From: Limnohabitans sp. TEGF004
GTDB lineage: Bacteria; Pseudomonadota; Gammaproteobacteria; Burkholderiales; Burkholderiaceae_C
Assembly: GCF_027924965.1 (NCBI RefSeq)
Contig: NZ_AP027057.1
Location: 84,920-148,919, forward strand
Direction of reading: 5' to 3'
DNA: 64,000 nucleotides
Shown piece by piece: positions 1 through 64,000 of the stretch; the stretch's first letter is position 1; each line of letters begins with the position of its first letter. The notes below the pieces were generated by a model. That model was not told the DNA's origin. It worked only from the letters and a program-made list of their open reading frames with translations, and did no database searches. The position numbers and the translations under genes are program-made.

Positions 1-334
1 TGCGAACCGCAGTGCAATGGGTGATATGGCTAAATGAGTCCATGCCCTCGAAAAGGTAAAACGAGCAAATCCGCACCTCAACGACAGAGCAAACTGCCTG
101 CTGTGATATGCTGAAATTATGTCGCGTCACCTTAGCTCAACCCAGAAAGATACCACTGACATGGTATTTGTTTGGTTGTTTGTTCTGTTTTGGGCTACGG
201 AAGCGCACATAATTACCACCATTACGCACACGGCCGCCTGAGCGACGTGCAGGTGGCCATTCCGGCTGCCTACTGGTAATTTCTCTGAACAAATCCAGCA
301 CTGGCATCTGGATTCATAACTGTTCGGAGAATGT
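1..334. other. Left edge, no convincing gene
   Basis: No gene can be supported here. On the + strand a short open stretch ends at about 278 with a tail reading SDVQVAIPAAYW, which looks like the C-terminal end of an exported or membrane protein, but it is open only back to a stop near 157. A 40-codon frame at 119-241 is also open but has no ribosome-binding site. The stretch may hold the remnant of a gene cut by rearrangement next to the homoserine dehydrogenase. Confidence 0.3.
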
Positions 335-391
335 ATGTACCAAGATCGTCAAGCAAGTTTTTCTGCTACCCCTCAGCACTTTGGCGCTTTC

Positions 392-1711
392 ATGCCTGCC
401 CCAGCCCCACTACGTGTCGGTTTGCTCGGACTTGGCACCGTAGGCACTGGCACCTACCAAGTCTTGGCTCGCAACGCCGATATTATTTCAGCCAGAACCG
501 GACGGCGAATCGAAATCGTCATGGTTTTTGTTCGCAATCTGGCGCGTGCAGCCAGCATACTGACCAATGATGTGGTCGTGGTTGATGATCCGCTCTTGGT
601 CGTTAACCATCCGAATGTTGATGTGGTTGTCGAGGTCATTGGTGGAACCACCATCGCCAAAGACTTAGTGCTGCAGGCAATCGCCAATGGCAAGCACGTG
701 GTCACTGCCAATAAGGCACTGCTAGCCGAACACGGTAGTGAAATCTTTGCAGCCGCGCACGCCCAAGGCGTGGTGGTTGCATATGAGGGGGCAGTCGCAG
801 TCAGTATCCCCATCATCAAGGTCTTGCGCGAAGGCTTATCAGCCAACCGCATCGAATGGGTCGCCGGGATCATCAATGGCACCACCAATTACATCCTTTC
901 CAGAATGAAAACGCAAAGCTTGAGCTTTGGCCAGGCGCTTGCAGAAGCACAACGTCTTGGCTATGCCGAGGCAGATCCGACGTTTGATGTAAAGGGAATT
1001 GACGCCGCACACAAGCTCACACTTCTGGCATCCAACGCGTTTGGTGTCCCCATCCAGTTTGACAAGGTCCATACCGAGGGCATTAACGACCTCGAATTGG
1101 CCGACGTCACCTTCGCGGAGCGTTTGGGCTTCTGCGTCAAGCTCTTGGGGATTGCCAAACGAAACTCCTCAGGCTTGGAGCTTCGCGTTCATCCAACATT
1201 GATCCCTACCAACCACCTGTTGGCCAACGTTCATGATTCCATGAATGCAGTAATGGTGAAGAGCGATGCTGCCGGGCTCACGATGCACTACGGCGCGGGT
1301 GCTGGCTCCGAGCAAACAGCTTCAGCAGTGATTGCCGATTTGGTTGACTTGTGTCGATCTTTTGAAACTAAACACCAACATAGAGTGCCATCGCTCGCTT
1401 TTCAGCAAAGTGCCATCACGGCTATTCATGTGAGAGAAATAGCTGACGTGATGACTTGTTATTACCTGCGGCTAGATCTGATCAACTCTGCAAAATTTGA
1501 GCAAGATGTAATGGACGTTTTGTTGCAGGCTGGAATACGCATCTGGCGACTCGAGGTTGTGAAGCACCCTATTGAACAAGAGTTTTGTACCATGCTCGCA
1601 TTGACAAAGCCAGTGCGGAACAGCGTTATACATGGTGCGATTTCCAAACTCGGGGAATTGCCTGCGGTGAAGGGGCACGTGCGGAGCATCCGCATAGAGA
1701 CATTGGATTAA
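392..1711 (+). CDS. hom: Homoserine dehydrogenase, diverged copy
   Basis: NAD(P)-dependent reduction of aspartate semialdehyde to homoserine in threonine/methionine synthesis (cytoplasmic). Seen: a Rossmann motif GLGTVGTG near the N-terminus, the VTANKALLAEHG block, the NGTTNYILS block, and the family signature GYAEADPTFDVKGIDAAHK with its catalytic-region lysine. A C-terminal ACT-like region follows (last ~95 residues). The frame is open from 335 (ATG after GGAG), but the methionine at 392 gives the family's usual N-terminus and length (439 aa), so I prefer it. Odd: the conserved glycine pair before IPII is replaced (AVAVSIPII), and the ACT loop that normally reads DxxGVLA is lost (NSAKFEQ), so feedback control or even activity may be changed. 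No thrC or other pathway gene is nearby, and an IS remnant lies downstream, so it looks like an accessory copy. The family call is firm; activity is not. Confidence 0.9.
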   Translation: MPAPAPLRVGLLGLGTVGTGTYQVLARNADIISARTGRRIEIVMVFVRNLARAASILTNDVVVVDDPLLVVNHPNVDVVVEVIGGTTIAKDLVLQAIANGKHVVTANKALLAEHGSEIFAAAHAQGVVVAYEGAVAVSIPIIKVLREGLSANRIEWVAGIINGTTNYILSRMKTQSLSFGQALAEAQRLGYAEADPTFDVKGIDAAHKLTLLASNAFGVPIQFDKVHTEGINDLELADVTFAERLGFCVKLLGIAKRNSSGLELRVHPTLIPTNHLLANVHDSMNAVMVKSDAAGLTMHYGAGAGSEQTASAVIADLVDLCRSFETKHQHRVPSLAFQQSAITAIHVREIADVMTCYYLRLDLINSAKFEQDVMDVLLQAGIRIWRLEVVKHPIEQEFCTMLALTKPVRNSVIHGAISKLGELPAVKGHVRSIRIETLD

Positions 1712-1878
1712 TTGAAATCAATCAGGTTGAATGCCCTCATCTCCCAAAAATCGAACACTTTGCAAATACTCTCTAGCGATGCACGTCGAAATGCGTTCTA
1801 AATATCAACCGTTTGGTGCGCCCAGTTGGCTCGATTTTCATGAAGGCTTAATGGAAACCGTAAGGCAAAAAATAGGGC

Positions 1879-2293
1879 AGCCTCAGGGCGCATACTGGCG
1901 GCGTCTACGGTTCGCCGCGCGTGTTTGTCGATTTACGAGAAGCTGGCGAGACATGCGGCAAGGATCGCGTAGAGCGGCTCATGCGCAGTCACAAAATACA
2001 AGCTGTGCGGGGCTACAAAAGTCCTAAGTCCGTTAAGAGTCGACCGTCTATTCTTGACCGCATTCTTGGCGCTCGCCAGACTCTTTCAGAGACTGCCGAT
2101 GCAGCTGTGGCGATCATGGAAGCTGCAACGAAGGCGCAGGCAGAAAAAGCTCAAGCTGACAAACCTGCTAGAGGGAAGGGGGGCAGTCAAGCCAACTCCT
2201 GTTGCTGCTCCAAAGGAAGCCTGCCCACCATCGTCATCTGATGATGACGATGGTGGTGGTGGTACTCTGCCGCTTCCGCCAGTTAGTAAGTAA
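1879..2293 (+). pseudogene. IS3-family transposase (OrfB) fragment with frameshifted tail
   Basis: From about 1900 the + frame reads GGVYGSPRVFVDLREAGE followed by CGKDRVERLMRSHKI and GYKSPK. This is the typical N-terminal HTH_21 block of IS3-family OrfB (YGSPRV...DLREAGE...VxRLMR). No DDE catalytic residues follow. Upstream is a stop (1873), so it is a fragment. The frame continues into an alanine/lysine-rich stretch (LSETADAAVAIMEAATKAQ) and at the G-run near 2172-2182 a one-base shift would join it to a second frame ending VSK at 2293, just before a terminator. That second frame carries a SSSDDDDGGGG tail. The composite may be a domesticated or decayed gene; no function is claimed. Confidence 0.55.
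2225..2256. repeat. Perfect 14-bp inverted repeat
   Basis: Arms CCACCATCGTCATC (2225-2238) and GATGACGATGGTGG (2243-2256) are exactly complementary, with a 4-base loop TGAT. It coincides with the SSDDDDGGGG codons of the decayed reading frame. It lies about 40 bases before the U-tract terminator and may act with it, or it may be a by-product of the repetitive codons. Confidence 0.7.
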
Positions 2294-2297
2294 AGAC

Positions 2298-2319
2298 GCC
2301 CCTCAATGGGGCATTTTTC
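2298..2319 (+). terminator. Rho-independent terminator
   Basis: Stem GCCCC (2298-2302) / GGGGC (2308-2312), loop TCAAT, followed by ATTTTT. It lies 5 bases after the TAA at 2291-2293, so it fits the end of the decayed frame. Confidence 0.7.
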
Positions 2320-2514
2320 ATTTCTACCTACATCTTCTACCATCAGCAAGACGCATTGAAATCGAGCCTCCCCAAGCCTTTTCGGCATGCCTTGATGCCA
2401 CCATCCCTTGCCCATCTCTGTATTAATTTGCTGTTTGTGCTGCAAAACAACAGATTATGCGTTAATATTAAATATTGATATTTATTTCTTTTGGATATAG
2501 AAGGGTAACTTGCC

Positions 2515-3675
2515 ATGACAAGTGATGTCTTTCACCGACCTAAGTATGCGCATGACATGGCTCAGCAGCTTCTGTACCCAACAGCCTTTCAGCTCAATGT
2601 GCGTTCAGGCGTCTTTCTCTCTGGCATTCGCCGCATTGGTAAAACGACCTTTCTCAAGCAAGACCTGATTCCCGCACTTGAGGCACAAGGTGCTGTGGTT
2701 ATCTATGTAGATCTTTGGGCTGATCGTTCGCGCTTGCCATCAGCTTTGGTCAACGAGGCCATCCAACAAACACTCACGCAATTCAAAACGCCCGGATCGG
2801 ATTTGTTGGAGCGATTCAAAAGCATGAACTTTGGGGCCGCAGGAATGACCTTTGGTTTCCAGCTTGAGCGCATTGGAACCCCTCATGGCGCTTCCATCGC
2901 CCAAGCGTTAAGCGAGCTGATAGACAAAGCAGGCATCAGTGTTGTCTTAATTGTTGACGAAGTACAACAAGCCTTGGTAACAGATGATGGCTACAACCTC
3001 ATGCATGCACTCAAAGCAGCTCGGGATGCGGTCAACTCAAAACCGGATGGGCGAGGCCATTTATTATTCTTAGGCACAGGGTCACACAAGTCATTGGTGA
3101 CAGATATGGCAACGCGCCGGTCACAACCATTTATGGGGGCTGTGACAACCACGTACGAGCCACTGGCTGGAGATTTTGTTGTATGGAAGTTAAAGCAACT
3201 CTCATCTGCCCATGAGCTGATTCTTGCGAGCCAGTCAGTGACGTATGAGGGTTTCAAGGCAATGGGCAATCGCCCTGAAGAATTGCTCAAAGCACTGGTA
3301 CAACTACAAACAACAAAAGTCGATCCCGATCAAGCATTTCCGATCATTTGTGCAACGCTAGCATCTGCTGCTGCCGATGTTGAGCTGCAAACGCTGGATG
3401 AGTTTGGGGCTTTGGGAGAGGCCTTGTTTGAACGCATTGCAACAGGGCCTGAAACTGGTGTCACTGGCTTATATGGCGTAGATTCGTTAGAAGCATTTAC
3501 ACAAACGGTGCATGCCTTGGTTGAAGCAAATCAGATTCAAAACTTGGTCGAAAAGATGATTGCTGCCAACCTCATCACAAGAAGCGGTCATGGGGTCTAT
3601 GTTGTTGCAGATCCCTTCATCCGAAAAGTATGGCTAAGTCGCAAGTCCTTAGAAACGTCGTTGGTTAAGTCCTAG
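2515..3675 (+). CDS. AAA-type P-loop ATPase
   Basis: Predicted cytoplasmic ATP-binding protein of 386 aa. Seen: Walker A GIRRIGKTTF at about residues 37-46 and Walker B VVLIVDEVQQ at about 143-152, an arrangement typical of STAND/archaeal-type AAA ATPases. The remainder is helical, with no catalytic domain I can name. The start ATG lies after an AT-rich leader (2450-2500) and has only a weak GAAGG upstream. The TAG stop is followed, in the same frame and after six codons, by an H-NS-like frame, suggesting coupling. Role unknown; similar ATPases occur in mobile elements as parts of defence or partition systems, but nothing in the sequence decides this. Confidence 0.8.
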   Translation: MTSDVFHRPKYAHDMAQQLLYPTAFQLNVRSGVFLSGIRRIGKTTFLKQDLIPALEAQGAVVIYVDLWADRSRLPSALVNEAIQQTLTQFKTPGSDLLERFKSMNFGAAGMTFGFQLERIGTPHGASIAQALSELIDKAGISVVLIVDEVQQALVTDDGYNLMHALKAARDAVNSKPDGRGHLLFLGTGSHKSLVTDMATRRSQPFMGAVTTTYEPLAGDFVVWKLKQLSSAHELILASQSVTYEGFKAMGNRPEELLKALVQLQTTKVDPDQAFPIICATLASAAADVELQTLDEFGALGEALFERIATGPETGVTGLYGVDSLEAFTQTVHALVEANQIQNLVEKMIAANLITRSGHGVYVVADPFIRKVWLSRKSLETSLVKS

Positions 3676-3693
3676 CATACGAAGTTTGATCAG

Positions 3694-4092
3694 TTGGCAG
3701 CGCTTCAAAAACAACGCGAAGCACTCGAGAAGGAAGAGCAAGCGCTCAAAGCCAAGTCGCATGACAAGATCTTGAGCAAAATTGTTCAAATGGCTAAAGA
3801 CGCAGGTTTGACAGCAAGCGATATTTCTAAGGCGATGGACGCTGGCAAGGGTGGTAAGACTGCCAAGGCTGTGCGTGCAGCCAAAAAGAACAGTTTGGCA
3901 GGTAAAAAAGTCCCTGCTAAATACCGTAACCCCGCTAATCCAGAGCAAAGCTGGACGGGGCGTGGTGTGGCACCAACGTGGGTGCAGTCATTGAAGGCTG
4001 CTGGTACTTTGGAATCAGCCTTGATACCCAACTCACGGCTGCAGTTCAAACGCCTGCTTTTCCACACAATTTTGAGGCCGTGCAGAGGTTAA
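3694..4092 (+). CDS. H-NS-family nucleoid protein, possibly missing its normal start
   Basis: H-NS proteins silence AT-rich foreign DNA. Seen: an N-terminal charged coiled-coil region (KQREALEKEEQALKAK) and the C-terminal H-NS DNA-binding block YRNPANPEQSWTGRG followed by PTWV, very close to the family consensus. The frame is open back to the ATPase stop at 3675; the residues just upstream (TKFDQL) resemble a normal H-NS N-terminus, but the codon where Met is expected reads CAT. Translation would have to begin at TTG (3694) or another weak codon, without a clear ribosome-binding site. The last ~20 residues extend past the usual H-NS end. It may silence the element's own genes or be a recent pseudogene. 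Confidence 0.65.
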   Translation: MAALQKQREALEKEEQALKAKSHDKILSKIVQMAKDAGLTASDISKAMDAGKGGKTAKAVRAAKKNSLAGKKVPAKYRNPANPEQSWTGRGVAPTWVQSLKAAGTLESALIPNSRLQFKRLLFHTILRPCRG

Positions 4093-4147
4093 CGCAGGCG
4101 ACTGTTGCAGGCATGTCGCAAAACATTTGTTTTACGACAAAGATGGT

Positions 4148-4200
4148 TTGCACACCAGGTCAATTATAGTTATACTTTGATATAATATTATCCATTGGAG
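4148..4200 (+). promoter_or_regulatory. Promoter and RBS of the chpS-chpB module
   Basis: TTGCAC (4148-4153) is 17 bases from TATACT (4171-4176), and a perfect TATAAT (4181-4186) overlaps just downstream. The AT-rich stretch between them is partly symmetric and could bind the antitoxin. GGAG at 4197-4200, six bases before the ATG at 4207, decides the start of chpS. Confidence 0.5.
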
Positions 4201-4206
4201 GCTCTC

Positions 4207-4464
4207 ATGCATACAACCAATCTTCGGAAGGTCGGCGGCTCAATCATGTTGGCCGTTCCGCCGGCGTTCCTTGACCAACTGCACCTGCAAGCTGGTGCGA
4301 CAGTCGGTCTCGCAGTCGATCACGGCTGCTTGGTGGTCAATCCCCGTCCACGGCCACGCTACACGCTCGCAGAGTTGCTGGCCACGTCGGACTATTCGCA
4401 GCCGCAACCGACCGAGGAACGCGAATGGATCGATGCGCCTGCCATGGGTGGTGAACTGTTATGA
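4207..4464 (+). CDS. chpS: ChpS/MazE-type antitoxin (AbrB-like)
   Basis: Labile antitoxin and autorepressor of a type II toxin-antitoxin pair. The 85-aa protein begins with the swapped-hairpin AbrB/MazE motif (NLRKVGGSIMLAVPPAFL, then LQAGATVGL) that binds DNA; the acidic C-terminal tail (TEEREWIDAP) is the usual toxin-binding part. The start at 4207 is supported by GGAG; an upstream in-frame ATG at 4195 lacks one. The stop overlaps the toxin start by four bases (ATGA), the usual arrangement. Base composition is visibly richer in GC than the neighbours, consistent with separate acquisition. Confidence 0.88.
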   Translation: MHTTNLRKVGGSIMLAVPPAFLDQLHLQAGATVGLAVDHGCLVVNPRPRPRYTLAELLATSDYSQPQPTEEREWIDAPAMGGELL

Positions 4465-4787
4465 AGCGAGGAGACATCTATCTTGTATCGCTCGATCCGA
4501 CCGCCGGTCACGAACAAAGCGGCAGCCTCCCCGTCCTGGTCGTATCGCCTGCCGAGTTCAACGATGCCACGAAATTACCAGTGATCTTGCCCATCACCAA
4601 CGGCGGTGAGTTCGCGCGCCGGCTTGGCTTCGCCGTGCCCGTAACCGGCATCAAGACGACCGGCGTCGTGCGCTGTGACCAGCCGCGCGTAATCGATCTG
4701 GCCGCCCGTCATGCCCGTAAGGTGGATACGTTGCCGGCGCTACTCATGGATGAAGTGCTGGCAAAGGTCGCCACGGTCTTCGAGTGA
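4461..4787 (+). CDS. chpB: ChpB/PemK/MazF-family toxin (mRNA interferase)
   Basis: Ribosome-independent endoribonuclease toxin. The 108-aa protein starts MKRGDIYLVSLDPTAGHEQ, the MazF/PemK beta-strand with the GHEQ variant characteristic of ChpB, and continues with RPxLVVSP-like (LPVLVVSPAEFN), PITNGGEFARR and VVRCDQPRVIDL, all conserved blocks. Full length for the family. Translation is coupled to chpS by an ATGA overlap. A short frame overlaps its stop (GTGA at 4784), so the operon probably continues. Confidence 0.92.
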   Translation: MKRGDIYLVSLDPTAGHEQSGSLPVLVVSPAEFNDATKLPVILPITNGGEFARRLGFAVPVTGIKTTGVVRCDQPRVIDLAARHARKVDTLPALLMDEVLAKVATVFE

Positions 4788-4900
4788 AGACAGCAGTGAG
4801 CATGAATGAAATTCGTCGACTGGCCGCGAAGATCGACCAGGACATGCAACAGCTTTCGGCTTACAACCTCGTATTGGAAAGACTGAAAACGGAGGGCTGA
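4784..4900 (+). CDS. Small helical protein in a TA operon, unrecognised
   Basis: A 38-codon frame beginning GTG at 4784 (overlapping the chpB stop) or ATG at 4802, ending three bases before the GTG start of the next gene. The predicted peptide (MNEIRRLAAKIDQDM...VLERLKTEG) is charged and helical. The tight packing on both sides supports it as coding. I do not recognise it. It occupies the place where a RelE/HigB-like toxin would normally precede the antitoxin-like gene that follows. Confidence 0.45.
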   Translation: MKTAVSMNEIRRLAAKIDQDMQQLSAYNLVLERLKTEG

Positions 4901-4903
4901 CAA

Positions 4904-5212
4904 GTGAAAGACCGAAACCATGACGAGGCGATGGCCGAACTGTTTCGGGATGACTCACAGTTCGCAGCCGAATATCTAAATGATTTACTGCAAGACGGTG
5001 AGCCCGCGGACCTGTTGGTCGCGTTGCGGCAAATTGCACAAGCACACGGCGGTGTGCGTTCGGTTGCCAAGGAAACAGAGCTGAACGCTAACCAATTTTA
5101 TCGCACACTGTCACCCCAAGGTAACCCTGAGCTGCGCAGCCTTTTTGCAGTACTCAAAGCGTTGGGTCTACGCCTAGCCATACAACCTGCAGGGCCGCAT
5201 GCCGCCACCTGA
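4904..5212 (+). CDS. HI1420-type addiction-module antidote (HTH)
   Basis: A 102-aa protein resembling the probable addiction module antidote family: N-terminal AELFRDDSQFAAEYLNDLL, then LRQIAQAHGGVRSVAKETEL and LNANQFYRTLSPQGNPEL, the Cro/CI-type helix-turn-helix signature (GNPxLxSLxxVLKALG). In this family a RelE-like toxin lies upstream; here only a 38-codon frame is present. Start GTG at 4904, preceded by GGAGGG about 10 bases upstream inside the previous frame. It may regulate the chp operon or be an orphan antitoxin. Confidence 0.8.
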   Translation: MKDRNHDEAMAELFRDDSQFAAEYLNDLLQDGEPADLLVALRQIAQAHGGVRSVAKETELNANQFYRTLSPQGNPELRSLFAVLKALGLRLAIQPAGPHAAT

Positions 5213-5395
5213 GATTTACGCCGGTTTGGGCTCATTCCCAGTGATTGTCGAAGATTTGACCAAACTTTGATTTTTCGGGGACTAGGCAAATTTGGCCAAT
5301 TACAAGCGGCAGCTCGTGAAGCGGGGGTAGAGTTGATCGTCTATCGCTGAAGGAACACCCTCCCCAAATGAAAAACCATCATTTTAAAAAATGGA

Positions 5396-5689
5396 ATGCG
5401 CTCAATCCACCCAGGCGAGATTTTTCTACAGGACTACATCAAGCCAATTGGTATCAGTGTTCGTGCTTTGTCAATCGCCTTGCATGTCCCGTATTCACGT
5501 TTGCGCGAAATTGTGGATGGCAATCGTGGCGTGTCGGCAGACACGGCCTTGCGGCTTGAGCGCTACTTTGGCAGCGAGGCACAAAGGTGTCTTTCTTTAC
5601 AAGCCGCATATGATTCGCGAATCGCAGAGAAGAAGAGCGCAAAAATCATCACGCGTGAGATTGCCACATTTGACTTGGTTGCTGCTTGA
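5396..5689 (+). CDS. higA: HigA-family antitoxin, no HigB found
   Basis: A 97-aa XRE-type protein. It carries the HigA/VapI hallmark IHPGEIF at the N-terminus, the HTH ISVRALSIALHVPYSRL followed by EIVDGNRGVSADTALRLERYFG, and LQAAYDSRIAEKK. HigA normally neutralises and represses with a HigB RNase encoded just upstream; the 180 bases before this gene hold no HigB, only a short tail (LQAAAREAGVELIVYR) of something else. It looks like an orphan or what is left of a broken module. No strong ribosome-binding site is visible (AAAAATGGA). Confidence 0.82.
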   Translation: MRSIHPGEIFLQDYIKPIGISVRALSIALHVPYSRLREIVDGNRGVSADTALRLERYFGSEAQRCLSLQAAYDSRIAEKKSAKIITREIATFDLVAA

Positions 5690-6018
5690 CCGTATCGCTA
5701 GCATAGATGGCGCGGGAAACGGGAATCGATCTTGTTGAATTTATGGGATCGCCTTTTCGGCATACTGTTCATTGCTAAATACTCACCCGCAAAAATTGTT
5801 AGGGCGACCGCGTACAACAACCGAAATTTAAAAGGAACACCTTGTTCACGACAAGGCACAACAGACCGCGAACCTGGAAGTCATTGGACAAGCTAATGGC
5901 CTTTCTCCAAAAAGAGAAGATTTATAACTTCATCAAAAGCTTTGAGCTGCTTTAAGCCGCCGCTTTTTATTTCTCGTACACATTTCCTAGTTAGTGATTT
6001 GCCGCTGATGGCCGTAGG
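5690..6018. other. Gene-free stretch
   Basis: No coding frame with a start signal on either strand. It contains a small inverted repeat CCTTGT/ACAAGG around 5841-5857 and a run ending GCCGCCGCTTTTTAT near 5970 that could act as a weak terminator. Nothing else is seen. Confidence 0.4.
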
Positions 6019-6262
6019 TCAAGCTGCGCCTTTAATTCTTGACGGGCTACCAACGCCAGTCCAGTGAGCGTTGAGACTTTCTATAGCTTTCTTTAAAAGG
6101 CTCGATGGTTCAACGCTTTTGCCAGTTTCCCACACCTCGTAGAGCGGGTCTAAAAGACCGCGAAGGCCGCAGGCAAAACACCCCAGAAACATTGCCTTGT
6201 GCGTGAGCATTTTTCTCGTGCCATCGCATTGCTTGCACCAAATCAGACTCTGAAATCTTCAT
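6019..6262 (-). pseudogene. Small zinc-ribbon protein, apparently frameshifted
   Basis: Reading leftward, an ATG at 6262 (AAAGG eight bases before) starts MKISESD; a one-base deletion a few codons later would join it to a frame reading WCKQCDGTRKML then LGCFACGLRG and ending at 6019 (about 79 aa in all). The two CxxC pairs about 20 residues apart form a plausible zinc ribbon. As the sequence stands, the CxxC frame has no ATG before the second half (ATG at 6210). Either a sequencing error or a recent mutation. Family not recognised. Confidence 0.4.
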
Positions 6263-6289
6263 AAATACAACCTTTAAAGGAATTTTCTT

Positions 6290-6420
6290 ATATCTTTGTT
6301 TACTTTTAATTTACATACGAAAATGCACGATATATAGTATCTCATACGTAATAACAATCACTATTGTCAGAACAAATGATCAAAACAAACCAAAAAGAGT
6401 TAAAAAATGGAGGCGCGGTA
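6290..6420 (+). promoter_or_regulatory. Likely promoter/operator region of the transfer operon
   Basis: An AT-rich stretch directly before the 30-kb tra/pil operon. It holds TATAGT-like and TAATAA-like -10 candidates and two copies of CATACG (6314-6319 and 6343-6348) flanking GATATATAGTATC, a symmetric segment suited to a repressor. GGAGG at 6409-6413, seven bases before the ATG at 6421, decides the start of the first gene. Exact boxes cannot be fixed by eye. Confidence 0.4.
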
Positions 6421-6738
6421 ATGAGAGCCACGAAAATCCATTTGTTGACTCAACTGGAGACGAAATTGCTGAAAGTGACCGAGGCGCAGCTGCGTGAATA
6501 CGCAGCGGCATCCACCATCAAACAAGAAACCATTCTTTGTACTGACGAGGGGTTTGTTTTGACGTTCACCTTGTCGTGGAAGCCCGGCGTGTTCACGCTG
6601 TTCACGGTCAGAAGTGGTCGACCACGGACCTTTAAGTCGGTGGATCGGATGCTGAAGTATTTGGAAAAACAAAACTTACTTTTAGACGAAATCACTCTCA
6701 AGTTGAAGCCAACAACTCCCGCAACCCAACCCACTTAA
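6421..6738 (+). CDS. First gene of the transfer operon, small conserved plasmid protein
   Basis: 105 aa from the ATG at 6421, chosen because GGAGG precedes it; the frame is open upstream to a TTG at 6364. The C-terminal half (FVLTFTLSWKP...VRSGRPRTFKSVDRMLKYL) resembles the ParC/partition-associated small proteins of broad-host plasmids, in which a GRPRxFxSxDxxxxxL motif is typical. It has no signal peptide or membrane segment, so it should be cytoplasmic. Being first in the operon, 17 bases before virB2, it may regulate it. The family link is tentative. Confidence 0.65.
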   Translation: MRATKIHLLTQLETKLLKVTEAQLREYAAASTIKQETILCTDEGFVLTFTLSWKPGVFTLFTVRSGRPRTFKSVDRMLKYLEKQNLLLDEITLKLKPTTPATQPT

Positions 6739-6755
6739 AACCAAAGGAATCAGCT

Positions 6756-7076
6756 ATGAAAAAAGCTACTAAGACATTTACCAAATCGGCAATTTTTGCC
6801 GTTGCTATCCCATTGATGGCCTTGCTTTTTAGCGATCTTGCTATGGCGCAGGTCGCAACCTCTGCGGCCTCAAAGGTCAACCAGACGCTCAACGGATTCC
6901 TCTATGTGGTCATGAGTGTTGGTATTGCGCTTTTTACTGCCGCGCTTGTGTTGATTGGTTACAAATTTGCGTTCGTTGAAGGTACGAAGTTCAGCGACCT
7001 CAAGGGCGTGTTGATTGGCGGCGTTTTGTTCGGCGCAGCTGGTGCTATTGCTGGCTTCTTGGTTACAGGCGCTTAA
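6756..7076 (+). CDS. virB2: VirB2-type conjugative pilin
   Basis: Major subunit of the conjugative pilus made by the type IV secretion system. The 106-aa precursor has a long basic N-region and signal peptide likely cut after AMA (about residue 31), followed by two hydrophobic segments (FLYVVMSVGIALFTAALVLIGY and GVLIGGVLFGAAGAIAGFLV) around a short polar loop with FVEGTKFSDLKG, the usual VirB2/TrbC layout. The gene is directly followed by virB3 and virB4, which fixes the identification. AAAGGAAT precedes the ATG. Confidence 0.9.
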   Translation: MKKATKTFTKSAIFAVAIPLMALLFSDLAMAQVATSAASKVNQTLNGFLYVVMSVGIALFTAALVLIGYKFAFVEGTKFSDLKGVLIGGVLFGAAGAIAGFLVTGA

Positions 7077-7088
7077 CAGGTAAGCGGC

Positions 7089-7409
7089 ATGGAAGAACAC
7101 ACGATTTTCAAAGGCGCTACGCGCCCCCCGCTTTTGATGGGGGTGCCAATGATCCCTCTCATTCTTCTTGGCTTGAGTTGTCTCTTGCCAATTGGAATTT
7201 TGATCATCGTGTTCCAAAAATTCTTTTTGCCGCTTGTCCTTGCTGTCATCTTTTTCGTTCTGTTTTTCTACATGCGTCATGTCACAAAAAAAGACCCATG
7301 GTTGCTAGAGGCAAAACGAAAAAGACTGATGTTGCGTCGTCGCAAAGGTGATGTCGCTCGGTGGGGTGGTGTGAGTTACGGCCCAACAAATATGAACCGC
7401 AAAAAATAA
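7089..7409 (+). CDS. virB3: VirB3-like inner membrane protein
   Basis: Small T4SS protein associated with VirB4 at the inner membrane. 106 aa with the VirB3 N-terminal motif IFKGATRPPLLMGVP, two adjacent hydrophobic segments (residues ~20-65) and a basic C-terminus (KRKRLMLRRRKG). Full length for the family. It sits 12 bases after virB2 and 2 bases before virB4, the universal B2-B3-B4 order. Confidence 0.9.
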   Translation: MEEHTIFKGATRPPLLMGVPMIPLILLGLSCLLPIGILIIVFQKFFLPLVLAVIFFVLFFYMRHVTKKDPWLLEAKRKRLMLRRRKGDVARWGGVSYGPTNMNRKK

Positions 7410-7411
7410 CC

Positions 7412-9850
7412 ATGCGAACTATCCAAGAAATTCAACATGCCATGGACAGCTCCCGCGCAGTTGCAGAGCATGTGCCGTACTCCTCTGCTGTATCAGACAG
7501 CGTGATCAAGCTTAAAGATGGCAATGGTTACTTGGCCACGTTTGAGATTGAAGGCGTCGACTTTGAAACGTGCGGCCCCGAGCAAATCGAGATTTACAAA
7601 AACCAGCTCCATCAGGTGCTCATCGCATTTGGCGGCGGTCAATACGCACTTTGGACACACAAGATTCGCCATCGAATCACCGAGACACAAAACGCTCAGT
7701 TTGACAATCAATTCTGCTTAGAGGTTGCTAACGCCTACCAAGAGAAATTAGCTAAGACGGTCATGATGCGTACCGCGCTATTTATGACTGTCATTTATAG
7801 ACCGTTTGAGCAGTCTGCATTAAAAGGCCTCGGCTTTGGCTCGCTGGAGGCGTTCATTGCCTTTGAAAATGAATGTGTTGAACAAATCAATCAAGCTTGC
7901 GAGCAGGTTAAATCAACCCTTAAAAAATACAAACCACGCTTGCTAGGTGAGTACGAACGTGACGGCGTTCAGTATTCAGAACTACAGGCGTTTTTAGCTT
8001 TTTTGGTGAACGGTGAATGGCAAGAAATTCCGACCTCACGTGTTCGTCTTGATGAGTACCTTTGCACAACTCGTAAAACATTTGGTGACACCAGCGGCGT
8101 GATCCAAATCACAGGGCAAGAAGGCAAGCGCTATGCCTCAGCAATTGAGCTAGCCAATTATGCAGACAGAGCAGGGGCACTAGCGCTCAGCCAGCTTCTG
8201 TACGCAGACCAAGAGTTTGTTGAAACGCAGGCGTTTTCAATCATGAACGACGCAGATGCCATCAAGTGGTACAGGACACAACGCGGTCAAATGTTTGCAG
8301 GCAACCAAGCAAGCGTTGACGAGTTGCGTCAGTTTGACGAGGTTGTCGAATCCTTGCGGAAAAATGAACTTGTTGCGGGCCAGTACCACTACAGCATGAC
8401 AGTTTTTTCTGACACCCCAGACAAGATCAGAAAAGACCAAAGTGAAATTCTCACCATGCTTGGCCACGCTGGTTTTAAGGGGGCCGTTCAAACTGATGTG
8501 CCTGAGTCGTCGTGGTTTTTCCAACTACCGGGCAACTGGCGACACATGACACGCAAAGCCACCTTAACGAGTTGGAACTTTGTATGTCTTTCCCCGTTTC
8601 ATAGCTTCATGGCTGGCAAGAAAGCGGGCAATCCCTGGGGCGAGGCGCTTTGCATCTTTGATAGCCCCTCTGGTCAGCCATTTCACTTTAACTTTCATTG
8701 CTCCCCTGAAGACCACGACAGCACAGACGCGAAATTGCCCGGCAATACCACAATTTTTGGTGCAACGGGCGTTGGTAAAACAACGCTTGAACTTTTCTTA
8801 GCTTGTATGTTGAACAAATACAAAACCAAGATCGTTTTCTTGGATATGGATCGCGGCGCTGAAATTGCGCTTCGCGCAATGGGGGCAACGTACAAGTCAT
8901 TTGAGCGAGGCATTCCAACTGGCATTAACCCATTCCAATGGGCCGACACACAACACACTCGTGATTTCTGTCGCAAGCTCGTGACTCAAATTCTCACGCA
9001 GGGCAAAGAGCAGCTAACCGCCGAAGAAGAGGTTTTGGTCTCTACTGCGATTGAGCGTGTATTTGGTATGGGCCATCCAATGCGCCGTCTAGCGCTGGTG
9101 GCACAGCAACTTCCTCCGACAGAGTTGCATGGTCGCAGCTCTCTCCAAGCGAAATTGCGTCGATGGGTCAACGACGGTGATTTGGCTTGGGTGCTAGACA
9201 GCCCCCAAGACACATTGAAGTTGGACTCGAATACCAAATTTGGGTTCGACTATTCGACTTTCATTGACGACAAAGAAATTTGCCCACCGTTCGTTATGTG
9301 CCTGCTGCACATCAGTGAAACATTGATTGATGGCACGCCGTTCGCGTTGTTCATGGAAGAGTTCTGGAAGCCATTACAAAACCCGGCCTTTTCGGAGTTT
9401 GTGCGCGACAAGCTCAAGACCATTCGTAAGCAGTCCGGCTTCGTATGTTTGACAACCCAACAGCCCGATGACGTTCTTGATCACGAACTAGCTAAGACGG
9501 CCGTTCAGCAATCGGTTACGGGCATTTACTTGCCTAACCCTAATGCGATCAAGAAGGACTATGTCGAGGGCTTCAAAGTAACGCCACAAGAGTTCGACAT
9601 TATTCGTTCACTGCCAACTGCCTCGCGTGCATTTCTTGTGAAACAAGACGGCAAAAGTGCGGTAGTGCGATTTGATCTTGGTGGACTTGATGACGTGATC
9701 ACGATCTTGAGTGGTAGCCAAGACAACATTGAATTGCTGGATGAAATTCGAAAGTCGGTTGGCGATGCTCCAGAAGCATGGGTTCCGCTGTTGATTGAGA
9801 AAGTCAACGAACGTCGTGAAGAGCGTAGATCAGAGAAAGCAGCCGCATGA
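7412..9850 (+). CDS. virB4: VirB4 ATPase of the T4SS
   Basis: Hexameric ATPase at the inner-membrane base of the secretion channel, needed for pilus assembly and substrate transport. 812 aa from the ATG at 7412 (the frame is open to 7361, but that would overlap virB3). Walker A GATGVGKTTL at about residues 449-458, followed by KIVFLDMDRGAEIALRAMG, and a C-terminal RecA-like domain with FALFMEEFWK (Walker B region) and LTTQQPDDVL. The N-terminal domain contains the family block FQLPGNW. Intact. Its stop overlaps the next gene by ATGA. Confidence 0.95.
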   Translation: MRTIQEIQHAMDSSRAVAEHVPYSSAVSDSVIKLKDGNGYLATFEIEGVDFETCGPEQIEIYKNQLHQVLIAFGGGQYALWTHKIRHRITETQNAQFDNQFCLEVANAYQEKLAKTVMMRTALFMTVIYRPFEQSALKGLGFGSLEAFIAFENECVEQINQACEQVKSTLKKYKPRLLGEYERDGVQYSELQAFLAFLVNGEWQEIPTSRVRLDEYLCTTRKTFGDTSGVIQITGQEGKRYASAIELANYADRAGALALSQLLYADQEFVETQAFSIMNDADAIKWYRTQRGQMFAGNQASVDELRQFDEVVESLRKNELVAGQYHYSMTVFSDTPDKIRKDQSEILTMLGHAGFKGAVQTDVPESSWFFQLPGNWRHMTRKATLTSWNFVCLSPFHSFMAGKKAGNPWGEALCIFDSPSGQPFHFNFHCSPEDHDSTDAKLPGNTTIFGATGVGKTTLELFLACMLNKYKTKIVFLDMDRGAEIALRAMGATYKSFERGIPTGINPFQWADTQHTRDFCRKLVTQILTQGKEQLTAEEEVLVSTAIERVFGMGHPMRRLALVAQQLPPTELHGRSSLQAKLRRWVNDGDLAWVLDSPQDTLKLDSNTKFGFDYSTFIDDKEICPPFVMCLLHISETLIDGTPFALFMEEFWKPLQNPAFSEFVRDKLKTIRKQSGFVCLTTQQPDDVLDHELAKTAVQQSVTGIYLPNPNAIKKDYVEGFKVTPQEFDIIRSLPTASRAFLVKQDGKSAVVRFDLGGLDDVITILSGSQDNIELLDEIRKSVGDAPEAWVPLLIEKVNERREERRSEKAAA

Positions 9851-10944
9851 GAATCGCAGCCCTTTTAGAGTCAAAGATCGATGGCGTCCTGAGCGGTTAT
9901 GTGAATGGCACCAGCGCCGCAGTTGCTGGTTATGCGGGTGGAATTGCTGTCGTAGGTCTCACAATTTATTTGGTCTACATGGGCTACGCATCAGCGCGTG
10001 GTGACTTATCGGAGCCACTTTCAAAGATCATAAAAGACCTTATGAAAATCGCTCTGGTTTTAACTGTTGCACTTGGCGGCGGCGCATACCAAGAATACGT
10101 AATAGGCTTTGCGAATGGGATTACCAGTGACCTGACATTTGCACTAACTCACGGTGCGGCAAAGACTGTTGGTGGTGCCATTGATTACGCGAATTCAGGA
10201 TGCGTCACGCTACCCACAGGGGCTGAATGCATTTCGTATGACAGTGTGTTTCTTGAGATGGCAATTGCGAAAAAAACCTGGGCAGGCATTCCAGATCCAC
10301 TCTATACGGTTGTTTTTCTCATCATCGCGCTTGCTCAATTGGTGGTTTCAGTTCTTTGCATTTTGCCAATCATTCTGGCAAAAACAGGGATGGCATTGAT
10401 GTTGGCTCTTGGGCCTATTTTTGTTCTGTTGGCACTCTTCCCAATCACTACCAAATACTTTGAAGCATGGCTTGCTGCGTTGATCGGATTTGTTATGACA
10501 CAAGTTCTTGTAGCTGGGATATGCAGCGTTGTGCCAGAGATATTTAAAAACTTTCTCGACAAAGCCGTCCAACAGGGCGCAGTTGGTGACGCAACCGTGC
10601 TTGCGGATTCGCTAGCCGTGCTTATCGTGGCCATCGGCTTGGGATTTAGTGCGCTGCATGCCTCTCAAAAAGGCGCACAGCTTGCAGGTGGTGGCATGAG
10701 TATGGACTCCAAAGGTCTTGGCGGCATGGTTACGCAAGCAGTCATGAATCGGCTTATTCAAGGCCCTTCAGGTGGTGGCGCACCAGGTGACGGAAAGTCA
10801 GAGTCTTCAGGCGGTGAAAACTCTGCCTCACTTACACCAAGTAAAGCCTACTTAGCAGGGCAAGCCGTTGGCAGAGCGCCATACACCACGGGCAAAGCCG
10901 TTGGAAATATCTTGAACGCACTTGAGAAAAGAAGAGGGAGATAG
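9847..10944 (+). CDS. virB6: VirB6-like polytopic membrane protein
   Basis: Inner-membrane channel component of the T4SS. 365 aa with an N-terminal segment, then about five to six hydrophobic spans between residues 20 and 290 (for example VVSVLCILPIILAKTGMAL and ALMLALGPIFVLLALFPI) and a soluble glycine/serine-rich tail. The motif LALGPIFVLLALFPxT is the TrbL/VirB6 signature. Translation is coupled to virB4 (ATGA). In this locus virB6 precedes virB5, the reverse of the Agrobacterium order. Confidence 0.9.
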   Translation: MRIAALLESKIDGVLSGYVNGTSAAVAGYAGGIAVVGLTIYLVYMGYASARGDLSEPLSKIIKDLMKIALVLTVALGGGAYQEYVIGFANGITSDLTFALTHGAAKTVGGAIDYANSGCVTLPTGAECISYDSVFLEMAIAKKTWAGIPDPLYTVVFLIIALAQLVVSVLCILPIILAKTGMALMLALGPIFVLLALFPITTKYFEAWLAALIGFVMTQVLVAGICSVVPEIFKNFLDKAVQQGAVGDATVLADSLAVLIVAIGLGFSALHASQKGAQLAGGGMSMDSKGLGGMVTQAVMNRLIQGPSGGGAPGDGKSESSGGENSASLTPSKAYLAGQAVGRAPYTTGKAVGNILNALEKRRGR

Positions 10945-10946
10945 AA

Positions 10947-11540
10947 ATGGAACTCAAACGCATTACTTGTTCACTGTTGTTCGTTGTTTCGATGACTTCA
11001 TTTGGGCAGGGCATACCCGTTTATGACAACACATCTGTCTTAACAGCTATTCAACAGCTGCTTGCTTGGGAAAAACAGTATCAGCAGATGTATCAGCAAT
11101 ACATGAATCAGCTCCAGCAAATCCAGCAGCAGCAACAGCAAATTGCAAACATGAGCGGAACGCGAATGTTGGGCATGGCAAACAACGGGATCACAAATCC
11201 AATTCTGAGCGGTGACATTCAGCAGCAAATGAGCCAAGCCAAATCAAAACAAGCGCTTATCAATACGACAGGCCAGCAGTTAAGGAACCTTATGCAAGCC
11301 AGCCAGGCACGATCCGCGCAAATCCAAGGATTGATGGGGGCCATCAACCAGACAAACGACGCCAAAGGAATTGCAGAACTGACAGCGCGTATCCAAGCTG
11401 AACAAGTCATGACTGCGAACGAAGAAAAAGAAGCACAGCTTCTCAATCAGCTAAAGGTCTTGCAGCACGAACAACGCGACGAAGACTTCAAAGAAGAAAG
11501 CCGAAAAGTTCTCCGACGAACCCGTAGCGCATTTGACTAA
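10947..11540 (+). CDS. virB5: VirB5-like minor pilus protein
   Basis: Predicted periplasmic/pilus-tip component. 197 aa with an N-terminal signal peptide (MELKRITCSLLFVVSMTSFG, cut near residue 20), followed by the VirB5/TrbJ pattern: IPVYDNTSVLTAIQQLLAWEK and a glutamine-rich helical stretch (residues ~45-70) with long helices to the end. Glutamine runs are coded by mixed CAG/CAA and are probably part of the helix. It lies between virB6 and virB8, where virB5 or virB7 is expected. Confidence 0.85.
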   Translation: MELKRITCSLLFVVSMTSFGQGIPVYDNTSVLTAIQQLLAWEKQYQQMYQQYMNQLQQIQQQQQQIANMSGTRMLGMANNGITNPILSGDIQQQMSQAKSKQALINTTGQQLRNLMQASQARSAQIQGLMGAINQTNDAKGIAELTARIQAEQVMTANEEKEAQLLNQLKVLQHEQRDEDFKEESRKVLRRTRSAFD

Positions 11541-11574
11541 ATGTGCGTTCGTTGATGTGCCTGTGATTATTTGA

Positions 11575-12264
11575 ATGAGTTATATGAGCAAAGATCAACT
11601 GACTAAAACCCCCGGCATGGCATTTGAAGCAGTAATTGCACATCGTGCTTACAAAAGTGAGCGCCGTGCATGGCTTGTTGCTGGTGTTGCATCAGCCACA
11701 GCGGTAATAGCAGTTACCGCCGTCGCCGTCATGGTTCCTCTGAAGCAAGTCGTCCCACATTTGGTGTATGTGGATAAGGAAACTGGCGCAACGCAAGTTG
11801 TTAGCGTCGTTGATAGTCGCACGGTTGGCAACGACGACATCAATGCACGTTACTGGCTGGCCCGCTATGTGAAGGCTCGCGAAAGCTATCTCTATAAGCT
11901 TTTGCAAGAGGATTACGACCTCACCATGGCGCTCAGTTCGCCAACTGTAGGTGGTGACTACTCTTCTATCTACGAAGGCCCAAATAACAAATCAACGCGC
12001 TTAGTTGATGCTGTAGAAGAGCGTATTCACATCATCAGTGCCGAACCAACACCCGGTGTTTCAGGTCGCGGCACCGTGCGGTTTGAAAAGACAACGTGGC
12101 GCGTTGGTCTTCGTCAAGCAGAGAAGACAGAGACGTATCAAGCTGACGTTGCCTTTGAATGGAAGCCAATTACGGGTTGGGGCGTAAATGACTTGCTCAA
12201 AAACCCATTGGGTTTTGCGGTCACTGCATATCGCGCAACACCTGAGATGGCAGCAGCACGATGA
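11575..12264 (+). CDS. virB8: VirB8 inner-membrane scaffold protein
   Basis: Bitopic assembly factor of the T4SS core. 229 aa: short cytoplasmic N-terminus, one membrane segment (LVAGVASATAVIAVTAVAVM, residues ~35-54) and a periplasmic NTF2-like domain with RYVKARESYLYKLLQEDYD and VEERIHIISAEPTP, ending in the conserved NPLGFAVTAYRATPE block. A second ATG lies nine bases inside. The stop overlaps virB9 by four bases. Confidence 0.92.
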   Translation: MSYMSKDQLTKTPGMAFEAVIAHRAYKSERRAWLVAGVASATAVIAVTAVAVMVPLKQVVPHLVYVDKETGATQVVSVVDSRTVGNDDINARYWLARYVKARESYLYKLLQEDYDLTMALSSPTVGGDYSSIYEGPNNKSTRLVDAVEERIHIISAEPTPGVSGRGTVRFEKTTWRVGLRQAEKTETYQADVAFEWKPITGWGVNDLLKNPLGFAVTAYRATPEMAAAR

Positions 12265-13166
12265 AACGCGCAACCATACTTTTTCTTACCTTGTTCGCAC
12301 TTGTTGCGCAGGCTGATTTGGTTCCCGTTAAAGGGCAGTCAGATTTGCGGGTCCGCTATGCCGATTACAAGCCAGACGATGTTGTTGTTGTCGCAGTTGC
12401 CTTGGGCGTAATGACACGCGTGGTTCTGAATTCAGACGAAACCATTGTGAAGGCTGAGCCCGGCTTCCCGAGTAACTGCGAGAGAGCGGGCGACGAATGG
12501 TGCATCAAGGCAGAGCCGGGCACTAATCAAATCTGGGTGAATCCACGCAGCCGTGCAACCAAAAACAATCTAGAAATTAGCACCAACAAGCGGGATTACA
12601 GCCTCAAATTCGTGGTGATGCCGGGCCAAGAAAACGCACCTACTGTTTACTACCGGGTGATCTTCAGATATGCCTTGCCGCCCGTTCCAATGAAAGTTGC
12701 AGCGAAAGGCGCACCAGACATGCCTGCGGCAGAAGAGGCTGCGCCTGATGTCCAGTCGCAAGATTTCTCGGAACCAATTGTCCGTAACGCAAATTACTCA
12801 AAGCAGACAGCAGCAGATTCTGAAGAAATTGCCCCAAGTGTCGTGTTTGATGACGGACGTTTTACGTATTTTCGTTATCCCAAGAACCGCGAAATTCCTG
12901 CAATTTTTGCTATTGGTCCAGCAGGCGAAGAAATACGCGTGAATACCCATTCAGCCCGTTTGAGCGCTGACCCTGAGAACCCAAAAGCTCGCGTAACCAA
13001 CGACTATTTGGTTGTTCAGCGCTTGTCTAAAAAGTTCATCCTTCGACTCGGCTCAGCTGTGGTGAACATCCTCAACGAAGAGTTTGATGCAAACGGTATC
13101 GAAACATGGAACGGCACGACTACGCCTAACTTGGTTCGTAAAAACAAGGCAGTGGAGCCGAAATGA
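12261..13166 (+). CDS. virB9: VirB9 outer-membrane complex protein
   Basis: Periplasmic component of the T4SS core complex with VirB7/VirB10. 301 aa with a cleavable signal peptide (cut near ALVAQA, residue 18), an N-terminal beta domain (DLRVRYADYKPDDVV), a linker, and the conserved C-terminal domain with NANYSKQ, VVFDDGRFTYFRYP and IPAIFAIGPAGEE. No VirB7-type lipoprotein was found near it, so VirB7 is missing, very short or elsewhere. Overlaps virB10 by four bases. Confidence 0.93.
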   Translation: MKRATILFLTLFALVAQADLVPVKGQSDLRVRYADYKPDDVVVVAVALGVMTRVVLNSDETIVKAEPGFPSNCERAGDEWCIKAEPGTNQIWVNPRSRATKNNLEISTNKRDYSLKFVVMPGQENAPTVYYRVIFRYALPPVPMKVAAKGAPDMPAAEEAAPDVQSQDFSEPIVRNANYSKQTAADSEEIAPSVVFDDGRFTYFRYPKNREIPAIFAIGPAGEEIRVNTHSARLSADPENPKARVTNDYLVVQRLSKKFILRLGSAVVNILNEEFDANGIETWNGTTTPNLVRKNKAVEPK

Positions 13167-14536
13167 ACGAAATAGACCGCATGGTTGAAGGCCCAAATCC
13201 AGACATCAATTCGATTGGCGCACAGCCGCGCAAGGTGTCTTGGAAAGTGATTGGCTTCGCCGTTTTTTGTATCGTGCTTTTTGTTATTGCAATAGTTTTT
13301 GCTTTGCGAATGCTTGGCCATAAAGCAGTTTCATTGGTCGAGCCGCAGAAGAAAGAGGTTGTGGCACCACCTCCACCCAAAGGCGCAGCTAGTTTCGCCG
13401 CAGAGCCATTTACAGCTCAAGGTGCTGATGTTGGACCTCAAGGCGGCACATCTGCATCAAATGGGAAGAAGTGCGAAGACTCGGTGTTGATAGACAAAAA
13501 CACCGGAAGACCAGTTAAGGACGCAAACGGCACATCGATTCTGGTGAATTGCCAAGGCGTTGTGATTGGAGCGAAGATTCCAGCCCCTCAGAACACAGGC
13601 AACGCAACACAACCAAAATTCGACAACGGTCAAACAAAGCCACTTGATCGTTATAGCGGGGACATTTCTCTTTCTAGCGGCTCTTCAAATGGTCCGGCCC
13701 AAGCCATGGGTGTCAAAGGTTTAGGCGGATTCGGCTTGCCCGGTGGCTTTCCTGCGCCTCCCACAGATTCCACCAAAACCATCATGGACCATCTGCAACG
13801 TCTACAAAACCCATCACAAGCGAACGGGGCGGCTTTGCAAGGAGGTGGACAACAGCAAGGTGCGTCTGCAAATGCACAGGGGCCAGTTGGCAATAACCTC
13901 AGTGGGGCGAATACTCCAAAAGCTATTGCCGCAAAGACGATTGATGAGAACCGCGTCATTTCTAAGGGCGCTCAAATTGATTGCGCTTTGACGACTCGCG
14001 TGGTGACAGACATAAGCGGATTCGCCTCATGCATCGTCACTTCTAACGTGTATTCAGCGAATGGTCGAACTTTGCTGATTGAGCGCATGAGCGAAGTTCA
14101 AGGGGAATACGGAGCCTCTGGCCAGCCCGGTCAGCGCCGTGTTTTTGTTCTTTGGACACGTATTCGGATGCCCGGGGGCGTCACCATTGACTTGAACAGC
14201 CCCTCAACAGACTCATTGGGCGCAGCAGGCATGGACGGCCTCATTGATAACCGCTGGTGGGAGCGTATTGGTTCCGCGTACATGCTGTCTTTTTACAAAG
14301 ACATCATGGCGTACGAGATTGCCAAGAACACGAACACCAACACTTCTGGTGGTGCCACGGTCCTTCAAAACACCACCCAAACTTCATCAAGCTTGGCCGA
14401 GAAAGTGTTGTCTCAGTCGATCAACATCAAACCGACTCTGTATGCGAATCAAGGCGACCGCGTCGCTATTTATGTCGCTCGTGATTTGGAATTCAAGGAA
14501 GTCTATGACGTTGTTAAATCCAAACGCGAACAGTGA
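13163..14536 (+). CDS. virB10: VirB10 core-complex protein
   Basis: Spans inner and outer membranes and senses energy from the ATPases. 457 aa: cytoplasmic N-terminus, one membrane segment (VIGFAVFCIVLFVIAIVFAL, residues ~30-49), a proline-rich periplasmic region (VVAPPPPKG), and the C-terminal TrbI/VirB10 barrel with VISKGAQIDCALTTRV, GRTLLIERMSEVQGEY, FVLWTRIRMPGGVTI and the final LYANQGDRVAIYVARDLEF. Complete; the virB11 start lies inside its 3' end. Confidence 0.95.
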   Translation: MNEIDRMVEGPNPDINSIGAQPRKVSWKVIGFAVFCIVLFVIAIVFALRMLGHKAVSLVEPQKKEVVAPPPPKGAASFAAEPFTAQGADVGPQGGTSASNGKKCEDSVLIDKNTGRPVKDANGTSILVNCQGVVIGAKIPAPQNTGNATQPKFDNGQTKPLDRYSGDISLSSGSSNGPAQAMGVKGLGGFGLPGGFPAPPTDSTKTIMDHLQRLQNPSQANGAALQGGGQQQGASANAQGPVGNNLSGANTPKAIAAKTIDENRVISKGAQIDCALTTRVVTDISGFASCIVTSNVYSANGRTLLIERMSEVQGEYGASGQPGQRRVFVLWTRIRMPGGVTIDLNSPSTDSLGAAGMDGLIDNRWWERIGSAYMLSFYKDIMAYEIAKNTNTNTSGGATVLQNTTQTSSSLAEKVLSQSINIKPTLYANQGDRVAIYVARDLEFKEVYDVVKSKREQ

Positions 14537-15629
14537 CACGTTGAGTCGCGACGCGTCAGTCATTGAGCTGATGCGCCCGATTACAGAGCTAATTGCAGCC
14601 AATCCGGGTGTGACAGAAGTAACTATGTATAAGCCCGGAGAGTTCTTTTTGTCCATTCATGGGCAATGGGAACGTCACTATCTTCCAAGCATGAATTACA
14701 AACAATGTTTGGCCGTTGCTGAGAGCGTGGGATATCGATCAGATCAGGTAATTGGGTCACGGACACCATTGCTTTCTGCAACTTTGCCCAACGGTGAACG
14801 CATGCAAATTGTGGTCCCACCTGCTGTTGAGCCCGGGACTATTAGTTTTTCAATACGTATCCCGTCAACCGATATTCGCTCACTTGAGCAGTACGAGGCA
14901 GACGGAGCATTTGAGCGCTTTGTCTGGGTGGAGTCTCAAGCGTTGCAAAACAAGCCAGAAGGACTCAATATGACAGACAAGCACCTTTGCGCTCTTTTGT
15001 CAGACCGGAAGCTCAAAGAGTTTCTGATCGCAGCAGTCATTGCCAAAAAGAACATTGCAGTAGTTGGTGACACAGGCTCAGGGAAGACAACGCTGATGAA
15101 GTCGATGTGCGAACACATTCCATCGACAGAACGATTGATCACCATTGAAGACGTGCGCGAATTGTTCTTACCGAAGCACGACAACAAGGTTCACTTGATT
15201 TACAGCAAAGGCGGGCAGGGCGTTGCCAACGTCACTCCTGCCGACTTGATCGCATCCACGATGCGAATGAAGCCGGACCGTGTTTTGCTTGCAGAGCTGC
15301 GCGGCGGTGAGGCATTTGACTTCTTGAAGCTTTTGACCACCGGACACTCAGGGTCAATCACGAGTTATCACGCTGAAAGCTGTGCGCTTTCCTATGAACG
15401 TTACGTGTTCATGGCGAAGGAGCACCCAGATGCTGCAATCTTTACAGATGTTTCCTTGAAGCGCTTGGTGTCTCTCACGATTGATGTCGTTATTCATATC
15501 ACCTGCAAGAAGGTATATGACGACAAAGGCGAGGTTAAAGGCGTTGAACGCTTCGTGACTGAAGTGGACTTTGATCCAGCCAGAAAACTTGCGTTGCAAG
15601 TTGGCGAAGGGACGCTCCATCATGCGTGA
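14505..15629 (+). CDS. virB11: VirB11 secretion ATPase
   Basis: Hexameric cytoplasmic ATPase that switches the T4SS between pilus assembly and DNA transfer. 374 aa from the ATG at 14505, preceded by AAGGA; it overlaps virB10 by 32 bases. Seen: N-terminal domain (VIELMRPITELIAANPGVTEV), Walker A GDTGSGKTTL at about residues 188-197, ITIEDVREL (Asp box), MRMKPDRVLLAELRGGEAF (Walker B region) and TGHSGSITSYHA (His box). All catalytic blocks intact. Confidence 0.94.
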   Translation: MTLLNPNANSDTLSRDASVIELMRPITELIAANPGVTEVTMYKPGEFFLSIHGQWERHYLPSMNYKQCLAVAESVGYRSDQVIGSRTPLLSATLPNGERMQIVVPPAVEPGTISFSIRIPSTDIRSLEQYEADGAFERFVWVESQALQNKPEGLNMTDKHLCALLSDRKLKEFLIAAVIAKKNIAVVGDTGSGKTTLMKSMCEHIPSTERLITIEDVRELFLPKHDNKVHLIYSKGGQGVANVTPADLIASTMRMKPDRVLLAELRGGEAFDFLKLLTTGHSGSITSYHAESCALSYERYVFMAKEHPDAAIFTDVSLKRLVSLTIDVVIHITCKKVYDDKGEVKGVERFVTEVDFDPARKLALQVGEGTLHHA

Positions 15630-17583
15630 TTTCAAACAACACCAGCACGTCTTGGCGACTATCGTCGTAGTCGCACTTGTGATCGTTTGGCCTTACTTTA
15701 CGGTGTGGGGATTCAATCTCTTTGGTTCCATGGAGTTTCCAAAGTCACCTCTCACCATCCTTGAATACTTCATCAGTTACGGATTTTCCAATCGCCGATT
15801 TAATCTAGCGATTGAGCTGGCGTTTGCTGTGATTTTTGTTATCGGTCTTCTGACCCTGATTTCGATTTACAAAGACCGTCGCGCCCTTCACGGTGATGCA
15901 CGTTTCGCAACACTCAAGGAAGTTGAAGAAGCCGGACTTTTGGGTAAGCGCGGCCTCATCCTTGGAAAATTCAAGGGCAAATATTTAGTCTTTGATGGTC
16001 AGCAGTTTGTGTTGCTTGCCGCCCCCACGCGCTCCGGGAAAGGCGTTGGTTGTGTGATTCCAAACTTGCTCAACTGGCAAGGATCAGTTGTTGGCCTCGA
16101 CGTCAAACTTGAAAACTGGCAATTGACCAGCAAGTTCCGTCAAAAAATACTTGGGCAAGAGACCTACCTTTTCAACCCCTTTGCGGCAGACCGCAAAACT
16201 CATCGCTGGAATCCGCTAGACAGCGTCAGTCGAGACCCGTTTATCACTCCCGGTGATGTGTTGCAAATTGCTCAGATTTTTTACCCAAGCAAAGAGTCTG
16301 ACAAGAATCGTTTTTTCAACGATCAAGCGCAAAACCTTTTCCTTGGTTTGACGCTGTACCTCATCGAAACAAATCATCCCCGTTGCACGTTGGGAGAAGT
16401 GTTTCGTCAAGGCTCTGGCTATGACAAGTCGCTGCCAAAGCACATCCACGACATTCTAGAAAAGACCCCAAATTTGAGCCGCCAATGTCGCGACGCCCTG
16501 AGCCGTGCTTTGTCAGCCCCAGAGGAAACATTTGGAAATATCAAGTCAAGCTTTGATGCGCCGCTTTTGATGTTTGCAAATCCAATGGTGGATGCTGCAA
16601 CAAGTGCCAGCGACTTTAGCCTTGCTGATATTCGCCGCAAGAAAATTTCAATCTATTTCGGTATTTCACCCAACCGCCTAGAAACGGCTGCACGCCTAAT
16701 CAATTTGTTCTTCACTCAAACAATCAGTTTGAATACAGGCGTGTTGCCCGAAGCTGACAAGAGCTTGAAATATCAATGTTTGGTGTTGCTCGATGAGTTC
16801 ACAGCATTTGGTCGAGTTGGCATTGTTGCCAAGGCCGTTTCATACATTGCTGGTTACAACTTGCGATTACTGACCATCATCCAAAGCAAATCGCAACTCG
16901 AAGGTGAGGGCCTTTATTCAAAAGCCGATGCTCGCAACATGATCACGAACCATGAAGTGCGAATTATTTTCCCTCCCGGCGATGACCAAGAAGCAAAAGA
17001 TGCGTCGGAAATGCTTGGCTACTACACAACTAAATCTGAATCTGTTTCATCAAACCATAGTGGCCACTTCTTGACAGTGAACGGCAACTCATCTGGGGGC
17101 ACCAGCATCAGCGATCAGCGCCGCGCACTGATGATGCCCCAAGAATTGAAGCAAATGCCTTCATCGCAGTCAATCATTGACAAGCAGGGCACGCCCCCCG
17201 TGCTGTGCGACAAGGTACGTTACTTCGAAGACGCAGTGTTTATTGACCGCCTCAAGTCAGTGTCCCCATTACTTGCTGAGCTTGGTCGCAAAACCCCAAC
17301 TAGAGACCAACTTGATGCTGCTCGCATTGCGGGTGAGCTTGCCTCGTTTGTCCCCAATGTTTTGCCACAAACCATTCCAGATAACCAACTTGACTCTGAG
17401 AAGGAGAACGACGTGTTCGCCAATATGACAGAAGCAGAAATTGAAGCTGCGGCAGTTGCGCTTGCCGCAAAGCTTCCCGACTTTGCCGCCCTTGATACAC
17501 ACGCCGATTTCAAGGCAGTGGTTCAAGAAGAATTTTTCAGCATGTTTTTTTCATCTGGAGGTGTCAGCCATGCGCGCATCTGA
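15622..17583 (+). CDS. virD4: VirD4/TraG coupling protein
   Basis: Inner-membrane ATPase that delivers the relaxase-DNA complex to the T4SS. 653 aa from the ATG at 15622 (the frame is open upstream inside virB11). Two N-terminal membrane segments (residues ~10-30 and ~60-85), Walker A APTRSGKGVG at about 134-143, and Walker B CLVLLDEFTAFG around 387-398, followed by IIQSKSQLEGEGLYS. Overlaps virB11 by eight bases. The C-terminal ~90 residues are acidic and variable, as usual for relaxosome recognition. Confidence 0.95.
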   Translation: MRDFKQHQHVLATIVVVALVIVWPYFTVWGFNLFGSMEFPKSPLTILEYFISYGFSNRRFNLAIELAFAVIFVIGLLTLISIYKDRRALHGDARFATLKEVEEAGLLGKRGLILGKFKGKYLVFDGQQFVLLAAPTRSGKGVGCVIPNLLNWQGSVVGLDVKLENWQLTSKFRQKILGQETYLFNPFAADRKTHRWNPLDSVSRDPFITPGDVLQIAQIFYPSKESDKNRFFNDQAQNLFLGLTLYLIETNHPRCTLGEVFRQGSGYDKSLPKHIHDILEKTPNLSRQCRDALSRALSAPEETFGNIKSSFDAPLLMFANPMVDAATSASDFSLADIRRKKISIYFGISPNRLETAARLINLFFTQTISLNTGVLPEADKSLKYQCLVLLDEFTAFGRVGIVAKAVSYIAGYNLRLLTIIQSKSQLEGEGLYSKADARNMITNHEVRIIFPPGDDQEAKDASEMLGYYTTKSESVSSNHSGHFLTVNGNSSGGTSISDQRRALMMPQELKQMPSSQSIIDKQGTPPVLCDKVRYFEDAVFIDRLKSVSPLLAELGRKTPTRDQLDAARIAGELASFVPNVLPQTIPDNQLDSEKENDVFANMTEAEIEAAAVALAAKLPDFAALDTHADFKAVVQEEFFSMFFSSGGVSHARI

Positions 17584-17755
17584 ACTTAAAACTAATTTCC
17601 CGTTTAATACCGATGGCTTGCCATCTGTACGCACAGAGCTGCGCGAACAACTTCCCTTGCCAAGTTTTGCGGGCGGTGAATCTGTAAGCGATTCTGGTTT
17701 TGATTTAGGCGAGTTCAGCGAACAGATGCCAGCCATCCAAGAAGTGGCAGAGTAA
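17570..17755 (+). CDS. Small acidic protein between virD4 and the polyvalent protein
   Basis: 61 aa from the ATG at 17570 with GGAGG eight bases upstream, inside the 3' end of virD4. The sequence (MRASELKTNFPFNTDGLP..., then FDLGEFSEQMPAIQEVAE) has no signal peptide or membrane segment. Its stop is two bases before the next ATG, so it is clearly translated in the operon. I do not recognise the family; it may be an accessory to the coupling protein or primase. Confidence 0.65.
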   Translation: MRASELKTNFPFNTDGLPSVRTELREQLPLPSFAGGESVSDSGFDLGEFSEQMPAIQEVAE

Positions 17756-17757
17756 AT

Positions 17758-20700
17758 ATGGCAACCGAACAACAACGTCGCGACGTTCGCCAAGAGTTAA
17801 CGGACGAACTGATCAAGCTGATTGAGACAGGTACGGCTCCGTGGCAAAAGCCTTGGGACGCAACTGCAGCTGCAGCAGCTTTGCAACTTCCTCAAAATCC
17901 AGTCACTGGCAAGCCTTACAAGGGCGGAAACTCTATTCAACTCTTGATTGCTGCCTCAAAAATGGGGCAGGGCGAAGACCCTCGCTGGTGTACGTACAAA
18001 CAAGCCCAAGCTGAAGGCTGGCAAGTCAAGAAGGGCGCTAAAGCACAAACGATTCAATACTGGAAATGGGATCGTGAAGAGAAGCGACCCAACCCCGTCA
18101 CTGGAAAGTCAGAAACCGTTTCTGTGAAGCTTGAAGTCCCGTCCGCTTTCTACGCATCCGTATTTCACGCATCGCAAATTGATGGTATTCCGGCGTACGA
18201 GGCTCCAACAGTGGCCCGCGAAGAGTGGGAAACCGTTGAGCTGGCAGAGAAGATCATCGCGCAAAGCGGTGCTCGAATTGTTCACGACCAACTAGACCGT
18301 GCTTTTTACTCGCCTAGTGCCGATGACATTCATATGCCACCACGCGCAGCGTTTTCTTCGAGCTTGGATTACTACGAAGTTCTGTTGCACGAAATTGGTC
18401 ACTGGTCTGGGCACGAAAGTCGCCTTAACCGTGATTTGAGCGGTGGTTTCGGTAGCGCCTCTTACGCACGCGAAGAGCTTCGTGCTCAGCTCGCCAGCTT
18501 GTTCATTAGTGCCGAGCTTGGTGTTCCATTCAACCCAGAGCGCCACGCTGCGTATCAAGGTAGTTGGATTGCTGCTTTGAAAGACGACAAAAACGAGATT
18601 TATCAAGCAGCGTCTCAAGCCCACAAGATTGCAGAGTTTGTGATTGGCTTGAGTCAGTCGCCCACCCAAGAGCAAGCCCAAGAAGCAGTTGTGCATGAAA
18701 CGCCCGTAGTCGAGGCTCAAGTCCTTGGCTATGGCGTTCCACCTCAGAAGGATCGTGTCATGGCCACTCAAGATTTCGAAAAAATCACGTACGAACAAAC
18801 GGCTGATGCACTCAGCTTCATCTCACCCAACACCGGGCGCGATGAGTGGGCCAAGATAGGCATGGCCATCAAAAGTGAATTTCCCGGTGAAGATGGTTTT
18901 TCGTTGTTTGATAACTGGAGCCAAAGCGGGGAAAGCTATAAGGCTTCATCAGCAGACTCCACTTGGAAAAGCATCAAAGCCGATGGTGGTGTAACTATTG
19001 CCACGCTTTTCAAAGAAGCCATGGATGGCGGCTGGAAACCAGACCAGAAAACGCAAGAGCGTATGAGTCGACCAGCACCAGCACCAAGCCCAGAACGTGC
19101 CGAGGCTGCTGCCAAAGAAGCCGCGCTCAAGCTTGCAAAGCAAGAGCAAACGGCCGCACAAGCTGCAGAGCTTTGGGATGCGGGCTCGCCAGATGTGATT
19201 ACCCCGTATCTTGACCGCAAAGGCGTTGGCAGCTACGGCCTTCGCGCAATGCCCAATGGAGTGCTCTTGGTGCCTTTGGTGGACGAAGAGGGCAAGCTAT
19301 GGAACGTACAACGAATTCTGACTCAACGACCAGAAAACGCAGACACAGATAAGTTTTATCTCAAAGACGGTCGTAAGTCCGGCTTATTTCATCTGATTGG
19401 TGAGATTACTGACGAGCGCCCAATTTTGTTTGCTGAAGGTTATGCCACTGGCGCGAGTCTCTATGAAGCAACGGGTAACCCTGTTGTTGTAACTTTCGAC
19501 TCCGGCAATTTGGTTCGCGTCGCGAAAGTGTTCCGTGGTTTTTATCCGCAGAAACCAATGATCATCTGTGGGGATGACGATGTACAAAACACCTATAACG
19601 CAGGCCGCGCCAAGGCGATTGAGGCGGGCGCAGCGATAAACGCTACCGTAGTTTTTCCGACCGCAGATGGCTTTACGGGCAAAGACTTCAATGATTTGCA
19701 TGACCAGTACGGGCACGAGAATGGCGACAAGTTGATTAATGCACTTATTGGGCAGACAAATCCAGTTGTTGATCCTGTTTCAGCTTCTGAGCAAGAAAGC
19801 GTGGCCACACCCGTCGAAGCTATTGCCCCGGTCGACATGCCATTAACGCCTGAAGTCGAGCAAGCATCTCCAAAAATTGAGTCACCTGCGTTGGAACTTG
19901 ATTCAACTGAGGACGCAGCCCCTGCCTCAACGGAGGAAAAGGCAGAGTCTGAGTTGATCAACTCCGTTGAGAACGAAGAAATAACACCTGTTGTTGCTCC
20001 AACAATCGGTGGCGTTGCGCTGTTTGACACAGTGATGGAACGCCTCAAAGAACAATTCCTGTTTGCCGAAGGTAAGTTTTATTTCCGCGACAAGAAAACC
20101 ACCTTGGCTTTTATTGATGACGGCAAGACATTCAAAACAGAGCACAGCAGTCCCGAAGTCGTGCAAGCAATCGTTGCTCTCGCACAAGCCAAAGGCTGGA
20201 AACAACTACACCTGAATGGCACACCTGAATTTTTGAGTCGCGCATGGATTGAGGCTTCTTTGATCGGCTTAAAAGTAACTGGATACACACCAGAACCCGT
20301 TGACCGTGCAAAGCTCCAAGAGCGCATTGCGGTGCTAGTTAAAGACGGCATAGCAGTCCCCACTGTGGCGCTTAAGCAAGCTACTGAAGCCAACCCCGTC
20401 CGCAACAACGAACCAACCCCATTGGTTGCCAAAAATCAAAGCGGAGAACCCGTGATGGTTTCTCAAATACGTGCGGAGTTGCGTGCAAAGGGCGTGACGG
20501 AAGTAGCGGCCGTAGAGACAACGATTGCATCACTGTCATCGGTTTTGAAAACACCAAGAGCCTACGTTGGGGTTTTGCTGGAGCATGGCCCTGCTCCATA
20601 CAAGTTCAACAAAGACGACAAACGCAACAACTATTACGCCAAACTGAAAACGAATAAGGGCGAAGAGGTGATTTGGGGTGTCGACATCGAGCGAGCCATG

Positions 20701-21144
20701 CAAGAAAACACCCCACCTATCGGCGAGACGATCCTATTGGCTTATCAAGGCTCAAAGCCTGTCTCTGTCAAGGTTGACGTTAAAGACGACAAAGGCCTTG
20801 TCGTCGGACAAGAACAAATTTCGACGAATCGCAACGAGTGGCTTGCCGAGACGATCCAAAAACTACATGAAGACGCTCAAGTTGGTGTTGTTACACCAAA
20901 GGTAGAGACACAACCCCCCGCAACTGGACCAAGTGTTGACGAAGTTTCAAAGAGTAAAGGTCTTGAAATTGTGTCGCGTGCCATGGCGATCAACAAAGTT
21001 CCCAAAAATATTGCAGCTTCATCGATCGCAGCAGTTGCAGACGGCCTCCAGTCATCTAACCAGAACATGAACGGCCAGCACTCGGTGAAGTTGCAAAAGA
21101 TCACACCAACACCAGCTCCTCAGCGCGTTACCCCGATTCGTTGA
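17758..21144 (+). CDS. Polyvalent protein: ArdC/zincin + PriCT-2 + TOPRIM + LPD7
   Basis: 1128-aa multidomain protein. Residues ~1-150 resemble the ArdC/TraC1 ssDNA-binding domain (ELIKLIETGTAPWQKPW, NPVTGKPYKGGNSIQLL). Residues ~160-290 form a zincin-like protease with HEIGHWSGH (about 212-220) and EELRAQLAS. Residues ~340-425 match PriCT-2 (FISPNTGRDEWAKIGMAIK, then DGGVTIATLFKEA). Residues ~465-665 are a TOPRIM primase module (FAEGYATGASLYEA, then IICGDDD and GKDFNDLH). Residues ~750-860 match LPD7 (FYFRDKKTTLAFIDDG, GWKQLHLNGTPEFLSRAWIEA). Such proteins are thought to enter the recipient with the T-strand, protect it from restriction and prime second-strand synthesis. Domain calls rest on recognised motifs; joint function is inference. 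Confidence 0.9.
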   Translation: MATEQQRRDVRQELTDELIKLIETGTAPWQKPWDATAAAAALQLPQNPVTGKPYKGGNSIQLLIAASKMGQGEDPRWCTYKQAQAEGWQVKKGAKAQTIQYWKWDREEKRPNPVTGKSETVSVKLEVPSAFYASVFHASQIDGIPAYEAPTVAREEWETVELAEKIIAQSGARIVHDQLDRAFYSPSADDIHMPPRAAFSSSLDYYEVLLHEIGHWSGHESRLNRDLSGGFGSASYAREELRAQLASLFISAELGVPFNPERHAAYQGSWIAALKDDKNEIYQAASQAHKIAEFVIGLSQSPTQEQAQEAVVHETPVVEAQVLGYGVPPQKDRVMATQDFEKITYEQTADALSFISPNTGRDEWAKIGMAIKSEFPGEDGFSLFDNWSQSGESYKASSADSTWKSIKADGGVTIATLFKEAMDGGWKPDQKTQERMSRPAPAPSPERAEAAAKEAALKLAKQEQTAAQAAELWDAGSPDVITPYLDRKGVGSYGLRAMPNGVLLVPLVDEEGKLWNVQRILTQRPENADTDKFYLKDGRKSGLFHLIGEITDERPILFAEGYATGASLYEATGNPVVVTFDSGNLVRVAKVFRGFYPQKPMIICGDDDVQNTYNAGRAKAIEAGAAINATVVFPTADGFTGKDFNDLHDQYGHENGDKLINALIGQTNPVVDPVSASEQESVATPVEAIAPVDMPLTPEVEQASPKIESPALELDSTEDAAPASTEEKAESELINSVENEEITPVVAPTIGGVALFDTVMERLKEQFLFAEGKFYFRDKKTTLAFIDDGKTFKTEHSSPEVVQAIVALAQAKGWKQLHLNGTPEFLSRAWIEASLIGLKVTGYTPEPVDRAKLQERIAVLVKDGIAVPTVALKQATEANPVRNNEPTPLVAKNQSGEPVMVSQIRAELRAKGVTEVAAVETTIASLSSVLKTPRAYVGVLLEHGPAPYKFNKDDKRNNYYAKLKTNKGEEVIWGVDIERAMQENTPPIGETILLAYQGSKPVSVKVDVKDDKGLVVGQEQISTNRNEWLAETIQKLHEDAQVGVVTPKVETQPPATGPSVDEVSKSKGLEIVSRAMAINKVPKNIAASSIAAVADGLQSSNQNMNGQHSVKLQKITPTPAPQRVTPIR

Positions 21145-21152
21145 AAAACCAC

Positions 21153-21560
21153 ATGAAAAAACTGACACCCCTAATTCTTTTGGTGCTCACTGCTTGCGCC
21201 AGTTCGCCACCGCCACCGCCACCGCAGGCCTTTGGTCCGGTAGCAAAGATCAACACCGATGAAGAAGCACTAGCTGAGCTTATCCGAGCTGCCCGCGCAG
21301 GCCTGCCGCACCAAACGCGCTATACGGCTGAACGTGGTGACGATGTTCGACGTGTTTTGGCCACCTGGACTCGTCAAGCACAGATGCGCTTGGTATGGAA
21401 CACAAAAACGCAAGTCACAACCATTGGTGGCATTGATGAACCAGACATTCGTGCTGCCGTGCTTGCACTGGCAGTACTACTCAAAGATGAAAACAACCCA
21501 CTCATGGTGGAGTTTCCAGACAAGACGACGGTTGTCGTTTCAGATTTTCCGAACAAGTGA
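21153..21560 (+). CDS. TcpQ/PilL-like lipoprotein of the type IVb pilus
   Basis: 135 aa from the ATG at 21153. An N-terminal lipobox (LVLTAC) marks it as a lipoprotein; a proline run follows. The C-terminal ~75 residues (RYTAERGDDVRRVLATWTRQ, then MRLVWNT and TIGGIDEPDIRAAV) resemble the TcpQ C-terminal/PilL domain that helps secretins assemble. It opens the pilus section of the operon, eight bases before another protein of similar domain type. The in-frame TTG at 21141 is a less likely start. Confidence 0.7.
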   Translation: MKKLTPLILLVLTACASSPPPPPPQAFGPVAKINTDEEALAELIRAARAGLPHQTRYTAERGDDVRRVLATWTRQAQMRLVWNTKTQVTTIGGIDEPDIRAAVLALAVLLKDENNPLMVEFPDKTTVVVSDFPNK

Positions 21561-21567
21561 GGTCCAC

Positions 21568-22125
21568 ATGAAATTGAATAAACAAAACCTTATTGCCATT
21601 AGCGCGATTGCATTTCTTCAAGTTGCCAGCGCAACAGAAGCTAAAAGTCCAAACTGTCCTGAGGTCCCACCCGGCGCTGTGATTCTGGGCAAATATTGCC
21701 CGCAGCCCCTGATTGCGACGGTTGATGAGCCCGCCTCAGAAGAGGCTATGGCCAATTCCGGGACGATTGGGTCGGGTTCTGCCCAATCAACGATTTCTGG
21801 CGTTGTTGTCGTCAATCAATCCGTTACAGCCATTCCTGCGGCACCAGTCATTCCACCGCTCGTTATTCGTCAGGGTGATCGACTCATGCCGACTCTGAAG
21901 GCATGGCTGGCTTCTCAGTCAATTGATTTGGTCTGGGCAGCGTCAGCAACAACATCCGGTCGTGTCCGTGATGTTGTCTTAGAAGACGATTTCCAAGCGA
22001 GTGCGGCAGACGTTCAAACCGCATTGAACGAGGTCTTGGAGCCGTTTGGCTTTGAGGCTGAAATAGCAAAAAACAGCGGTGCCGTCAAGCGCGTCACTGT
22101 TCGCAATTCGCGCAACGGCCTTTAA
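21568..22125 (+). CDS. Periplasmic TcpQ/PilL-like pilus protein
   Basis: 185 aa from the ATG at 21568 with GAGG eight bases upstream. Signal peptide (LIAISAIAFLQVASA, cut near residue 22). The C-terminal domain (VIRQGDRLMPTLKAWLASQ, then LVWAASATTSGRV and VQTALNEVLEPFGFEAEI) matches the PilL/TcpQ-C type domain found beside type IVb secretins. Two such proteins in tandem suggest a division of labour or a duplication. Position just before the secretin supports a role in secretin assembly. Confidence 0.7.
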   Translation: MKLNKQNLIAISAIAFLQVASATEAKSPNCPEVPPGAVILGKYCPQPLIATVDEPASEEAMANSGTIGSGSAQSTISGVVVVNQSVTAIPAAPVIPPLVIRQGDRLMPTLKAWLASQSIDLVWAASATTSGRVRDVVLEDDFQASAADVQTALNEVLEPFGFEAEIAKNSGAVKRVTVRNSRNGL

Positions 22126-22138
22126 TTTGGAGCACTTC

Positions 22139-23680
22139 ATGACAAACAAAAAACTTCGCTCACCTCTCGTCCTTACATCAATCGCTGCTGTTGCTTTGCT
22201 TGCAGGGTGTGCCAATGTCGCCAAATACCAAGACGAAGTGACTGATCGTGCTAAAAAATATTCTGATGGCCCAATTAACGGCGCAACTACCGTTCGAAGT
22301 GTTGAGCGATCTATTCCACGTGGTATCGAAGTCGAAGATGTCGATGAGCGCCAAGCGGTCACTATTTCAGTAAAAAATGCGAATTTCTATGATTTGGTTG
22401 TCAAACTGGCTGATCGCCTTGGTTATGGAACCTCGGCACTCTCGGCTGTGGACTTACAACGCCCAGTGACGCTTGATTTGCGTGGCCAAACTATCCAACA
22501 AGCAATGCGTCAAATCGCATGGCAAGCTGGATACGCAATCGTTATTAACGAAACTGACCGAACCGTGACTGTTGCACCAGAAGCAACGGTAGTTTTCCGA
22601 GTGCCCTCTGAAGACTTGAAAAAAATGCTCTCTACGCAGTTTAAATATGGAGGCAGCCCGGTTTCTGGAACAAGCACTAGCAGCACCTCATCTGGCACAG
22701 GCACGGCTAATGGTGGAGCATCAATCAACCCAATTGGTGCATCGTTTGCCGTACAGGGGGAATATGTAAATGCTCCAGCTGCCTTTAAAGCATTTGTAGA
22801 AAAACAAGCTGGCCCAAACACAACCGTAGAAGTCTTTGCTGAGTTAGGACTGATTTCAGTACGTGGTAACGGACAGGCCCTCAAGCGCATCAATGATTTT
22901 CTAACCAAATACTCATACGATGCGCGTCGCCAAATTGAGATCAACGCTCGCTTGGTTGAGGTGTCATTGACCAACGAATTCAAATACGGCATTCAATGGG
23001 ACAAAGTGATCAACGCTGCGGGAACTAGAAGCGTTGGAATAAACACTCTCGGAACAGCAGGCACAGCCTCGACCAGCTCCTTGTCTTTCACAACTGCATC
23101 GATTACTAGCGTCGTGAAAGCGCTTGAGAACTTCACGACTGTGGATGTTTCAGCAACACCTAAATTAATAGTTTCTAACAATTCATCGGGCGTCTTTTTC
23201 AGTGGCACGCAAAAGCCCTATATGCCACAGGTGACAAGCACCACAACACCAAGCGGGACAGGCACAACTACCTCACAAAGTGGTACTGGTGCCTATGCTC
23301 AAGACGGTGTGAACTTGGCTGTCCATGCATCCATTTTGGATGACTCAAACGCGAGCCTCACCATCGTGCCCTCCAAGGTGACTTTAGGCACCTTGCAGAA
23401 ATTTTTGAACGACCAAGTACAAATGTACGAGCAGTCTGTGCAAAACGGTGGGCAACGCATTTCCATCCAGTCTGGCCAGACTGTTGTTATTAGTGGCACA
23501 CGTACTTCAACTAATAACTCATCAAAGCAGGCGGTGCCCGGTCTGGTTGAAATTCCCGGCATTGGTGCCTTGTTTGCAGGAAACACCAAAGATGTTGCGG
23601 CACGGGAATCGGTTCTGATCATCAACGCCCGCATCCTTCGGCCAGCTCCAATGAATATCGTTTTTTCGGAGTCAATCTGA
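22139..23680 (+). CDS. pilN: PilN-type secretin lipoprotein
   Basis: Outer-membrane channel of the type IVb pilus. 513 aa from the ATG at 22139 (GGAG eight bases before). Lipoprotein signal LLAGC at about residues 19-23; N-terminal secretin domains (DLQRPVTLDLRGQTIQQAM; VFAELGLISVRGNGQALKRI); and the C-terminal secretin core (ARLVEVSLTNEFKYGIQW, then VPGLVEIPGIGALFAG, the secretin signature). A Ser/Thr/Gly-rich linker lies near residues 178-200. Its stop overlaps the next gene (TGATG). Confidence 0.92.
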   Translation: MTNKKLRSPLVLTSIAAVALLAGCANVAKYQDEVTDRAKKYSDGPINGATTVRSVERSIPRGIEVEDVDERQAVTISVKNANFYDLVVKLADRLGYGTSALSAVDLQRPVTLDLRGQTIQQAMRQIAWQAGYAIVINETDRTVTVAPEATVVFRVPSEDLKKMLSTQFKYGGSPVSGTSTSSTSSGTGTANGGASINPIGASFAVQGEYVNAPAAFKAFVEKQAGPNTTVEVFAELGLISVRGNGQALKRINDFLTKYSYDARRQIEINARLVEVSLTNEFKYGIQWDKVINAAGTRSVGINTLGTAGTASTSSLSFTTASITSVVKALENFTTVDVSATPKLIVSNNSSGVFFSGTQKPYMPQVTSTTTPSGTGTTTSQSGTGAYAQDGVNLAVHASILDDSNASLTIVPSKVTLGTLQKFLNDQVQMYEQSVQNGGQRISIQSGQTVVISGTRTSTNNSSKQAVPGLVEIPGIGALFAGNTKDVAARESVLIINARILRPAPMNIVFSESI

Positions 23681-25110
23681 TGTTCGCACGGTTCACTAAA
23701 AAGAACTCTACAGAGCCGAACGACGTGCGGCTCTGGTTGTTCGTGCGAGAAGGTGAGAAAGACACTTACTGGCCACTGAGCAACGCTAAAAAAGCCGATG
23801 CGGGGTCGCTCATTGGCAACACCCACGACTCACAACCCCCTGCCGAGGATGAGTTGGCAGACATCATCAGTTTTTCCCCGTTAGAAGACTTGGAGATGCG
23901 TGCCCAAAAGCGCGAATCAACACCCGCCCTAAATAAGCGTCTGATGGCAGAAGCGGGCGTGCGATTGATCGCTTTTCGACAAACGCTTGGCCAGACAGCA
24001 TCAAAGCGCGAGCCCACCATGGACTTTCGCGGTGAACTCAATAAGCTGTCCAAGAGCCTTGCCAAAGCCATTAGAAGCGGTGAGAAAGCACCAAAGGATG
24101 AAGAGTCCAAAACAAGCGCTCAAGATCGCGCACGGGGCCTCTCCAATAGCGAATGGTTATATGCAACTCCCGCAGATCGCATGGCTACGACTTCAACGAA
24201 GTCTCGCATTTGGCCCGGCCGTGCAATTCTTCGCAATTTACTTGCCCAAGCTTGGTCTGAGCAACCTCAACCGCAAAGCCCATACGTAACGGGAGTGGTG
24301 TTTCAAGGCGTAGATCAGACGCTAGTTGTGTTCTTCAAGGCAACAGAAGCCGGAGAACTTGAGTCTATGGTTTCGGTCAACTTGACCAATTCCTCGACCG
24401 GGACTGATGAAGAGCGTGGGTCAACGAATCAACTTCGTTTAGAGCAAGCTCTTCAAAACTATCTTCAGCACGTTCGTTTAGCCGCCCTTGATTCGGCCAG
24501 CGAATTCCCTGCGGAACGGATTTGTCTGTTTGACAGCTCCCAGTTTGTTAAGCAGCTTAGCGGTCGTCAGAACAACACTGTGGTGCGCCCATATCCAACA
24601 GAGGTTGAGGTCTTTGGTGTTGGTGTCACTAAGTGGTGGAAGCTTTCCACACAACTTACAGCGCTCAGTCTCATTGGAGTCGTTCTCACGAGCGTTTATG
24701 CCGGCGCTTCAATTCAATGGTCTAAACACCACTCATCGAGCGAAGCGGTAAAGCTCAGTATTGCCAACGATGAATTGAGAACCGCCACTATCGCTCGCTG
24801 GGGAGCAATCACGCAAGAAGGCTCAGTTCCCATCGCCCAAGCGCTCAAACTCGCGCAAGAGTTGCATCGTGATGGCCTGCGCTTAGAAATTGATGCTGAC
24901 CGCGAATTTCTGCGGATCAAGGTCATCGCCAAAGTTGTTGACGCTTCAAACACGCCAACGGCGTTGACAGACCTAATGAGCATAGCGCCCCCCGAAAGCT
25001 GCACCCGTCGTAACCCTGAAACCAACACACAGCTCTCCGAGCTTTACATCACCTATGAATGCACGTCTGTTGACCACGGTATTTCTACTCTGCTCGCTGG
25101 TAGTCGCTAA
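23680..25110 (+). CDS. pilO: PilO-like pilin accessory protein
   Basis: 476 aa, overlapping the secretin stop by one base. The N-terminal ~330 residues are soluble and cytoplasmic; a single membrane segment (LSLIGVVLTSVYAGASI, residues ~325-345) is followed by a ~120-residue periplasmic domain. In IncI-type pilus loci the large bitopic protein after the secretin is PilO, part of the inner-membrane platform, and the size and topology fit. Sequence similarity is weak by eye, so the name rests on synteny plus topology. Confidence 0.72.
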   Translation: MFARFTKKNSTEPNDVRLWLFVREGEKDTYWPLSNAKKADAGSLIGNTHDSQPPAEDELADIISFSPLEDLEMRAQKRESTPALNKRLMAEAGVRLIAFRQTLGQTASKREPTMDFRGELNKLSKSLAKAIRSGEKAPKDEESKTSAQDRARGLSNSEWLYATPADRMATTSTKSRIWPGRAILRNLLAQAWSEQPQPQSPYVTGVVFQGVDQTLVVFFKATEAGELESMVSVNLTNSSTGTDEERGSTNQLRLEQALQNYLQHVRLAALDSASEFPAERICLFDSSQFVKQLSGRQNNTVVRPYPTEVEVFGVGVTKWWKLSTQLTALSLIGVVLTSVYAGASIQWSKHHSSSEAVKLSIANDELRTATIARWGAITQEGSVPIAQALKLAQELHRDGLRLEIDADREFLRIKVIAKVVDASNTPTALTDLMSIAPPESCTRRNPETNTQLSELYITYECTSVDHGISTLLAGSR

Positions 25111-25585
25111 GACAGTCATGCAGCCAAAGCTGCGTGAACTGGCCTTGGCAAACGGCGAAAGCGAAAGGCTGTCCATTTCTATGGCCACCACGAATAAAGG
25201 TTTGTCTTTTGTCGGTAAGTTTGCTGAGAAACCAGCAACTAGCCTGAGCATTGACAAAGTCGCTATTCAGGCTATGTCACGCCTTCACCATACAAATCAT
25301 GACTTCGGTGTCGTGATGACTGATGTCTCTGCAGGCAATATTGTCGGTGGTCAAAACGTAATTTCTATGCAGTCACTGCAAGGACAAAACGCAGCGACTG
25401 GGCTTATGTCTCAAGAAATAAGCATCAAAGGCTCTTATGAGTCTTTGGAAGAGTTTCAAGGCTTCATTCAGTCGCAAATCATCGACCACGGCGGCTCCAT
25501 TAGCTCAATAAAGATGCGCGGCTATAGCTTTGACATCAAAGTTCAGCTATTTGGCCGTGCAGAAGACCAGAAGGCAGGTGTGTGA
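25055..25585 (+). CDS. Bitopic inner-membrane pilus protein (GspM/PilO-fold-like)
   Basis: 176 aa, starting at an ATG 56 bases inside the previous gene. An N-terminal membrane anchor (LLTTVFLLCSLVVA) is followed by a periplasmic domain whose end (YESLEEFQGFIQSQI, then GGSISSIKMRGYSFDIKVQLFG) resembles the ferredoxin-like fold of GspM/PilO proteins, where the pattern L.F.....I....G...I....M is typical. By position it corresponds to pilP/pilM of IncI loci. It probably belongs to the inner-membrane alignment complex. Confidence 0.65.
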   Translation: MNARLLTTVFLLCSLVVAKTVMQPKLRELALANGESERLSISMATTNKGLSFVGKFAEKPATSLSIDKVAIQAMSRLHHTNHDFGVVMTDVSAGNIVGGQNVISMQSLQGQNAATGLMSQEISIKGSYESLEEFQGFIQSQIIDHGGSISSIKMRGYSFDIKVQLFGRAEDQKAGV

Positions 25586-27594
25586 TGGCTTCAGGTCCTG
25601 TCTTTTTTAACCTTCGTAGCGCTTCTTCGAAAAACGAAGGAAAGTCACCGACTCCTGCGGCAACCCCACGGCCAATAAATATTGGGAAACCAATCCTCGC
25701 TGTTGCAACCCCACAAGTTGATGAGACACAAAAGATGGCCAATGTCATACAGCCATTTGTCTCTAATAACTCCATTGTGGAGTCGGCCGTTGTTGTTCAG
25801 GCACCAAACCCAGAGAGCACTCTTCAAAACTCTATGGAGCAGGCTCTTCGGAGCGAAGGGGTTAGCGAATCCCATATTGGTATCTTGCGCCGCCGACAAG
25901 CTCTTACGAATGAGCCAATCACCGAAATCATGCGCTCATCTGAGTATGGGTTTTTGCCCCCTGAAGGTGTGGCCCGCGTGTTGGCCAAGGTCAGTCAGAT
26001 GGATTATTTCCCCCCGAGCCAAATTGATGCGGTGCCAGCTGTGGAAATTTCAAAAGCACTCAAGGATCACGGCATTGCTTTGCCGTCGAAGTTTGAGGGC
26101 GTGCTGCCCGTGAACTTGATCACAGCTGAGAACGGTACTCAAACGCTCGTATTGGCCTTGAGTGAGCCATCCAAAACCTTGGCAGGGTCACGCTTATTCA
26201 ACGGTTTGCCCCACGTCTATAAGGTGGCTTCAGAGCGCACCTTGTCGACTATGTATCGCCGTTATTACTCAAACTCTGATGCAGACACGATGAAGTTGTT
26301 TGAGCAGTTGTCTAGCGTGAAGGTTGAAGAGGAAGAAGCTCAATCGCTACTTCGCAGATTTGTGCTCTCTTTGATGCGTCACGCATGTTATGCGGGGGCA
26401 TCTGACATTTCATTTTCACCTTCGGCAACCAAGTCCGGCGGTGACGTGCGCTTGAAAATTGATGGTGTTGGCCAGCTCTTTACATTCTTGCCGTCTGAAA
26501 TTTGGAGCCGGGTCATTACGCACCTTGTCACTACGTGTGGTGCCCAAGATAAATTACCACTCGGCCCCGTGGATCGCCGCTTTGTATTTCAAGAGTCAGA
26601 TGCTGAAGAGTTTGGCGAAATTGCTCAGCGCTATGGCTTTCGCGTCATTTTGATGCAGCGCAACGAGACAGATAACACCCTTGTCACCATCGTGATGCGT
26701 ATTCTGGACCAACAGGCAGACACCGCCGAATTGAGCACACTCGGTTTTGACCCAGAAACTTTGAAGTACATCCGCGACAGCAAGGACCGTGCGACAGGTC
26801 TTTTCTTGGTCACTGGCCCTACAGGTAGCGGGAAAACAACCACCCTTTACGCGACTTTGAACGAGATTGACCCAATTTCACGATGGGTTCAATCCATCGA
26901 AAATCCGATTGAGTATTCACGTGGCCTTTGGATGCAGTTTCAAACGCGTCAAAACGCAGCCAAGAACGATCAAAACGGAGGCAGCGATGAGGCAAAAGGC
27001 GCTCACGACTTACTCAAGGGTCTACTCCGTGCTGCACCAGATGTGATTCTTTTTGGCGAGATTCGTAAGGGCGATATTGCCGAACAGCTGGTAGATGCAG
27101 GCAACACGGGTCACTTGGTTTTCTCAACACTCCACAACAACGACGCTGCTTTGGCCATCAGCCGTCTTCGCAGCTTCAACCTTGATATGTCGGCCATTGC
27201 CAGTCTGCTTTTGGGCATTTTGGCTCAACGGTTGGTACGCACACTTTGTACGTGTGCGGTCGATGACCACCGTGTAGATACCTTGACTGTTCTGGGCAAC
27301 CTGCCATTCTTGGATGAGCAACGCACAGGCAAGCCAATCAAAGCAAAACGTGCCATGGGTTGTCCAAATTGCCACGGCACAGGTTTTCGCGGCCGTCGCA
27401 TGGTCTATGAACTGTTGCGAGTAACACCACGTGTACGCGAGCTGATCGAAAACGGTGCATCACCTAGCCAAATTGCGCGAGAGGGCATCAATGAAGACCG
27501 CACGCTTGTTGGTAATGCGCTGCGCTTGGTCGCCGATGGAATAACCAGCATCGATGAAGTGAAAAAACTCGGCCCACTCAAAGAGGCATCTTAA
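25585..27594 (+). CDS. pilQ: PilQ/GspE-type pilus assembly ATPase
   Basis: Powers pilus extension. 669 aa, start ATG overlapping the previous stop (TGATG). N-terminal MshEN-like region (EITEIMRSSEYGFLPPEGVA), then the GspE core: Walker A GPTGSGKTTT at about residues 411-420, Asp box SIENPIEY, Walker B region ILFGEIRKGD, His box GHLVFSTLHNNDA, and a C-terminal metal-binding motif (CTC ... CPNCHGTGF). The glycine-rich insert NDQNGGSDEAKG after the Asp box is unusual. All catalytic blocks present. Confidence 0.92.
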   Translation: MASGPVFFNLRSASSKNEGKSPTPAATPRPINIGKPILAVATPQVDETQKMANVIQPFVSNNSIVESAVVVQAPNPESTLQNSMEQALRSEGVSESHIGILRRRQALTNEPITEIMRSSEYGFLPPEGVARVLAKVSQMDYFPPSQIDAVPAVEISKALKDHGIALPSKFEGVLPVNLITAENGTQTLVLALSEPSKTLAGSRLFNGLPHVYKVASERTLSTMYRRYYSNSDADTMKLFEQLSSVKVEEEEAQSLLRRFVLSLMRHACYAGASDISFSPSATKSGGDVRLKIDGVGQLFTFLPSEIWSRVITHLVTTCGAQDKLPLGPVDRRFVFQESDAEEFGEIAQRYGFRVILMQRNETDNTLVTIVMRILDQQADTAELSTLGFDPETLKYIRDSKDRATGLFLVTGPTGSGKTTTLYATLNEIDPISRWVQSIENPIEYSRGLWMQFQTRQNAAKNDQNGGSDEAKGAHDLLKGLLRAAPDVILFGEIRKGDIAEQLVDAGNTGHLVFSTLHNNDAALAISRLRSFNLDMSAIASLLLGILAQRLVRTLCTCAVDDHRVDTLTVLGNLPFLDEQRTGKPIKAKRAMGCPNCHGTGFRGRRMVYELLRVTPRVRELIENGASPSQIAREGINEDRTLVGNALRLVADGITSIDEVKKLGPLKEAS

Positions 27595-27596
27595 TC

Positions 27597-28802
27597 ATGA
27601 ACTTGACATTCGCATTCTCAGCACGCCAGCCAGTCGGCACAAAAACAGTCTCGGGACTGATTACAGCCGAGTCAGACGTTTTTGCCATGGCCAAGGTCAA
27701 AAAAATGGGATTCATCAATCCGGTTGTCTCACTAGACATCATGCACACGCTGGCAACGGGTTTTGGCTTCTTCAAGCCGGACGACTTTGATCTGCGAGAG
27801 AAGGCCCGGTTTTACGAGACCATTTCTAAACGGATCAAGCTAGGGGGCACTTTTAAAGACGCTCTAGACAGCGCCAAAGAGTACATCGAGGACGGACGTT
27901 TACTGTCGGCGGTTGCGATTGCCTCGGCAGCCCAAGAAAGCGGCCTTCGCCCATGGAAGGCCATGGAAATGGGGGGATTCGCTCATCGTGATGTCATGGT
28001 TGTGAAGGCGCTCGACATGGTGGGCGGACTGGATAAGTCGTTTTGGGATTTGGCTCAAGAAGCCAAGCTCCGTCACCAGACCCAAAACGCTGTGCGCGGC
28101 GCTATGCACATGCCACAGACCATGACCATCATGTTTTATTTTGCGCTACCGCTCTTTTTTGGAGTTCTCGGCCCACAAATGCTGAGCTTCTTCAAAAAGC
28201 TTGGCTCAACCGTCAATATTCCACCTGACATTCAGGCGCTTTACAGCTTTGTTGGCGAAGTCAATGACAACCCGGTAATGTGGTTTTTGGCTTGGATTGC
28301 CATGGGTTTTGGCGCATGGATGTTGTTGAAGTCAACCCTTTGGCAAGAAATCAAATCACACATCAAGTCGTTTCACGACTTGGATTTGAAAAGTGAACAC
28401 GCGCAGATTTGGAGCGTGTATGCCCTGATGTACTCGGCCAACATTGCGCCTCAAGAAATTTGCGCCATTCTTCGCCCCGCTTGCAAACTGGCGGTCACTG
28501 GTGAATCCCTTTACGTCATGAGTCGTCGTCTTGCAGCCGGAGCTGACGAAATCAGCGCATTAGAAGCAGCGCAGTTTCCACGTTTTGTCAATGCAGGCTA
28601 TAGAAGCGCCAAAGATTCAGGTGACTTGCCAGACGGCTTGAAATCGTTCTGCCAAATGCTTCAAGAAGATGTGCAGGTATTAACAGAGAAGGTGCAAGCC
28701 GTTCTCCAAAAAATATCACTCGCCATTGCCGTCGTGTTGATCTTGGCTGTGTTCTACATCACCTATTACCCAATCGCTGGGCCAATGCTTCAGTCCCTTT
28801 AA
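27597..28802 (+). CDS. pilR: PilR/GspF-type inner-membrane platform protein
   Basis: 401 aa, three bases after the ATPase gene, AGAGG upstream. Two GspF-like repeats: FYETISKRIKLGGTFKDAL ... EDGRLLSAVAIASAAQESGL and YALMYSANIAPQEICAILRP ... SGDLPDGLKSFCQMLQEDV, with membrane segments near residues 175-200, 225-245 and at the C-terminus (IAVVLILAVFYITYYPIAGP). It anchors the assembly ATPase and the growing pilus. Confidence 0.9.
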   Translation: MNLTFAFSARQPVGTKTVSGLITAESDVFAMAKVKKMGFINPVVSLDIMHTLATGFGFFKPDDFDLREKARFYETISKRIKLGGTFKDALDSAKEYIEDGRLLSAVAIASAAQESGLRPWKAMEMGGFAHRDVMVVKALDMVGGLDKSFWDLAQEAKLRHQTQNAVRGAMHMPQTMTIMFYFALPLFFGVLGPQMLSFFKKLGSTVNIPPDIQALYSFVGEVNDNPVMWFLAWIAMGFGAWMLLKSTLWQEIKSHIKSFHDLDLKSEHAQIWSVYALMYSANIAPQEICAILRPACKLAVTGESLYVMSRRLAAGADEISALEAAQFPRFVNAGYRSAKDSGDLPDGLKSFCQMLQEDVQVLTEKVQAVLQKISLAIAVVLILAVFYITYYPIAGPMLQSL

Positions 28803-28836
28803 ATCCCAAACCTAACAGTTTACTCAGGAACAACCC

Positions 28837-29517
28837 ATGAAAAACAACTTTCCACGACTTGCCAACAACCCCACATCAAACGAAACAGGGGCTGCCCCTC
28901 TCTCTTTGGAGCGCCGCTTGCAAGCAAATATTGTTGCTCGCAAGCAACGCGGCTTCACGCTTGTTGAATTGATTGTGGTTTTAGCCGTCATCGTGGTCTT
29001 GGCCACGTTTATGGCCTCGAAGTTTTCTGGCGACTCAAGCAAGGCAGTCAAATTATTCTCGGACATGAAAACCTTGAGCGATTCCGCGCAACGTGCGGTG
29101 GTCGACTTGGGCGGCGTTCCGAACCGTCTCTCTGTGTTGTGGAACCGTACGGATGCGACCGCTGGAAATATGTTCAACGGTATCGCCGCGACGAACAACT
29201 GGAGCGGGCCGTATATCGACCGTCAACCAACTGATGCAAACAACGCGATTACAGAGTCCAGCATCGGCGACGCAACAACGATCACGATTGCTCGCGAAGC
29301 AGCAAACGCAGCAACCAACGGTGGCAACTACACATGGGTCTACTACCTGCGTGCCTCCAACGTGCCAAACGCTGTGATCATCGAAGCAATTAAAAAGTGC
29401 GCGAATACAGACGTGGTTGCAAATGCCACCTTCGTCAATGGCCAATGTCGCGCCACGCTTGGTTCCGGTGCAACGGAATTTGGTTCGTTTGACGTCAAAG
29501 TCTCTGATTCACGTTAA
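28837..29517 (+). CDS. pilS: PilS-type major type IVb prepilin
   Basis: 226-aa prepilin with a long leader typical of IVb pilins and cleavage motif KQRG/FTLVELIVVL, the Glu at +5 being present. After the hydrophobic helix comes a globular pilin domain with a C-terminal disulphide pair (KKCAN ... GQCRATLG). AGGAAC precedes the ATG. No prepilin peptidase is encoded in the window, so processing must depend on a host PilD-type enzyme or one outside the window. Confidence 0.92.
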   Translation: MKNNFPRLANNPTSNETGAAPLSLERRLQANIVARKQRGFTLVELIVVLAVIVVLATFMASKFSGDSSKAVKLFSDMKTLSDSAQRAVVDLGGVPNRLSVLWNRTDATAGNMFNGIAATNNWSGPYIDRQPTDANNAITESSIGDATTITIAREAANAATNGGNYTWVYYLRASNVPNAVIIEAIKKCANTDVVANATFVNGQCRATLGSGATEFGSFDVKVSDSR

Positions 29518-29537
29518 TCAGTAGCCGGACTAGCACC

Positions 29538-30449
29538 ATGCAAAGCAACAAGAAATCATCTGCCCATTTCGCCATCGATTGGGAAGGACTACCCAAAGAT
29601 CACCCCGCACACCGTCAACGCGGCGCGGCATTTCTTCTGGTGGTGACGATGCTTCTTGGCGCAATGCTGGTGCTGGCGGGCTCATTTCGTGCTCGCGTTG
29701 TACATCAGGCACAAGTGACTTTTGAGCAAGACCAACGTCAGTACCTTGACACAGTTATCAAAAATTCTCACAACTGGTATCAACGCGTGGCTTTGTCCAT
29801 CGAGCTCACAGGTGACACACCAACAGAAGCCGATTTGCTTCAGCAAATTGCCCCGGAGCGCAAGTTTGGTGTTAGAGCTGCCATCAGCTCTCGACTTGGA
29901 TTGCCATGCTCACCAACGGCAAGCTTTGGGAGCTGCGTGCCATACCGCGTGATTGCCGTTTGGTTGCCGCCAATCAGCTCCGCAGATACCACGACCTTCA
30001 ATCAAGCGAACGGGACCCTCACGCCTGACCCAGCTGTTGCCGCTGCTGGAACAACTCGAATTTTCGATACCAAGCTTTATCAACAAGGCCTGATGGTCCA
30101 GATTAGCGAGCTTCTTAAAACAACTGCTTTCCGATTGCAGAACTTTGCTCGCGCACAACAAAGCGTCATTGGCTCCCCATCATTTGATAACTACTTCAGG
30201 TCCAGCGACTGTGGTCGCGCTATATCTGGCCACTTTCCATGTGTTGATACATATCAACCAATCACAAGCACAACGATTCCATCAATGCTTGGCATGCCCA
30301 ACAGCGACTTTCAGACTCCTTGGGGCGACGTCGTTCAGATTAGCAATCTTTTGGACAGCAATAACTCGTCAATGCCATTCAGCTTGTCAATTAAAGCCTC
30401 ATCACCATGGGGCCAAACGGTCTCGTACCAAGTTCAACAAACCGACTAA
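29538..30449 (+). CDS. Prepilin-like minor pilus protein
   Basis: 303 aa. Residues ~26-50 read HRQRGAAFLLVVTMLLGAML followed by VLAG, a prepilin-type leader (RG/AAFLL) without the usual +5 Glu, as seen in PilX/GspK-type minor subunits. The remainder is a large extracytoplasmic domain with several Cys (LPCSPTASFGSC, SSDCGRAISGHFPC). It lies between the major pilin and the PilT-type ATPase, so it is probably an initiating or tip subunit. Not assigned to a named family. Confidence 0.65.
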   Translation: MQSNKKSSAHFAIDWEGLPKDHPAHRQRGAAFLLVVTMLLGAMLVLAGSFRARVVHQAQVTFEQDQRQYLDTVIKNSHNWYQRVALSIELTGDTPTEADLLQQIAPERKFGVRAAISSRLGLPCSPTASFGSCVPYRVIAVWLPPISSADTTTFNQANGTLTPDPAVAAAGTTRIFDTKLYQQGLMVQISELLKTTAFRLQNFARAQQSVIGSPSFDNYFRSSDCGRAISGHFPCVDTYQPITSTTIPSMLGMPNSDFQTPWGDVVQISNLLDSNNSSMPFSLSIKASSPWGQTVSYQVQQTD

Positions 30450-30466
30450 CCACGCAAAGAATCAAC

Positions 30467-31558
30467 ATGAATGATCAAGAAGACACCCGCAGTTTTTTGG
30501 AAGTTCTCACGGAGTTATTGACTGACGAAGCGATCAGCGACGTTCACTTGCAAATCGACCACCCAATTTGGGTTCGTAGCGGTGGAGAGATGCAGATTGT
30601 GCGGAACTCCTACGTGTCTTCTGTGGATTTAAACAATTGGTTGCAGTCTCGTTACAAAGATGCGTCACCAGTTACCCGGGTGTTAGAACTTGGTGGCCAA
30701 GACGACTTTGCATTAAATTTGGGGAATTTTCGAATTCGTGCCCATGCATGGACGTCTCAAGGTCAGCTCAACGTCGCAGTACGTCGACTCTCAAACGACA
30801 TCCCTCCACTGTCAACTCTGGGATTGCCAGCATCGGTTCAGCGGCTCATAGAAGCCCCCCAAGGGCTGGTTTTGGTCACTGGCCCCACAGGTAGCGGCAA
30901 ATCAACAACCTTGGCCAGCATGATTGATTGGCTCAATGCGAATACGCAAAGCCACATCATCACCCTCGAAGACCCCATCGAATATGTCCATAAAGACCGT
31001 GCTTCACGCATGCGTCAACGCCAAGTTGGTGAAGCTGGAGATTGCGCTGATTTTGCGGCCGGGGTGATTGGAGCAATGCGAGAAGACCCCGACGTTATTT
31101 TGATTGGTGAAATGCGCGACGTCGAAACAGTTGAGGCGGCATTGAACGCAGCTCAAACCGGACACTTGGTGTTAGCAACGCTCCACACAAATTCAGCAAC
31201 AGAAACGATCAATCGAATTTTGGCGTTCTTCACCGAAAGTGACCGTGAACTGGCTCGGTCTGTCCTTGCCTCCGTTTTGCGGGGGGTTGTATCTCAGCGG
31301 TTAGTGAGAACCAAAGAAGGCAAGCGAGTCTTGGCACTTGAAATACTCATGGCCACGCAAGCAATTCGCGTCCACATCACAGGCGGACGAAATAATTTAC
31401 TCACTCAAGAGATGAGTAGCGGCGCGATTGATGGTCAGCTCACCCTCAATCAAAGCCTGATAAAGCTGTTAAACGAAAAAATTGTCGACCAAGAAACTGC
31501 GCTCATGGCATCCAATGACCGTCCAGCCCTTGAACGCCTTTTGGGAGTTGCCGCATGA
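30467..31558 (+). CDS. pilT: PilT-type retraction ATPase
   Basis: 363 aa from the ATG at 30467. Seen: PAS-like N-terminal part (EAISDVHLQIDHPIWVRSGG), Walker A GPTGSGKST at about residues 139-147, TLEDPIEYVH, Walker B region VILIGEMRDVETVEAAL, and GHLVLATLHTNSATETINRI, the exact PilT family pattern, then VLRGVVSQRLVRT. It would depolymerise the pilus. This is unlike IncI1, where the gene called pilT encodes a transglycosylase. It overlaps the next gene by ATGA. Confidence 0.92.
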   Translation: MNDQEDTRSFLEVLTELLTDEAISDVHLQIDHPIWVRSGGEMQIVRNSYVSSVDLNNWLQSRYKDASPVTRVLELGGQDDFALNLGNFRIRAHAWTSQGQLNVAVRRLSNDIPPLSTLGLPASVQRLIEAPQGLVLVTGPTGSGKSTTLASMIDWLNANTQSHIITLEDPIEYVHKDRASRMRQRQVGEAGDCADFAAGVIGAMREDPDVILIGEMRDVETVEAALNAAQTGHLVLATLHTNSATETINRILAFFTESDRELARSVLASVLRGVVSQRLVRTKEGKRVLALEILMATQAIRVHITGGRNNLLTQEMSSGAIDGQLTLNQSLIKLLNEKIVDQETALMASNDRPALERLLGVAA

Positions 31559-32559
31559 CAACGAAGCGCGAAGAAATCTCAAAACACGCTTCACGCATGA
31601 AAAAACAGCGGGGATTTACCTTGCTGGAGATGATGTTTGCCATGGGCTTGGCCAGCATCATGATTGTCTTGATTTCGAACGCTACTGGCCCCGGCATTAC
31701 TTTCTTCTCTCGCGTAGAGACAGACAGTCGCCTCAAAGACCTGCGAATGGCGCTCACGGCCGCATATAACGACAACGCAACCACGGTTGATGCCGTGTCA
31801 TCGGCTGTCTTTACAACACCCGCTGGAACGCTTGCTCAACTAACACCAACAGTCAATAACTTATGTGTCGGCGGTCCAACTACGTTTACCGCCATCGGCC
31901 GCTACCTAGCGACAAGTGCATCAGACATTTGGCATGACGGATTTGGGCGCAGCTTCTGCGTCTACATCACTCCAATGCAAAGCATCACCGTCAATTCAAT
32001 CACATTCAACTATCACTCTGTGGCCGTCGTTTCAGCTGGAGTAGATGGAGCGATTGATGCAACCACCTCACTTTCGTCTGTTGGCGTTTTGACACTTGGT
32101 GGTGATGACAAGGGAATTTTGATTGATGGCCGAGCCCTGATGCAAGACAAGGTCTCACAGTCGCTCGCGGTCGTGAATCGTTCAGCCGACGCGTATCAAA
32201 CTTACTTCAACACTCGCTACTTAGCAAATACCACCCGTGACATTTCAATTGATTATTTTGCGAAGTCGGATCGTGGCGGCAATGCATCGAGCAGTTGGGA
32301 TGTAAACGGCTCAATGCCTAACAGCGGCGGCGCTGCTGTAAGCATGGCCGCAATCGGCGCACACACCGTGCTTGGTTTAACTGCCTCAGATGTAACCGAC
32401 GCATTTGGACAAATCTTATTGATTGACAACAGTTCTGACGCAGTTCGCAATCCGCAGAACTCAACTGCCGCACTTCAAACACCTGGCTACACAGCTCGAA
32501 TTTCCACCGCCCTGCCGGGTGGCCAAACGCTTTCTCGCACCGTTGTCGGCGCGTATTAA
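31555..32559 (+). CDS. Prepilin-like protein with class III leader
   Basis: 334 aa with cleavage motif KKQRG/FTLLEMMFAMGL at residues ~17-32, including Glu+5, followed by a hydrophobic helix and an extracytoplasmic domain of about 290 residues. Larger than a usual major pilin and placed where PilV stands in IncI loci, so a minor tip pilin is likely. There is no shufflon or Rci recombinase. The start overlaps the pilT stop. Confidence 0.8.
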   Translation: MTTKREEISKHASRMKKQRGFTLLEMMFAMGLASIMIVLISNATGPGITFFSRVETDSRLKDLRMALTAAYNDNATTVDAVSSAVFTTPAGTLAQLTPTVNNLCVGGPTTFTAIGRYLATSASDIWHDGFGRSFCVYITPMQSITVNSITFNYHSVAVVSAGVDGAIDATTSLSSVGVLTLGGDDKGILIDGRALMQDKVSQSLAVVNRSADAYQTYFNTRYLANTTRDISIDYFAKSDRGGNASSSWDVNGSMPNSGGAAVSMAAIGAHTVLGLTASDVTDAFGQILLIDNSSDAVRNPQNSTAALQTPGYTARISTALPGGQTLSRTVVGAY

Positions 32560-32579
32560 TTATCACCAAAGGAGTTTCC

Positions 32580-33464
32580 ATGAAAAACCGCAAACCTAAA
32601 TTGACCACAATCGCAGCCCTAACCGCTTTGCTCGTTGCAGTTTTTGCACCGCTGTCAGCGAGTGCTCAGCTGGCAACGAAACCCTCAGAAACTTCGAGCG
32701 CTGGGGCAGGGCGAGGCTTTTTGAATCCTTCACGCGATACAGCGCCCACCCAAACTGAAGAAAAAGCACCCGTTGCAGCAGCCACACAAGCACCGGAAAA
32801 GTCCCCCAACTTGCCAGTCGTTGCACAGCCACCAAAACTTCCCACGGTCGCAGCAATTCCAAGCTCTAAAACCCCCATCGACACTGATTCGGCAATCAAC
32901 CCATTGACAGGGAAATCATTTTCTGAGGAACGTCTGACGCGTTTGCTCAATGCCAACAAACTGGTGACAGATATTGCACGCCAGCAAGTTGCACAGGCTC
33001 AGCTCCAAACAGAACTGGAATTGACTGGCGACCGTCGCCAAGCCGAAGCCGCAAAGATTCGAAGCGAAGTTATCAACGTAATTCCAAAGTCACAAGTTTC
33101 CGTAAAAGACTCTCTCAAGGCGGGTGAAGAGTTCATTGCTGGCCCCGGCAAACGTATGGCAGGGAGTGACATGCCACGCGTTTTACCTAAAGGTGCGATG
33201 CCATTTTCTTTGGCGACGCTTGGCACGCCACAAGGCACCAGCGGCAGCATTCGAATCGGCAATGAATCAATTCCAGCTCAAAGCAACTACGCAGGCAATG
33301 AAGCTCGTGTGACCTACGTCGACGCGCAAGTTGCAGGCGCTCGCAACAGTGGTGGCACGGCCGGATTCCCCGCACTTCCTACGTTGTCCCCCAGCCCCAC
33401 AGGTATGAGCACCAATTCAGGCTCATTCCCGTCAGGCTTCATTCCTAGCCCAATGCAACGTTAA
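32580..33464 (+). CDS. Exported proline-rich protein, PilP-like central region
   Basis: 294 aa with GGAG before the ATG and a signal peptide (ALTALLVAVFAPLSASA, cut near residue 29). The N-terminal half is Pro/Ala-rich and disordered. Residues ~100-160 (ERLTRLLNANKLVTDIARQQ, then AQAQLQTELELTGD) resemble the helical segment of PilP-family proteins of IncI-type pili. The C-terminal third is rich in Gly/Ser/Pro with little predicted order. Likely periplasmic. The PilP link is tentative. Confidence 0.6.
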   Translation: MKNRKPKLTTIAALTALLVAVFAPLSASAQLATKPSETSSAGAGRGFLNPSRDTAPTQTEEKAPVAAATQAPEKSPNLPVVAQPPKLPTVAAIPSSKTPIDTDSAINPLTGKSFSEERLTRLLNANKLVTDIARQQVAQAQLQTELELTGDRRQAEAAKIRSEVINVIPKSQVSVKDSLKAGEEFIAGPGKRMAGSDMPRVLPKGAMPFSLATLGTPQGTSGSIRIGNESIPAQSNYAGNEARVTYVDAQVAGARNSGGTAGFPALPTLSPSPTGMSTNSGSFPSGFIPSPMQR

Positions 33465-33496
33465 TGCGGCAAATAACCTGAATAGACGAGGCCTCG

Positions 33497-35014
33497 ATGT
33501 CAAGTAATGTTTTTATTAAACACGCCAAACGTGCTGCGCAAGTTTCTGGACTAGCGCTGTTAATCGGTCATAGCGCCACGCACGCTGCGGGGCCTACGTC
33601 CGCTATTGGGAAAAAAAACCGGACAGCGGCTTCTGTGATTGAAACGATTCCACTGAATGCAACCAATGCCACGTTTACGCTTTTTAGTGGCGCCGTCGGC
33701 TACAGCGGGCGCGGGTTACAAATTCAGCCAGATAACAACACTTATGGGGCGACATCCATAGCTAGCGTCCCAATCATGCCTTATTCAAACGGAACCAAAA
33801 CCAAGGATGAAATTGTTACCCAAGCCACCAATTTCTTGTTGCCGTTTGCAACTGATGTAGGCGATTCGTTGAAAGCATGGATAGCCACCAACAACTACAA
33901 AGCAGGCTCATTTGTCTACGAGCAGGAGCTTATTCCAAGCGGCGTTAATCGAGTAATGAAACTGGTTTGGCAACTTTCCGTGGCAGATGGCGGCCGCATC
34001 ATGTATGGCGCTCCGCGAGTTATCGACGGAGATCCAACGTATGTCTACATTACCTACACCCCGAAGGCAGTAGCAGCTGGCCTTCCATCTAATTGGGCAT
34101 TTGCAGACGCCGGAATTTTGAAATGGCAGTTACGCAAGCGTGATGGGACACCGCAAACTGACTGGACAAACATCAACACAAACGGTGCTTACGATGAACC
34201 AACGGCTGACGGCTCGGACCCAAACTTTGGCGCTAATTGTTTAGCAGATAAGCGGCTTAGTCCAACTTGTCCAACAGGCCATACCGATGCACACACGCTC
34301 ATATCCGCGACGAGTAGTAATGGAGCGATCATTGACTACACCCGCAAATTACAACCTCAGTACACAGCCGCGTCAGATGGATCTCAACAACCAAACATGG
34401 CCATCTCTTTCGATACGCGAGCGCTTCACCATAACAACAGCTGCACCAATGGAACAATTCGTACAGCTGGTCGTTACGGACTAACTCTGACAAATACTTT
34501 TGACAGGTTTGTTTTTGACGACACGCTAACTCCGCCAAACATTGTCAAGAGAACCACCACAAATTCGTTCTCGCCTACACAAGGCTTTGACTACACGCAG
34601 ACAACAGCACTTTCAATAAGCCAAATTCAGCCGCTGGTCATTAATCCGTTTGACCCCACAGGTCCCTTGGTATCAACATCTGTCGTACCTGGTGTTCAAT
34701 ACACCGCGCCTATATATGAAGATGGTGATACAGGGGAAAAAAGAGAATTCATAAACTACAACGGTGAATACCGTGTCTGCACATCTTCAGACCCTTGGAT
34801 TCCGAATTTATATGCACACGGAGTTGGGTTTATTCATTGGGGCAGGACGTCTACGGTGCAGCAATGCGGCAGCCACTTTTGGTGGGGAACAGATTACTCT
34901 TTTGGTATCGACAGAGCGACAGGCCAAGGCTGGACAGTTCATTGGTACTACGGAAAACAAACACTTCAAACACCCGTCACCGTCCAAAGAGAAACGCTTC
35001 CTTGTCCGCAATAA
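33497..35014 (+). CDS. Large exported protein, unrecognised (possible pilus adhesin)
   Basis: 505 aa with GAGG upstream of the ATG and an N-terminal signal peptide (AAQVSGLALLIGHSATHAAG, cut near residue 31). The mature part is beta-rich in composition (many T, N, Y, G) with scattered Cys (NCLADKRLSPTCPTGH, NSCTNG, VQQCGSHFWWG) that could form disulphides. No membrane anchor, no repeats, no catalytic motif I can name. Penultimate gene of the pilus operon, ten bases before another exported protein. A surface or tip adhesin role is inference from position only. Confidence 0.6.
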   Translation: MSSNVFIKHAKRAAQVSGLALLIGHSATHAAGPTSAIGKKNRTAASVIETIPLNATNATFTLFSGAVGYSGRGLQIQPDNNTYGATSIASVPIMPYSNGTKTKDEIVTQATNFLLPFATDVGDSLKAWIATNNYKAGSFVYEQELIPSGVNRVMKLVWQLSVADGGRIMYGAPRVIDGDPTYVYITYTPKAVAAGLPSNWAFADAGILKWQLRKRDGTPQTDWTNINTNGAYDEPTADGSDPNFGANCLADKRLSPTCPTGHTDAHTLISATSSNGAIIDYTRKLQPQYTAASDGSQQPNMAISFDTRALHHNNSCTNGTIRTAGRYGLTLTNTFDRFVFDDTLTPPNIVKRTTTNSFSPTQGFDYTQTTALSISQIQPLVINPFDPTGPLVSTSVVPGVQYTAPIYEDGDTGEKREFINYNGEYRVCTSSDPWIPNLYAHGVGFIHWGRTSTVQQCGSHFWWGTDYSFGIDRATGQGWTVHWYYGKQTLQTPVTVQRETLPCPQ

Positions 35015-35023
35015 AGGTAACTT

Positions 35024-36676
35024 ATGAATAAAGAACTGAAACGATTCATAGCTTCTGCAATGTCAGTTGTGATGCTCACAACCAGCCTCATCATTCCAAC
35101 GGGACAGGCCTTTGCACGAGCTGACCCTTCGGTATATCAGTCCAGTGCCACCATTGGTCAATTTAAGCCAGATAGCACCTGCATTGCTCAAGGTGGCACG
35201 GCAGGGTGCGGGTATTACGAACGATTTGGCGACTTGGAAGGCGCTGGCCTGACTCGCGTAACCGTGCCCCGTGACAACTGGCGATTGATCGCTCAAATCT
35301 CAGGTACTGGACGAACTGATAGTGGCAATTTCATGATCCAAGGTGAGGGCTGGATCACTTACGGTGTTGAGGGGGTAGGGCGACTTGGCCTAGAACCTAA
35401 CCAAGTGGCCATGATCTTGAATCGCGACGAGAACGGCAACCCACCTTGGGTCGTGGCGCGGTATTTTCCAGAGCAAGCGAAGCTCAAGATTGACGTTTTC
35501 AAAATCACCCGCGACGCGGCAGGAAGGCAGCAAGTGTGGGTGTCTAACTTCACGCCTCACCATGGTGAGCATTGGCGTGCTTCTCGTCGCTATATCACAG
35601 AAGCGGAACGCACCAACGTGGTCAAAGCAGGCTACAACCCGTTTGAAAAATTTAGGGGCTACGACAGCGACCCGATGTTTCATAACATTTCGTGGGGTGC
35701 GGCCCAAGTCGCCCTTAGTCATGCGATGCAGTACCACGATTCTGTTTTTGCCTTGTACTCAGAAACAAAGAATAGATTTACCCAAACCACCAGCACGAGC
35801 GGAAACTTTCTGCGAAAAACAGTTACGACGTACACGACTGGCTATGCGACACCACAGTTCTATTTGGCGATGCCTTTGAATATGAGCCCTGCGCGCAACA
35901 ACATCAACCCCGCAGCATTTGGATTGATTTGTGTGACTGGTGCCACTACTTGCGATGACGAGGCCCACGTAGTTGCCGCAATGATTGCCCTAGAGCCTCT
36001 TGATGGTGGAAACATCCCAAAAATTGAACAACAGCTTTACTACAACGTGTCCAGCTCAAGCAGCTGGACAACTCTTGCTTTTGCGCTGGTTACGGCAGCG
36101 CTCACATACGGGGCCGTTGGAATGTATGCAGCAGCTACCGCACCAGGTGCTGCAGGAGCCACAGCGGGCTCACTTGCGGTTGATGCTGCGGCCGCTGACA
36201 TTGCGGTAGGTCAAACAGCTATCAATAGCGGACTCATATATGCAGGTGGTACTCAGATAACGCAAGGCGGCTCTCTAGTATCTCCGCAACAGGGGTGGAT
36301 GGGTAATGTTGGTTGGGCCCCTTCAGGCGTTGGGAACGGCTCGTCCACCGGCGCCTCATGTAACAACCAGCACTGTGCGGGTTTGTATGCAGCAATCCAG
36401 CAACGCCACGTAAACACCGATGTTTTGGATGCGTCTAGCAGTGGGAATTTGCAAGCTACGAATCAAATGATCCAAGGCAACTGCGACCCTACGTGGACGA
36501 CGGCAGCGTGCCGCGCAGCAGGTCTAAATCCGGGAGCAGCACTGCATCGACCAGACAGCTACATTGAGGCCAAAACCGTCTATGCAATGAAAATGCGCGA
36601 GCGTGATTGTAAAACTCAAGGTCTTACAGGCAAGGAGTTAAGGCAATGCATTGCACCTCCAATCCGCCAACCATGA
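35024..36676 (+). CDS. Large exported protein with internal membrane segment, unrecognised
   Basis: 550 aa, AAGG before the ATG, signal peptide (AMSVVMLTTSLIIPTGQAFA, cut near residue 31). Residues ~35-340 form an exported domain (TVPRDNWRLIAQISGTGR; FMIQGEGWITYGVEGVGRLG). A hydrophobic Ala-rich stretch (LAFALVTAALTYGAVGMYAA, residues ~347-375) could be a membrane anchor. The C-terminal part has Cys pairs (CNNQHCAG; CDPTWTTAACRAAG; MRERDCK ... RQCIAPP). Last gene of the 30-kb operon, immediately before a terminator. No known family recognised; expected to work with the preceding protein at the cell surface. Confidence 0.6.
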   Translation: MNKELKRFIASAMSVVMLTTSLIIPTGQAFARADPSVYQSSATIGQFKPDSTCIAQGGTAGCGYYERFGDLEGAGLTRVTVPRDNWRLIAQISGTGRTDSGNFMIQGEGWITYGVEGVGRLGLEPNQVAMILNRDENGNPPWVVARYFPEQAKLKIDVFKITRDAAGRQQVWVSNFTPHHGEHWRASRRYITEAERTNVVKAGYNPFEKFRGYDSDPMFHNISWGAAQVALSHAMQYHDSVFALYSETKNRFTQTTSTSGNFLRKTVTTYTTGYATPQFYLAMPLNMSPARNNINPAAFGLICVTGATTCDDEAHVVAAMIALEPLDGGNIPKIEQQLYYNVSSSSSWTTLAFALVTAALTYGAVGMYAAATAPGAAGATAGSLAVDAAAADIAVGQTAINSGLIYAGGTQITQGGSLVSPQQGWMGNVGWAPSGVGNGSSTGASCNNQHCAGLYAAIQQRHVNTDVLDASSSGNLQATNQMIQGNCDPTWTTAACRAAGLNPGAALHRPDSYIEAKTVYAMKMRERDCKTQGLTGKELRQCIAPPIRQP

Positions 36677-36678
36677 GA

Positions 36679-36704
36679 AAAGCCCGCTTGTGCGGGCTTT
36701 CAAA
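36679..36704. terminator. Strong terminator between convergent operons
   Basis: AAAGCCCGC (36679-36687) and GCGGGCTTT (36692-36700) pair perfectly with a TTGT loop. It sits three bases after the stop of the rightward transfer/pilus operon and nine bases before the end of the leftward operon. The A-run on one side and T-run on the other make it usable from both directions. Confidence 0.85.
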
Positions 36705-36708
36705 TCAA

Positions 36709-37320
36709 TCAGTTAGAGCGTAAATAATCGCTATACGCCGTTTTATACGACCACCCGTTACATTCAACGCCACCTTGACGATCAGTTGCATAAAATGCAG
36801 CGGCAGGAAGAACAAGCGCACCAGCGACAAAACCACCAACAACCTTTCCTGCAGTAGTCAACTTGTCATCAGCCAAGTCATTACCACTTCCCATCCACTT
36901 GCAAGTTTCAGTTTCTTCATAAGCAGCAACATCGACAAAACGAAAGCCTACTTCTTTAGACGTATCTAAGCGAACAATAGACCCGATTTTCAAAGTCATA
37001 GTTGAAGGCACAATCTCCATATTGTTGAACAGCGCCTTGTTTTTGAGAGTGGTGACACGCACCCAATTTACTTCATTCAAACGGCCGCAAATTTTTGACC
37101 TGATTTCTTTAATACGCTCTGTGCCATCTGTTTTTTCGCAATCGCTTTTTCCTTCAATACCAGGAATTACTTTATCAACTTGGGCATAAACCACCCCCGC
37201 TTTTTGCTGATCGCGCAAGAAGACATCTTTGCTGCTTTGCGACGTAGCACAGCCACTCACAAAAGCAGTGCTGACCACGGCAAGGAGTAAGAATGATTTG
37301 TTCAAAGTGTTTGTGTACAT
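36709..37320 (-). CDS. Lipoprotein, function unknown
   Basis: 203 aa, GGAGG before the ATG. Lipobox VSGC at about residues 21-24. The mature protein has Cys pairs (GKSDCEKTDG, KICGRLNEVNW, ETCKWMGSG, GVECNGWSY) and a glycine-rich hydrophobic stretch near the C-terminus (VVGGFVAGALVLPAAAFYAT). Last gene of the leftward operon. Not recognised. An envelope protein linked to transfer (for example surface or entry exclusion, or a VirB7-like role) is possible but unproven. Confidence 0.6.
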   Translation of the reverse strand: MYTNTLNKSFLLLAVVSTAFVSGCATSQSSKDVFLRDQQKAGVVYAQVDKVIPGIEGKSDCEKTDGTERIKEIRSKICGRLNEVNWVRVTTLKNKALFNNMEIVPSTMTLKIGSIVRLDTSKEVGFRFVDVAAYEETETCKWMGSGNDLADDKLTTAGKVVGGFVAGALVLPAAAFYATDRQGGVECNGWSYKTAYSDYLRSN

Positions 37321-37408
37321 AGAATACCTCCATCTATAAAACGCATGGAGCCTTGAAAAGTTGACTACCGATTTGGATTACCAACAGAAAAGTTAATTGA
37401 TTCAATGC

Positions 37409-37672
37409 TCATTTATCAAATGCACTTTTTGAACCTCTGAGAATGCGTCTGCTGTCACATTGTTGCCATTTGTCTTTGATGCCGCAGCCAACACTATTCA
37501 TCTTTTCCTGAAAGGTGCGTGCTTGGTCGCAACGCTCAGATGCTAGGTCGACATACGCCTTCTTCTCTAGAGAAAGAAGCTCTTTGCAATCAGGGATGGG
37601 GCCATCCAAGGGATCTTTTGGAGAGCATGCGGTAATCAATAACAAAAGCAGGGAGATTTGAATAATTTTCAT
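37409..37672 (-). CDS. Small lipoprotein, possible entry-exclusion protein
   Basis: 87 aa with AAGG upstream. Signal and lipobox LLLLLITAC at the N-terminus. The mature part contains four further Cys (PDCKEL, ERCDQARTF, VGCGIKDKWQQCDSR). Small Cys-containing lipoproteins beside conjugation genes are often entry-exclusion proteins (TrbK/EexN type); length and location fit but sequence similarity is not evident to me. Confidence 0.55.
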   Translation of the reverse strand: MKIIQISLLLLLITACSPKDPLDGPIPDCKELLSLEKKAYVDLASERCDQARTFQEKMNSVGCGIKDKWQQCDSRRILRGSKSAFDK

Positions 37673-37713
37673 GGTTAGACCTTAAAAATCTTTGTGGATG
37701 AAAAAGCATTAGC

Positions 37714-37998
37714 TTAATGTCGACGTCTAAAAACTACCCGGTTTCCAAAGACTTCACCAAGTTTGTAAGACAAATATGCAAAGATAAACAGTCCTATCAA
37801 AGGAGCGAGAAAAATTGACCATCCTTGGAAAATTCGACTAAGCCAGGTGCTGACAAATAAACTAACTGCAAAAGCAGCGAAATACCACTTTTTTGAAGCC
37901 CCGTACTCCAATACGGCGTGACATCCCCGACAAACGCTTGCTCGCCAAGGAACATGCGTAAAACAAAAGGGGCAAACTGATGTTTTTGATTCTTCCAT
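37714..37998 (-). CDS. Zinc-ribbon membrane protein
   Basis: 94 aa from the ATG at 37998 (an in-frame TTG at 38004 is less likely). The N-terminus has a two-CxxC zinc ribbon (CPFCFTHVPWRASVCRGC), followed by two hydrophobic segments (WYFAAFAVSLFVSTWL and IFLAPLIGLFIFAYLSYKLG) and a basic end. A common type of small membrane protein on plasmids; function unknown. Confidence 0.65.
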   Translation of the reverse strand: MEESKTSVCPFCFTHVPWRASVCRGCHAVLEYGASKKWYFAAFAVSLFVSTWLSRIFQGWSIFLAPLIGLFIFAYLSYKLGEVFGNRVVFRRRH

Positions 37999-38092
37999 TT
38001 TCAATTCCCGTCAAAAAATTCAATAAAAAGTTTCATCCTCGACAATTCCAATCAACTATTCAAGGACTCTTGGTCAAACGAACCTATCCTTT

Positions 38093-39304
38093 TCAAAGTG
38101 GTTCTGAATTAGCAATTGGCAGCGAAGGCATTGTGTCTTCACCAGCATTCCAAATCCAAGAGGCCAACTCACTGATTTGCACCATTTGCTGCAAAGCAAC
38201 CTGAAAATCCTCCGTTGCGTTCGGCGGGATGATGTACAGGGCCGTGGGGGTTGGCAGGGTGTCATTGGCCACAAGGCACGCCAGTGGATGTGAAGAAGGC
38301 AGGTTGTAGCGCAGGCCTTTAACAAAACGGCGATGAGCATGCGTCATGCCATCAATTAGCTCCTTCTCGTACGTGTTGTCGAATGGAATCCAATTCTCAG
38401 TCGTGGCCATGAGTGCCAATTCTTCAATGGAGACCAAGCCAGACACATCTACGCTGAATATTCCAATAGCCATCAAGTGCGTTCCCTCCAAAGCAGCACA
38501 CAATGCCATCTCGACGGAGAAACGCTTTTTTAAGCGGTCGTAGAGGTCTTCATTAATATGGAAGGTACAGTCTGGCAAGTGTTTGAAAATAATGTCGCTG
38601 CTGTAGCGCGAGGGGCTGATCTCTTTGATCTCACCAATCACGATCATGAGCCGTTTTGCACCCTTTATCGGAGCTGTTGCTTTAGTAATCTGAGAAATAC
38701 GGCGTGACGCGATTTCCTTTTTATGCTCTAGGCTCCATGACTCAGGGATGTACAACACATCAACAAGGCCTGCCCCCTTTGTGGTCATGTTGGCGGCAGC
38801 ATCAAGCAAGTATTTACGAACCACAAACCAATTACGTTTTCCCTCCATTGATGGAGACCACCTATGGAATCCGGCCTCTTTCCAAAGGAAATGTAGGGTG
38901 CCACGCAGCGTGAGTTTGTGGCCATCAGTCTTGACGCTGTCAGATTCGGCAGAAGAGGGCAGGGGCTTATCACGCGCCCCCATTTTGGTGAGAGAAAAGT
39001 TCAACTTCAAGTTGGTCAAACCATCATCTGGGTTCTCTGTGATGGCTGTCCCCATGACTTGGCCAAGGCCACTCAATTCTTGAGGCTCTTCATAGCTGTC
39101 GCATACTGGCGCGTGGTGGGCTCCAGTGCCCGGCATGCGTTTGATATAGAACTTGCCCGCAATCTTTGCCACATACATCTCAACACCTCGGCCAAGGCAC
39201 ATGCACACGGGCCTAATTCTGCGAGCGTGGGCATCAACCAAAGCCGCGTCAAAGTCCGTCGTGCCCGGGTGGTAGATATGCTCGTTTATGCGATAGGTAG
39301 TCAT
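38093..39304 (-). CDS. DUF1173-family plasmid protein
   Basis: 403 aa, GGGAG six bases before the ATG. The N-terminal region (RRIRPVCMCLGRGVEMYVAK, then KRMPGTGAHHAPVCDSYE and ELSGLGQVMGTAI) is the hallmark of DUF1173, a family confined to conjugative plasmids and ICEs. Cys and His in this block could bind metal. No signal peptide, so cytoplasmic. Function unknown; it lies in the maintenance/mobilisation operon near trbM and stb genes. Confidence 0.82.
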   Translation of the reverse strand: MTTYRINEHIYHPGTTDFDAALVDAHARRIRPVCMCLGRGVEMYVAKIAGKFYIKRMPGTGAHHAPVCDSYEEPQELSGLGQVMGTAITENPDDGLTNLKLNFSLTKMGARDKPLPSSAESDSVKTDGHKLTLRGTLHFLWKEAGFHRWSPSMEGKRNWFVVRKYLLDAAANMTTKGAGLVDVLYIPESWSLEHKKEIASRRISQITKATAPIKGAKRLMIVIGEIKEISPSRYSSDIIFKHLPDCTFHINEDLYDRLKKRFSVEMALCAALEGTHLMAIGIFSVDVSGLVSIEELALMATTENWIPFDNTYEKELIDGMTHAHRRFVKGLRYNLPSSHPLACLVANDTLPTPTALYIIPPNATEDFQVALQQMVQISELASWIWNAGEDTMPSLPIANSEPL

Positions 39305-39316
39305 GCAATCTCCCGA

Positions 39317-39631
39317 TTATTTGTCTTGCTGTTCGTTATGCTCTGACTCGCTAGAAATAGTGCTTGCCAACACACTCAGGGCTGCATCACGGCTAACTAT
39401 TGGACACAAGTTCAAAAAGTTCTGGCGTGCGCGAACCGTATCGGACCACTTGCGAAAACTGATGCTGAAGTACCTCGAAAGCGACGGAGCGCACTCGTCG
39501 GGACGATTGCCTGACGACAGACACAAAACCGCTTCACAGGCTGACTTTGCGTTGTCGTCATCTTGAGAATGAGCAGCCCCTGCCAATGAAAGCAGGCAGG
39601 CCATGGCCATAACGTGTAGTTTTTTCATCAT
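39317..39631 (-). CDS. trbM: TrbM/KikA-family protein
   Basis: 104 aa, AAGGA before a double ATG. Signal peptide (MACLLSLAGAAHSQ), then the TrbM core: ACEAVLCLSSGNRPDECAPSL followed by RYFSI and FLNLCPI, with the conserved four Cys. Periplasmic protein of IncP/IncN-type transfer regions that affects transfer and host killing in some hosts; exact role unclear. The end extends ~20 residues beyond the Cys core. Confidence 0.88.
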   Translation of the reverse strand: MMKKLHVMAMACLLSLAGAAHSQDDDNAKSACEAVLCLSSGNRPDECAPSLSRYFSISFRKWSDTVRARQNFLNLCPIVSRDAALSVLASTISSESEHNEQQDK

Positions 39632-39644
39632 CAGAGTCCTTCAC

Positions 39645-40082
39645 TCAACGGAACACATAAAGAATTGCATTCCAGATCAAGTTGCCAATCGCAACAGCTC
39701 CGATGCATCCAAAAAATAAAAATGCCATTGTTTTTTGATCAATGGCCTTACTTGGCGAGCCAGTTTGCTTTCTTACCTCTTTAGCAACCAAGTCACTGAC
39801 ATCGCGAGACAAAGCTTGAAGATATTCACGCGCATGAGCGGCAAGCTTCTCTGAAGCCACGGCACTTAAATCAACTCTGTTTAACTCAATCATTTTTGAG
39901 TCCAGAACCTGATGCCAACGCGCTAGGCGGCTGGCTTGATCCTGCGCCTCGACTTGCATTGAATGCAACTGAGAACTCAACTGAATGATTTGATCGTGTA
40001 CACGCCCCACATCACCAAGAATCTCGGCGATGAGTAGCGAACGAGCCTCTTCTGATAGCTTTGGCCGCTCTGGGTTGGTCAT
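39645..40082 (-). CDS. stbC: StbC-like coiled-coil membrane protein
   Basis: 145 aa. N-terminal helical, coiled-coil-prone region (residues ~10-110) and a single C-terminal membrane segment (MAFLFFGCIGAVAIGNLIWNAIL). It directly follows the StbB gene with an ATGA overlap, as stbC does in R388-type stbABC operons. The identification is by position and topology; in R388 stbC has no assigned essential function. Confidence 0.62.
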   Translation of the reverse strand: MTNPERPKLSEEARSLLIAEILGDVGRVHDQIIQLSSQLHSMQVEAQDQASRLARWHQVLDSKMIELNRVDLSAVASEKLAAHAREYLQALSRDVSDLVAKEVRKQTGSPSKAIDQKTMAFLFFGCIGAVAIGNLIWNAILYVFR

Positions 40083-40789
40083 GGCACAACCACTTCAAAC
40101 ACTGAATTCAAGTTCTCTTGCACGCCTTGAGCAAGTCGCTGCGTTGATAGACGCTCTGCGAACGCCAAACGCTCTTCTGGGGCTGTTGCCTTCTTAATTT
40201 CTGCTTTGAAGTCGGTTGGATCATCCAAGAGCGACTGGATCGTTTCAGTGCTGCCGCGCAAGCGGGTAAAAACTTCATTCTTGTAAATAGCCGCTCGAAC
40301 GTCGACTTGGCACTTACCTTCAGCTTCTGCGAAACGCAAAACAGGCTCAAAAATTTCAGCAATATTGGTGTTTGGCTCCACCATATTGAACACAACCACA
40401 ATCTTTTTAGCTGGTACACCTAGCTCCGCAAGAGCGTTGACACATTCCACCGTGTCCTTTTGCTGTTTAGGCACTGGAACGCACGGGACAATGAACAAGT
40501 CAAAATCATCTTGCGAACCGCGATACATCCGCATCAATGACATGAACTGCTCAATGTTGCTGGCACCCACGTCAATGATCGCTGCGTCCTCCAGCATCAA
40601 ATCTTCTTGCAGCCGACCAAAGTCGCCACCTTTAACAGTGACAACACTTGCACTGTCAGCATTGATTGTTTCGACGGCAACCACGACGGCCTCAGGCATT
40701 CGTGGACTCAGCAGGTGACGCGCTATCGTCGATTTGCCGACGTTGCCGCTAAAGTTGACGACGGCAATTTTGAGATCATGTTTTTTCAT
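40079..40789 (-). CDS. stbB: StbB, ParA/MinD-like ATPase for plasmid positioning
   Basis: 236 aa, AAGGA before the ATG. Deviant Walker A FSGNVGKSTI at residues ~14-23; DAAIIDVGASN and LFIVPCVPVPKQQKDT correspond to the switch regions of StbB. In R388, StbB is needed for conjugation and, with StbA, balances segregation against transfer. Here the usual upstream StbA place is taken by a small TraK-like protein. Intact. Confidence 0.88.
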   Translation of the reverse strand: MKKHDLKIAVVNFSGNVGKSTIARHLLSPRMPEAVVVAVETINADSASVVTVKGGDFGRLQEDLMLEDAAIIDVGASNIEQFMSLMRMYRGSQDDFDLFIVPCVPVPKQQKDTVECVNALAELGVPAKKIVVVFNMVEPNTNIAEIFEPVLRFAEAEGKCQVDVRAAIYKNEVFTRLRGSTETIQSLLDDPTDFKAEIKKATAPEERLAFAERLSTQRLAQGVQENLNSVFEVVVP

Positions 40790-40801
40790 TAGAGTTTTCC
40801 T

Positions 40802-41161
40802 TTAAGGTTTTGGGCGTTTAAAAAGTGGGGTACGTTTGAAATAGTCTTCAACTGCCTTTTCACCATGGGCTTTTGACCCAGATGAGTTGGCCACTGTCTT
40901 ACCTTGGTTTGTTTGAGGCGCTGGATCATTGGCTTCAGTTGCGTCTTGTTTGATAGGCGAGGGGGCTGCACTACTCCCAAGCTTCTTTTTCCATTTCCGC
41001 GCGTGCATGAGCGCATCTCTAAAGCTGGATAAGGTTGCGTCAAAACCTTCCTTGGCCAACTCCCTGCGGATCAACTCATGCGGGTGCCCATAGGTAATCT
41101 TTAGCTCAATGCGTTCAAGGTGTTCTCTAACGTAGCCGCGAAAACTTTGTTTAAGCGGCAT
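40802..41161 (-). CDS. Small TraK/StbA-like DNA-binding protein (paralogue A)
   Basis: 119 aa. Residues ~5-60 carry a helix-turn-helix-like block (ERIELKITYGHPHELIRREL then SFRDALMHARKW) shared with two other proteins in this window. The C-terminal half is polar and disordered, ending in basic residues (KRTPLFKRPKP). The pattern of an aliphatic helix, YG, a second helix and FRxAL is reminiscent of TraK/StbA-type oriT- and promoter-binding proteins. It overlaps the preceding gene by 11 bases. DNA binding is inferred. Confidence 0.65.
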   Translation of the reverse strand: MPLKQSFRGYVREHLERIELKITYGHPHELIRRELAKEGFDATLSSFRDALMHARKWKKKLGSSAAPSPIKQDATEANDPAPQTNQGKTVANSSGSKAHGEKAVEDYFKRTPLFKRPKP

Positions 41162-41372
41162 TGCGTTTACCCCTTGACTTGACGACCTGCTTCGCCCTCA
41201 TTGCACGCGCTCTTGCCAGCGCAATACGAAAACCACCAAGAGTAAGGACATGGCCTGCTTGGGTGAGAATTTCATTGAGTTGCTGATGTTTGACGCCATA
41301 CGTGATTTGCAGCTCGATGTCATCCAGTTCCTCACGGAGGATGGCGGCGATACTTTCTTTGTTATTTCTCAT
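41151..41372 (-). CDS. Small TraK-like DNA-binding protein (paralogue B)
   Basis: 73 aa: little more than the HTH-like block (DDIELQITYGVKHQQLNEIL then GGFRIALARARAM) plus a basic tail (KQVVKSRGKRNAA). Same domain as the next gene and as the N-terminus of the protein at 50,902-51,714. Start overlaps the transglycosylase stop by four bases. Sitting downstream of relaxase and MobC genes, it may be a relaxosome accessory protein. Confidence 0.65.
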   Translation of the reverse strand: MRNNKESIAAILREELDDIELQITYGVKHQQLNEILTQAGHVLTLGGFRIALARARAMRAKQVVKSRGKRNAA

Positions 41373-41833
41373 TTCGGCACCGTTGCAAACACCTTGTCGA
41401 CGTAGCCATTTCGCTGGCCATTGATTGGGTTGCCTGTGTTGTATTCGCTCAATGTTTCGCGCAACGCCATCTGTCCAGGACCGTGACGCTTAACGGCTCT
41501 TGCGTAGCTATCGCTTAAATGTTTTTCCATCGCTCGCACGTTTTGGCAAGGGTCGAACACTGTTTCAATTGTTAGACCGAACCGCTGCAAATTTTTCGAG
41601 TTGATGCCGCTGTAACCCATGTCGATGGATACGCCCGCATTAATAAGCATCTGAGCCGTTGCTACGGCCTGTTCCTTGTTACTAGGCTGGCGAGACAACT
41701 TCCACGGCCCATTGATTCCGATGGCATAGGGATTGCTTCCACTTTCATGGTGGATGATTCGCATCGCGGTATCAGGGTGTACGTTAGGGGCACACGCCAT
41801 AACGACTGACAGTAAAAAGTTACTAGCTGCCAC
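41369..41833 (-). CDS. virB1: VirB1-like lytic transglycosylase
   Basis: 154 aa from GTG at 41833 with GAGG upstream. SLT-type catalytic block: IIHHESGSNPYAIGIN with the catalytic Glu, then VSIDMGYSGIN and SEYNTGNP. Opens peptidoglycan for the T4SS. In this element it is encoded in the mobilisation operon rather than beside virB2. The N-terminus (MAASNFLLSVVMACAPNVHP) is hydrophobic enough to direct export. Confidence 0.88.
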   Translation of the reverse strand: MAASNFLLSVVMACAPNVHPDTAMRIIHHESGSNPYAIGINGPWKLSRQPSNKEQAVATAQMLINAGVSIDMGYSGINSKNLQRFGLTIETVFDPCQNVRAMEKHLSDSYARAVKRHGPGQMALRETLSEYNTGNPINGQRNGYVDKVFATVPK

Positions 41834-41835
41834 AG

Positions 41836-42873
41836 TTAAAGCCTCGGTTTAATCGTTGGTGTCAACTTGATGGCCACGCCATGGTTTTGCATGGTTCGTT
41901 GCAGGTCACGAGCCAAAGCACGATCTGATTGATCTGGGCTGACGGCTAAAGCCTGTGCCATATGCGTATACGCATTGACCACCTTTTTTTCGTTTTCTTG
42001 AGCCCGCTCTACCGCCTTGGGTTGAGCCTCTGCCGTCTTTACTCGGTCGGGGGTAATGCCCCTATCTTTCATTTGTCTCATCGCTTGGCTTTCACCCTTT
42101 GGTCGCTGCAAGCGGGTGCGTCGTCGAGTGGCAACGGCCTCGATGCCACGATCATTCAACTGTTTGGCAAAAGCAATACGCCATTGCTCCAAATCCGCTT
42201 TGCGGGGATTCATTCGCTGCCCGTCTAATCCGACCATCTTGACGGCTACGTGGGCATGCTGACTGTCTGTATCGCTGTGATGTGCGATTACATATTGGTG
42301 ATTTGAAAAAAGCTCTTTAGCAGTAGCACGCGCTGCAGCTTTGACCTTTTCGCGGTCTACGCCTGCGGGCATAGACAAAATCACATTCAACGCTTCGCGA
42401 CGTGGTTTTTTCACCTTGCCGTCCGAACCAATGAATTCATGGGCTTCTGGTGGTATTGGAGCGCCCGCAATTTGCCACTGCTCTTTGAGCATGGCACGTG
42501 CTTCTTTGCCGCGCACCACTAGGCCCTCTTCAGTTTCAAGCTCTAACTCTTCCTCGCCTTTTTTCTTGTACTTGCCACCACGGGCGATGTAGTCGATGTG
42601 CGAACCAATACGCTTCATATCTGACCCGCCGCCAGTGATCTTCACGACAACTTGTGGCAAGTTACGCACCACGCCAACCAGGTTGTCACGCACCGCTTTT
42701 GGAGTCAATCCAGACGCCTTGGGGGTTGCCTTTGGCCCCTCAATCACGCTGCCAATCATGTTCAAGATTCGCTTTGTTTCGTCCTTGCCTTTTTTAACTG
42801 GCTTACGCTCAGACCAAACCAAATCTTCGCCCCAATGGACCAAGACGTTATCTACATGCTGTTTTGTGGCCAC
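41836..42873 (-). CDS. MOBP-family relaxase
   Basis: Nicks oriT and leads the T-strand into the recipient. 345 aa from GTG at 42873 (AGGGG upstream). Motif I SHIDYIARGGK with the candidate catalytic Tyr (residue ~95), and motif III HAHVAVKMV preceded by VIAHHSDTDSQ. This is the Relaxase PF03432 layout, shorter than RP4 TraI and without a primase/helicase domain. The MobC-like gene is immediately upstream and the candidate nick site lies about 1.8 kb upstream. Confidence 0.9.
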   Translation of the reverse strand: MATKQHVDNVLVHWGEDLVWSERKPVKKGKDETKRILNMIGSVIEGPKATPKASGLTPKAVRDNLVGVVRNLPQVVVKITGGGSDMKRIGSHIDYIARGGKYKKKGEEELELETEEGLVVRGKEARAMLKEQWQIAGAPIPPEAHEFIGSDGKVKKPRREALNVILSMPAGVDREKVKAAARATAKELFSNHQYVIAHHSDTDSQHAHVAVKMVGLDGQRMNPRKADLEQWRIAFAKQLNDRGIEAVATRRRTRLQRPKGESQAMRQMKDRGITPDRVKTAEAQPKAVERAQENEKKVVNAYTHMAQALAVSPDQSDRALARDLQRTMQNHGVAIKLTPTIKPRL

Positions 42874-42882
42874 GTTCGCCCC

Positions 42883-43626
42883 TTACTTATTCACCGCGAT
42901 CAACCACCGCTCACGGTTGTTGCTCAAAAGTTCAGCCACGTGCGCCACATGGGAACGCACGGCTGCGACCTCATTCGGCAGCAATGAAACAGCTTCTGCG
43001 GCGACAACATCGCCTCGCGCTGCCAAGGAAATGGCGTGCTTGGCCAGCTGGTTCAAGTTGTTACAAGCACGCAGCAACAAAAGGTTGTGAGTACCCAACA
43101 GAGCGGCCTCATCCGGCGTGAAGCCGGGTGATTTCGTGAGATAGGCTCTGAGCACACGACTCATGAATTTCGGCGTTTCTTCTTTGCGCGTCGCAGCCAG
43201 TAACTCCCAAGCCTCCAGCTCGCTTTTACTGAAACGCAGCTCTTTGCGCTCGCGAGATTCATCACGAACATTCACAACGGCATGAAAACTCGGCTCTGGT
43301 GCTGTTGAAACAAACCCAATTTTTTGAGCCATCAAGTCAATGATCCAGTTCTTGACCGCAGCGCTTGCAGCCAAGTCGTGAGCTGCACACCATGCCGCAA
43401 ATGGTTCGTGCTTATCGCTCAAGTTAATTCGAAGCCGTTTAGGTGCCTTTACGCTGGCAGCTTTACCCTTTTTCGGCAAGTCAACTAAGTTGGCCAACGC
43501 CATATCCACAAGCTGCTTGACCACGGCCGTGGGGTCGCGATCTTCTTGGCCGCACCACCGAATAAAGGCTTCGTGATGCTCTCCGAGCTGAACTCGCAAC
43601 AAGGCTTTTGGCTCAACTGTGCTCAA
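42883..43626 (-). CDS. MobC-like relaxosome accessory protein
   Basis: 247 aa from TTG at 43626 with GGGAG seven bases upstream. The C-terminal part (LRFSKSELEAWELLAATRK, then SRVLRAYLT and LLLLRACNNLNQLAKHAI) is the MobC/ribbon-helix-helix mobilisation signature (NNLNQxAxH). The N-terminal half contains two similar segments, VQLGEHHEAFIRWC and INLSDKHEPFAAWC, an internal duplication. It probably binds oriT and helps the relaxase melt DNA. Confidence 0.85.
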   Translation of the reverse strand: MSTVEPKALLRVQLGEHHEAFIRWCGQEDRDPTAVVKQLVDMALANLVDLPKKGKAASVKAPKRLRINLSDKHEPFAAWCAAHDLAASAAVKNWIIDLMAQKIGFVSTAPEPSFHAVVNVRDESRERKELRFSKSELEAWELLAATRKEETPKFMSRVLRAYLTKSPGFTPDEAALLGTHNLLLLRACNNLNQLAKHAISLAARGDVVAAEAVSLLPNEVAAVRSHVAHVAELLSNNRERWLIAVNK

Positions 43627-43630
43627 AGCG

Positions 43631-44563
43631 CTACTCCCTAAAACCGCTGCGAACCTTGGGCAACACCCAAGCTACGCCATTCGCTTCTAAGCGATCCGCC
43701 TCTGAGCGAGACAAATCAGGGTTGAAATCCAAGCCAGTAACCCGTTCAACCTCACGAACGCTCATTTGAAAGCGAGCAGGCTCTTCACCTTGTAGGCCGT
43801 CGTTAGGGATGACAAACGCTGTCATGTCCTTCGTTGCGGGATCTACGATCACCTTAAACATGGCAGCTGGGACGGGAATAGAGCCAGATTGACGCTCTTG
43901 GCTGGTTCGCCCATGGTGCAACCAAGACACGGGTTTGGTGAAAACAGGACCAGTAAATACCACCAACACCCCACGGCGAGAAGCCATTTCGCGCACCATG
44001 GATTCAAGGTGCTCCCAAATCTTTCGGTTGTGAGTGGGGTTCTGCGGCACTGCATTTGAGAACATGAATGACTGGCTCATTGCTTCATTGCTCCAATGGA
44101 AATCAGCTGCGGGAGCTAGGTGGCCTTTATCAAATCCAGAGCGTTTGTACTGGTTACTTCCATCGAGCGGAGGCACTTGGAGGTCATCCTGAAAGTCCAA
44201 ACCATCACGCTGCGCCACGCCCTTTAAATCGTCGCGCCTGATTCGCTCGGCGACCCAAAGCGGCGTCTTCACCTCGGCGTCATACATCCCCGCATATCCA
44301 AGTCGGCATGTGCTGTAAGACCTTTCGACAACACCATCCGTCTTCGGTATCGGGAAACCAAAGGCCTGAAATTGTGGGCAATTTGGGTTCTGCTTGCCGT
44401 ACGCCACGGACATCGACTCGCCGACCGTAGCGCCCGACTGATGGCTCCAAGCGTGTACTTTTTCTGTATGAGACCAAAGAGCACCCGCGCTAGTCACGGC
44501 CGTTAAAACGGCCGACAGAACTACCCCTACGGTGACTTTTCTTTGGAAATACGGTTTTCCCAC
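43631..44563 (-). CDS. DNA/RNA non-specific endonuclease (NUC1 type), membrane-anchored or exported
   Basis: 310 aa from GTG at 44563 with GAGG upstream. N-terminal hydrophobic segment (VTVGVVLSAVLTAVTSAGAL, residues ~9-28), then a beta-beta-alpha metal nuclease with DKGHLAPAADF (the DRGH motif, with Lys for Arg; catalytic His) and SNAVPQNPTHNRKIWEHLE (metal-binding Asn). Ends in FNPDLSRSEADRLE. It is the first gene after the candidate oriT, transcribed with mobC and relaxase. A periplasmic nuclease in a mobilisation operon could affect incoming DNA or competing elements; this is inference. Confidence 0.88.
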   Translation of the reverse strand: MGKPYFQRKVTVGVVLSAVLTAVTSAGALWSHTEKVHAWSHQSGATVGESMSVAYGKQNPNCPQFQAFGFPIPKTDGVVERSYSTCRLGYAGMYDAEVKTPLWVAERIRRDDLKGVAQRDGLDFQDDLQVPPLDGSNQYKRSGFDKGHLAPAADFHWSNEAMSQSFMFSNAVPQNPTHNRKIWEHLESMVREMASRRGVLVVFTGPVFTKPVSWLHHGRTSQERQSGSIPVPAAMFKVIVDPATKDMTAFVIPNDGLQGEEPARFQMSVREVERVTGLDFNPDLSRSEADRLEANGVAWVLPKVRSGFRE

Positions 44564-44648
44564 GGTTTTGCCTCATTTACGAAATTGAGGTTATTTTATA
44601 GCTCAGAAATAGAGGATAAGTAAACAAGTAAGCAAAGAAAAACCATTT

Positions 44649-44700
44649 AAAAGGGCACCTTTACCGGCGATAGCCTATCCTGCACTTTATTTAAGTGTTC
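44649..44700 (-). other. oriT: Candidate oriT with IncP-type nick motif
   Basis: CTATCCTGCAC at 44675-44685 contains TATCCTG followed by C, identical to the nick core of IncP/RP4-class MOBP origins (nick expected between G44682 and C44683). Just upstream are a small symmetric element GATAG/CTATC (44669-44679) and a hairpin AAAGG/CCTTT (44650-44662); AGGATA at about 44612 is the inverse of TATCCT. It lies ~90 bases upstream of the operon encoding nuclease, MobC-like protein and MOBP relaxase, where such origins are found. Element limits are approximate. Confidence 0.65.
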
Positions 44701-44906
44701 GTTTTCTTCTTCTTTTTTTCTGGGTCTTTTCTCCACTTCGGTGCTTCTGAGGTGGATTTATGGTGTTGTCTGGCGGTTGCTTGGTTAGATGACGGTTAAT
44801 GTGAAACACATCACGTGATTTGATGGCTAATTTGATGTGCTCAAACTGTCTTTATGCGGTGTAGTTATAGCAATGCGCTCAGACTAGTTCAGCAGAGACT
44901 AAGACG

Positions 44907-44940
44907 CAAAAAAGCCACCCCGATTTGCACCGGAGCGGCT
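44907..44940 (-). terminator. Rho-independent terminator of the methylase-like gene
   Basis: Read leftward: stem AGCCGCTCCG / CGGGGTGGCT with two G-U pairs, 8-base loop, followed by six T. It lies about 45 bases after the stop of the leftward gene at 44,985 and shields the oriT region from read-through. Confidence 0.7.
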
Positions 44941-44984
44941 GGTATTTGGCCGAGGCCTTGGCTTTGTTTTCTAGCTAAGTCACA

Positions 44985-45827
44985 TCAGAAGAGTGCGATT
45001 TGGCCCCGTAAATCAATGTCAGGCACGGGCGTATAAATTTGGTCTTCTTGGCTGCTTAGTCGGATTGGGGAGACGTGCGTTTGTTCGTCCACCATTTCGT
45101 ATTGCTGTTGGTTTTCGAGTTTTTGGCTCTTGGCTTCACTTGCCCGCTTGAGCTTTGTTTCCCAAAATCCGAGTACGTGCGCGGGGGTTTTCCATTCACT
45201 CCACACCTCGTTAGTAAGTGAGTTGCCGTGACGAATCACCGAAGGGATGTGCAAAAGTGAGCACTGGATGTAAGCCATGTGAACCGCCACGATGTCGATG
45301 TCCGTCCCTGTGCAGTGCATACAGTTTTGGTAATTGTGTCCAGCATCTAACATTGCCTCGGCAGCAGCAATCACCATGGCACCGCCGCCGATGGCAGGGT
45401 CTGCCACGGTGATAAAGCCCTTTTCTTCCACCTCATTGCACTTGGCCGACACCGAAATCTTTGCCATTAGCAAAGAGATTTCATAAGGTGTGAAGAATTG
45501 GCCAGTCCATGAGTTGCCCAACTCTAAGGACATAAACAATGACCCTAAAAAGTCATTCATTCCAGCAGACAGCCCCTCAACTACGTGGGCCAGTGCCTCT
45601 GCGATTTTGTTCGCTTCTTCCTTGTTGTAGCGTTTGACGATGGCCATATATTCAGCCTCGCGCTCTACATAGTTTTGGCGGTCCACTGCATTAGAGATAG
45701 CCAATGCAGACATGCCCACGAAGTCCTTAAAGACTTGCCAAAGTCCGTGGGTTTGTGACACGGAGCGAAGAATCTTCGTGATTTCGCGTTGGTGTTCATC
45801 TTTGGAATAGGGTTGTTTTTTTGCCAT
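44985..45827 (-). CDS. N6-methyltransferase-like protein lacking the catalytic NPPY motif
   Basis: 280 aa. Contains the type I HsdM-like fold entry LELGNSWTGQFFTPYEIS and the SAM-binding motif VADPAIGGGAMVIAAAEAM, then CTGTDIDIVAVHMAYIQC. Where [DN]PPF/Y should follow HGNSLTNEV, the sequence reads WKTPAHVLGFWE, so the catalytic tetrapeptide is absent and base flipping/methyl transfer is doubtful. Such shortened methylase-like proteins are common on conjugative plasmids; a regulatory or antirestriction role is possible. No partner subunit adjoins it. Confidence 0.75.
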   Translation of the reverse strand: MAKKQPYSKDEHQREITKILRSVSQTHGLWQVFKDFVGMSALAISNAVDRQNYVEREAEYMAIVKRYNKEEANKIAEALAHVVEGLSAGMNDFLGSLFMSLELGNSWTGQFFTPYEISLLMAKISVSAKCNEVEEKGFITVADPAIGGGAMVIAAAEAMLDAGHNYQNCMHCTGTDIDIVAVHMAYIQCSLLHIPSVIRHGNSLTNEVWSEWKTPAHVLGFWETKLKRASEAKSQKLENQQQYEMVDEQTHVSPIRLSSQEDQIYTPVPDIDLRGQIALF

Positions 45828-45864
45828 TGTTCAAAGAGGCGGGCGCGAGCCCGCCAAGTAGTTA

Positions 45865-46164
45865 TCAATATTCGGATGGGAGCAAAAGCGTTGTCACGCT
45901 GCGGTCTGCTTCGGTAATGACCCAAATCTTTTGGCTGTCTTTGAGTGCATAAGAAGAGAACACACGCACACGGCTTGTGACGGCTTCGGCGTTTGTGGTT
46001 TGGTCCTCTTCACACATTTCAGACCAGTCACCGAACACGTGACGACGGACAAACTCATCGGGTTGTTGTCCGTTCTCTTCGAGTGCGTTTAACGCACCCG
46101 GAGTGGCGCAAAGTGTCCCCAGAGAAAAGAGGGGGGCGATGCGGGGGGCTGCTACTGCTGACAT
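45865..46164 (-). CDS. Conserved plasmid protein of unknown function
   Basis: 99 aa from the ATG at 46164, preceded by AAGGAG; the frame continues open far upstream but those residues are coded by hairpin-rich DNA and are not believable. The conserved pattern (TPGALNALEENGQQPDEFVR, then HVFGDWSEM and RVFSSYALKD followed by IWVITEADRSVTTLLLPSEY) is a small family seen on many plasmids of proteobacteria, often next to methylase-like genes as here. No known activity. Confidence 0.75.
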   Translation of the reverse strand: MSAVAAPRIAPLFSLGTLCATPGALNALEENGQQPDEFVRRHVFGDWSEMCEEDQTTNAEAVTSRVRVFSSYALKDSQKIWVITEADRSVTTLLLPSEY

Positions 46165-46954
46165 AAAGGCTCCTTGTGGTTGGTGGCTGTTGAGAAAGTT
46201 GGCCGGGCTCCAAGATTCCGAGTCCAGCAATTTGGTTTTGCTGAGACACGTAAGGCTTGGTGCCTTGCTGCCGTACCTCCTGAGTTCGTCGTCCGATGCA
46301 CACGCAACTGGTGATGGATGCGGGGTCAAGCGCAGCGTGTAATTAATGGGGAACACACGCCTACAGGCGTGTGCGGGTTCCCCGTTCATTGCACGCTGTG
46401 CTTTAAGGCACGCGGCGCAAGCCGCTTCCGAATCAGAGCGAAGCTCAAACCTTGCCGTCCCCGTAGACTCATCAGTTACGGTCATCGAAAAAGACGACGA
46501 ACTCATGAGGTACGCGAGAGCCCATACGGTTGACAGCAAAACGCCGCGCGGCGAGCGCCTACAGCGCCAAGTGGCGCTCTGACTAAGGGCGTAAGCCCTA
46601 TCAATTAGCTTTACTTGCGTTCACGCAAGTCTGACGTTCTGGGTGCGTAATGCACCCACTAGCTAACATGCAATTCAATGGATTTGTCAGAGCGGCGCTT
46701 GTGCCGCACTGACACATGCCAAACCTTTGCGAAGCACTCGTCAATCCGGTCTTTGCCAAGCGGCAGCGCGGAGCGCCATGGGCGCGGAGGTGTGAGGGAT
46801 GGAAGCCCGCAGGGTCAAGACACGTAGCTTGCGTAGTGGCTTGATTCACGACTGAGCGACCCCGTTCACGGGGGCACACACAACCCAAGCGAAACGTCAA
46901 AAATCCGCAACCGAATACCACCAAAAATGATGTGAACTAACTTAAACTAAATCC
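46165..46954. repeat. Gene-free stretch with an array of short hairpins
   Basis: About 790 bases without a credible gene. At least eight compact inverted repeats occur at 15-60 base spacing, for example CACACGCC/GGCGTGTG (~46354), GCGGC-GCAA-GCCGC (~46412), AGCGCCA/TGGCGCT (~46565), AGGGC-GTAA-GCCCT (~46586), CTTGCGT/ACGCAAG (~46615), GGGTGC/GCACCC (~46640), GCGGC/GCCGC (~46694) and CCCCGT/ACGGGG (~46860). Several share GTAA/GCAA-type loops. Few T-runs follow, so they are not ordinary terminators. Confidence 0.6.
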
Positions 46955-47239
46955 ATGAAAACACTCGACCGCCAACCCGTTTTAAACGACACAACAATTC
47001 AAGCCTTCGCATCAAACGAAGGGTTGAAATTTGTTACCGTGCGAAACAAAGTGACGCACGAAGCCGCGCAAGTGGCGGGCGGTTGGAAAGTCACGCGCAC
47101 CAAAGCCAAGACGGGCGAGTTGGTCGGGCACATTGATTTTTTTGCAAACGTCCACGAACTTTCCAAAGCAGTAGGCGCGTTTGCAGGCCTTCCAGTGCTG
47201 ATAGATTTAGGCGTTTACAAGAAAACTTGTGCGATGTGA
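46955..47239 (+). CDS. Small protein of unknown function
   Basis: 94 aa, the only rightward gene in this section. Composition is normal for a soluble protein (KVTRTKAKTGELVGHIDFFA, then ELSKAVGAF). No strong ribosome-binding site is visible before the ATG (CTAAATCC). A good terminator follows directly, which supports it as a real unit. Family not recognised. Confidence 0.55.
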   Translation: MKTLDRQPVLNDTTIQAFASNEGLKFVTVRNKVTHEAAQVAGGWKVTRTKAKTGELVGHIDFFANVHELSKAVGAFAGLPVLIDLGVYKKTCAM

Positions 47240-47240
47240 A

Positions 47241-47265
47241 AAGCCCTCGCAAGAGGGCTTTTTCA
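47241..47265. terminator. Bidirectional terminator
   Basis: AGCCCTC (47242-47248) / GAGGGCT (47253-47259) with loop GCAA, A-run before and T-run after. It separates the rightward small gene from the leftward peptidase gene that ends at 47,268. Confidence 0.8.
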
Positions 47266-47267
47266 CA

Positions 47268-48341
47268 TCAGCACAAACTTGGCGCGGTCATCTCCAGTAA
47301 CCAGTAAAGCAACTCTTCTGCCTCAGCATCTTCGATGCTGTGGTAGACCATTTCTAGGTAGTCTTCGGGAATTTCAAGAGAGCGCAACTCGCGCATAGCG
47401 AGGGCGCGATGTTGAAACGGTATGAGGTTGGCCATGAGTGATTTGAGCTGGCGAGAATCGCCGCGCAGCAAAGCAAAGTCAACAGCTTCAATGAGTTCGC
47501 ACTTCTCAGGGTCAGTAGTCCAATCATCAAATTCGAGGTCGCCCCAAGGCGACGAGAAGGCATCCAGTTCCGCAGGGTTTCGCGCCGTAGGCAGCGAATC
47601 CCAAGCCACGGCAGTGACCGCGTTCAGCAGGTCACGAAAGTGGGCGAGGCTCAAACGCTCGGTTTTGCGGTGTTCGTCTGCGTAGCCCGTGCTGATATTC
47701 GTACATTCAGGGATGATGTGCGTAAATTCTGCGGTGTCGGTGTAAGACCCTGTGGGGTCGGGCATATAGAGCATGCCCTGAGAGTTGAGCGCATCGCTCA
47801 AACTCTCGGCAAATACATCGGAGCAACAACGTGCCATGCCTTGATGCGTGATGACATCGGATGTGCCTCGGCGGTCGAAGGCAATAGCGCGGTCAAACTC
47901 AGCCAATAAGGTTGCATGGTGACGGTTGAGGTGCTTTGCACCAAGACCGCCACATTCTTCACCATGAGTAAAGATGTAGTAAGCAGGCACATTCGATGTG
48001 ATGAGGTGGGCGAGCAAAGCGATGCCAGCACCATCATCAGCACCCAGAACGTCATTGACTGCCAGAAGTGAACCGCCTTTATGTTCGATGTGATTTTTGC
48101 CGTCTTGACGGTGAACGGTGTCAAGGTGAGCGACAAAGAGTGTGCGATTTGTCGCGTCCTTACGAGTGTCAACGTGAAGGTTGCCAAACCCATCGGCGCG
48201 AGCCGTGGGGAATTTGGCAGATAAATACTTGACCAGTTTTTGTACACCTCGGCCTGAGTGTGGTCGTTTGAGCGTGAGCGAAAACACCAGCACGTCATAG
48301 GCCAGAACGTGGGGTGAGTAGGTGGCATCAGTCATTTGCAT
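47268..48341 (-). CDS. M20/M28-type zinc metallopeptidase
   Basis: 357 aa from the ATG at 48341 (GAGG six bases before; ATG at 48335 is an alternative). Metal-site blocks: FVAHLDTVHR, LGADDGAGIALLAHL, FTHGEECGGLGAKHL and FDRRGTSD, matching the H-D-E-E-D pattern of dinuclear zinc peptidases (M20/M28/M42). A ~110-residue acidic C-terminal extension is not part of the fold. Start overlaps the upstream gene by 14 bases. Its substrate is unknown; similar genes occur on plasmids and phages. No signal peptide. Confidence 0.85.
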   Translation of the reverse strand: MQMTDATYSPHVLAYDVLVFSLTLKRPHSGRGVQKLVKYLSAKFPTARADGFGNLHVDTRKDATNRTLFVAHLDTVHRQDGKNHIEHKGGSLLAVNDVLGADDGAGIALLAHLITSNVPAYYIFTHGEECGGLGAKHLNRHHATLLAEFDRAIAFDRRGTSDVITHQGMARCCSDVFAESLSDALNSQGMLYMPDPTGSYTDTAEFTHIIPECTNISTGYADEHRKTERLSLAHFRDLLNAVTAVAWDSLPTARNPAELDAFSSPWGDLEFDDWTTDPEKCELIEAVDFALLRGDSRQLKSLMANLIPFQHRALAMRELRSLEIPEDYLEMVYHSIEDAEAEELLYWLLEMTAPSLC

Positions 48342-49641
48342 GAGGCACCTCGCTCGGTTGTTCTTCGCTTTCAGTCTCAGTGATTTCAAAGTCAACGTGA
48401 TAACGCGCCCCGTCCACCTCTTTGCTTTCATCATCGTCTGTGTAGGTGTAGCCTGAGCCTTCACATACCCACGTTTCATCACTCGGCACATAGCTACCCT
48501 CATTGACGCCGTGTTGTATGTATTCAATGTCGGGGTCGTCTTCTGACCAGCGGTTATCGTGAATGTCAGTTACCACATCGTCTTGATGTGCGTATTCGCC
48601 TTCATCGCTCCCCTTATCAATTAGCACAATGCCGTTTTCATCGAGGTAGTCTTTGTCATAGCTGTAATCGCCCACGGTGATTGCTTCTTCATCGTGAACG
48701 TAATAAGTGTCACCACCACGTCCATACACCCACGTGTGATAGTTTTCAAGACAGTAATTGCAGACTGAGGTGTAGCCACGCGAACCCACGGAATTAGTCT
48801 CTGAACAACCTTCATGACAATGGTCACAAGTTTCGGTTTCTTCATAGGTGCCGTTTGTTGCTTGAGCCGACATTGACCCGTCAGGGTCAATGAGCATGAC
48901 ACCATCGCCATGCGCTATGTTTTGAACATTCCCGTCCAAGTAGGGCACCAATAAATCGCCGTTGTCGCGGTAAATTTCAGCGAGCTTTGCGCCGATAGGC
49001 CAAGCGGTTTTACGTGTGTAGCCTTGGTCTTTGAGCCACGCTTCTAAAACCGTGTCCGAAGGCGAATAAGTACCATCGGGCGACTGGTGGTAAGACCGCA
49101 CAAAAGTCTTCTCACCGTTGTACTCAAGGCACATACAGCGGCCACAAATCTTTTCACCCATGATGTTGACAGCCATGTGCCAACCAAGTTCGGGCGCGTA
49201 GACGTTGTAGGGGTGTTCGCTTTCGCTTTTGAGGTGTGCCCACTGCATACATGATGATGGGCCGTTTTGCACAGCATCAATGTAGGCGGCTGTCGTGCGC
49301 TCTGTGAACTTGCAACCAGAACCTTGATACAGCGCGGCAATGTCTCGAATAACGTCAGATTTAGCGGTCGGGAAACACTTGGTGAGGTACCTGCCAAGTG
49401 TGGTCACTGTTTGACGGTCTGCTTCGCCATGCGCGGGGGTGCGTGTGTAGGCGAGGCGAGCTTGGTCATTTGAGAGGTGAGGCCACTCAAGTAGTAGTTC
49501 TTCCATGTTCGCAGGCTCCAAGCCGTGCAAGGCTTGCGCTTTGTGAATGGCATCGTGCAAAGGGTAGCGGCTGCATTCGCGTGTGAGATAGGGATGTTGC
49601 TCGATGAGGCGGGTCAGTAGCTGCGCGTGTTCGGGTTTCAT
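48328..49641 (-). CDS. Large zinc-ribbon protein, phage/plasmid type, unknown
   Basis: 437 aa from the ATG at 49641 (TTGGAG six bases upstream); the open frame reaches 49,971 but runs through repeat DNA. The middle region (MAVNIMGEKICGRCMCLEY, then WPIGAKLAEIYRDNGDLLVP) and a ribbon CDHCHEGC ... CNYCLENY can bind zinc. The C-terminal ~130 residues are very acidic with many Tyr (GYTYTDDDESKEVDG). Proteins like this occur in large phages and plasmids without known function. Translationally coupled to the peptidase gene. Confidence 0.65.
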   Translation of the reverse strand: MKPEHAQLLTRLIEQHPYLTRECSRYPLHDAIHKAQALHGLEPANMEELLLEWPHLSNDQARLAYTRTPAHGEADRQTVTTLGRYLTKCFPTAKSDVIRDIAALYQGSGCKFTERTTAAYIDAVQNGPSSCMQWAHLKSESEHPYNVYAPELGWHMAVNIMGEKICGRCMCLEYNGEKTFVRSYHQSPDGTYSPSDTVLEAWLKDQGYTRKTAWPIGAKLAEIYRDNGDLLVPYLDGNVQNIAHGDGVMLIDPDGSMSAQATNGTYEETETCDHCHEGCSETNSVGSRGYTSVCNYCLENYHTWVYGRGGDTYYVHDEEAITVGDYSYDKDYLDENGIVLIDKGSDEGEYAHQDDVVTDIHDNRWSEDDPDIEYIQHGVNEGSYVPSDETWVCEGSGYTYTDDDESKEVDGARYHVDFEITETESEEQPSEVPHAND

Positions 49642-49659
49642 ATCGGCTCCAAGGTGGCG

Positions 49660-49741
49660 GCGATAGAAGCCCTTGCGGGGGGTTCCACCATGCACCCTTG
49701 CCAAAGTCAATGAATGAGCGCACGCCCGGAGCAGCCCCCCT
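49660..49741. repeat. Dispersed repeat, copy A
   Basis: About 80 bases containing CCTTGCGG, CACCATGC, TTGCCAA, GCGCACG and CAGCCCCCC at the same spacing as in 61,218-61,304; by eye roughly three quarters to four fifths of positions agree. Copy A lies just upstream of a leftward gene start. Confidence 0.6.
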
Positions 49742-50174
49742 TTGTGCGTGGGGCAAAGGCTCTGTGTGCATAAATAGCTTGTGGGTCCCGCAGGGACGAC
49801 ACAAGCGGCTTTATGGCACACAGGGTCTTTGAGGCGGTTGCAATGGGGTTGTGGTGACTGTGGTTTTGATAAAAGGCTCTGCCTCAAAACCACGGGCAGC
49901 ACAAGCACGTTGCTCGGCGCAAGCCGCCCTAAAAACGCGAAGCGCTGACTAGACGCCGTACCCACGCACAAAGGGGGGAAGATTCGGGCGTGCGCTCATG
50001 GCGGACGCGTGGTGCCAACCTAGAAAGTCAGCGCAGCGCAGCGCTAAACATTCTGCTTTGGCGGTACCGCCAAAGCCTTGCCTCCTGCGGCGCGGCAGCG
50101 CCACACCAAAGACTGCGAAGCCTAATTTCGCCCGGCCGAGACCGTCGTGGCCACGCCGGGAGAAACACCAAAAA
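49742..50174. repeat. Second hairpin-rich gene-free stretch
   Basis: No credible gene. Short inverted repeats include GTCCC-GCA-GGGAC (~49787), CGGC-GCAA-GCCG (~49917), GCGCAGCGCAGCGC runs (~50032), and an 18-base perfect palindrome TTTGGCGGT/ACCGCCAAA (~50057). The style (GC stems, GCAA/GTAA loops) matches the array at 46.3-46.9 kb. Confidence 0.55.
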
Positions 50175-50387
50175 TTAAATCAAGCCAGCTTCTAGTGCAA
50201 GGCAGGCGAGGGCGGTTCTTCGGTCGATGGGATTGCGGCCGCTGAGCAAGAAGCCGTATCCAGACCGTGACATACCAAGCGCAGCGGCGGCAGCATCACG
50301 CGTGAAGCCCATGCGCTGTTGCCATGCTTTTAGGCCTTCGGGCTCGGGTGTTTTGACAAACCGAAGAATGAGTGAAATGCCGACCAT
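50175..50387 (-). CDS. Small HTH protein
   Basis: 70 aa. The C-terminal 45 residues form an XRE-like helix-turn-helix (FTRDAAAAALGMSRSGYGFL, then GRNPIDRRTALACLAL). It follows the larger HTH gene with a two-base gap. Probably a DNA-binding regulator; the N-terminal part (MVGISLILRFVKTPEPEG) may not be translated if a downstream start is used. Confidence 0.6.
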   Translation of the reverse strand: MVGISLILRFVKTPEPEGLKAWQQRMGFTRDAAAAALGMSRSGYGFLLSGRNPIDRRTALACLALEAGLI

Positions 50388-50389
50388 GA

Positions 50390-50905
50390 TTACTTTGTTT
50401 GAGTTGCGCGAGCCTGTGTCTCAGTGAGGCGAATAGCCTCATTGAGCACAGCACTTGTATCCACCGCAGGTGGGTCGATAAACAAGACGACGAGATGGCC
50501 AAGGTTTAATTCAGCATCGAGGGGGAGCACGGGAATTTTGGCAGCGTCGAGCCAGTCTAGTTCTGTCGACGTCAGATGACTCGCAGCCAATGCGTAGAAG
50601 CGCGGCCATTCGTTGTGCATCAAATACTCAGCCACACCACCTTGAGGCTTTAGAGCCCGGCATAGAGACCATTTAGGGAGTAGCCGAGCTGGCGTGGCCA
50701 CGGTCGGAGCCGCTGCATCGATGTCTACGGCTTGTGTAAGGTAGGTGAGCACTCGCAGGATCGGTCCTGAAGGCTGTTGCTTACCGTTTTCGAGGTGACG
50801 AATGGTGTCGGCAGCATTTGCACCAGTGAGGCCAAGAACGGCCGCAAAATCGGTCAGACTTATGCCTAGACTCTTGCGAAGGTTTTTGATTGAGGCTGAT
50901 TTCAT
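50390..50905 (-). CDS. XRE-family regulator with C-terminal unknown domain
   Basis: 171 aa. The N-terminal HTH (LRKSLGISLTDFAAVLGLTG, then TIRHLENGKQQPSGPILRVL) is a standard Cro/CI type. The C-terminal ~90 residues have no recognised fold (LTSTELDWLDAAKIPVLPLD). Overlaps the preceding gene by four bases (ATGA), so it is co-translated with the TraK-like fusion protein. Confidence 0.72.
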   Translation of the reverse strand: MKSASIKNLRKSLGISLTDFAAVLGLTGANAADTIRHLENGKQQPSGPILRVLTYLTQAVDIDAAAPTVATPARLLPKWSLCRALKPQGGVAEYLMHNEWPRFYALAASHLTSTELDWLDAAKIPVLPLDAELNLGHLVVLFIDPPAVDTSAVLNEAIRLTETQARATQTK

Positions 50906-51714
50906 TGCTTCAGCAGGGCCTTTTTAATTTCCGCAACCATTGATTGATCATCATTACAAGCCTGTTCATGCAGAATCTGAAAATCACGACGGACCAATAG
51001 ATTGGTTATATAAGTTTCAGCAACGTGCGTGACTTTCGGAAGAAAGTTGATTAAATTTATGAGAGGTAATATGTCATTTCCATAATGACCAACCATGCTG
51101 TGTGATGATGGAAAGTCTAAAACACACAGATCATTAGAACCATCATCACCAAAAGACTTGAAGCCAAAAATGTGGATAAGCTTCTCGTGCTCAAAGAAAA
51201 CAACTTCAGCTTTTCCCAAAATAATCAACGCGTTTTCAGTTCGCCAGATAACACCACAAATGATTTTTCTCTCTATCCAGTGAATTAATCTGTCGATTTC
51301 AATGCGGGCTTGCTCAAGCCTTTTTTGATCACTCACCGATAGTTTTTTGTTTTCAAAGTCAATTATTGCTTGAGCCTCAGCCATCACCTGATGATGTGAG
51401 ATGTTAGGACGCGGATCAATTAGAGAAGACATGACTTTTTCTTGAAGAAATTCTTCTTCGCGGACTACTGCTTGTGGCGGCTTTATCGAAAGAACGTCTT
51501 TCCCTTCTTTCTTGAGCTGATCGCGCCACTTACGCGCTTTATTCAGTGCCCCACGAAATCCGCTTAGGCTTGCTTTCTGAGATGTGCCTTTTTCAATTTC
51601 TTCTTGAATAGCCTCTGGCCTGTAACCCAACTCAATGCGAGCTTCAATTAGGTCTAACCGTTCCTTTACAAAACCCGCATAGCTTTGTTTCTTATTGCTA
51701 TAAGTAGTAGTCAT
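50902..51714 (-). CDS. TraK-like N-terminal domain fused to an unknown domain (paralogue C)
   Basis: 270 aa. Residues ~12-65 (KERLDLIEARIELGYRPEAI, then LSGFRGALNKARKWRDQL) match the small proteins at 41,151 and 40,802: aliphatic helix, YG-like turn, FRxAL...AR(K)W. A coiled region follows (residues ~105-155), then a domain of ~110 residues (VIWRTENALIILGKAEVVFF) unlike anything I recognise. The DNA here is more AT-rich than in the surroundings. Probably DNA-binding. Confidence 0.6.
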   Translation of the reverse strand: MTTTYSNKKQSYAGFVKERLDLIEARIELGYRPEAIQEEIEKGTSQKASLSGFRGALNKARKWRDQLKKEGKDVLSIKPPQAVVREEEFLQEKVMSSLIDPRPNISHHQVMAEAQAIIDFENKKLSVSDQKRLEQARIEIDRLIHWIERKIICGVIWRTENALIILGKAEVVFFEHEKLIHIFGFKSFGDDGSNDLCVLDFPSSHSMVGHYGNDILPLINLINFLPKVTHVAETYITNLLVRRDFQILHEQACNDDQSMVAEIKKALLKQ

Positions 51715-51724
51715 ATGAATTTCT

Positions 51725-51979
51725 TTAGGCTCTTGGCTTTTCGCGCCCTTTAAGTTGCGCGTATTGGTTGATCTTGACTAATGCGGTTTTTGGTTGTTCG
51801 CTGATCGCATTCACTAGCCGCGCTCCATCGTATTTCAGAGACTTCATCCAGCCTCGCTCATAGTCATTAAATTGGCTTGTACCGTGGACATAAGGATTTG
51901 CATAGTTACCTTTTCGAAGGAAGTAGTCACGCTTCCCCGCTTCAACAATATTTACATCTGAATCCGTGAGCGGGGTCAT
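51725..51979 (-). CDS. Small protein with Rmf-like motif
   Basis: 84 aa. The segment GNYANPYVHGTSQFNDYERGW resembles the NPY...DYERGW motif of ribosome modulation factor-type proteins found on plasmids and phages. The remainder is basic. The stop lies 11 bases before the next gene and the start overlaps the previous one by four. A ribosome-related role is suggestive only. Confidence 0.5.
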   Translation of the reverse strand: MTPLTDSDVNIVEAGKRDYFLRKGNYANPYVHGTSQFNDYERGWMKSLKYDGARLVNAISEQPKTALVKINQYAQLKGREKPRA

Positions 51980-52278
51980 TTTGTTGGACCTGCTACTTGT
52001 GCCACCATTGCCACTAAATCAGCAGCAAGCTCAATGCTTTTGATGCGGAGGTTTGAAATGGAAGTCGTCCCGGAATTGATACCGCCATATTGAATTTCAA
52101 CATATTGTGCAAATTCTGATGGGACATCTTGACCACAATACAAAAGCGCATCAGCTATCGACTCATGTTGTGACGCTGCCCGGACTTCAATGCCGCTGAA
52201 ATCAGTGTAGTGAGCTTCATACAAGGATGTTGCTAACTTTTCAATGACCAGAACAAGAATCATCATGGTGTTAACCAT
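51976..52278 (-). CDS. Small protein of unknown function
   Basis: 100 aa, overlapping both neighbours (4 and 8 bases), which supports translation. The N-terminus (MVNTMMILVLVIEKLA) is moderately hydrophobic; the rest (SIADALLYCGQDVPSEFAQY, then IELAADLVAMVAQVA) is helical. No family recognised. Confidence 0.5.
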   Translation of the reverse strand: MVNTMMILVLVIEKLATSLYEAHYTDFSGIEVRAASQHESIADALLYCGQDVPSEFAQYVEIQYGGINSGTTSISNLRIKSIELAADLVAMVAQVAGPTK

Positions 52279-52759
52279 TGCGGATTGCCAAACGATGAGG
52301 CACTTTTAAGGCCCTCTCCAGTTCTTGTTTGGATGTGATTGGCGTTGAGCAGTCCAAATAGTGTCCATCTGGTTTCTCGTAAAGCACGTGCGAAACGTGT
52401 TCCCATTCACCCGGAGCAATCAACTCGTCATACTCAACAAACCAAGCAATGGGGTTTGGTGCAGGCTGATCATTCCCGGCACCCAAGGGTGCAACTTTGT
52501 ACATAGGAATTGAGAGCAAACCTGTTCTATGAAGACCGATCAAACTCGTAATCGTGAAGCCCAACTGTTGCACGACAAGACCATGGGCGTGGATCGTCAC
52601 TCCCCATCCAATCATCACAAAGTTGGCAACCAAAAAAGCCAGCCACCCGTACCGCGAACAGTTGATGTTTATGGCGAGCAAGAAGGCACCAATTAGGCTG
52701 ATCACTGATCCCGACCATTCAAGCCAGTCTTTAAGGGGAATTGTCGCGATATCGATCAT
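52271..52759 (-). CDS. Multi-span membrane protein, PnuC-like fragment
   Basis: 162 aa from the ATG at 52759. Three to four hydrophobic spans between residues 10 and 85 (SGSVISLIGAFLLAININC; RYGWLAFLVANFVMIGWGV; LVVQQLGFTITSLIGLHRTG) resemble the small PnuC-like membrane proteins on plasmids. A soluble ~75-residue C-terminal domain follows (ELIAPGEWEHVSHVLYEKPD). Transport function unproven. Confidence 0.6.
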   Translation of the reverse strand: MIDIATIPLKDWLEWSGSVISLIGAFLLAININCSRYGWLAFLVANFVMIGWGVTIHAHGLVVQQLGFTITSLIGLHRTGLLSIPMYKVAPLGAGNDQPAPNPIAWFVEYDELIAPGEWEHVSHVLYEKPDGHYLDCSTPITSKQELERALKVPHRLAIRNG

Positions 52760-52920
52760 GATGCGAACCCCCGTGTAAGCCATCCAGCAAAGAAAATCAG
52801 CGTGAAGGCAAGCGCTAGGATGGTCCACAATGAAATTAAGCGTTGACGTTCTTGAATGCGTCGTGCTTCGTGATATTCAGTCTCGTAAGGCATCAATCTG
52901 CAAAATGAAGGGCGGTACAT
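52756..52920 (-). CDS. Small single-span membrane protein
   Basis: 54 aa from the ATG at 52920 with AGGAG eight bases upstream. A polar N-terminus (MYRPSFCRLMPYETEYHEAR) and one membrane segment near the C-terminus (LWTILALAFTLIFFAGWL). Overlaps the next gene by four bases. Unknown; likely works with the following membrane protein. Confidence 0.6.
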   Translation of the reverse strand: MYRPSFCRLMPYETEYHEARRIQERQRLISLWTILALAFTLIFFAGWLTRGFAS

Positions 52921-52933
52921 GGTCACGTCTCCT

Positions 52934-53335
52934 TCAAGCTTTGATTGAGCCGACATTGACTGGCTGATTAAAGAACTGCAGCATGGCACGCCAGTCCTTC
53001 ACATCAACGAAACCATCACACCACTCGGATTCACCTTTGGCCAAATAGTAAAGAGCAACCGAACGGGTCTCCGCAGCATCTGCAGCAGCTTGTGCGTCTT
53101 TTGCATTTTGGCTAGAGCGCAATGGGTGATTGCCGGACTTGTAGAAAGAAGAGCGCGTAGCAGTCGCTTCTGCCATGGCTTGAGCTGCCGTTAAGAGGCG
53201 ATGTGCAGCCGCACGAATTTCTGCGTTGACAAACAAAACACGCGCCACACCTCCGGGCACATCTTTTAGAGTCGCGAGAAAAATACTGCTGTCTTCAAAT
53301 TTGACGGGTAATGTTGTTTGATCAATCGTTGTCAT
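52934..53335 (-). CDS. Soluble protein, first gene of the small-gene cluster
   Basis: 133 aa from the ATG at 53335, chosen because GGAG lies six bases upstream; in-frame starts at 53347 and 53410 have weaker signals. Alanine-rich helical protein (AHRLLTAAQAMAEATATRSS; AKDAQAAADAAETRSVALYY) ending DGFVDVKDWRAMLQFF. Not recognised. A promoter with an embedded inverted repeat lies upstream. Confidence 0.55.
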   Translation of the reverse strand: MTTIDQTTLPVKFEDSSIFLATLKDVPGGVARVLFVNAEIRAAAHRLLTAAQAMAEATATRSSFYKSGNHPLRSSQNAKDAQAAADAAETRSVALYYLAKGESEWCDGFVDVKDWRAMLQFFNQPVNVGSIKA

Positions 53336-53410
53336 GTTGTTCTCCATGCTGAGCGGTTCTTTGAACCTTCGGCGATCCGGCCGATGCGCGTGCAAACTAC
53401 TTGTCTGCAT

Positions 53411-53445
53411 GACTTAATTATAGGCTACTTAATAGCCTTTTATAA
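53411..53445 (-). promoter_or_regulatory. Promoter with embedded operator
   Basis: Read leftward, TATAAT (complement of 53417-53422) is a perfect -10 box, with a weak TTATAA at the -35 position 17 bases away. Between them lies the inverted repeat AGGCTA-CTTAA-TAGCCT (53422-53438), well placed for a repressor. It would drive the leftward cluster starting at 53,335, leaving a leader of ~75 bases. Confidence 0.5.
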
Positions 53446-53473
53446 AACTAGCACTAACTATTTTTCCAAGTTG

Positions 53474-53779
53474 TTACCGAAGCACGACTAAAACTTTATC
53501 GCTGGAGCGCAACACGGTCTTGTATGTTTTACTTACCGTTTCAAACGCTTTTTGAGAAGACTCTGCCGAGATGCTTTCCAAAAGAATCTTGTCAGGCGTA
53601 ACGACAACTGCTATGAGCAATCCATTAAGACAGTTCTCACCAGCACCACCATTAATGCCCACCGCTGATTTAACGCATTTCAATCCCTCCAGAACTGATG
53701 CAGTCGCATTAGACCCCGCGTCTGCATTGGCGCTGACTTGAAGAGCTGAAAACATCAGAGCAAAGATCATTTTTTTCAT
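53474..53779 (-). CDS. Small exported protein
   Basis: 101 aa from the ATG at 53779 with AGGAA upstream (the open frame from 53803 lacks this). Signal peptide MKKMIFALMFSALQVSANA, cut after residue 19. The mature protein has two Cys (LKCVKSAVG; ENCLNGLL) that could pair. Lies 30 bases after the Fic gene. Family not recognised. Confidence 0.6.
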   Translation of the reverse strand: MKKMIFALMFSALQVSANADAGSNATASVLEGLKCVKSAVGINGGAGENCLNGLLIAVVVTPDKILLESISAESSQKAFETVSKTYKTVLRSSDKVLVVLR

Positions 53780-53808
53780 TGAAAGATTCCTTTTTGTAAA
53801 CATAGTCT

Positions 53809-54666
53809 TTAGAGTTTCATTTTTGGTGCTGACACCTTAACGGCAGGTAAAGATGAGCGACCTACCTGTTGAGGGTCAAAAGTACGAACACCATCGTCAA
53901 GACGTTTTCCAAGCTCAAGTGTGGTTGTCTTCAAAAACACATCAAGCGTTTTATCCTTCAAACCCGCCTTCATCGCGGCGTCTTTGACTGCATCAAGCGT
54001 TTTATAAGCAGCTTCTAGGTCTGGATAAATTCGTAGCGCGACTTCACGATCTGCTCGTTCAAAGAGCACAGCACGCGGGTCACGTACAGCATGCATTAGA
54101 ACGTCTGTCACCATTGACAAATCACCATTGAAGCTTCGCTTTGATGCCTCATTCCATTGGCCATCATTGTTTTCTATTCGCTGGACATCCAGCATCCATC
54201 CGGCGTTAGCTGCGAGCTGCCCCATCATCATCCGAGTAGACCTACCATTGCCTTCGCGGAATGGATGAACCGCATTCCACATCTTGTAGTAGCCTGCCAA
54301 CCGTTGCGCAAACTCTGGACGACTCAAATCTTTAAGATAGTTCTCAGATTCAAGGCTGCGTTGAATGCCATCCGTGGCCGCAGCTATCCGTGTGCATTTT
54401 TCAAAGACAGTGCCGCCTTTGCTTATGTCGATGATCCGTGGTTCACCTGCCCACTCATAAACATCTTGGAAAAGGTATTGGTGAATCGATTTGAAATGCT
54501 CCAAGTCAAATGAACCCGTCACACCTTTGGCGGCTAACTCCTGCGAGCGCAGACGCGCAAACATCTCTTCACTGAGAGATAGCTCATACCGATCTGTAAT
54601 ACCAAGTTTGTTTCTCAGGACCGTGGCACCGGGGTCCATGTATGGGTCTTGGAACCCCTCGCTCAT
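53809..54666 (-). CDS. Fic-domain toxin (VbhT-like AMP transferase)
   Basis: 285 aa. The Fic motif HPFREGNGRSTR (catalytic His near residue 134) is exact, with the N-terminal VbhT-type region (DPGATVLRNKLGIT) and the flap segment ISKGGTVFEK. Fic enzymes transfer AMP to target proteins; VbhT-class enzymes AMPylate topoisomerases. There is no BID secretion domain; the C-terminal ~110 residues are helical. Coupled to its antitoxin by ATGA. Intact catalytic site. Confidence 0.9.
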   Translation of the reverse strand: MSEGFQDPYMDPGATVLRNKLGITDRYELSLSEEMFARLRSQELAAKGVTGSFDLEHFKSIHQYLFQDVYEWAGEPRIIDISKGGTVFEKCTRIAAATDGIQRSLESENYLKDLSRPEFAQRLAGYYKMWNAVHPFREGNGRSTRMMMGQLAANAGWMLDVQRIENNDGQWNEASKRSFNGDLSMVTDVLMHAVRDPRAVLFERADREVALRIYPDLEAAYKTLDAVKDAAMKAGLKDKTLDVFLKTTTLELGKRLDDGVRTFDPQQVGRSSLPAVKVSAPKMKL

Positions 54667-54878
54667 TGCTGACGCGCTTTGATTTCACCGATCCATTGAG
54701 CGCGTAACTGATCGCCAGTTATTTCGCCAGCGATGACTTTATTCACTTCACCGATTGACTTCTGGCCGGGCTCTACACCTTCAATGCGCGAACTGGCAAT
54801 AGCCATACCATGCGCGATTTTTGGTTCAGAGTAAGCAGCCAAGGCTTTGGTTTGTTGATCATTCATGTTGTTGTACAT
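54663..54878 (-). CDS. VbhA-type antitoxin of the Fic module
   Basis: 71 aa with AAGGA upstream. Contains the class I Fic inhibitory motif [S/T]xxxE[G/N] as SSRIEG (residues ~29-34) in the segment IASSRIEGVEPGQKS, then VNKVIAGEITGDQLRAQWI, the antitoxin_VbhA pattern. The Glu blocks ATP binding in the Fic active site. Gene order antitoxin-toxin with a 4-base overlap fits. Confidence 0.88.
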   Translation of the reverse strand: MYNNMNDQQTKALAAYSEPKIAHGMAIASSRIEGVEPGQKSIGEVNKVIAGEITGDQLRAQWIGEIKARQQ

Positions 54879-54899
54879 TTGCAGAATTCCTTTTAGTTA

Positions 54900-54926
54900 T
54901 TTTGTTTCCAATATTAGAAAACGTCA
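54900..54926 (-). promoter_or_regulatory. Promoter/operator of the Fic module
   Basis: Read leftward: TTGACG (-35) and CAAAAT (-10) with a 17-base spacer. The spacer is an imperfect palindrome (GTTTCCAATATTAGAAAAC on the + strand, 54904-54922), a likely repressor site. Confidence 0.5.
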
Positions 54927-55093
54927 ACTGTTTGCAATACGTCTCGGCATGTTTACCGTTGAACTAGGTTTAACCAAACGGCGGCAAGTAAAATGAACCT
55001 TCGCGACCGGATGTGAGCATTAGCCGCAATCCACGTAGGGCCGCTGAAACTGCCTTTACGTGGTTCGAAAAACTCAACCCTCCTAAATGCCAC

Positions 55094-55552
55094 ATGCCTA
55101 TTAATTTCAGCCCCAAAGTCGGGCAAGTCCTTGAGTGCAATTACGGGGAATACACACTCGACACAAATGGCATACCGACAAGCGCACCAGACCACCACAT
55201 CCCCCCAGAAATGATTAAGAACCGTCTGATGGTTGTTCTCAATGGCAAAGTTTCAGGCTCGTCGTGTTTGGTAGTTCCGTTGTCAACAACACACGACCTA
55301 CAAAAAACTCACAAAGGCTGGCACGTTGAGATTGCAGAGGATGAGATACCAGAGCTGAAATACTTTGTCCAAAGTGTTCGCTGGGCGAAAGCGGACATGG
55401 TGCAACAAGTAAGCAGGGTTAGACTAAATCGACCTAGGTCTACCCGTGGCCATGATGAAACAAAGATTTCTTTTGCTAGCGTTGACAAGATTCAACGTGC
55501 CGTTATTAAGGCCATCAGCGCAGGTAGTTTGTTGGCCGCTGTAAATACGTAA
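55094..55552 (+). CDS. PemK/MazF-like toxin family protein, unpaired
   Basis: 152 aa from the ATG at 55094 (the frame opens at 55013 without a better start). N-terminus INFSPKVGQVLECNYGEY, then HHIPPEMIKNRLMVVLNGKV and SCLVVPLSTTHD correspond to the PemK-like beta barrel, with the motif PPEMxKxRxxVVL typical of this long subgroup. The C-terminal part (WAKADMVQQVSRVRLNR) also fits. No antitoxin gene lies on either side. It may be an orphan ribonuclease, or the antitoxin may be too small or elsewhere. Confidence 0.7.
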   Translation: MPINFSPKVGQVLECNYGEYTLDTNGIPTSAPDHHIPPEMIKNRLMVVLNGKVSGSSCLVVPLSTTHDLQKTHKGWHVEIAEDEIPELKYFVQSVRWAKADMVQQVSRVRLNRPRSTRGHDETKISFASVDKIQRAVIKAISAGSLLAAVNT

Positions 55553-55565
55553 ACCAGAAAGGCGA

Positions 55566-55586
55566 AAGCCCAGCATAGCTGGGCTT
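55566..55586. terminator. Hairpin after the PemK-like gene
   Basis: AAGCCCAGC / GCTGGGCTT with loop ATA, 14 bases after the stop. No T-run follows on the + strand, so termination is uncertain. Confidence 0.45.
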
Positions 55587-55745
55587 CGCGGGTCCCTCAA
55601 GGGGAAAATACACAATGGCCTCTAAGGGCAACGCTTCAATAGTATCACAGATGTGAATTATTACAAACGACCATCTTCGAGTGGGCCCCAGCCACCATAT
55701 GGGCTGTGTATGCGATTGGCCAACACAAGACCGACCAGAAGATAG
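55587..55745. other. Gene-free stretch between convergent genes
   Basis: Part of the 350-base gap 55,553-55,902. No start-signal-bearing frame on either strand. Nothing recognisable apart from the two flanking hairpins. Confidence 0.4.
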
Positions 55746-55776
55746 AAAAAAGCGCTCAAAACTCGTGTTTAAGCGC
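55746..55776 (-). terminator. Terminator of the RelA/SpoT-TPR gene
   Basis: Read leftward: stem GCGCTTAAAC / GTTTTGAGCGC, 4-base loop, then six T. It lies about 125 bases after the stop of the leftward gene at 55,903. Confidence 0.7.
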
Positions 55777-55902
55777 CCTACTTCGCCTGCTACTATCGTT
55801 TGATACGATATAGATTATGTAAAATTTAAGAATCGTTGATCTGAATTACTACATTGTTATTTTCATCTTGTTCGATTTGGTTGAGCACCGTCGTTCTTTG
55901 CT

Positions 55903-57342
55903 TTACCCTTTTAAAAGGGCAAATACACGAGAAACTCTTTCTCTTACAGGGCCTCCTCTTTTTTCAAATCCCATCTCCAGATATCGAAGTGGGGACAATC
56001 CGTAATTGAACCATTGCATTGCTGCAAGCTCTTCTTTTAAATTATGGCAGCAATCAGAAATCTCCAAATCAACAATGGCTGCATTGATCGCACGCAGCGA
56101 TAACGAATTAATTTTCATTGGACTTTCAGGATTCGGAGTGAATTGATCTAGAAGATATGTCGACCCATCTACATCATTAATTAATGAGCAGGCCATTGCC
56201 TTGTTGAAGGTCGCGAATACCCAAGGAAGACCCAAATCTTGGGCTTTAGAATATTCTTTGAAAGCATCCTCTCCTTCGCCTCGAGCTAATTGATTATTAG
56301 CCATCGTAGACAATCTCCAGCCTTCTGACGTTGCAGTTGATGGTGATAAGAGGCCTTCTGAAATCTTTCTATGCAGAACTGCAATGGCAACATCGGTTGC
56401 ATTTAGACCTTTTGCGGATTCCAGATCTGAAAGAGCCGCAGATCGATTGCCCCCGAGAAACTGTGCCTTCGCGCGCCCGATGTAGAGAGTGTACGAATCA
56501 GGCTGCTCATTAATTAATTTTGTGTAATGCGAAATAGCCTCAGTATAGTTACCGGCGAGAACCAGCTCTCTAGCTCTCGTAGAATTGGAATGCAGCGTTA
56601 CCGCATCTTTCACTTCTTTGCCTTGAGTATTTAATTTTCTGTTCGCAGTGGCCGTTGAGTCCATCTCAGCTGTGAATAAGTCATCTTCAAGAGACGACTG
56701 CAGTCCCTGTCTAAGCTTCGCATCTTCGTCCTGAACTGCTTGAAACTCTCGGTCGGCAATTTCTAGCATTCCAGCCAGAGCAATAAAGCGTTTCTGAATA
56801 GAAGTAGGAATTTGATCGGCTGATTTGTATTGAATGTCATGCTCCATCTCTGCCCACGCATGCTGCAAGATTGTCCTCACTTGAATTTCAGCAACCAAAT
56901 TATTATACTTTTGGTATTCGACTAACGTTTTTCTGTTGAGATTTAGCTTCACAAGATAGTGAATACTTTTATACCCCAGACGTCTTTGTGAGAATCGTTC
57001 TTCTCCCATGTCTTTTTTTTCGGTTACTTCAAACTCTTTTTCGATGATCTGACAAATCTGTTCTAATGATTTTGGGAAAAAGGCTATCACGCGTACTCCG
57101 GCGAGGTCTGTAATCTCCGAGAGAGGTTCTGAATACTTTGGGGTTGATTTAACGTCGTCAATTACTTTTTCTGCTTTCTTTCGAAAACTATCGACGCTCT
57201 TAGCGCGAAACTCAATCGAGTGAACACCAAAGTCTTTAGAGATAGCAATGTCGAGAATGCTTCTAACAGCCTGCGCGAATTCTTGATATAAAGGCAGTGA
57301 GTCCTGATAAGAGACAAGTGCGTCATCCAGTTTTGTAGCCAT
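55903..57342 (-). CDS. RelA/SpoT alarmone-synthetase domain fused to TPR-like repeats
   Basis: 479 aa from the ATG at 57342 (GGAG six bases before; a TTG at 57354 is less likely). Residues ~20-210 form a RelA/SpoT synthetase domain: EFRAKSVDSFRKKAEKVI, ITDLAGVRVIAFFP, RLGYKSIHYLVKL and AEIQVRTILQHAWAEMEHDI, i.e. all the ATP/GTP-binding blocks, with no hydrolase domain. Residues ~255-470 look like TPR repeats (ARELVLAGNYTEAISHYTKL; AKAQFLGGNRSAALSDLESA). In known toxic SAS proteins the synthetase makes (p)ppApp or pyrophosphorylates tRNA; a TPR region could sense a trigger or bind partners. It stands alone, low in GC, with its own terminator. Catalytic competence is inferred from conserved residues. 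Confidence 0.85.
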   Translation of the reverse strand: MATKLDDALVSYQDSLPLYQEFAQAVRSILDIAISKDFGVHSIEFRAKSVDSFRKKAEKVIDDVKSTPKYSEPLSEITDLAGVRVIAFFPKSLEQICQIIEKEFEVTEKKDMGEERFSQRRLGYKSIHYLVKLNLNRKTLVEYQKYNNLVAEIQVRTILQHAWAEMEHDIQYKSADQIPTSIQKRFIALAGMLEIADREFQAVQDEDAKLRQGLQSSLEDDLFTAEMDSTATANRKLNTQGKEVKDAVTLHSNSTRARELVLAGNYTEAISHYTKLINEQPDSYTLYIGRAKAQFLGGNRSAALSDLESAKGLNATDVAIAVLHRKISEGLLSPSTATSEGWRLSTMANNQLARGEGEDAFKEYSKAQDLGLPWVFATFNKAMACSLINDVDGSTYLLDQFTPNPESPMKINSLSLRAINAAIVDLEISDCCHNLKEELAAMQWFNYGLSPLRYLEMGFEKRGGPVRERVSRVFALLKG

Positions 57343-57443
57343 TAAATTCTCCAAATTACATGAAAATCTACCCTATATAGTTAATATAGCATGTCATTGA
57401 ACTGATCACTTTTTCCACCTCGTGTGCGATGAGTCCATCACCG

Positions 57444-58631
57444 CTAGACAGCACTGGAAACATCTTCATCTTCACCCAACATGAACTTTTGAATCGTGGC
57501 AAAGATGATGCCGCCGGATGGCCGGTTGTCTAGCAGCTCACGCAGTTTTTGGCGCGTGGTGGCTTGCTGTGGTTGCTCACGCAACAAGTCTTGGCTCAGG
57601 CTGAACACACCCAGCAGTTGACCATCTAAATCATTGCGGTCGGTGATCACCACAATCGTCGGGTTCTCTAGCTTGGGCTCTTGCATCACACGTGCTGCAA
57701 AGCACGTCATAGTGATGCTTTTGCCACTACCTTGCGTATGCCACACCACGCCGCCCTTGCCGCGTGTTTTGGCGTCGTCGGTGCTTGATGCTTGCACCAC
57801 CTGCTCGATCGCGGCACGCACGGCATGAAACTGGTGGTAGCCCGCCACCTTCTTAACCAAGTGACCATCGTCTTCAAACAACACAAAGAAGCGCAGATAG
57901 TCCAGCAAATACGCAGGGGCCAACACGCCGCGCACCATGGTTTCTAGCTCGCGCAATTCACCAAGTGGGTCAAGCGCCACGCCGTCAATCGTGCGCCACT
58001 GCATGAAACGCTCGGCATTTGCTGAGAGCGAACCCATGCGTGCGTCTGTGCCATCTGAGATAACCAACAACTCGTTGTAAGTAAACACATCGGCGATTTG
58101 CTCTTTGTAGGTATGTATTTGGTCGTAGGCCTTCCAAATATCGGCATTCACGTCAGCGGGGTTCTTTAACTCGACCAGCACCAGCGGTAAGCCGTTGATG
58201 AACAAAATAATGTCAGGCCTGCGCGTGTGACGCGGCCCTTTGATGGTGAACTGCTGCACCGCCAGCCACTCGTTGGCTGCTGTGTTGTGCCAATCAACCA
58301 AGCGGACAAAGTCGCCACGCGTTTCGCCATTGAGTTGGTATTGCACCGGCACACCCGCCACCAGCACGCGGTGGAAAGCGCGGTTGCCCGACAACAACGC
58401 AGGCTGCCCCATGTCTAGCACTTGCTTGTAGGCATCCTCGTGTGCGCTACTGGGCATGTGCGGGTTTAGGCGCGCAATGGCGGCTCGCAGGCTGACCGCC
58501 AACAAGACCTCACGCGTGCTGCCGCGCTCTAGCCTTGGGTCAAGGTGGTCTAGGTCGCGAGCATTGAGCGGCGTGTAGCCTACAGAGGCCAGCCAACCAA
58601 GGGCTTCTTGTTCTAGTTGGTCTTCAGTCAT
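57444..58631 (-). pseudogene. hsdR: Type I restriction subunit R, 5' fragment
   Basis: 395 codons remain of about 1000. The N-terminal nuclease domain is intact (RRPDIILFINGLPLVLVELK, the PD-(D/E)xK Asp...ELK motif) and the first helicase motif is present (VVWHTQGSGKSITM, Walker A). The frame ends shortly after IIFATIQKFMLGEDED; the usual FPVLS continuation is still readable in the +1 frame (MFPVLSS), indicating a one-base frameshift, and homology stops altogether near 57,437, before the DEAH box. Restriction activity must be lost. The matching hsdM is also truncated (60,743-61,089). Confidence 0.88.
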
Positions 58632-58719
58632 TTTGTGTACAAATGTATGAACTAACTATATATTGTTTAAGCGCCACCCCCAGGTGGCACTCACTCACAA
58701 GCCCTAAATTCTAGATATT

Positions 58720-58764
58720 GGTAACCGACAGGCGTTGACGGTTACCTTATAGGTAATGTACAAT
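58720..58764 (+). promoter_or_regulatory. Promoter and operator of the HigB/HigA-ImmA module
   Basis: TTGACG (58735-58740) and TACAAT (58759-58764) are spaced by 18 bases. The inverted repeat GGTAACCG (58720-58727) / CGGTTACC (58739-58746) overlaps the -35 box, the expected place for autorepression by the HTH antitoxin. Confidence 0.65.
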
Positions 58765-58790
58765 TCTAAAAATCAGGGAACCAACAACAA

Positions 58791-59078
58791 ATGCAACTCA
58801 TCGGTCTGATCAGGCTCGATGCCTTCAAACTCAGTCATGCCAACGCACGAGGCGCCTTAGATGCATGGCAACTGGAAGTTGAGCGATCTCATTGGTCTGG
58901 GCCACAGGATGTGAAAAACCGCTATCCGAGCGCCAGTTTCTTGAGCGATAACAAAGTCATTTTCAACATCAAAGGAAATAACTACCGCTTGGTCGTCAAG
59001 GCCAAATATGAAAAAGGAATTGTCTTGATCGAGTGGGTGGGCACGCACGCCGAATACAGCAAACAGAACTTCCAATGA
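58791..59078 (+). CDS. higB: HigB-type mRNA interferase toxin
   Basis: 95 aa. Matches the HigB family (HigB_toxin): ARGALDAWQLEVERSHWSGP, then SASFLSDNKVIFNIKGNNYR and KAKYEKGIVLIEWVGTHAEY, with the C-terminal His/Tyr pair of the RNase site. Toxin-first order is normal for hig. Its stop overlaps a possible upstream ATG of the antitoxin. Full length. Confidence 0.9.
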   Translation: MQLIGLIRLDAFKLSHANARGALDAWQLEVERSHWSGPQDVKNRYPSASFLSDNKVIFNIKGNNYRLVVKAKYEKGIVLIEWVGTHAEYSKQNFQ

Positions 59079-59113
59079 GTTCACAAGTGCCCCACCGACA
59101 ACAGGAGAACAGC

Positions 59114-60331
59114 ATGAAAAACAACGTTCGCTTAATCAAAACCGAAGCTGAATACGAGATCGCTCTGACTCGTTTGTCTGATCTGATGGACAAAGACATC
59201 AAAGCAGGCTCTGGCTTGGAAGACGAGCTGGACTTGCTTGCCTTGGTTATTCGTGAGTATGAACGTAGCAAAGTAGCGGCGCCTGTTGCAGACCCTATTG
59301 AAGCCATTTTGTTTCGCATGGATCAGCAAGGTTTGCAAAAGAAAGACTTGGTCCCTTACTTTGGCTCACTACCCAAGGTGTCCGAAGTTTTAAGCCGCAA
59401 ACGGCCACTCACACTAGCGATGATTCGCAAGCTGCACACAGGTCTAGGAATTGCAGCAGAAACGCTGTTATTAGGTGACGATGGCATTGATCTGTCTGAT
59501 GCTCCCGCCTACGACCACACGAAGTTCCCTCTACAAGAAATGTTCAAGCGGGGCTACTTCAAATCTACTTTTGACACCATCCGAAAAGTCAAAGACCACG
59601 CAGAGGAGGCAATTAGAGAGTTCATGCAGAACTCTCATTTGCAGCCAGCTCGCTTGAGGGCGCCATTGCATCAAAAAGGTGTTCGGACCATGGACGAATA
59701 CGCATTACTAGCTTGGCGAGTCGCTGTATTAAAGAAAGCTCGCGCGCTGAAACTGACTCGTGAATATGTCAAAGGGTCCATCACTGATGCATGGCTCAGC
59801 GATTTGGCAAAACTTTCACGCTTCGACCAAGGCCCACGGCTTGCACAAGAGTTTTTGGCTGACGCTGGAATTGCCTTAGTTTTTGAAGATCACTTTGACA
59901 AAACTTATTTGGATGGCGCCGCAATGCTTGATGGTTCTCGTCCCGTCGTTGCCTTAACTTTGCGTCATGATCGATTAGACAATTTTTGGTTTGCACTCCT
60001 GCATGAGCTAGTGCACGTTCAAAAACATCTAGATTCAGACAATGATTTCATTGCCGACAACCTAGAAGACAAAATTCAAATGCAAACCCGTGACGAACAG
60101 GAAGCGGACGAAGGGGCCAAACAGGCATTGATCGCGCCTGAAGAATGGGAAAACTCAGCGGTACGCCTTGAACACAACACAGAAAACGCCAAGGCTTTGG
60201 CCGATAAATTGCGAATTCACCCGGTTATCGTTGCTGGCCGTGTTCGCCATGACACAGGCAATTGGCGATTGCTGAGCAACATCAAAGCGACTGTCAGACA
60301 GCACTTTGAGTCAGCAGGAGTAACCGCATAG
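59114..60331 (+). CDS. higA: HigA-type antitoxin fused to an ImmA/IrrE metalloprotease
   Basis: 405 aa from the ATG at 59114 (GGAG six bases upstream; an ATG at 59075 is open but less well supported). Residues ~1-120 are HigA-like: LLALVIREYERSK, then an XRE HTH (FRMDQQGLQKKDLVPYFGSL, VSEVLSRKRPLTLAMIRKLH). The C-terminal ~200 residues contain an ImmA/IrrE zinc protease domain with HELVHVQKH (residues ~297-305) and a downstream EQEADEGAKQAL, the third ligand region. ImmA-type proteases cleave repressors in response to stress; fused here, the antitoxin could control its own stability or that of another repressor. Confidence 0.88.
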   Translation: MKNNVRLIKTEAEYEIALTRLSDLMDKDIKAGSGLEDELDLLALVIREYERSKVAAPVADPIEAILFRMDQQGLQKKDLVPYFGSLPKVSEVLSRKRPLTLAMIRKLHTGLGIAAETLLLGDDGIDLSDAPAYDHTKFPLQEMFKRGYFKSTFDTIRKVKDHAEEAIREFMQNSHLQPARLRAPLHQKGVRTMDEYALLAWRVAVLKKARALKLTREYVKGSITDAWLSDLAKLSRFDQGPRLAQEFLADAGIALVFEDHFDKTYLDGAAMLDGSRPVVALTLRHDRLDNFWFALLHELVHVQKHLDSDNDFIADNLEDKIQMQTRDEQEADEGAKQALIAPEEWENSAVRLEHNTENAKALADKLRIHPVIVAGRVRHDTGNWRLLSNIKATVRQHFESAGVTA

Positions 60332-60342
60332 AAAAGTTGGAA

Positions 60343-60384
60343 ACAAAAAAAAGCCCCGAGGTGCTCTAACACCACAGGGCTTTG
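60343..60384 (-). terminator. Terminator, strongest for leftward transcription
   Basis: AGCCC (60352-60356) / GGGCT (60377-60381) with an inner GGTG/CACC pair; leftward it is followed by eight T. It lies just downstream of the HigA-ImmA gene and would also stop leftward transcripts coming from the hsdM fragment. Confidence 0.65.
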
Positions 60385-60509
60385 GTGAGGTGAACAAGGG
60401 TCTACCGAACCACCTGCGCACTACACGTCTTGACAGACAGCGAATCGTAACAGTTCGCAAAGTGCACAGGCCTAGTTAAAACCCTTCGACCTTTTAGAAG
60501 GAGTTGGCC

Positions 60510-60632
60510 ATGGCCTACACCCGATGGAAGAACGTCTTTGTACGCGCATATGTACGTCTACGGCTTGGACGCCGTGAATCCGTATGCCAGCACTGGCGCT
60601 CACACCCGGGTCAGATGGAATTATTTATCTGA
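60510..60632 (+). CDS. 40-residue basic protein
   Basis: ATG at 60510 with AAGGAG seven bases upstream, an excellent site. The peptide MAYTRWKNVFVRAYVRLRLG followed by RRESVCQHWRSHPGQMELFI is strongly basic and aromatic. The stop lies within a hairpin. Too short for reliable classification; I do not recognise it, but start signal and composition argue that it is translated. Confidence 0.5.
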   Translation: MAYTRWKNVFVRAYVRLRLGRRESVCQHWRSHPGQMELFI

Positions 60633-60666
60633 CCCTGAAACCACCACCATGCGCACATGGTGGTGG
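60608..60666. repeat. Two tandem hairpins
   Basis: GGGTCAGAT (60608-60616) / ATCTGACCC (60627-60635), then CCACCACCATG (60641-60651) / CATGGTGGTGG (60656-60666) with loop CGCA. Both are perfect. The first includes the stop of the 40-residue frame. Confidence 0.75.
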
Positions 60667-60742
60667 TCACATTGATGCACTTTGAACTTTAAGAGGTATT
60701 TAGATGGCCACTAAAAAAATCGCCGATGAGCAAACATCTGCT

Positions 60743-61089
60743 CGCGTAAGAGCATCGTCGATGCGCTTGCCAATGTCAGGCTGAGGCGCGGCGGCGCGAA
60801 GCTGTGTCCAACGTGTGCCCTCAGGCACCCAAAACACGTTGGCAGCTGTGAAGTAGTCGCGGTCTTCTAGCTCGGCGGCAATGTCGGCCTCCGACGCGCC
60901 GCCAAAGTACAGCTCGTCTTTGGGGTTTTGCAGGCGCTCGGTCAGGTTGGCTTTGTGGGCTTCAAAACTATCACTGATGTATTTGATGAAGATGAGGCCG
61001 AGCACCAAGTGCTTGTATTCGGCAGCGTCCATGTTGGCGCGGAGTTTGTCGGCAGATGCCCAGAGGGTCTTTTTGATGTCGTCGAGCAT
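60743..61089 (-). pseudogene. hsdM: Type I methylase subunit M, 5' fragment
   Basis: The ATG at 61089 has GGAGG upstream. About 115 codons are HsdM N-terminal domain (LDDIKKTLWASADKLRANMD, then HLVLGLIFIKYISDSFEAHK, ANVFWVPEGTRW and PDIGKRIDDAL). After RIDDAL (about 60,743) homology stops; the frame runs 14 codons further through foreign DNA to 60,700. The SAM and NPPY motifs are missing, so it cannot methylate. On the opposite strand the foreign side carries AAGAGG and an ATG (60704) with MATKKIADEQTSA, the start of another truncated gene. This marks a deletion or recombination junction. Confidence 0.85.
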
Positions 61090-61217
61090 TCTTTATATCC
61101 TCCGCTTGATAGAGCAGGGCATTCAAAATTAATGCTTAAGGATATCAGTACATAACTTGTGCACGCTCTAGATTAGAAATGTGCAAACTTGAACGACGCA
61201 AACCGGCAACTTCAGTG

Positions 61218-61304
61218 ACGTTCCGCAGATGCCTTGCGGCTGTATCACCATGCGCCCCTGCCAACATCAACAAGTGAACGCACGACCGAAACAGCCCCCC
61301 AGAG
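61218..61304. repeat. Dispersed repeat, copy B
   Basis: Second copy of the ~80-base repeat seen at 49,660-49,741, in the same orientation (CCTTGCGG ... CACCATGC ... CTGCCAA ... CGCACG ... CAGCCCCCC). Here it abuts the IS30-like fragment, suggesting it marks a recombination point. Confidence 0.6.
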
Positions 61305-61306
61305 GG

Positions 61307-61378
61307 CGAAGGAGCACCCGGTGAGCGCATCACATCTCGTCCCGTCAACTCTTGCATCCACCCCGCAGGTCGACCCAT
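61307..61378 (-). pseudogene. IS30-family transposase N-terminal fragment
   Basis: From the ATG at 61378 the frame reads MGRPAGWMQELTGRDVMRSP and GAPS, the distinctive N-terminus of one IS30-type transposase group; homology then ends at the dispersed repeat. About 24 codons of some 350-400 remain. The DNA upstream (61,379-61,430) probably includes that element's terminal region and interrupts the IS3 transposase. Confidence 0.6.
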
Positions 61379-61429
61379 AAACACCTCCATGATTGATGGT
61401 GTTGCGACAACCAATTGAATGCGCCTTGC

Positions 61430-61965
61430 CTCCCCTGATCACTTTGATGGATCACGGACTCGGGGCGACGGGTGTGAAGCGCCATGTTCAGTGCCGCAAT
61501 CACCAACTCGCTGGTCATACGTTCCCCAAACGCCCACCCCACCACCTTGCGGCTGTACACATCCACCACAACAGCCAAGTACAAGAACCCCGCCCAGGTG
61601 GGCACGTACGTCATATCAGCCACCCACAGTTGGTTGATAACCGTGGCCGTGAATTGGCGCTTGACCAAATTAGGCGCAGCCTTGGCGTACCGGTCTCTTT
61701 GTGTCGTCACCACGTAGCCCCTACGTCTGCTCACGCCTTGGAGGTTTGCCAGCTTCATCAAGCGTTCAATGCGTTTATGGTTCACACAATCACCCATGTC
61801 GCGCAGCTCAGCTTGCACACGCGCTCGCCCGTAAGGACAATCACTCATGACATGAATTTTGCGAATGCGCTCAGTCATGATACGGTCATTGATGCTTCGT
61901 TGACTGGGTGGGCGTGAGCACCATTCGTAGTAACCACTCTTAGACACCTGCAAATGCTTGCACAT
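61430..61965 (-). pseudogene. IS3-family transposase OrfB, truncated
   Basis: HTH_21 block (CKHLQVSKSGYYEWCSRP; PYGRARVQAELRDMG; NHKRIERLMK) and the start of the DDE integrase core (INQLWVADMTYVPTWAGFLY with the first Asp; VIHQSDQG with the second). The frame then departs into IS30-like DNA, so the third catalytic residue (Glu) is absent and the protein cannot transpose. OrfB is normally made by a -1 frameshift from OrfA. Confidence 0.88.
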
Positions 61966-61991
61966 CGCTTGGATCGGTATGTCGGCCTGGA

Positions 61992-62312
61992 TCAGCGCAT
62001 AGATGTCTTGTCTATCCCGCTGTCCTTGTTGGCAAACCAGGCCGTAGCCTTTGCCAAGATGTCGCGCTCCTGCGTGACTTGACGCAATTGGCGACGTAAC
62101 TGAGCCAGTTCTTGTCGCTCAGCCGTTGTCAGTGGTGCATCAGGCCGACCACCACCTAGCTCGTCGGCATTGGCTTGACGAACCCATGCGCTGATGCTGG
62201 TGTCGTGGCAACCAGACTCTTTGGCAAGTTCACTCGGCTTGCGCCCAGCCCTGACCAGCTCCACCATCTGTTGACGAAATTCAGGCGCATACGCCCCTTT
62301 TCTTTGGCTCAT
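61992..62312 (-). CDS. IS3-family OrfA
   Basis: 106 aa, AAGGAG upstream. Typical HTH protein: YAPEFRQQMVELVRAGRKPS, then ELAKESGCHDTSISAWVRQA, and a leucine-zipper region RQELAQLRRQLRQVTQERDI ending AKATAWFA, after which the OrfB frame takes over. Complete, but without functional OrfB it can only act as a regulator of related copies. Confidence 0.88.
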   Translation of the reverse strand: MSQRKGAYAPEFRQQMVELVRAGRKPSELAKESGCHDTSISAWVRQANADELGGGRPDAPLTTAERQELAQLRRQLRQVTQERDILAKATAWFANKDSGIDKTSMR

Positions 62313-62365
62313 TTCTAACTCCTTTGACAGAACAATAATGTGTCCGGTCTAAAGGGGCAACTCCA

Positions 62366-62477
62366 GTTTGATATTTTCATCGCCGTGATAGCGCATGTCC
62401 CATTCCCAGCGCTTAATCAATTGTGGATCAGCCTGCAATGTAGTGTGAGCAAGGAATTGCATCAACAAATCAGCCAT
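62366..62477 (-). pseudogene. Gene fragment cut by the IS3 element
   Basis: An ATG at 62477 with AAAGGA upstream, ten bases after the vapC stop, begins MADLLMQFLAHTTLQADPQL followed by IKRWEWDMRYHGDENIK and runs into the IS end at 62,365. It was evidently the third gene of the vapBC operon. Family not recognised from 37 residues. Confidence 0.5.
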
Positions 62478-62487
62478 GACGTTTCCT

Positions 62488-62883
62488 TTAGCGAATCAAT
62501 GTCATGCCTGCATGCTTTGCGGCACCAACGTCGAATGTCATGGTTTGTCCACACCCAGCCGCAGCGGCTGTGCGCTCAATCAGGCAATCAGCGAAATCCG
62601 CCTTGCCATCGTCAAAAACGCGCAAGGCCCTGAGCACCTGGTCAGCTCGATCCACAATGATCTGCTTGGTGCGCAAAAGAACGTCCAAGACCTGTTTGAC
62701 CTGTTGACCAGTGAGGCCATAACTGGAGTTCAGCACCCAATAAAGCTCAACTATCGAGACCAGCGTGATAAAGCCTGGGTTGTCGGCGTTCAACGACTCA
62801 ATAAGCGCTGAGGCCTTGGGCGATTGCTTTGGGTCGTCTTGCATGATGTAGCGCACAAGGACGTTGGTATCCAGCCCGATCAT
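62488..62883 (-). CDS. vapC: VapC PIN-domain toxin
   Basis: 131 aa. PIN-domain nuclease: MIGLDTNVLVRYI with the first Asp, LVSIVELYWVL with the Glu, and DDGKADFADCLIERTA with the second acidic pair, then MTFDVGAAKHAGM with the last Asp. Full length. Overlaps vapB by four bases. Cleaves RNA (often tRNA) when freed from VapB. Confidence 0.92.
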   Translation of the reverse strand: MIGLDTNVLVRYIMQDDPKQSPKASALIESLNADNPGFITLVSIVELYWVLNSSYGLTGQQVKQVLDVLLRTKQIIVDRADQVLRALRVFDDGKADFADCLIERTAAAAGCGQTMTFDVGAAKHAGMTLIR

Positions 62884-63122
62884 CGTGCCGCCGCTCCACG
62901 GCTGGCAATAGCTCTGTTCATGTCATCAATCGAAACCGATTTCGTCGGCTTACCGAACATGCCTTTAAGTGAGGTGACGTTCTGTGTGGCCGCAACGAAC
63001 TCGTAACGCCCCGGTGCAATCTGCATGAATTCGACGCGATCACCTGCATCGACCTTCAGGTCATGTCGCACATCTGCGGGAATGGTGATTTGACCCTTGC
63101 TAGTGAGGGTGGCTGTTGTCAT
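62880..63122 (-). CDS. vapB: VapB antitoxin (AbrB type)
   Basis: 80 aa. SpoVT/AbrB swapped-hairpin motif: TATLTSKGQITIPADVRHDL then DAGDRVEFMQIAPGRYEFVA; C-terminal toxin-binding tail with MFGKPTKSVSIDDMNRAIA. GGAG about eight bases before the ATG. Binds the operator just upstream and represses the operon with VapC. Confidence 0.9.
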   Translation of the reverse strand: MTTATLTSKGQITIPADVRHDLKVDAGDRVEFMQIAPGRYEFVAATQNVTSLKGMFGKPTKSVSIDDMNRAIASRGAAAR

Positions 63123-63142
63123 GTGAAACTCCTGTTTTCCTT

Positions 63143-63171
63143 ACTATAGGGTAAGGCGCAGCGCGCGTCAA
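63143..63171 (-). promoter_or_regulatory. vapBC promoter and operator
   Basis: Read leftward: TTGACG (complement of 63166-63171), 17-base spacer, TATAGT (complement of 63143-63148). The inverted repeat CTTAC/GTAAG overlaps the -10 box, fitting autorepression. Confidence 0.7.
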
Positions 63172-63252
63172 CACATGTTGTTCAACAAAATTCCAGAAAT
63201 CTCCTCAAAATGACTTTAGGCGCACTCAGTGTCCTCCCCATGGATCATGGCA

Positions 63253-63278
63253 TGCCCGATAATCCCAATTATCGGACA
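63253..63278. repeat. Inverted repeat upstream of the integrase, possible att core or operator
   Basis: TGCCCGATAAT (63253-63263), CCCA, ATTATCGGACA (63268-63278): 11-base arms with one mismatch. It lies about 150 bases before the integrase start in a 300-base gap between vapB and the integrase. The size of a tyrosine-recombinase core site or of a repressor operator; which one cannot be told here. The remainder of 63,172-63,426 shows no gene. Confidence 0.5.
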
Positions 63279-63426
63279 ATGATTAAACGTGTAAAATAAG
63301 CATCTTTGGCTTATCAGAGCGGAGTTAGCCCAGACTCTGAGCCACTGAACCTTGTATTTTCTGGTTTTGGGGTCATTCCACTTTGCAGTTTCTCGGCCCT
63401 ACAAACTTCCCGAAAAGGAGTAACTC

Positions 63427-64000
63427 GTGGCCCAAAACACCAACGTCATCCTAAGCACCCCAAGCTACACCCGTGGCGACTTCACCGCGCTGCGCGCATG
63501 GGTCCAGCGCATACCCGTCGACCGCATTGCCAACCTGTACTACACAGATGATGCCCCCCAAGTCAGTCAAAGCCTTGAGAAGTACCTCACCGCCATGCGC
63601 CACGACTTGATCGAGCGCGCTATCGTGGCCAACCCGCGCCTTGCAGACGCCCTCACCAAAGCCAGGGCTGGAGGACTTATCACCACGGGCATCTTGTCGC
63701 TCCTTGTCAATGCCTCCAATGCCAAGCCCTCACCGCCGAAGGCCTCCGACTTTTGCAGCCAATGGTTTCGTCCAGGCGCAGCCCGTGCAATTGCCCAACT
63801 CAACACACCAACCCTCGGCGACCTGAAAAACCACATCGAGCGAAGCGGCCCCAACTGGTGGAGACCCCTCCCCCGGTTGGGCGAGAAACGCGCCAAAGTC
63901 ATCATGCAGTGGCTCAATAGACACGAGGCCACCTTCATTCGACCAGAGACCCAAATCGTCGTTTTAGATACACAAAACCTCTCACCTTTAGGAAACACCA
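63427..64000 (+). CDS. Tyrosine-recombinase integrase with DUF3701-type N-terminus (partial)
   Basis: Runs off the right edge; 191 residues seen. GTG at 63427 with AAGGAG upstream. The visible part (YTRGDFTALRAWVQRIPVDR, YLTAMRHDLIERAIVANPRL, then WWRPLPRLGEKRAKVIMQWL) matches the N-terminal DUF3701/phage-integrase region found in Burkholderiales site-specific recombinases; the catalytic R-H-R-Y domain would follow outside the window. It may be the integrase of this element or of a neighbouring one. Confidence 0.78.
   Translation, partial: MAQNTNVILSTPSYTRGDFTALRAWVQRIPVDRIANLYYTDDAPQVSQSLEKYLTAMRHDLIERAIVANPRLADALTKARAGGLITTGILSLLVNASNAKPSPPKASDFCSQWFRPGAARAIAQLNTPTLGDLKNHIERSGPNWWRPLPRLGEKRAKVIMQWLNRHEATFIRPETQIVVLDTQNLSPLGNT

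Follow-up and report, generated by a model that had tools for sequence, protein, structure and literature searches.

The locus treated here raises the question of what a small alarmone synthetase (SAS) joined to a TPR-like region is doing beside restriction and toxin-antitoxin genes: whether it serves phage defense, tunes the stress physiology of its host or is simply carried along. The window, i.e., the whole stretch of 64,000 nucleotides from Limnohabitans sp. TEGF004 that was analyzed, forms the end of a plasmid-like contig of 148,919 bp. No tRNA genes were found on this contig, and a type IV secretion set at 7361–17583 and a relaxase at 41836–42873 of the window were read by eye from the ORF list. 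The gene represents an accessory, uncharacterized lineage of alarmone synthetase that is probably gated by its TPR half, and for which a role in defense is plausible but unproven.

The open reading frame given in the preliminary description was borne out, though on the minus strand, with its start ATG at 57342, its stop ending at 55903 and a product of 479 aa. An alternative in-frame TTG at 57354 would extend the protein to 483 aa; the ATG is preferred because a GGAG sits six bases ahead of it. The three synthetase motifs quoted earlier are all present in the translation, and the synthetase domain is followed by a conserved helix (LAGMLEIADREF; family consensus RRFxALAGLLEIADREFQ) reaching approximately residue 212 in the invariant columns of a 35-row family alignment. 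A variable linker, TPR units, weaker TPR-like sequence and a tail with the motif SPLRxLE complete the domain order (Table 1). The earlier reading as a synthetase without hydrolase domain also held, as Pfam matched RelA_SpoT at residues 46–175 and no HD domain, the HD hydrolase family being absent among the 12 Pfam families listed. The protein has the sequence features of a SAS, namely a synthetase domain whose donor and G-loop residues are intact and no HD domain (Pfam), and the two HD_4 matches of the genome lie in its two long RSHs. Identity as a housekeeping RSH was ruled out by the missing HD match and by the presence of these long RSHs elsewhere, on the other contig.

Table 1. Features of the SAS-TPR gene and its surroundings in the window (aa, amino acids).
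Feature	Position	Strand	Evidence
VbhA-like antitoxin and Fic protein	53809..54878	minus	Pfam
PemK/MazF-like protein	55013..55552	plus	Pfam E 8.9e-7
Terminator-like hairpin with T run	55749..55779	minus	3' of gene; such sites at chance level (4 found, 3.6 expected)
SAS-TPR gene, 479 aa	55903..57342	minus	Intact open frame, domain matches, homologues
Conserved tail motif SPLRYLE	55975..55995 (residues 450-456)	minus	S450, P451, L452 in >=90% of 35 rows
Weaker TPR-like stretch	56113..56325 (residues 340-410)	minus	C-terminal profile self-comparison, DsRel TPR match, family-profile matches
Firm TPR units	56386..56589 (residues 252-319)	minus	Pfam, phmmer and family-profile matches; hhalign to DsRel TPR prob 98.1
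RelA_SpoT synthetase domain	56818..57207 (residues 46-175)	minus	Pfam E 1.2e-18, above cut-off
GGAG, likely ribosome-binding site	57349..57352	minus	Read in sequence, six bases before ATG
HsdR N-terminal fragment, type I restriction, 395 aa	57444..58631	minus	Pfam, PADLOC
PD-Lambda-2 A (HigB-type toxin)	58791..59078	plus	PADLOC E 4e-45; Pfam HigB_toxin 1e-27
PD-Lambda-2 B	59033..60331	plus	PADLOC E 1.4e-152
HsdM N-terminal fragment	60700..61089	minus	Pfam, PADLOC

Concerning the active site, ten ATP/Mg contacts of FaRel2 are named in a figure legend (PMC11782079), and their counterparts here, mapped by reading motif spacing, are R46, K48, S52, K56, K59 (for R77), D79, G82, R84, E152, and Q154. 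Seven of these donor positions are invariant over the 35 rows and S52 is kept in at least 90% of them; K59 and G82 vary. The G-loop tyrosine is Y124, equivalent to Y155 of CapRel, and pyrophosphokinase activity of the protein is highly probable. On the acceptor side, QHAWAEMEHDIQYK retains the E-H...Y-K pattern of alarmone synthetases, present as well in 21/21 TPR-type rows, 2/2 RelQ rows, YwaC (the RelP row) and those seven of the eight DsRel rows in which the script located the pattern, whereas CapRel has QHAWATSLEIIDTLENIK at this motif, without E-H...Y-K. Ahead of the R-x-K motif, the window protein has a net charge of -4 in 45 residues versus +6 in 78 residues of CapRel; the charge ranges from -5 to +4 across the 35 family rows; tRNA binding by FaRel2 requires a basic patch including K28 and R29 (PMC11559606). 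Because the donor residues have counterparts and E-H...Y-K, missing from CapRel, is retained, a nucleotide product is favored over tRNA modification, and the kept acceptor pattern together with the acidic stretch before the donor motif (basic in CapRel) points to a nucleotide acceptor, an argument that depends on one short motif plus charge. The product is thus probably a nucleotide alarmone rather than a modified tRNA, and the acceptor, as far as the motif tells, most likely GDP or GTP and less likely ADP/ATP. GDP is preferred by the Treponema enzyme Tde-SAS (PMC10434055).

The same residues bear on a CapRel-like fused toxin-antitoxin, in which the N-terminal domain would pyrophosphorylate the CCA ends of tRNAs, with the TPR half as antitoxin and phage sensor at once. 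CapRel of Salmonella phage SJ46 is likewise a single gene on a mobile element that couples a synthetase to a regulatory C-terminal half, and the fused single-gene design, the defense-linked surroundings at some loci and a QHAW motif common to both proteins, followed by a stretch of similar pattern, are in its favor. However, the identity is only 26% over 177 residues, the acceptor-side residues kept in the window protein are missing from CapRel, the N-terminal stretch is acidic rather than basic, and the profile searches placed TPRs and no pZFD-type domain in the C-terminal half, while CapRel is described with a pseudo-zinc-finger C-terminal half and a tRNA substrate. We regard a CapRel-like mode of action as improbable, and the analogy drawn previously with toxSAS enzymes and CapRel is weakened by this distance and by the acceptor-side difference.

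For the C-terminal half, the single-sequence Pfam matches at residues 255–312 (TPR_19, E-value = 3e-4; TPR_2, E-value = 5e-4) both lie under the curated cut-offs. The TPR chains of DnaJC3 match the window protein (E-value = 1.6e-6), the 35-row family profile matches DnaJC3 over residues 247–320 (E-value = 1.1e-14) and its weaker TPR matches jointly span approximately 221 to 442. A profile of the C-terminal half also aligned with the DsRel-like TPR domain (hhalign prob 98.1, E-value = 1.3e-13, 145 columns). By these profiles the C-terminal half is predicted to adopt a TPR fold, in agreement with the preliminary description; its estimate of approximately 220 residues of repeats stood as to kind and shrank in extent to about two firm units. 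Nor do the repeats run to the C-terminal end, since the last 60 residues carry the family motif SPLRxLE and no recognized TPR.

The combination had been presented as one without match among described systems, but SAS-TPR fusions (DsRel) are published, including a TPR half with a tested regulatory role (PMC10434055). Tde-SAS (TDE1711, Treponema denticola) similarly has an N-terminal SAS with synthesis motifs, a linker and a C-terminal TPR half; it differs in having four TPRs in 410 aa, versus 440–540 aa and an SPLRxLE tail in the window family. In Tde-SAS the TPR half restrains ppGpp synthesis: its removal increased catalytic efficiency by a factor of 12 to 26, and the authors of that study speculate that the brake is lifted by a bound protein (PMC10434055). 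As the architecture resembles that of Tde-SAS, the same gate is expected in the window protein, and by this precedent we lean toward the TPR half acting as a brake, a contact between TPR half and synthetase being assumed. DsRel proteins have been reported from spirochetes and Deltaproteobacteria, and the word TPR is absent from the main text of a 2011 survey of SAS genes (PMC3153485). An open-access literature search, with the main toxSAS classification paper outside its reach, returned no paper on this exact lineage.

Of 7998 candidates scored in the protein search, 2408 matched at E ≤ 1e-3, far beyond chance, with identities of 36–59% among the 120 matches listed, the window's own excluded. 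Together with the window protein (P0001) these make 121 sequences, of which 113 passed a filter for 440–540 aa and an initial M, two sequences being left out by hand. A scan of genome contigs led to 72 loci, only four of which (L009–L012) carry a TPR half of the window type. Another C-terminal domain, of approximately 140 aa, bears our own label RQGQ, after a motif within it, and occurs at 33 to 39 of the 72 loci; the count of 39 is by a profile that extends over 30 residues from the end of the synthetase, for which reason six hits in Cetobacterium may be spurious. Eight loci (L071–L078), in spirochetes and delta-type bacteria, are DsRel-like, a label resting on architecture and hosts, as Tde-SAS itself was not among the rows; at the remaining loci the synthetase stands by itself, is joined to other C-terminal parts or lies in a cut frame. 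With such varied C-terminal halves on one synthetase domain, this domain seems to be a module whose partners can be exchanged. No relationship was seen between the TPR half and the RQGQ domain (hhalign prob 1.3). The latter, with its RQGQ...RFE motif, was seen at L013–L039, L042, L044–L046, L066, and L081, in many phyla, and in L028, the sole example scanned, Pfam matched RelA_SpoT alone.

In a tree of the synthetase domain built from a reduced, hand-picked set of 59 rows, RelP/RelQ and the eight DsRel-like rows form separate clades, each with 100/100 support, and the window protein lies outside both. It falls in a set of 23 rows (96/88) together with RQGQ proteins, within a broader, weakly supported group (86/56) of all TPR-type and RQGQ-type rows. 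The protein is therefore not a DsRel by clade: it has the SAS-then-TPR architecture, and its synthetase stands outside the DsRel clade. L071–L078 share 25–29% identity with it over the best tblastn segment, and none of them shows the SPLRxLE tail. As to RelQ/RelP, donor and acceptor motifs are common to both groups (phmmer E-value = 2.9e-12 to YwaC and 3.1e-10 to YjbM), but those chains have 209–255 aa and no C-terminal TPR half. The reading of a synthetase that does not cluster with RelP/RelQ is upheld by the phylogeny. Branches were very long in a first tree, which took in CapRel and one long RSH (the second left out), and CapRel, on an end branch of 7.6, was too distant to place; trees were rebuilt without seven rows and as the 59-row set. 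The trees disagree in that the first groups eighteen TPR-type rows (93) and puts three elsewhere, whereas the 59-row tree nests RQGQ among the TPR-type. When TPR-type and DsRel rows were forced together in an 81-row tree, the cost was 10.4 log-likelihood units, which is not rejected (p-AU 0.284); the two kinds of TPR fusion may share one origin. At 45–50% synthetase identity, the C-terminal halves of the TPR-type average 30.4% identity (32.0% without the linker; 2446 pairs), compared to 36.1% for DsRel (5 pairs) and 42.9% for the RQGQ group (64 pairs), a difference that is no more than suggestive, given unequal linkers and family depths. An arms race, of which a faster-changing TPR half would be a sign, was for these reasons not adopted as a reading.

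Two further collections hold families that match the N-terminal part. PADLOC PDC-S33 matches residues 55–279 (E-value = 6.4e-15) and phrog_9640 residues 4–231 (E-value = 8.2e-58), both leaving most of the C-terminal half uncovered. From our reading of the PDC label, PDC-S33 is a candidate single-gene defense family; the name occurred in no paper found by the open-access literature search. The RelA nucleotidyltransferase domain has been cited as a nucleotide-generating effector in prokaryotic conflict systems, where it is described as an infrequent part of vWA-MoxR ternary systems and not as a stand-alone SAS-TPR gene (PMC7159879).

The gene is accessory, with a sparse and patchy distribution like that of mobile cargo. 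The whole protein was found in 1/61 genomes of the genus, its own included, and in 1/27 of the well-assembled ones (at least 90% completeness, at most 5% contamination). Among the matches listed, both halves were matched by the family profile in its own genome only of 369 in the class, in two of 399 genomes of its order (its own and G1196), and, for the class of the Kordiimonas genome G431, in the seed genome only of 386. The gene has a GC content of 0.426 and a GC3 of 0.381, compared to 0.50 for the window, and we infer plasmid-borne mobility. The 2011 survey likewise describes SAS genes as generally scattered, with much horizontal transfer inferred (PMC3153485). In phage and plasmid records there was no relative covering 80% of the query, and a scan of viral contigs gave two relatives only, both matching by the synthetase domain alone. 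More distant synthetase relatives (28–32% identity over 41–63% of the query) are carried by a filamentous phage of Vibrio, a mycobacterial prophage and a Klebsiella plasmid of 3.5 kb. This last one, pZZW20-3.5K (L145), has 3508 bp and four annotated genes, one of them for a 378-aa protein that contains a relative of the synthetase domain.

This distribution bears on a second explanation, that of a DsRel-like regulator which would tune ppGpp under host stress, take no part in phage defense and spread as ordinary plasmid cargo. With Tde-SAS, an E. coli relA spoT mutant regained growth and showed no toxic effects, and service in the stringent response was proposed for the enzyme (PMC10434055). 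By eye, L011 lies near hslUV-like genes and L010 among metabolic-looking genes, which would also suit such a regulator. The hosts of L009–L012 each have at least one further RelA_SpoT frame of long-RSH size (736–862 aa), so that their stringent response need not rely on the SAS-TPR gene, and by the same token a regulatory add-on role fits as well. Against pure stress regulation stand the two long RSHs with HD-domain matches that the Limnohabitans host already has on another contig, the very sparse distribution and the defense genes that adjoin some loci and sister proteins. We consider it unlikely. Should it prove right, the gene would add an accessory branch, mainly proteobacterial here, to an architecture first characterized in one spirochete.

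As for the defense genes next to the locus, the description of restriction and toxin-antitoxin remnants was accurate for the hsdR and hsdM fragments and not for PD-Lambda-2, whose A and B genes (58791–60331) have near-full model length and sit between the type I restriction fragments. The setting beside defense genes was upheld, as the gene lies next to the PD-Lambda-2 pair and the broken-up type I restriction genes. The HsdR fragment ends 101 bp upstream of the SAS gene on the same strand, and DNA similarity to the hsdR of other plasmids stops at approximately 57443–57463 in most of the longest matches. That the gene stands alone on its own transcript was not confirmed, since it trails the hsdR fragment by this gap, in which no promoter-like site was found; the nearest one on the same strand is weak and lies at 57532–57505, inside the HsdR fragment. 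No direct or inverted repeats of at least 9 bases, as insertion scars, were found between 55553–55902 and 57343–57480, and a search for a close plasmid backbone for an empty-site comparison returned four records with short matches only.

The gene could also be a silent passenger, left behind where recombination joined it to a decaying restriction locus and unexpressed in its host. The truncated hsdR ahead of it, the gap lacking a recognizable promoter and the end of hsdR similarity about 100 bp ahead of the gene start all agree with this, but a fully open frame, an intact active site, a good ribosome-binding site and the weak promoter-like site further upstream speak against it. A silent passenger appears very improbable.

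Recognized defense neighbors were present at three of six loci with the window architecture: the window itself, L009, where an AAA_13/PDC-S06 gene lies downstream, and L012, where the genes ahead of the SAS-TPR gene encode an integrase, an MmeI-type restriction-methylase, a DEAD helicase and a T5orf172 protein. None was recognized at L010, L011, or L140, the last with uncertain gene calls because of its apparent high GC. An extended scan added 28 neighbors (8 of L010, 9 of L011, 6 of L140, 3 of L009, 2 of L012), which yielded against PADLOC one family with one member, RTasPolA, presumably the gene at L012 for a DNA polymerase I-like protein. For the sister proteins, approximately 10/93 neighbors of the RQGQ type had PADLOC matches at 1e-10, versus 2/72 beside other relatives (one-sided Fisher test, p 0.045 for a count of exactly 10). 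The former count is approximate, being read from 25 of 38 families, where proteins may match several families and unlisted ones may add. The sample comprised up to two mechanically called ORFs per side at 24 RQGQ-type and 18 other loci, hand-chosen for usable flanks, and the control set included L061 and L063, two loci among the RQGQ profile hits.

Bringing these lines together, our leading, though tentative, reading is a gated nucleotide synthetase with defense as its main role, and this is also the most interesting one for the window gene. The protein would be a horizontally moved small alarmone synthetase whose TPR half restrains the enzyme, lowering catalysis in the resting cell. On binding of a protein ligand to the TPR surface, the N-terminal domain would transfer pyrophosphate from ATP onto a purine nucleotide, and the resulting alarmone would slow growth. 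We infer that the ligand would most likely be a phage product or an infection-altered host protein, and the gene would most probably act as a single-gene, growth-arresting defense carried as plasmid cargo. A wider proposal joins the loci into a mobile immune family, in which one alarmone-making domain would be combined with swappable sensors at its C-terminal side (TPR, the RQGQ domain, short domains or, in some members, a region of approximately 800 residues without Pfam matches); the window protein would be its TPR form, arresting growth through a nucleotide alarmone and not through tRNA modification once a phage protein sits on the TPR surface. Taken as a whole, this wider proposal is doubtful. 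While the SAS-TPR architecture is already known, the separate accessory lineage outside the DsRel clade is new. If the proposal were true, phages would trigger a defense that consists of alarmone synthesis itself and has an interchangeable sensor, unlike CapRel with its modification of tRNA, and sensing by the TPR half of SAS-TPR enzymes would become testable with a single gene in a laboratory strain.

Finally, some minor observations were made. Outside the window, the same contig (C2) bears a 3745-bp repeat at approximately 7410–11154 and 78225–81969, 99.97% identical and probably a two-copy mobile element. One of the relatives, P0082 (528 aa), has two synthetase domains in tandem, as judged by eye. 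Large proteins of 994–1024 aa, with an N-terminal RelA_SpoT-type domain and approximately 800 C-terminal residues, are encoded at L135:2019-5039, L136:2047-5085, L137:1557-4628, L138:2134-5115, and L139:2066-5065; in those of L135, L137, and L138, which were scanned, no Pfam match besides the RelA_SpoT-type one was obtained at 0.05. The large synthetase protein of L135 is followed by a Schlafen AlbA_2-Fic protein.
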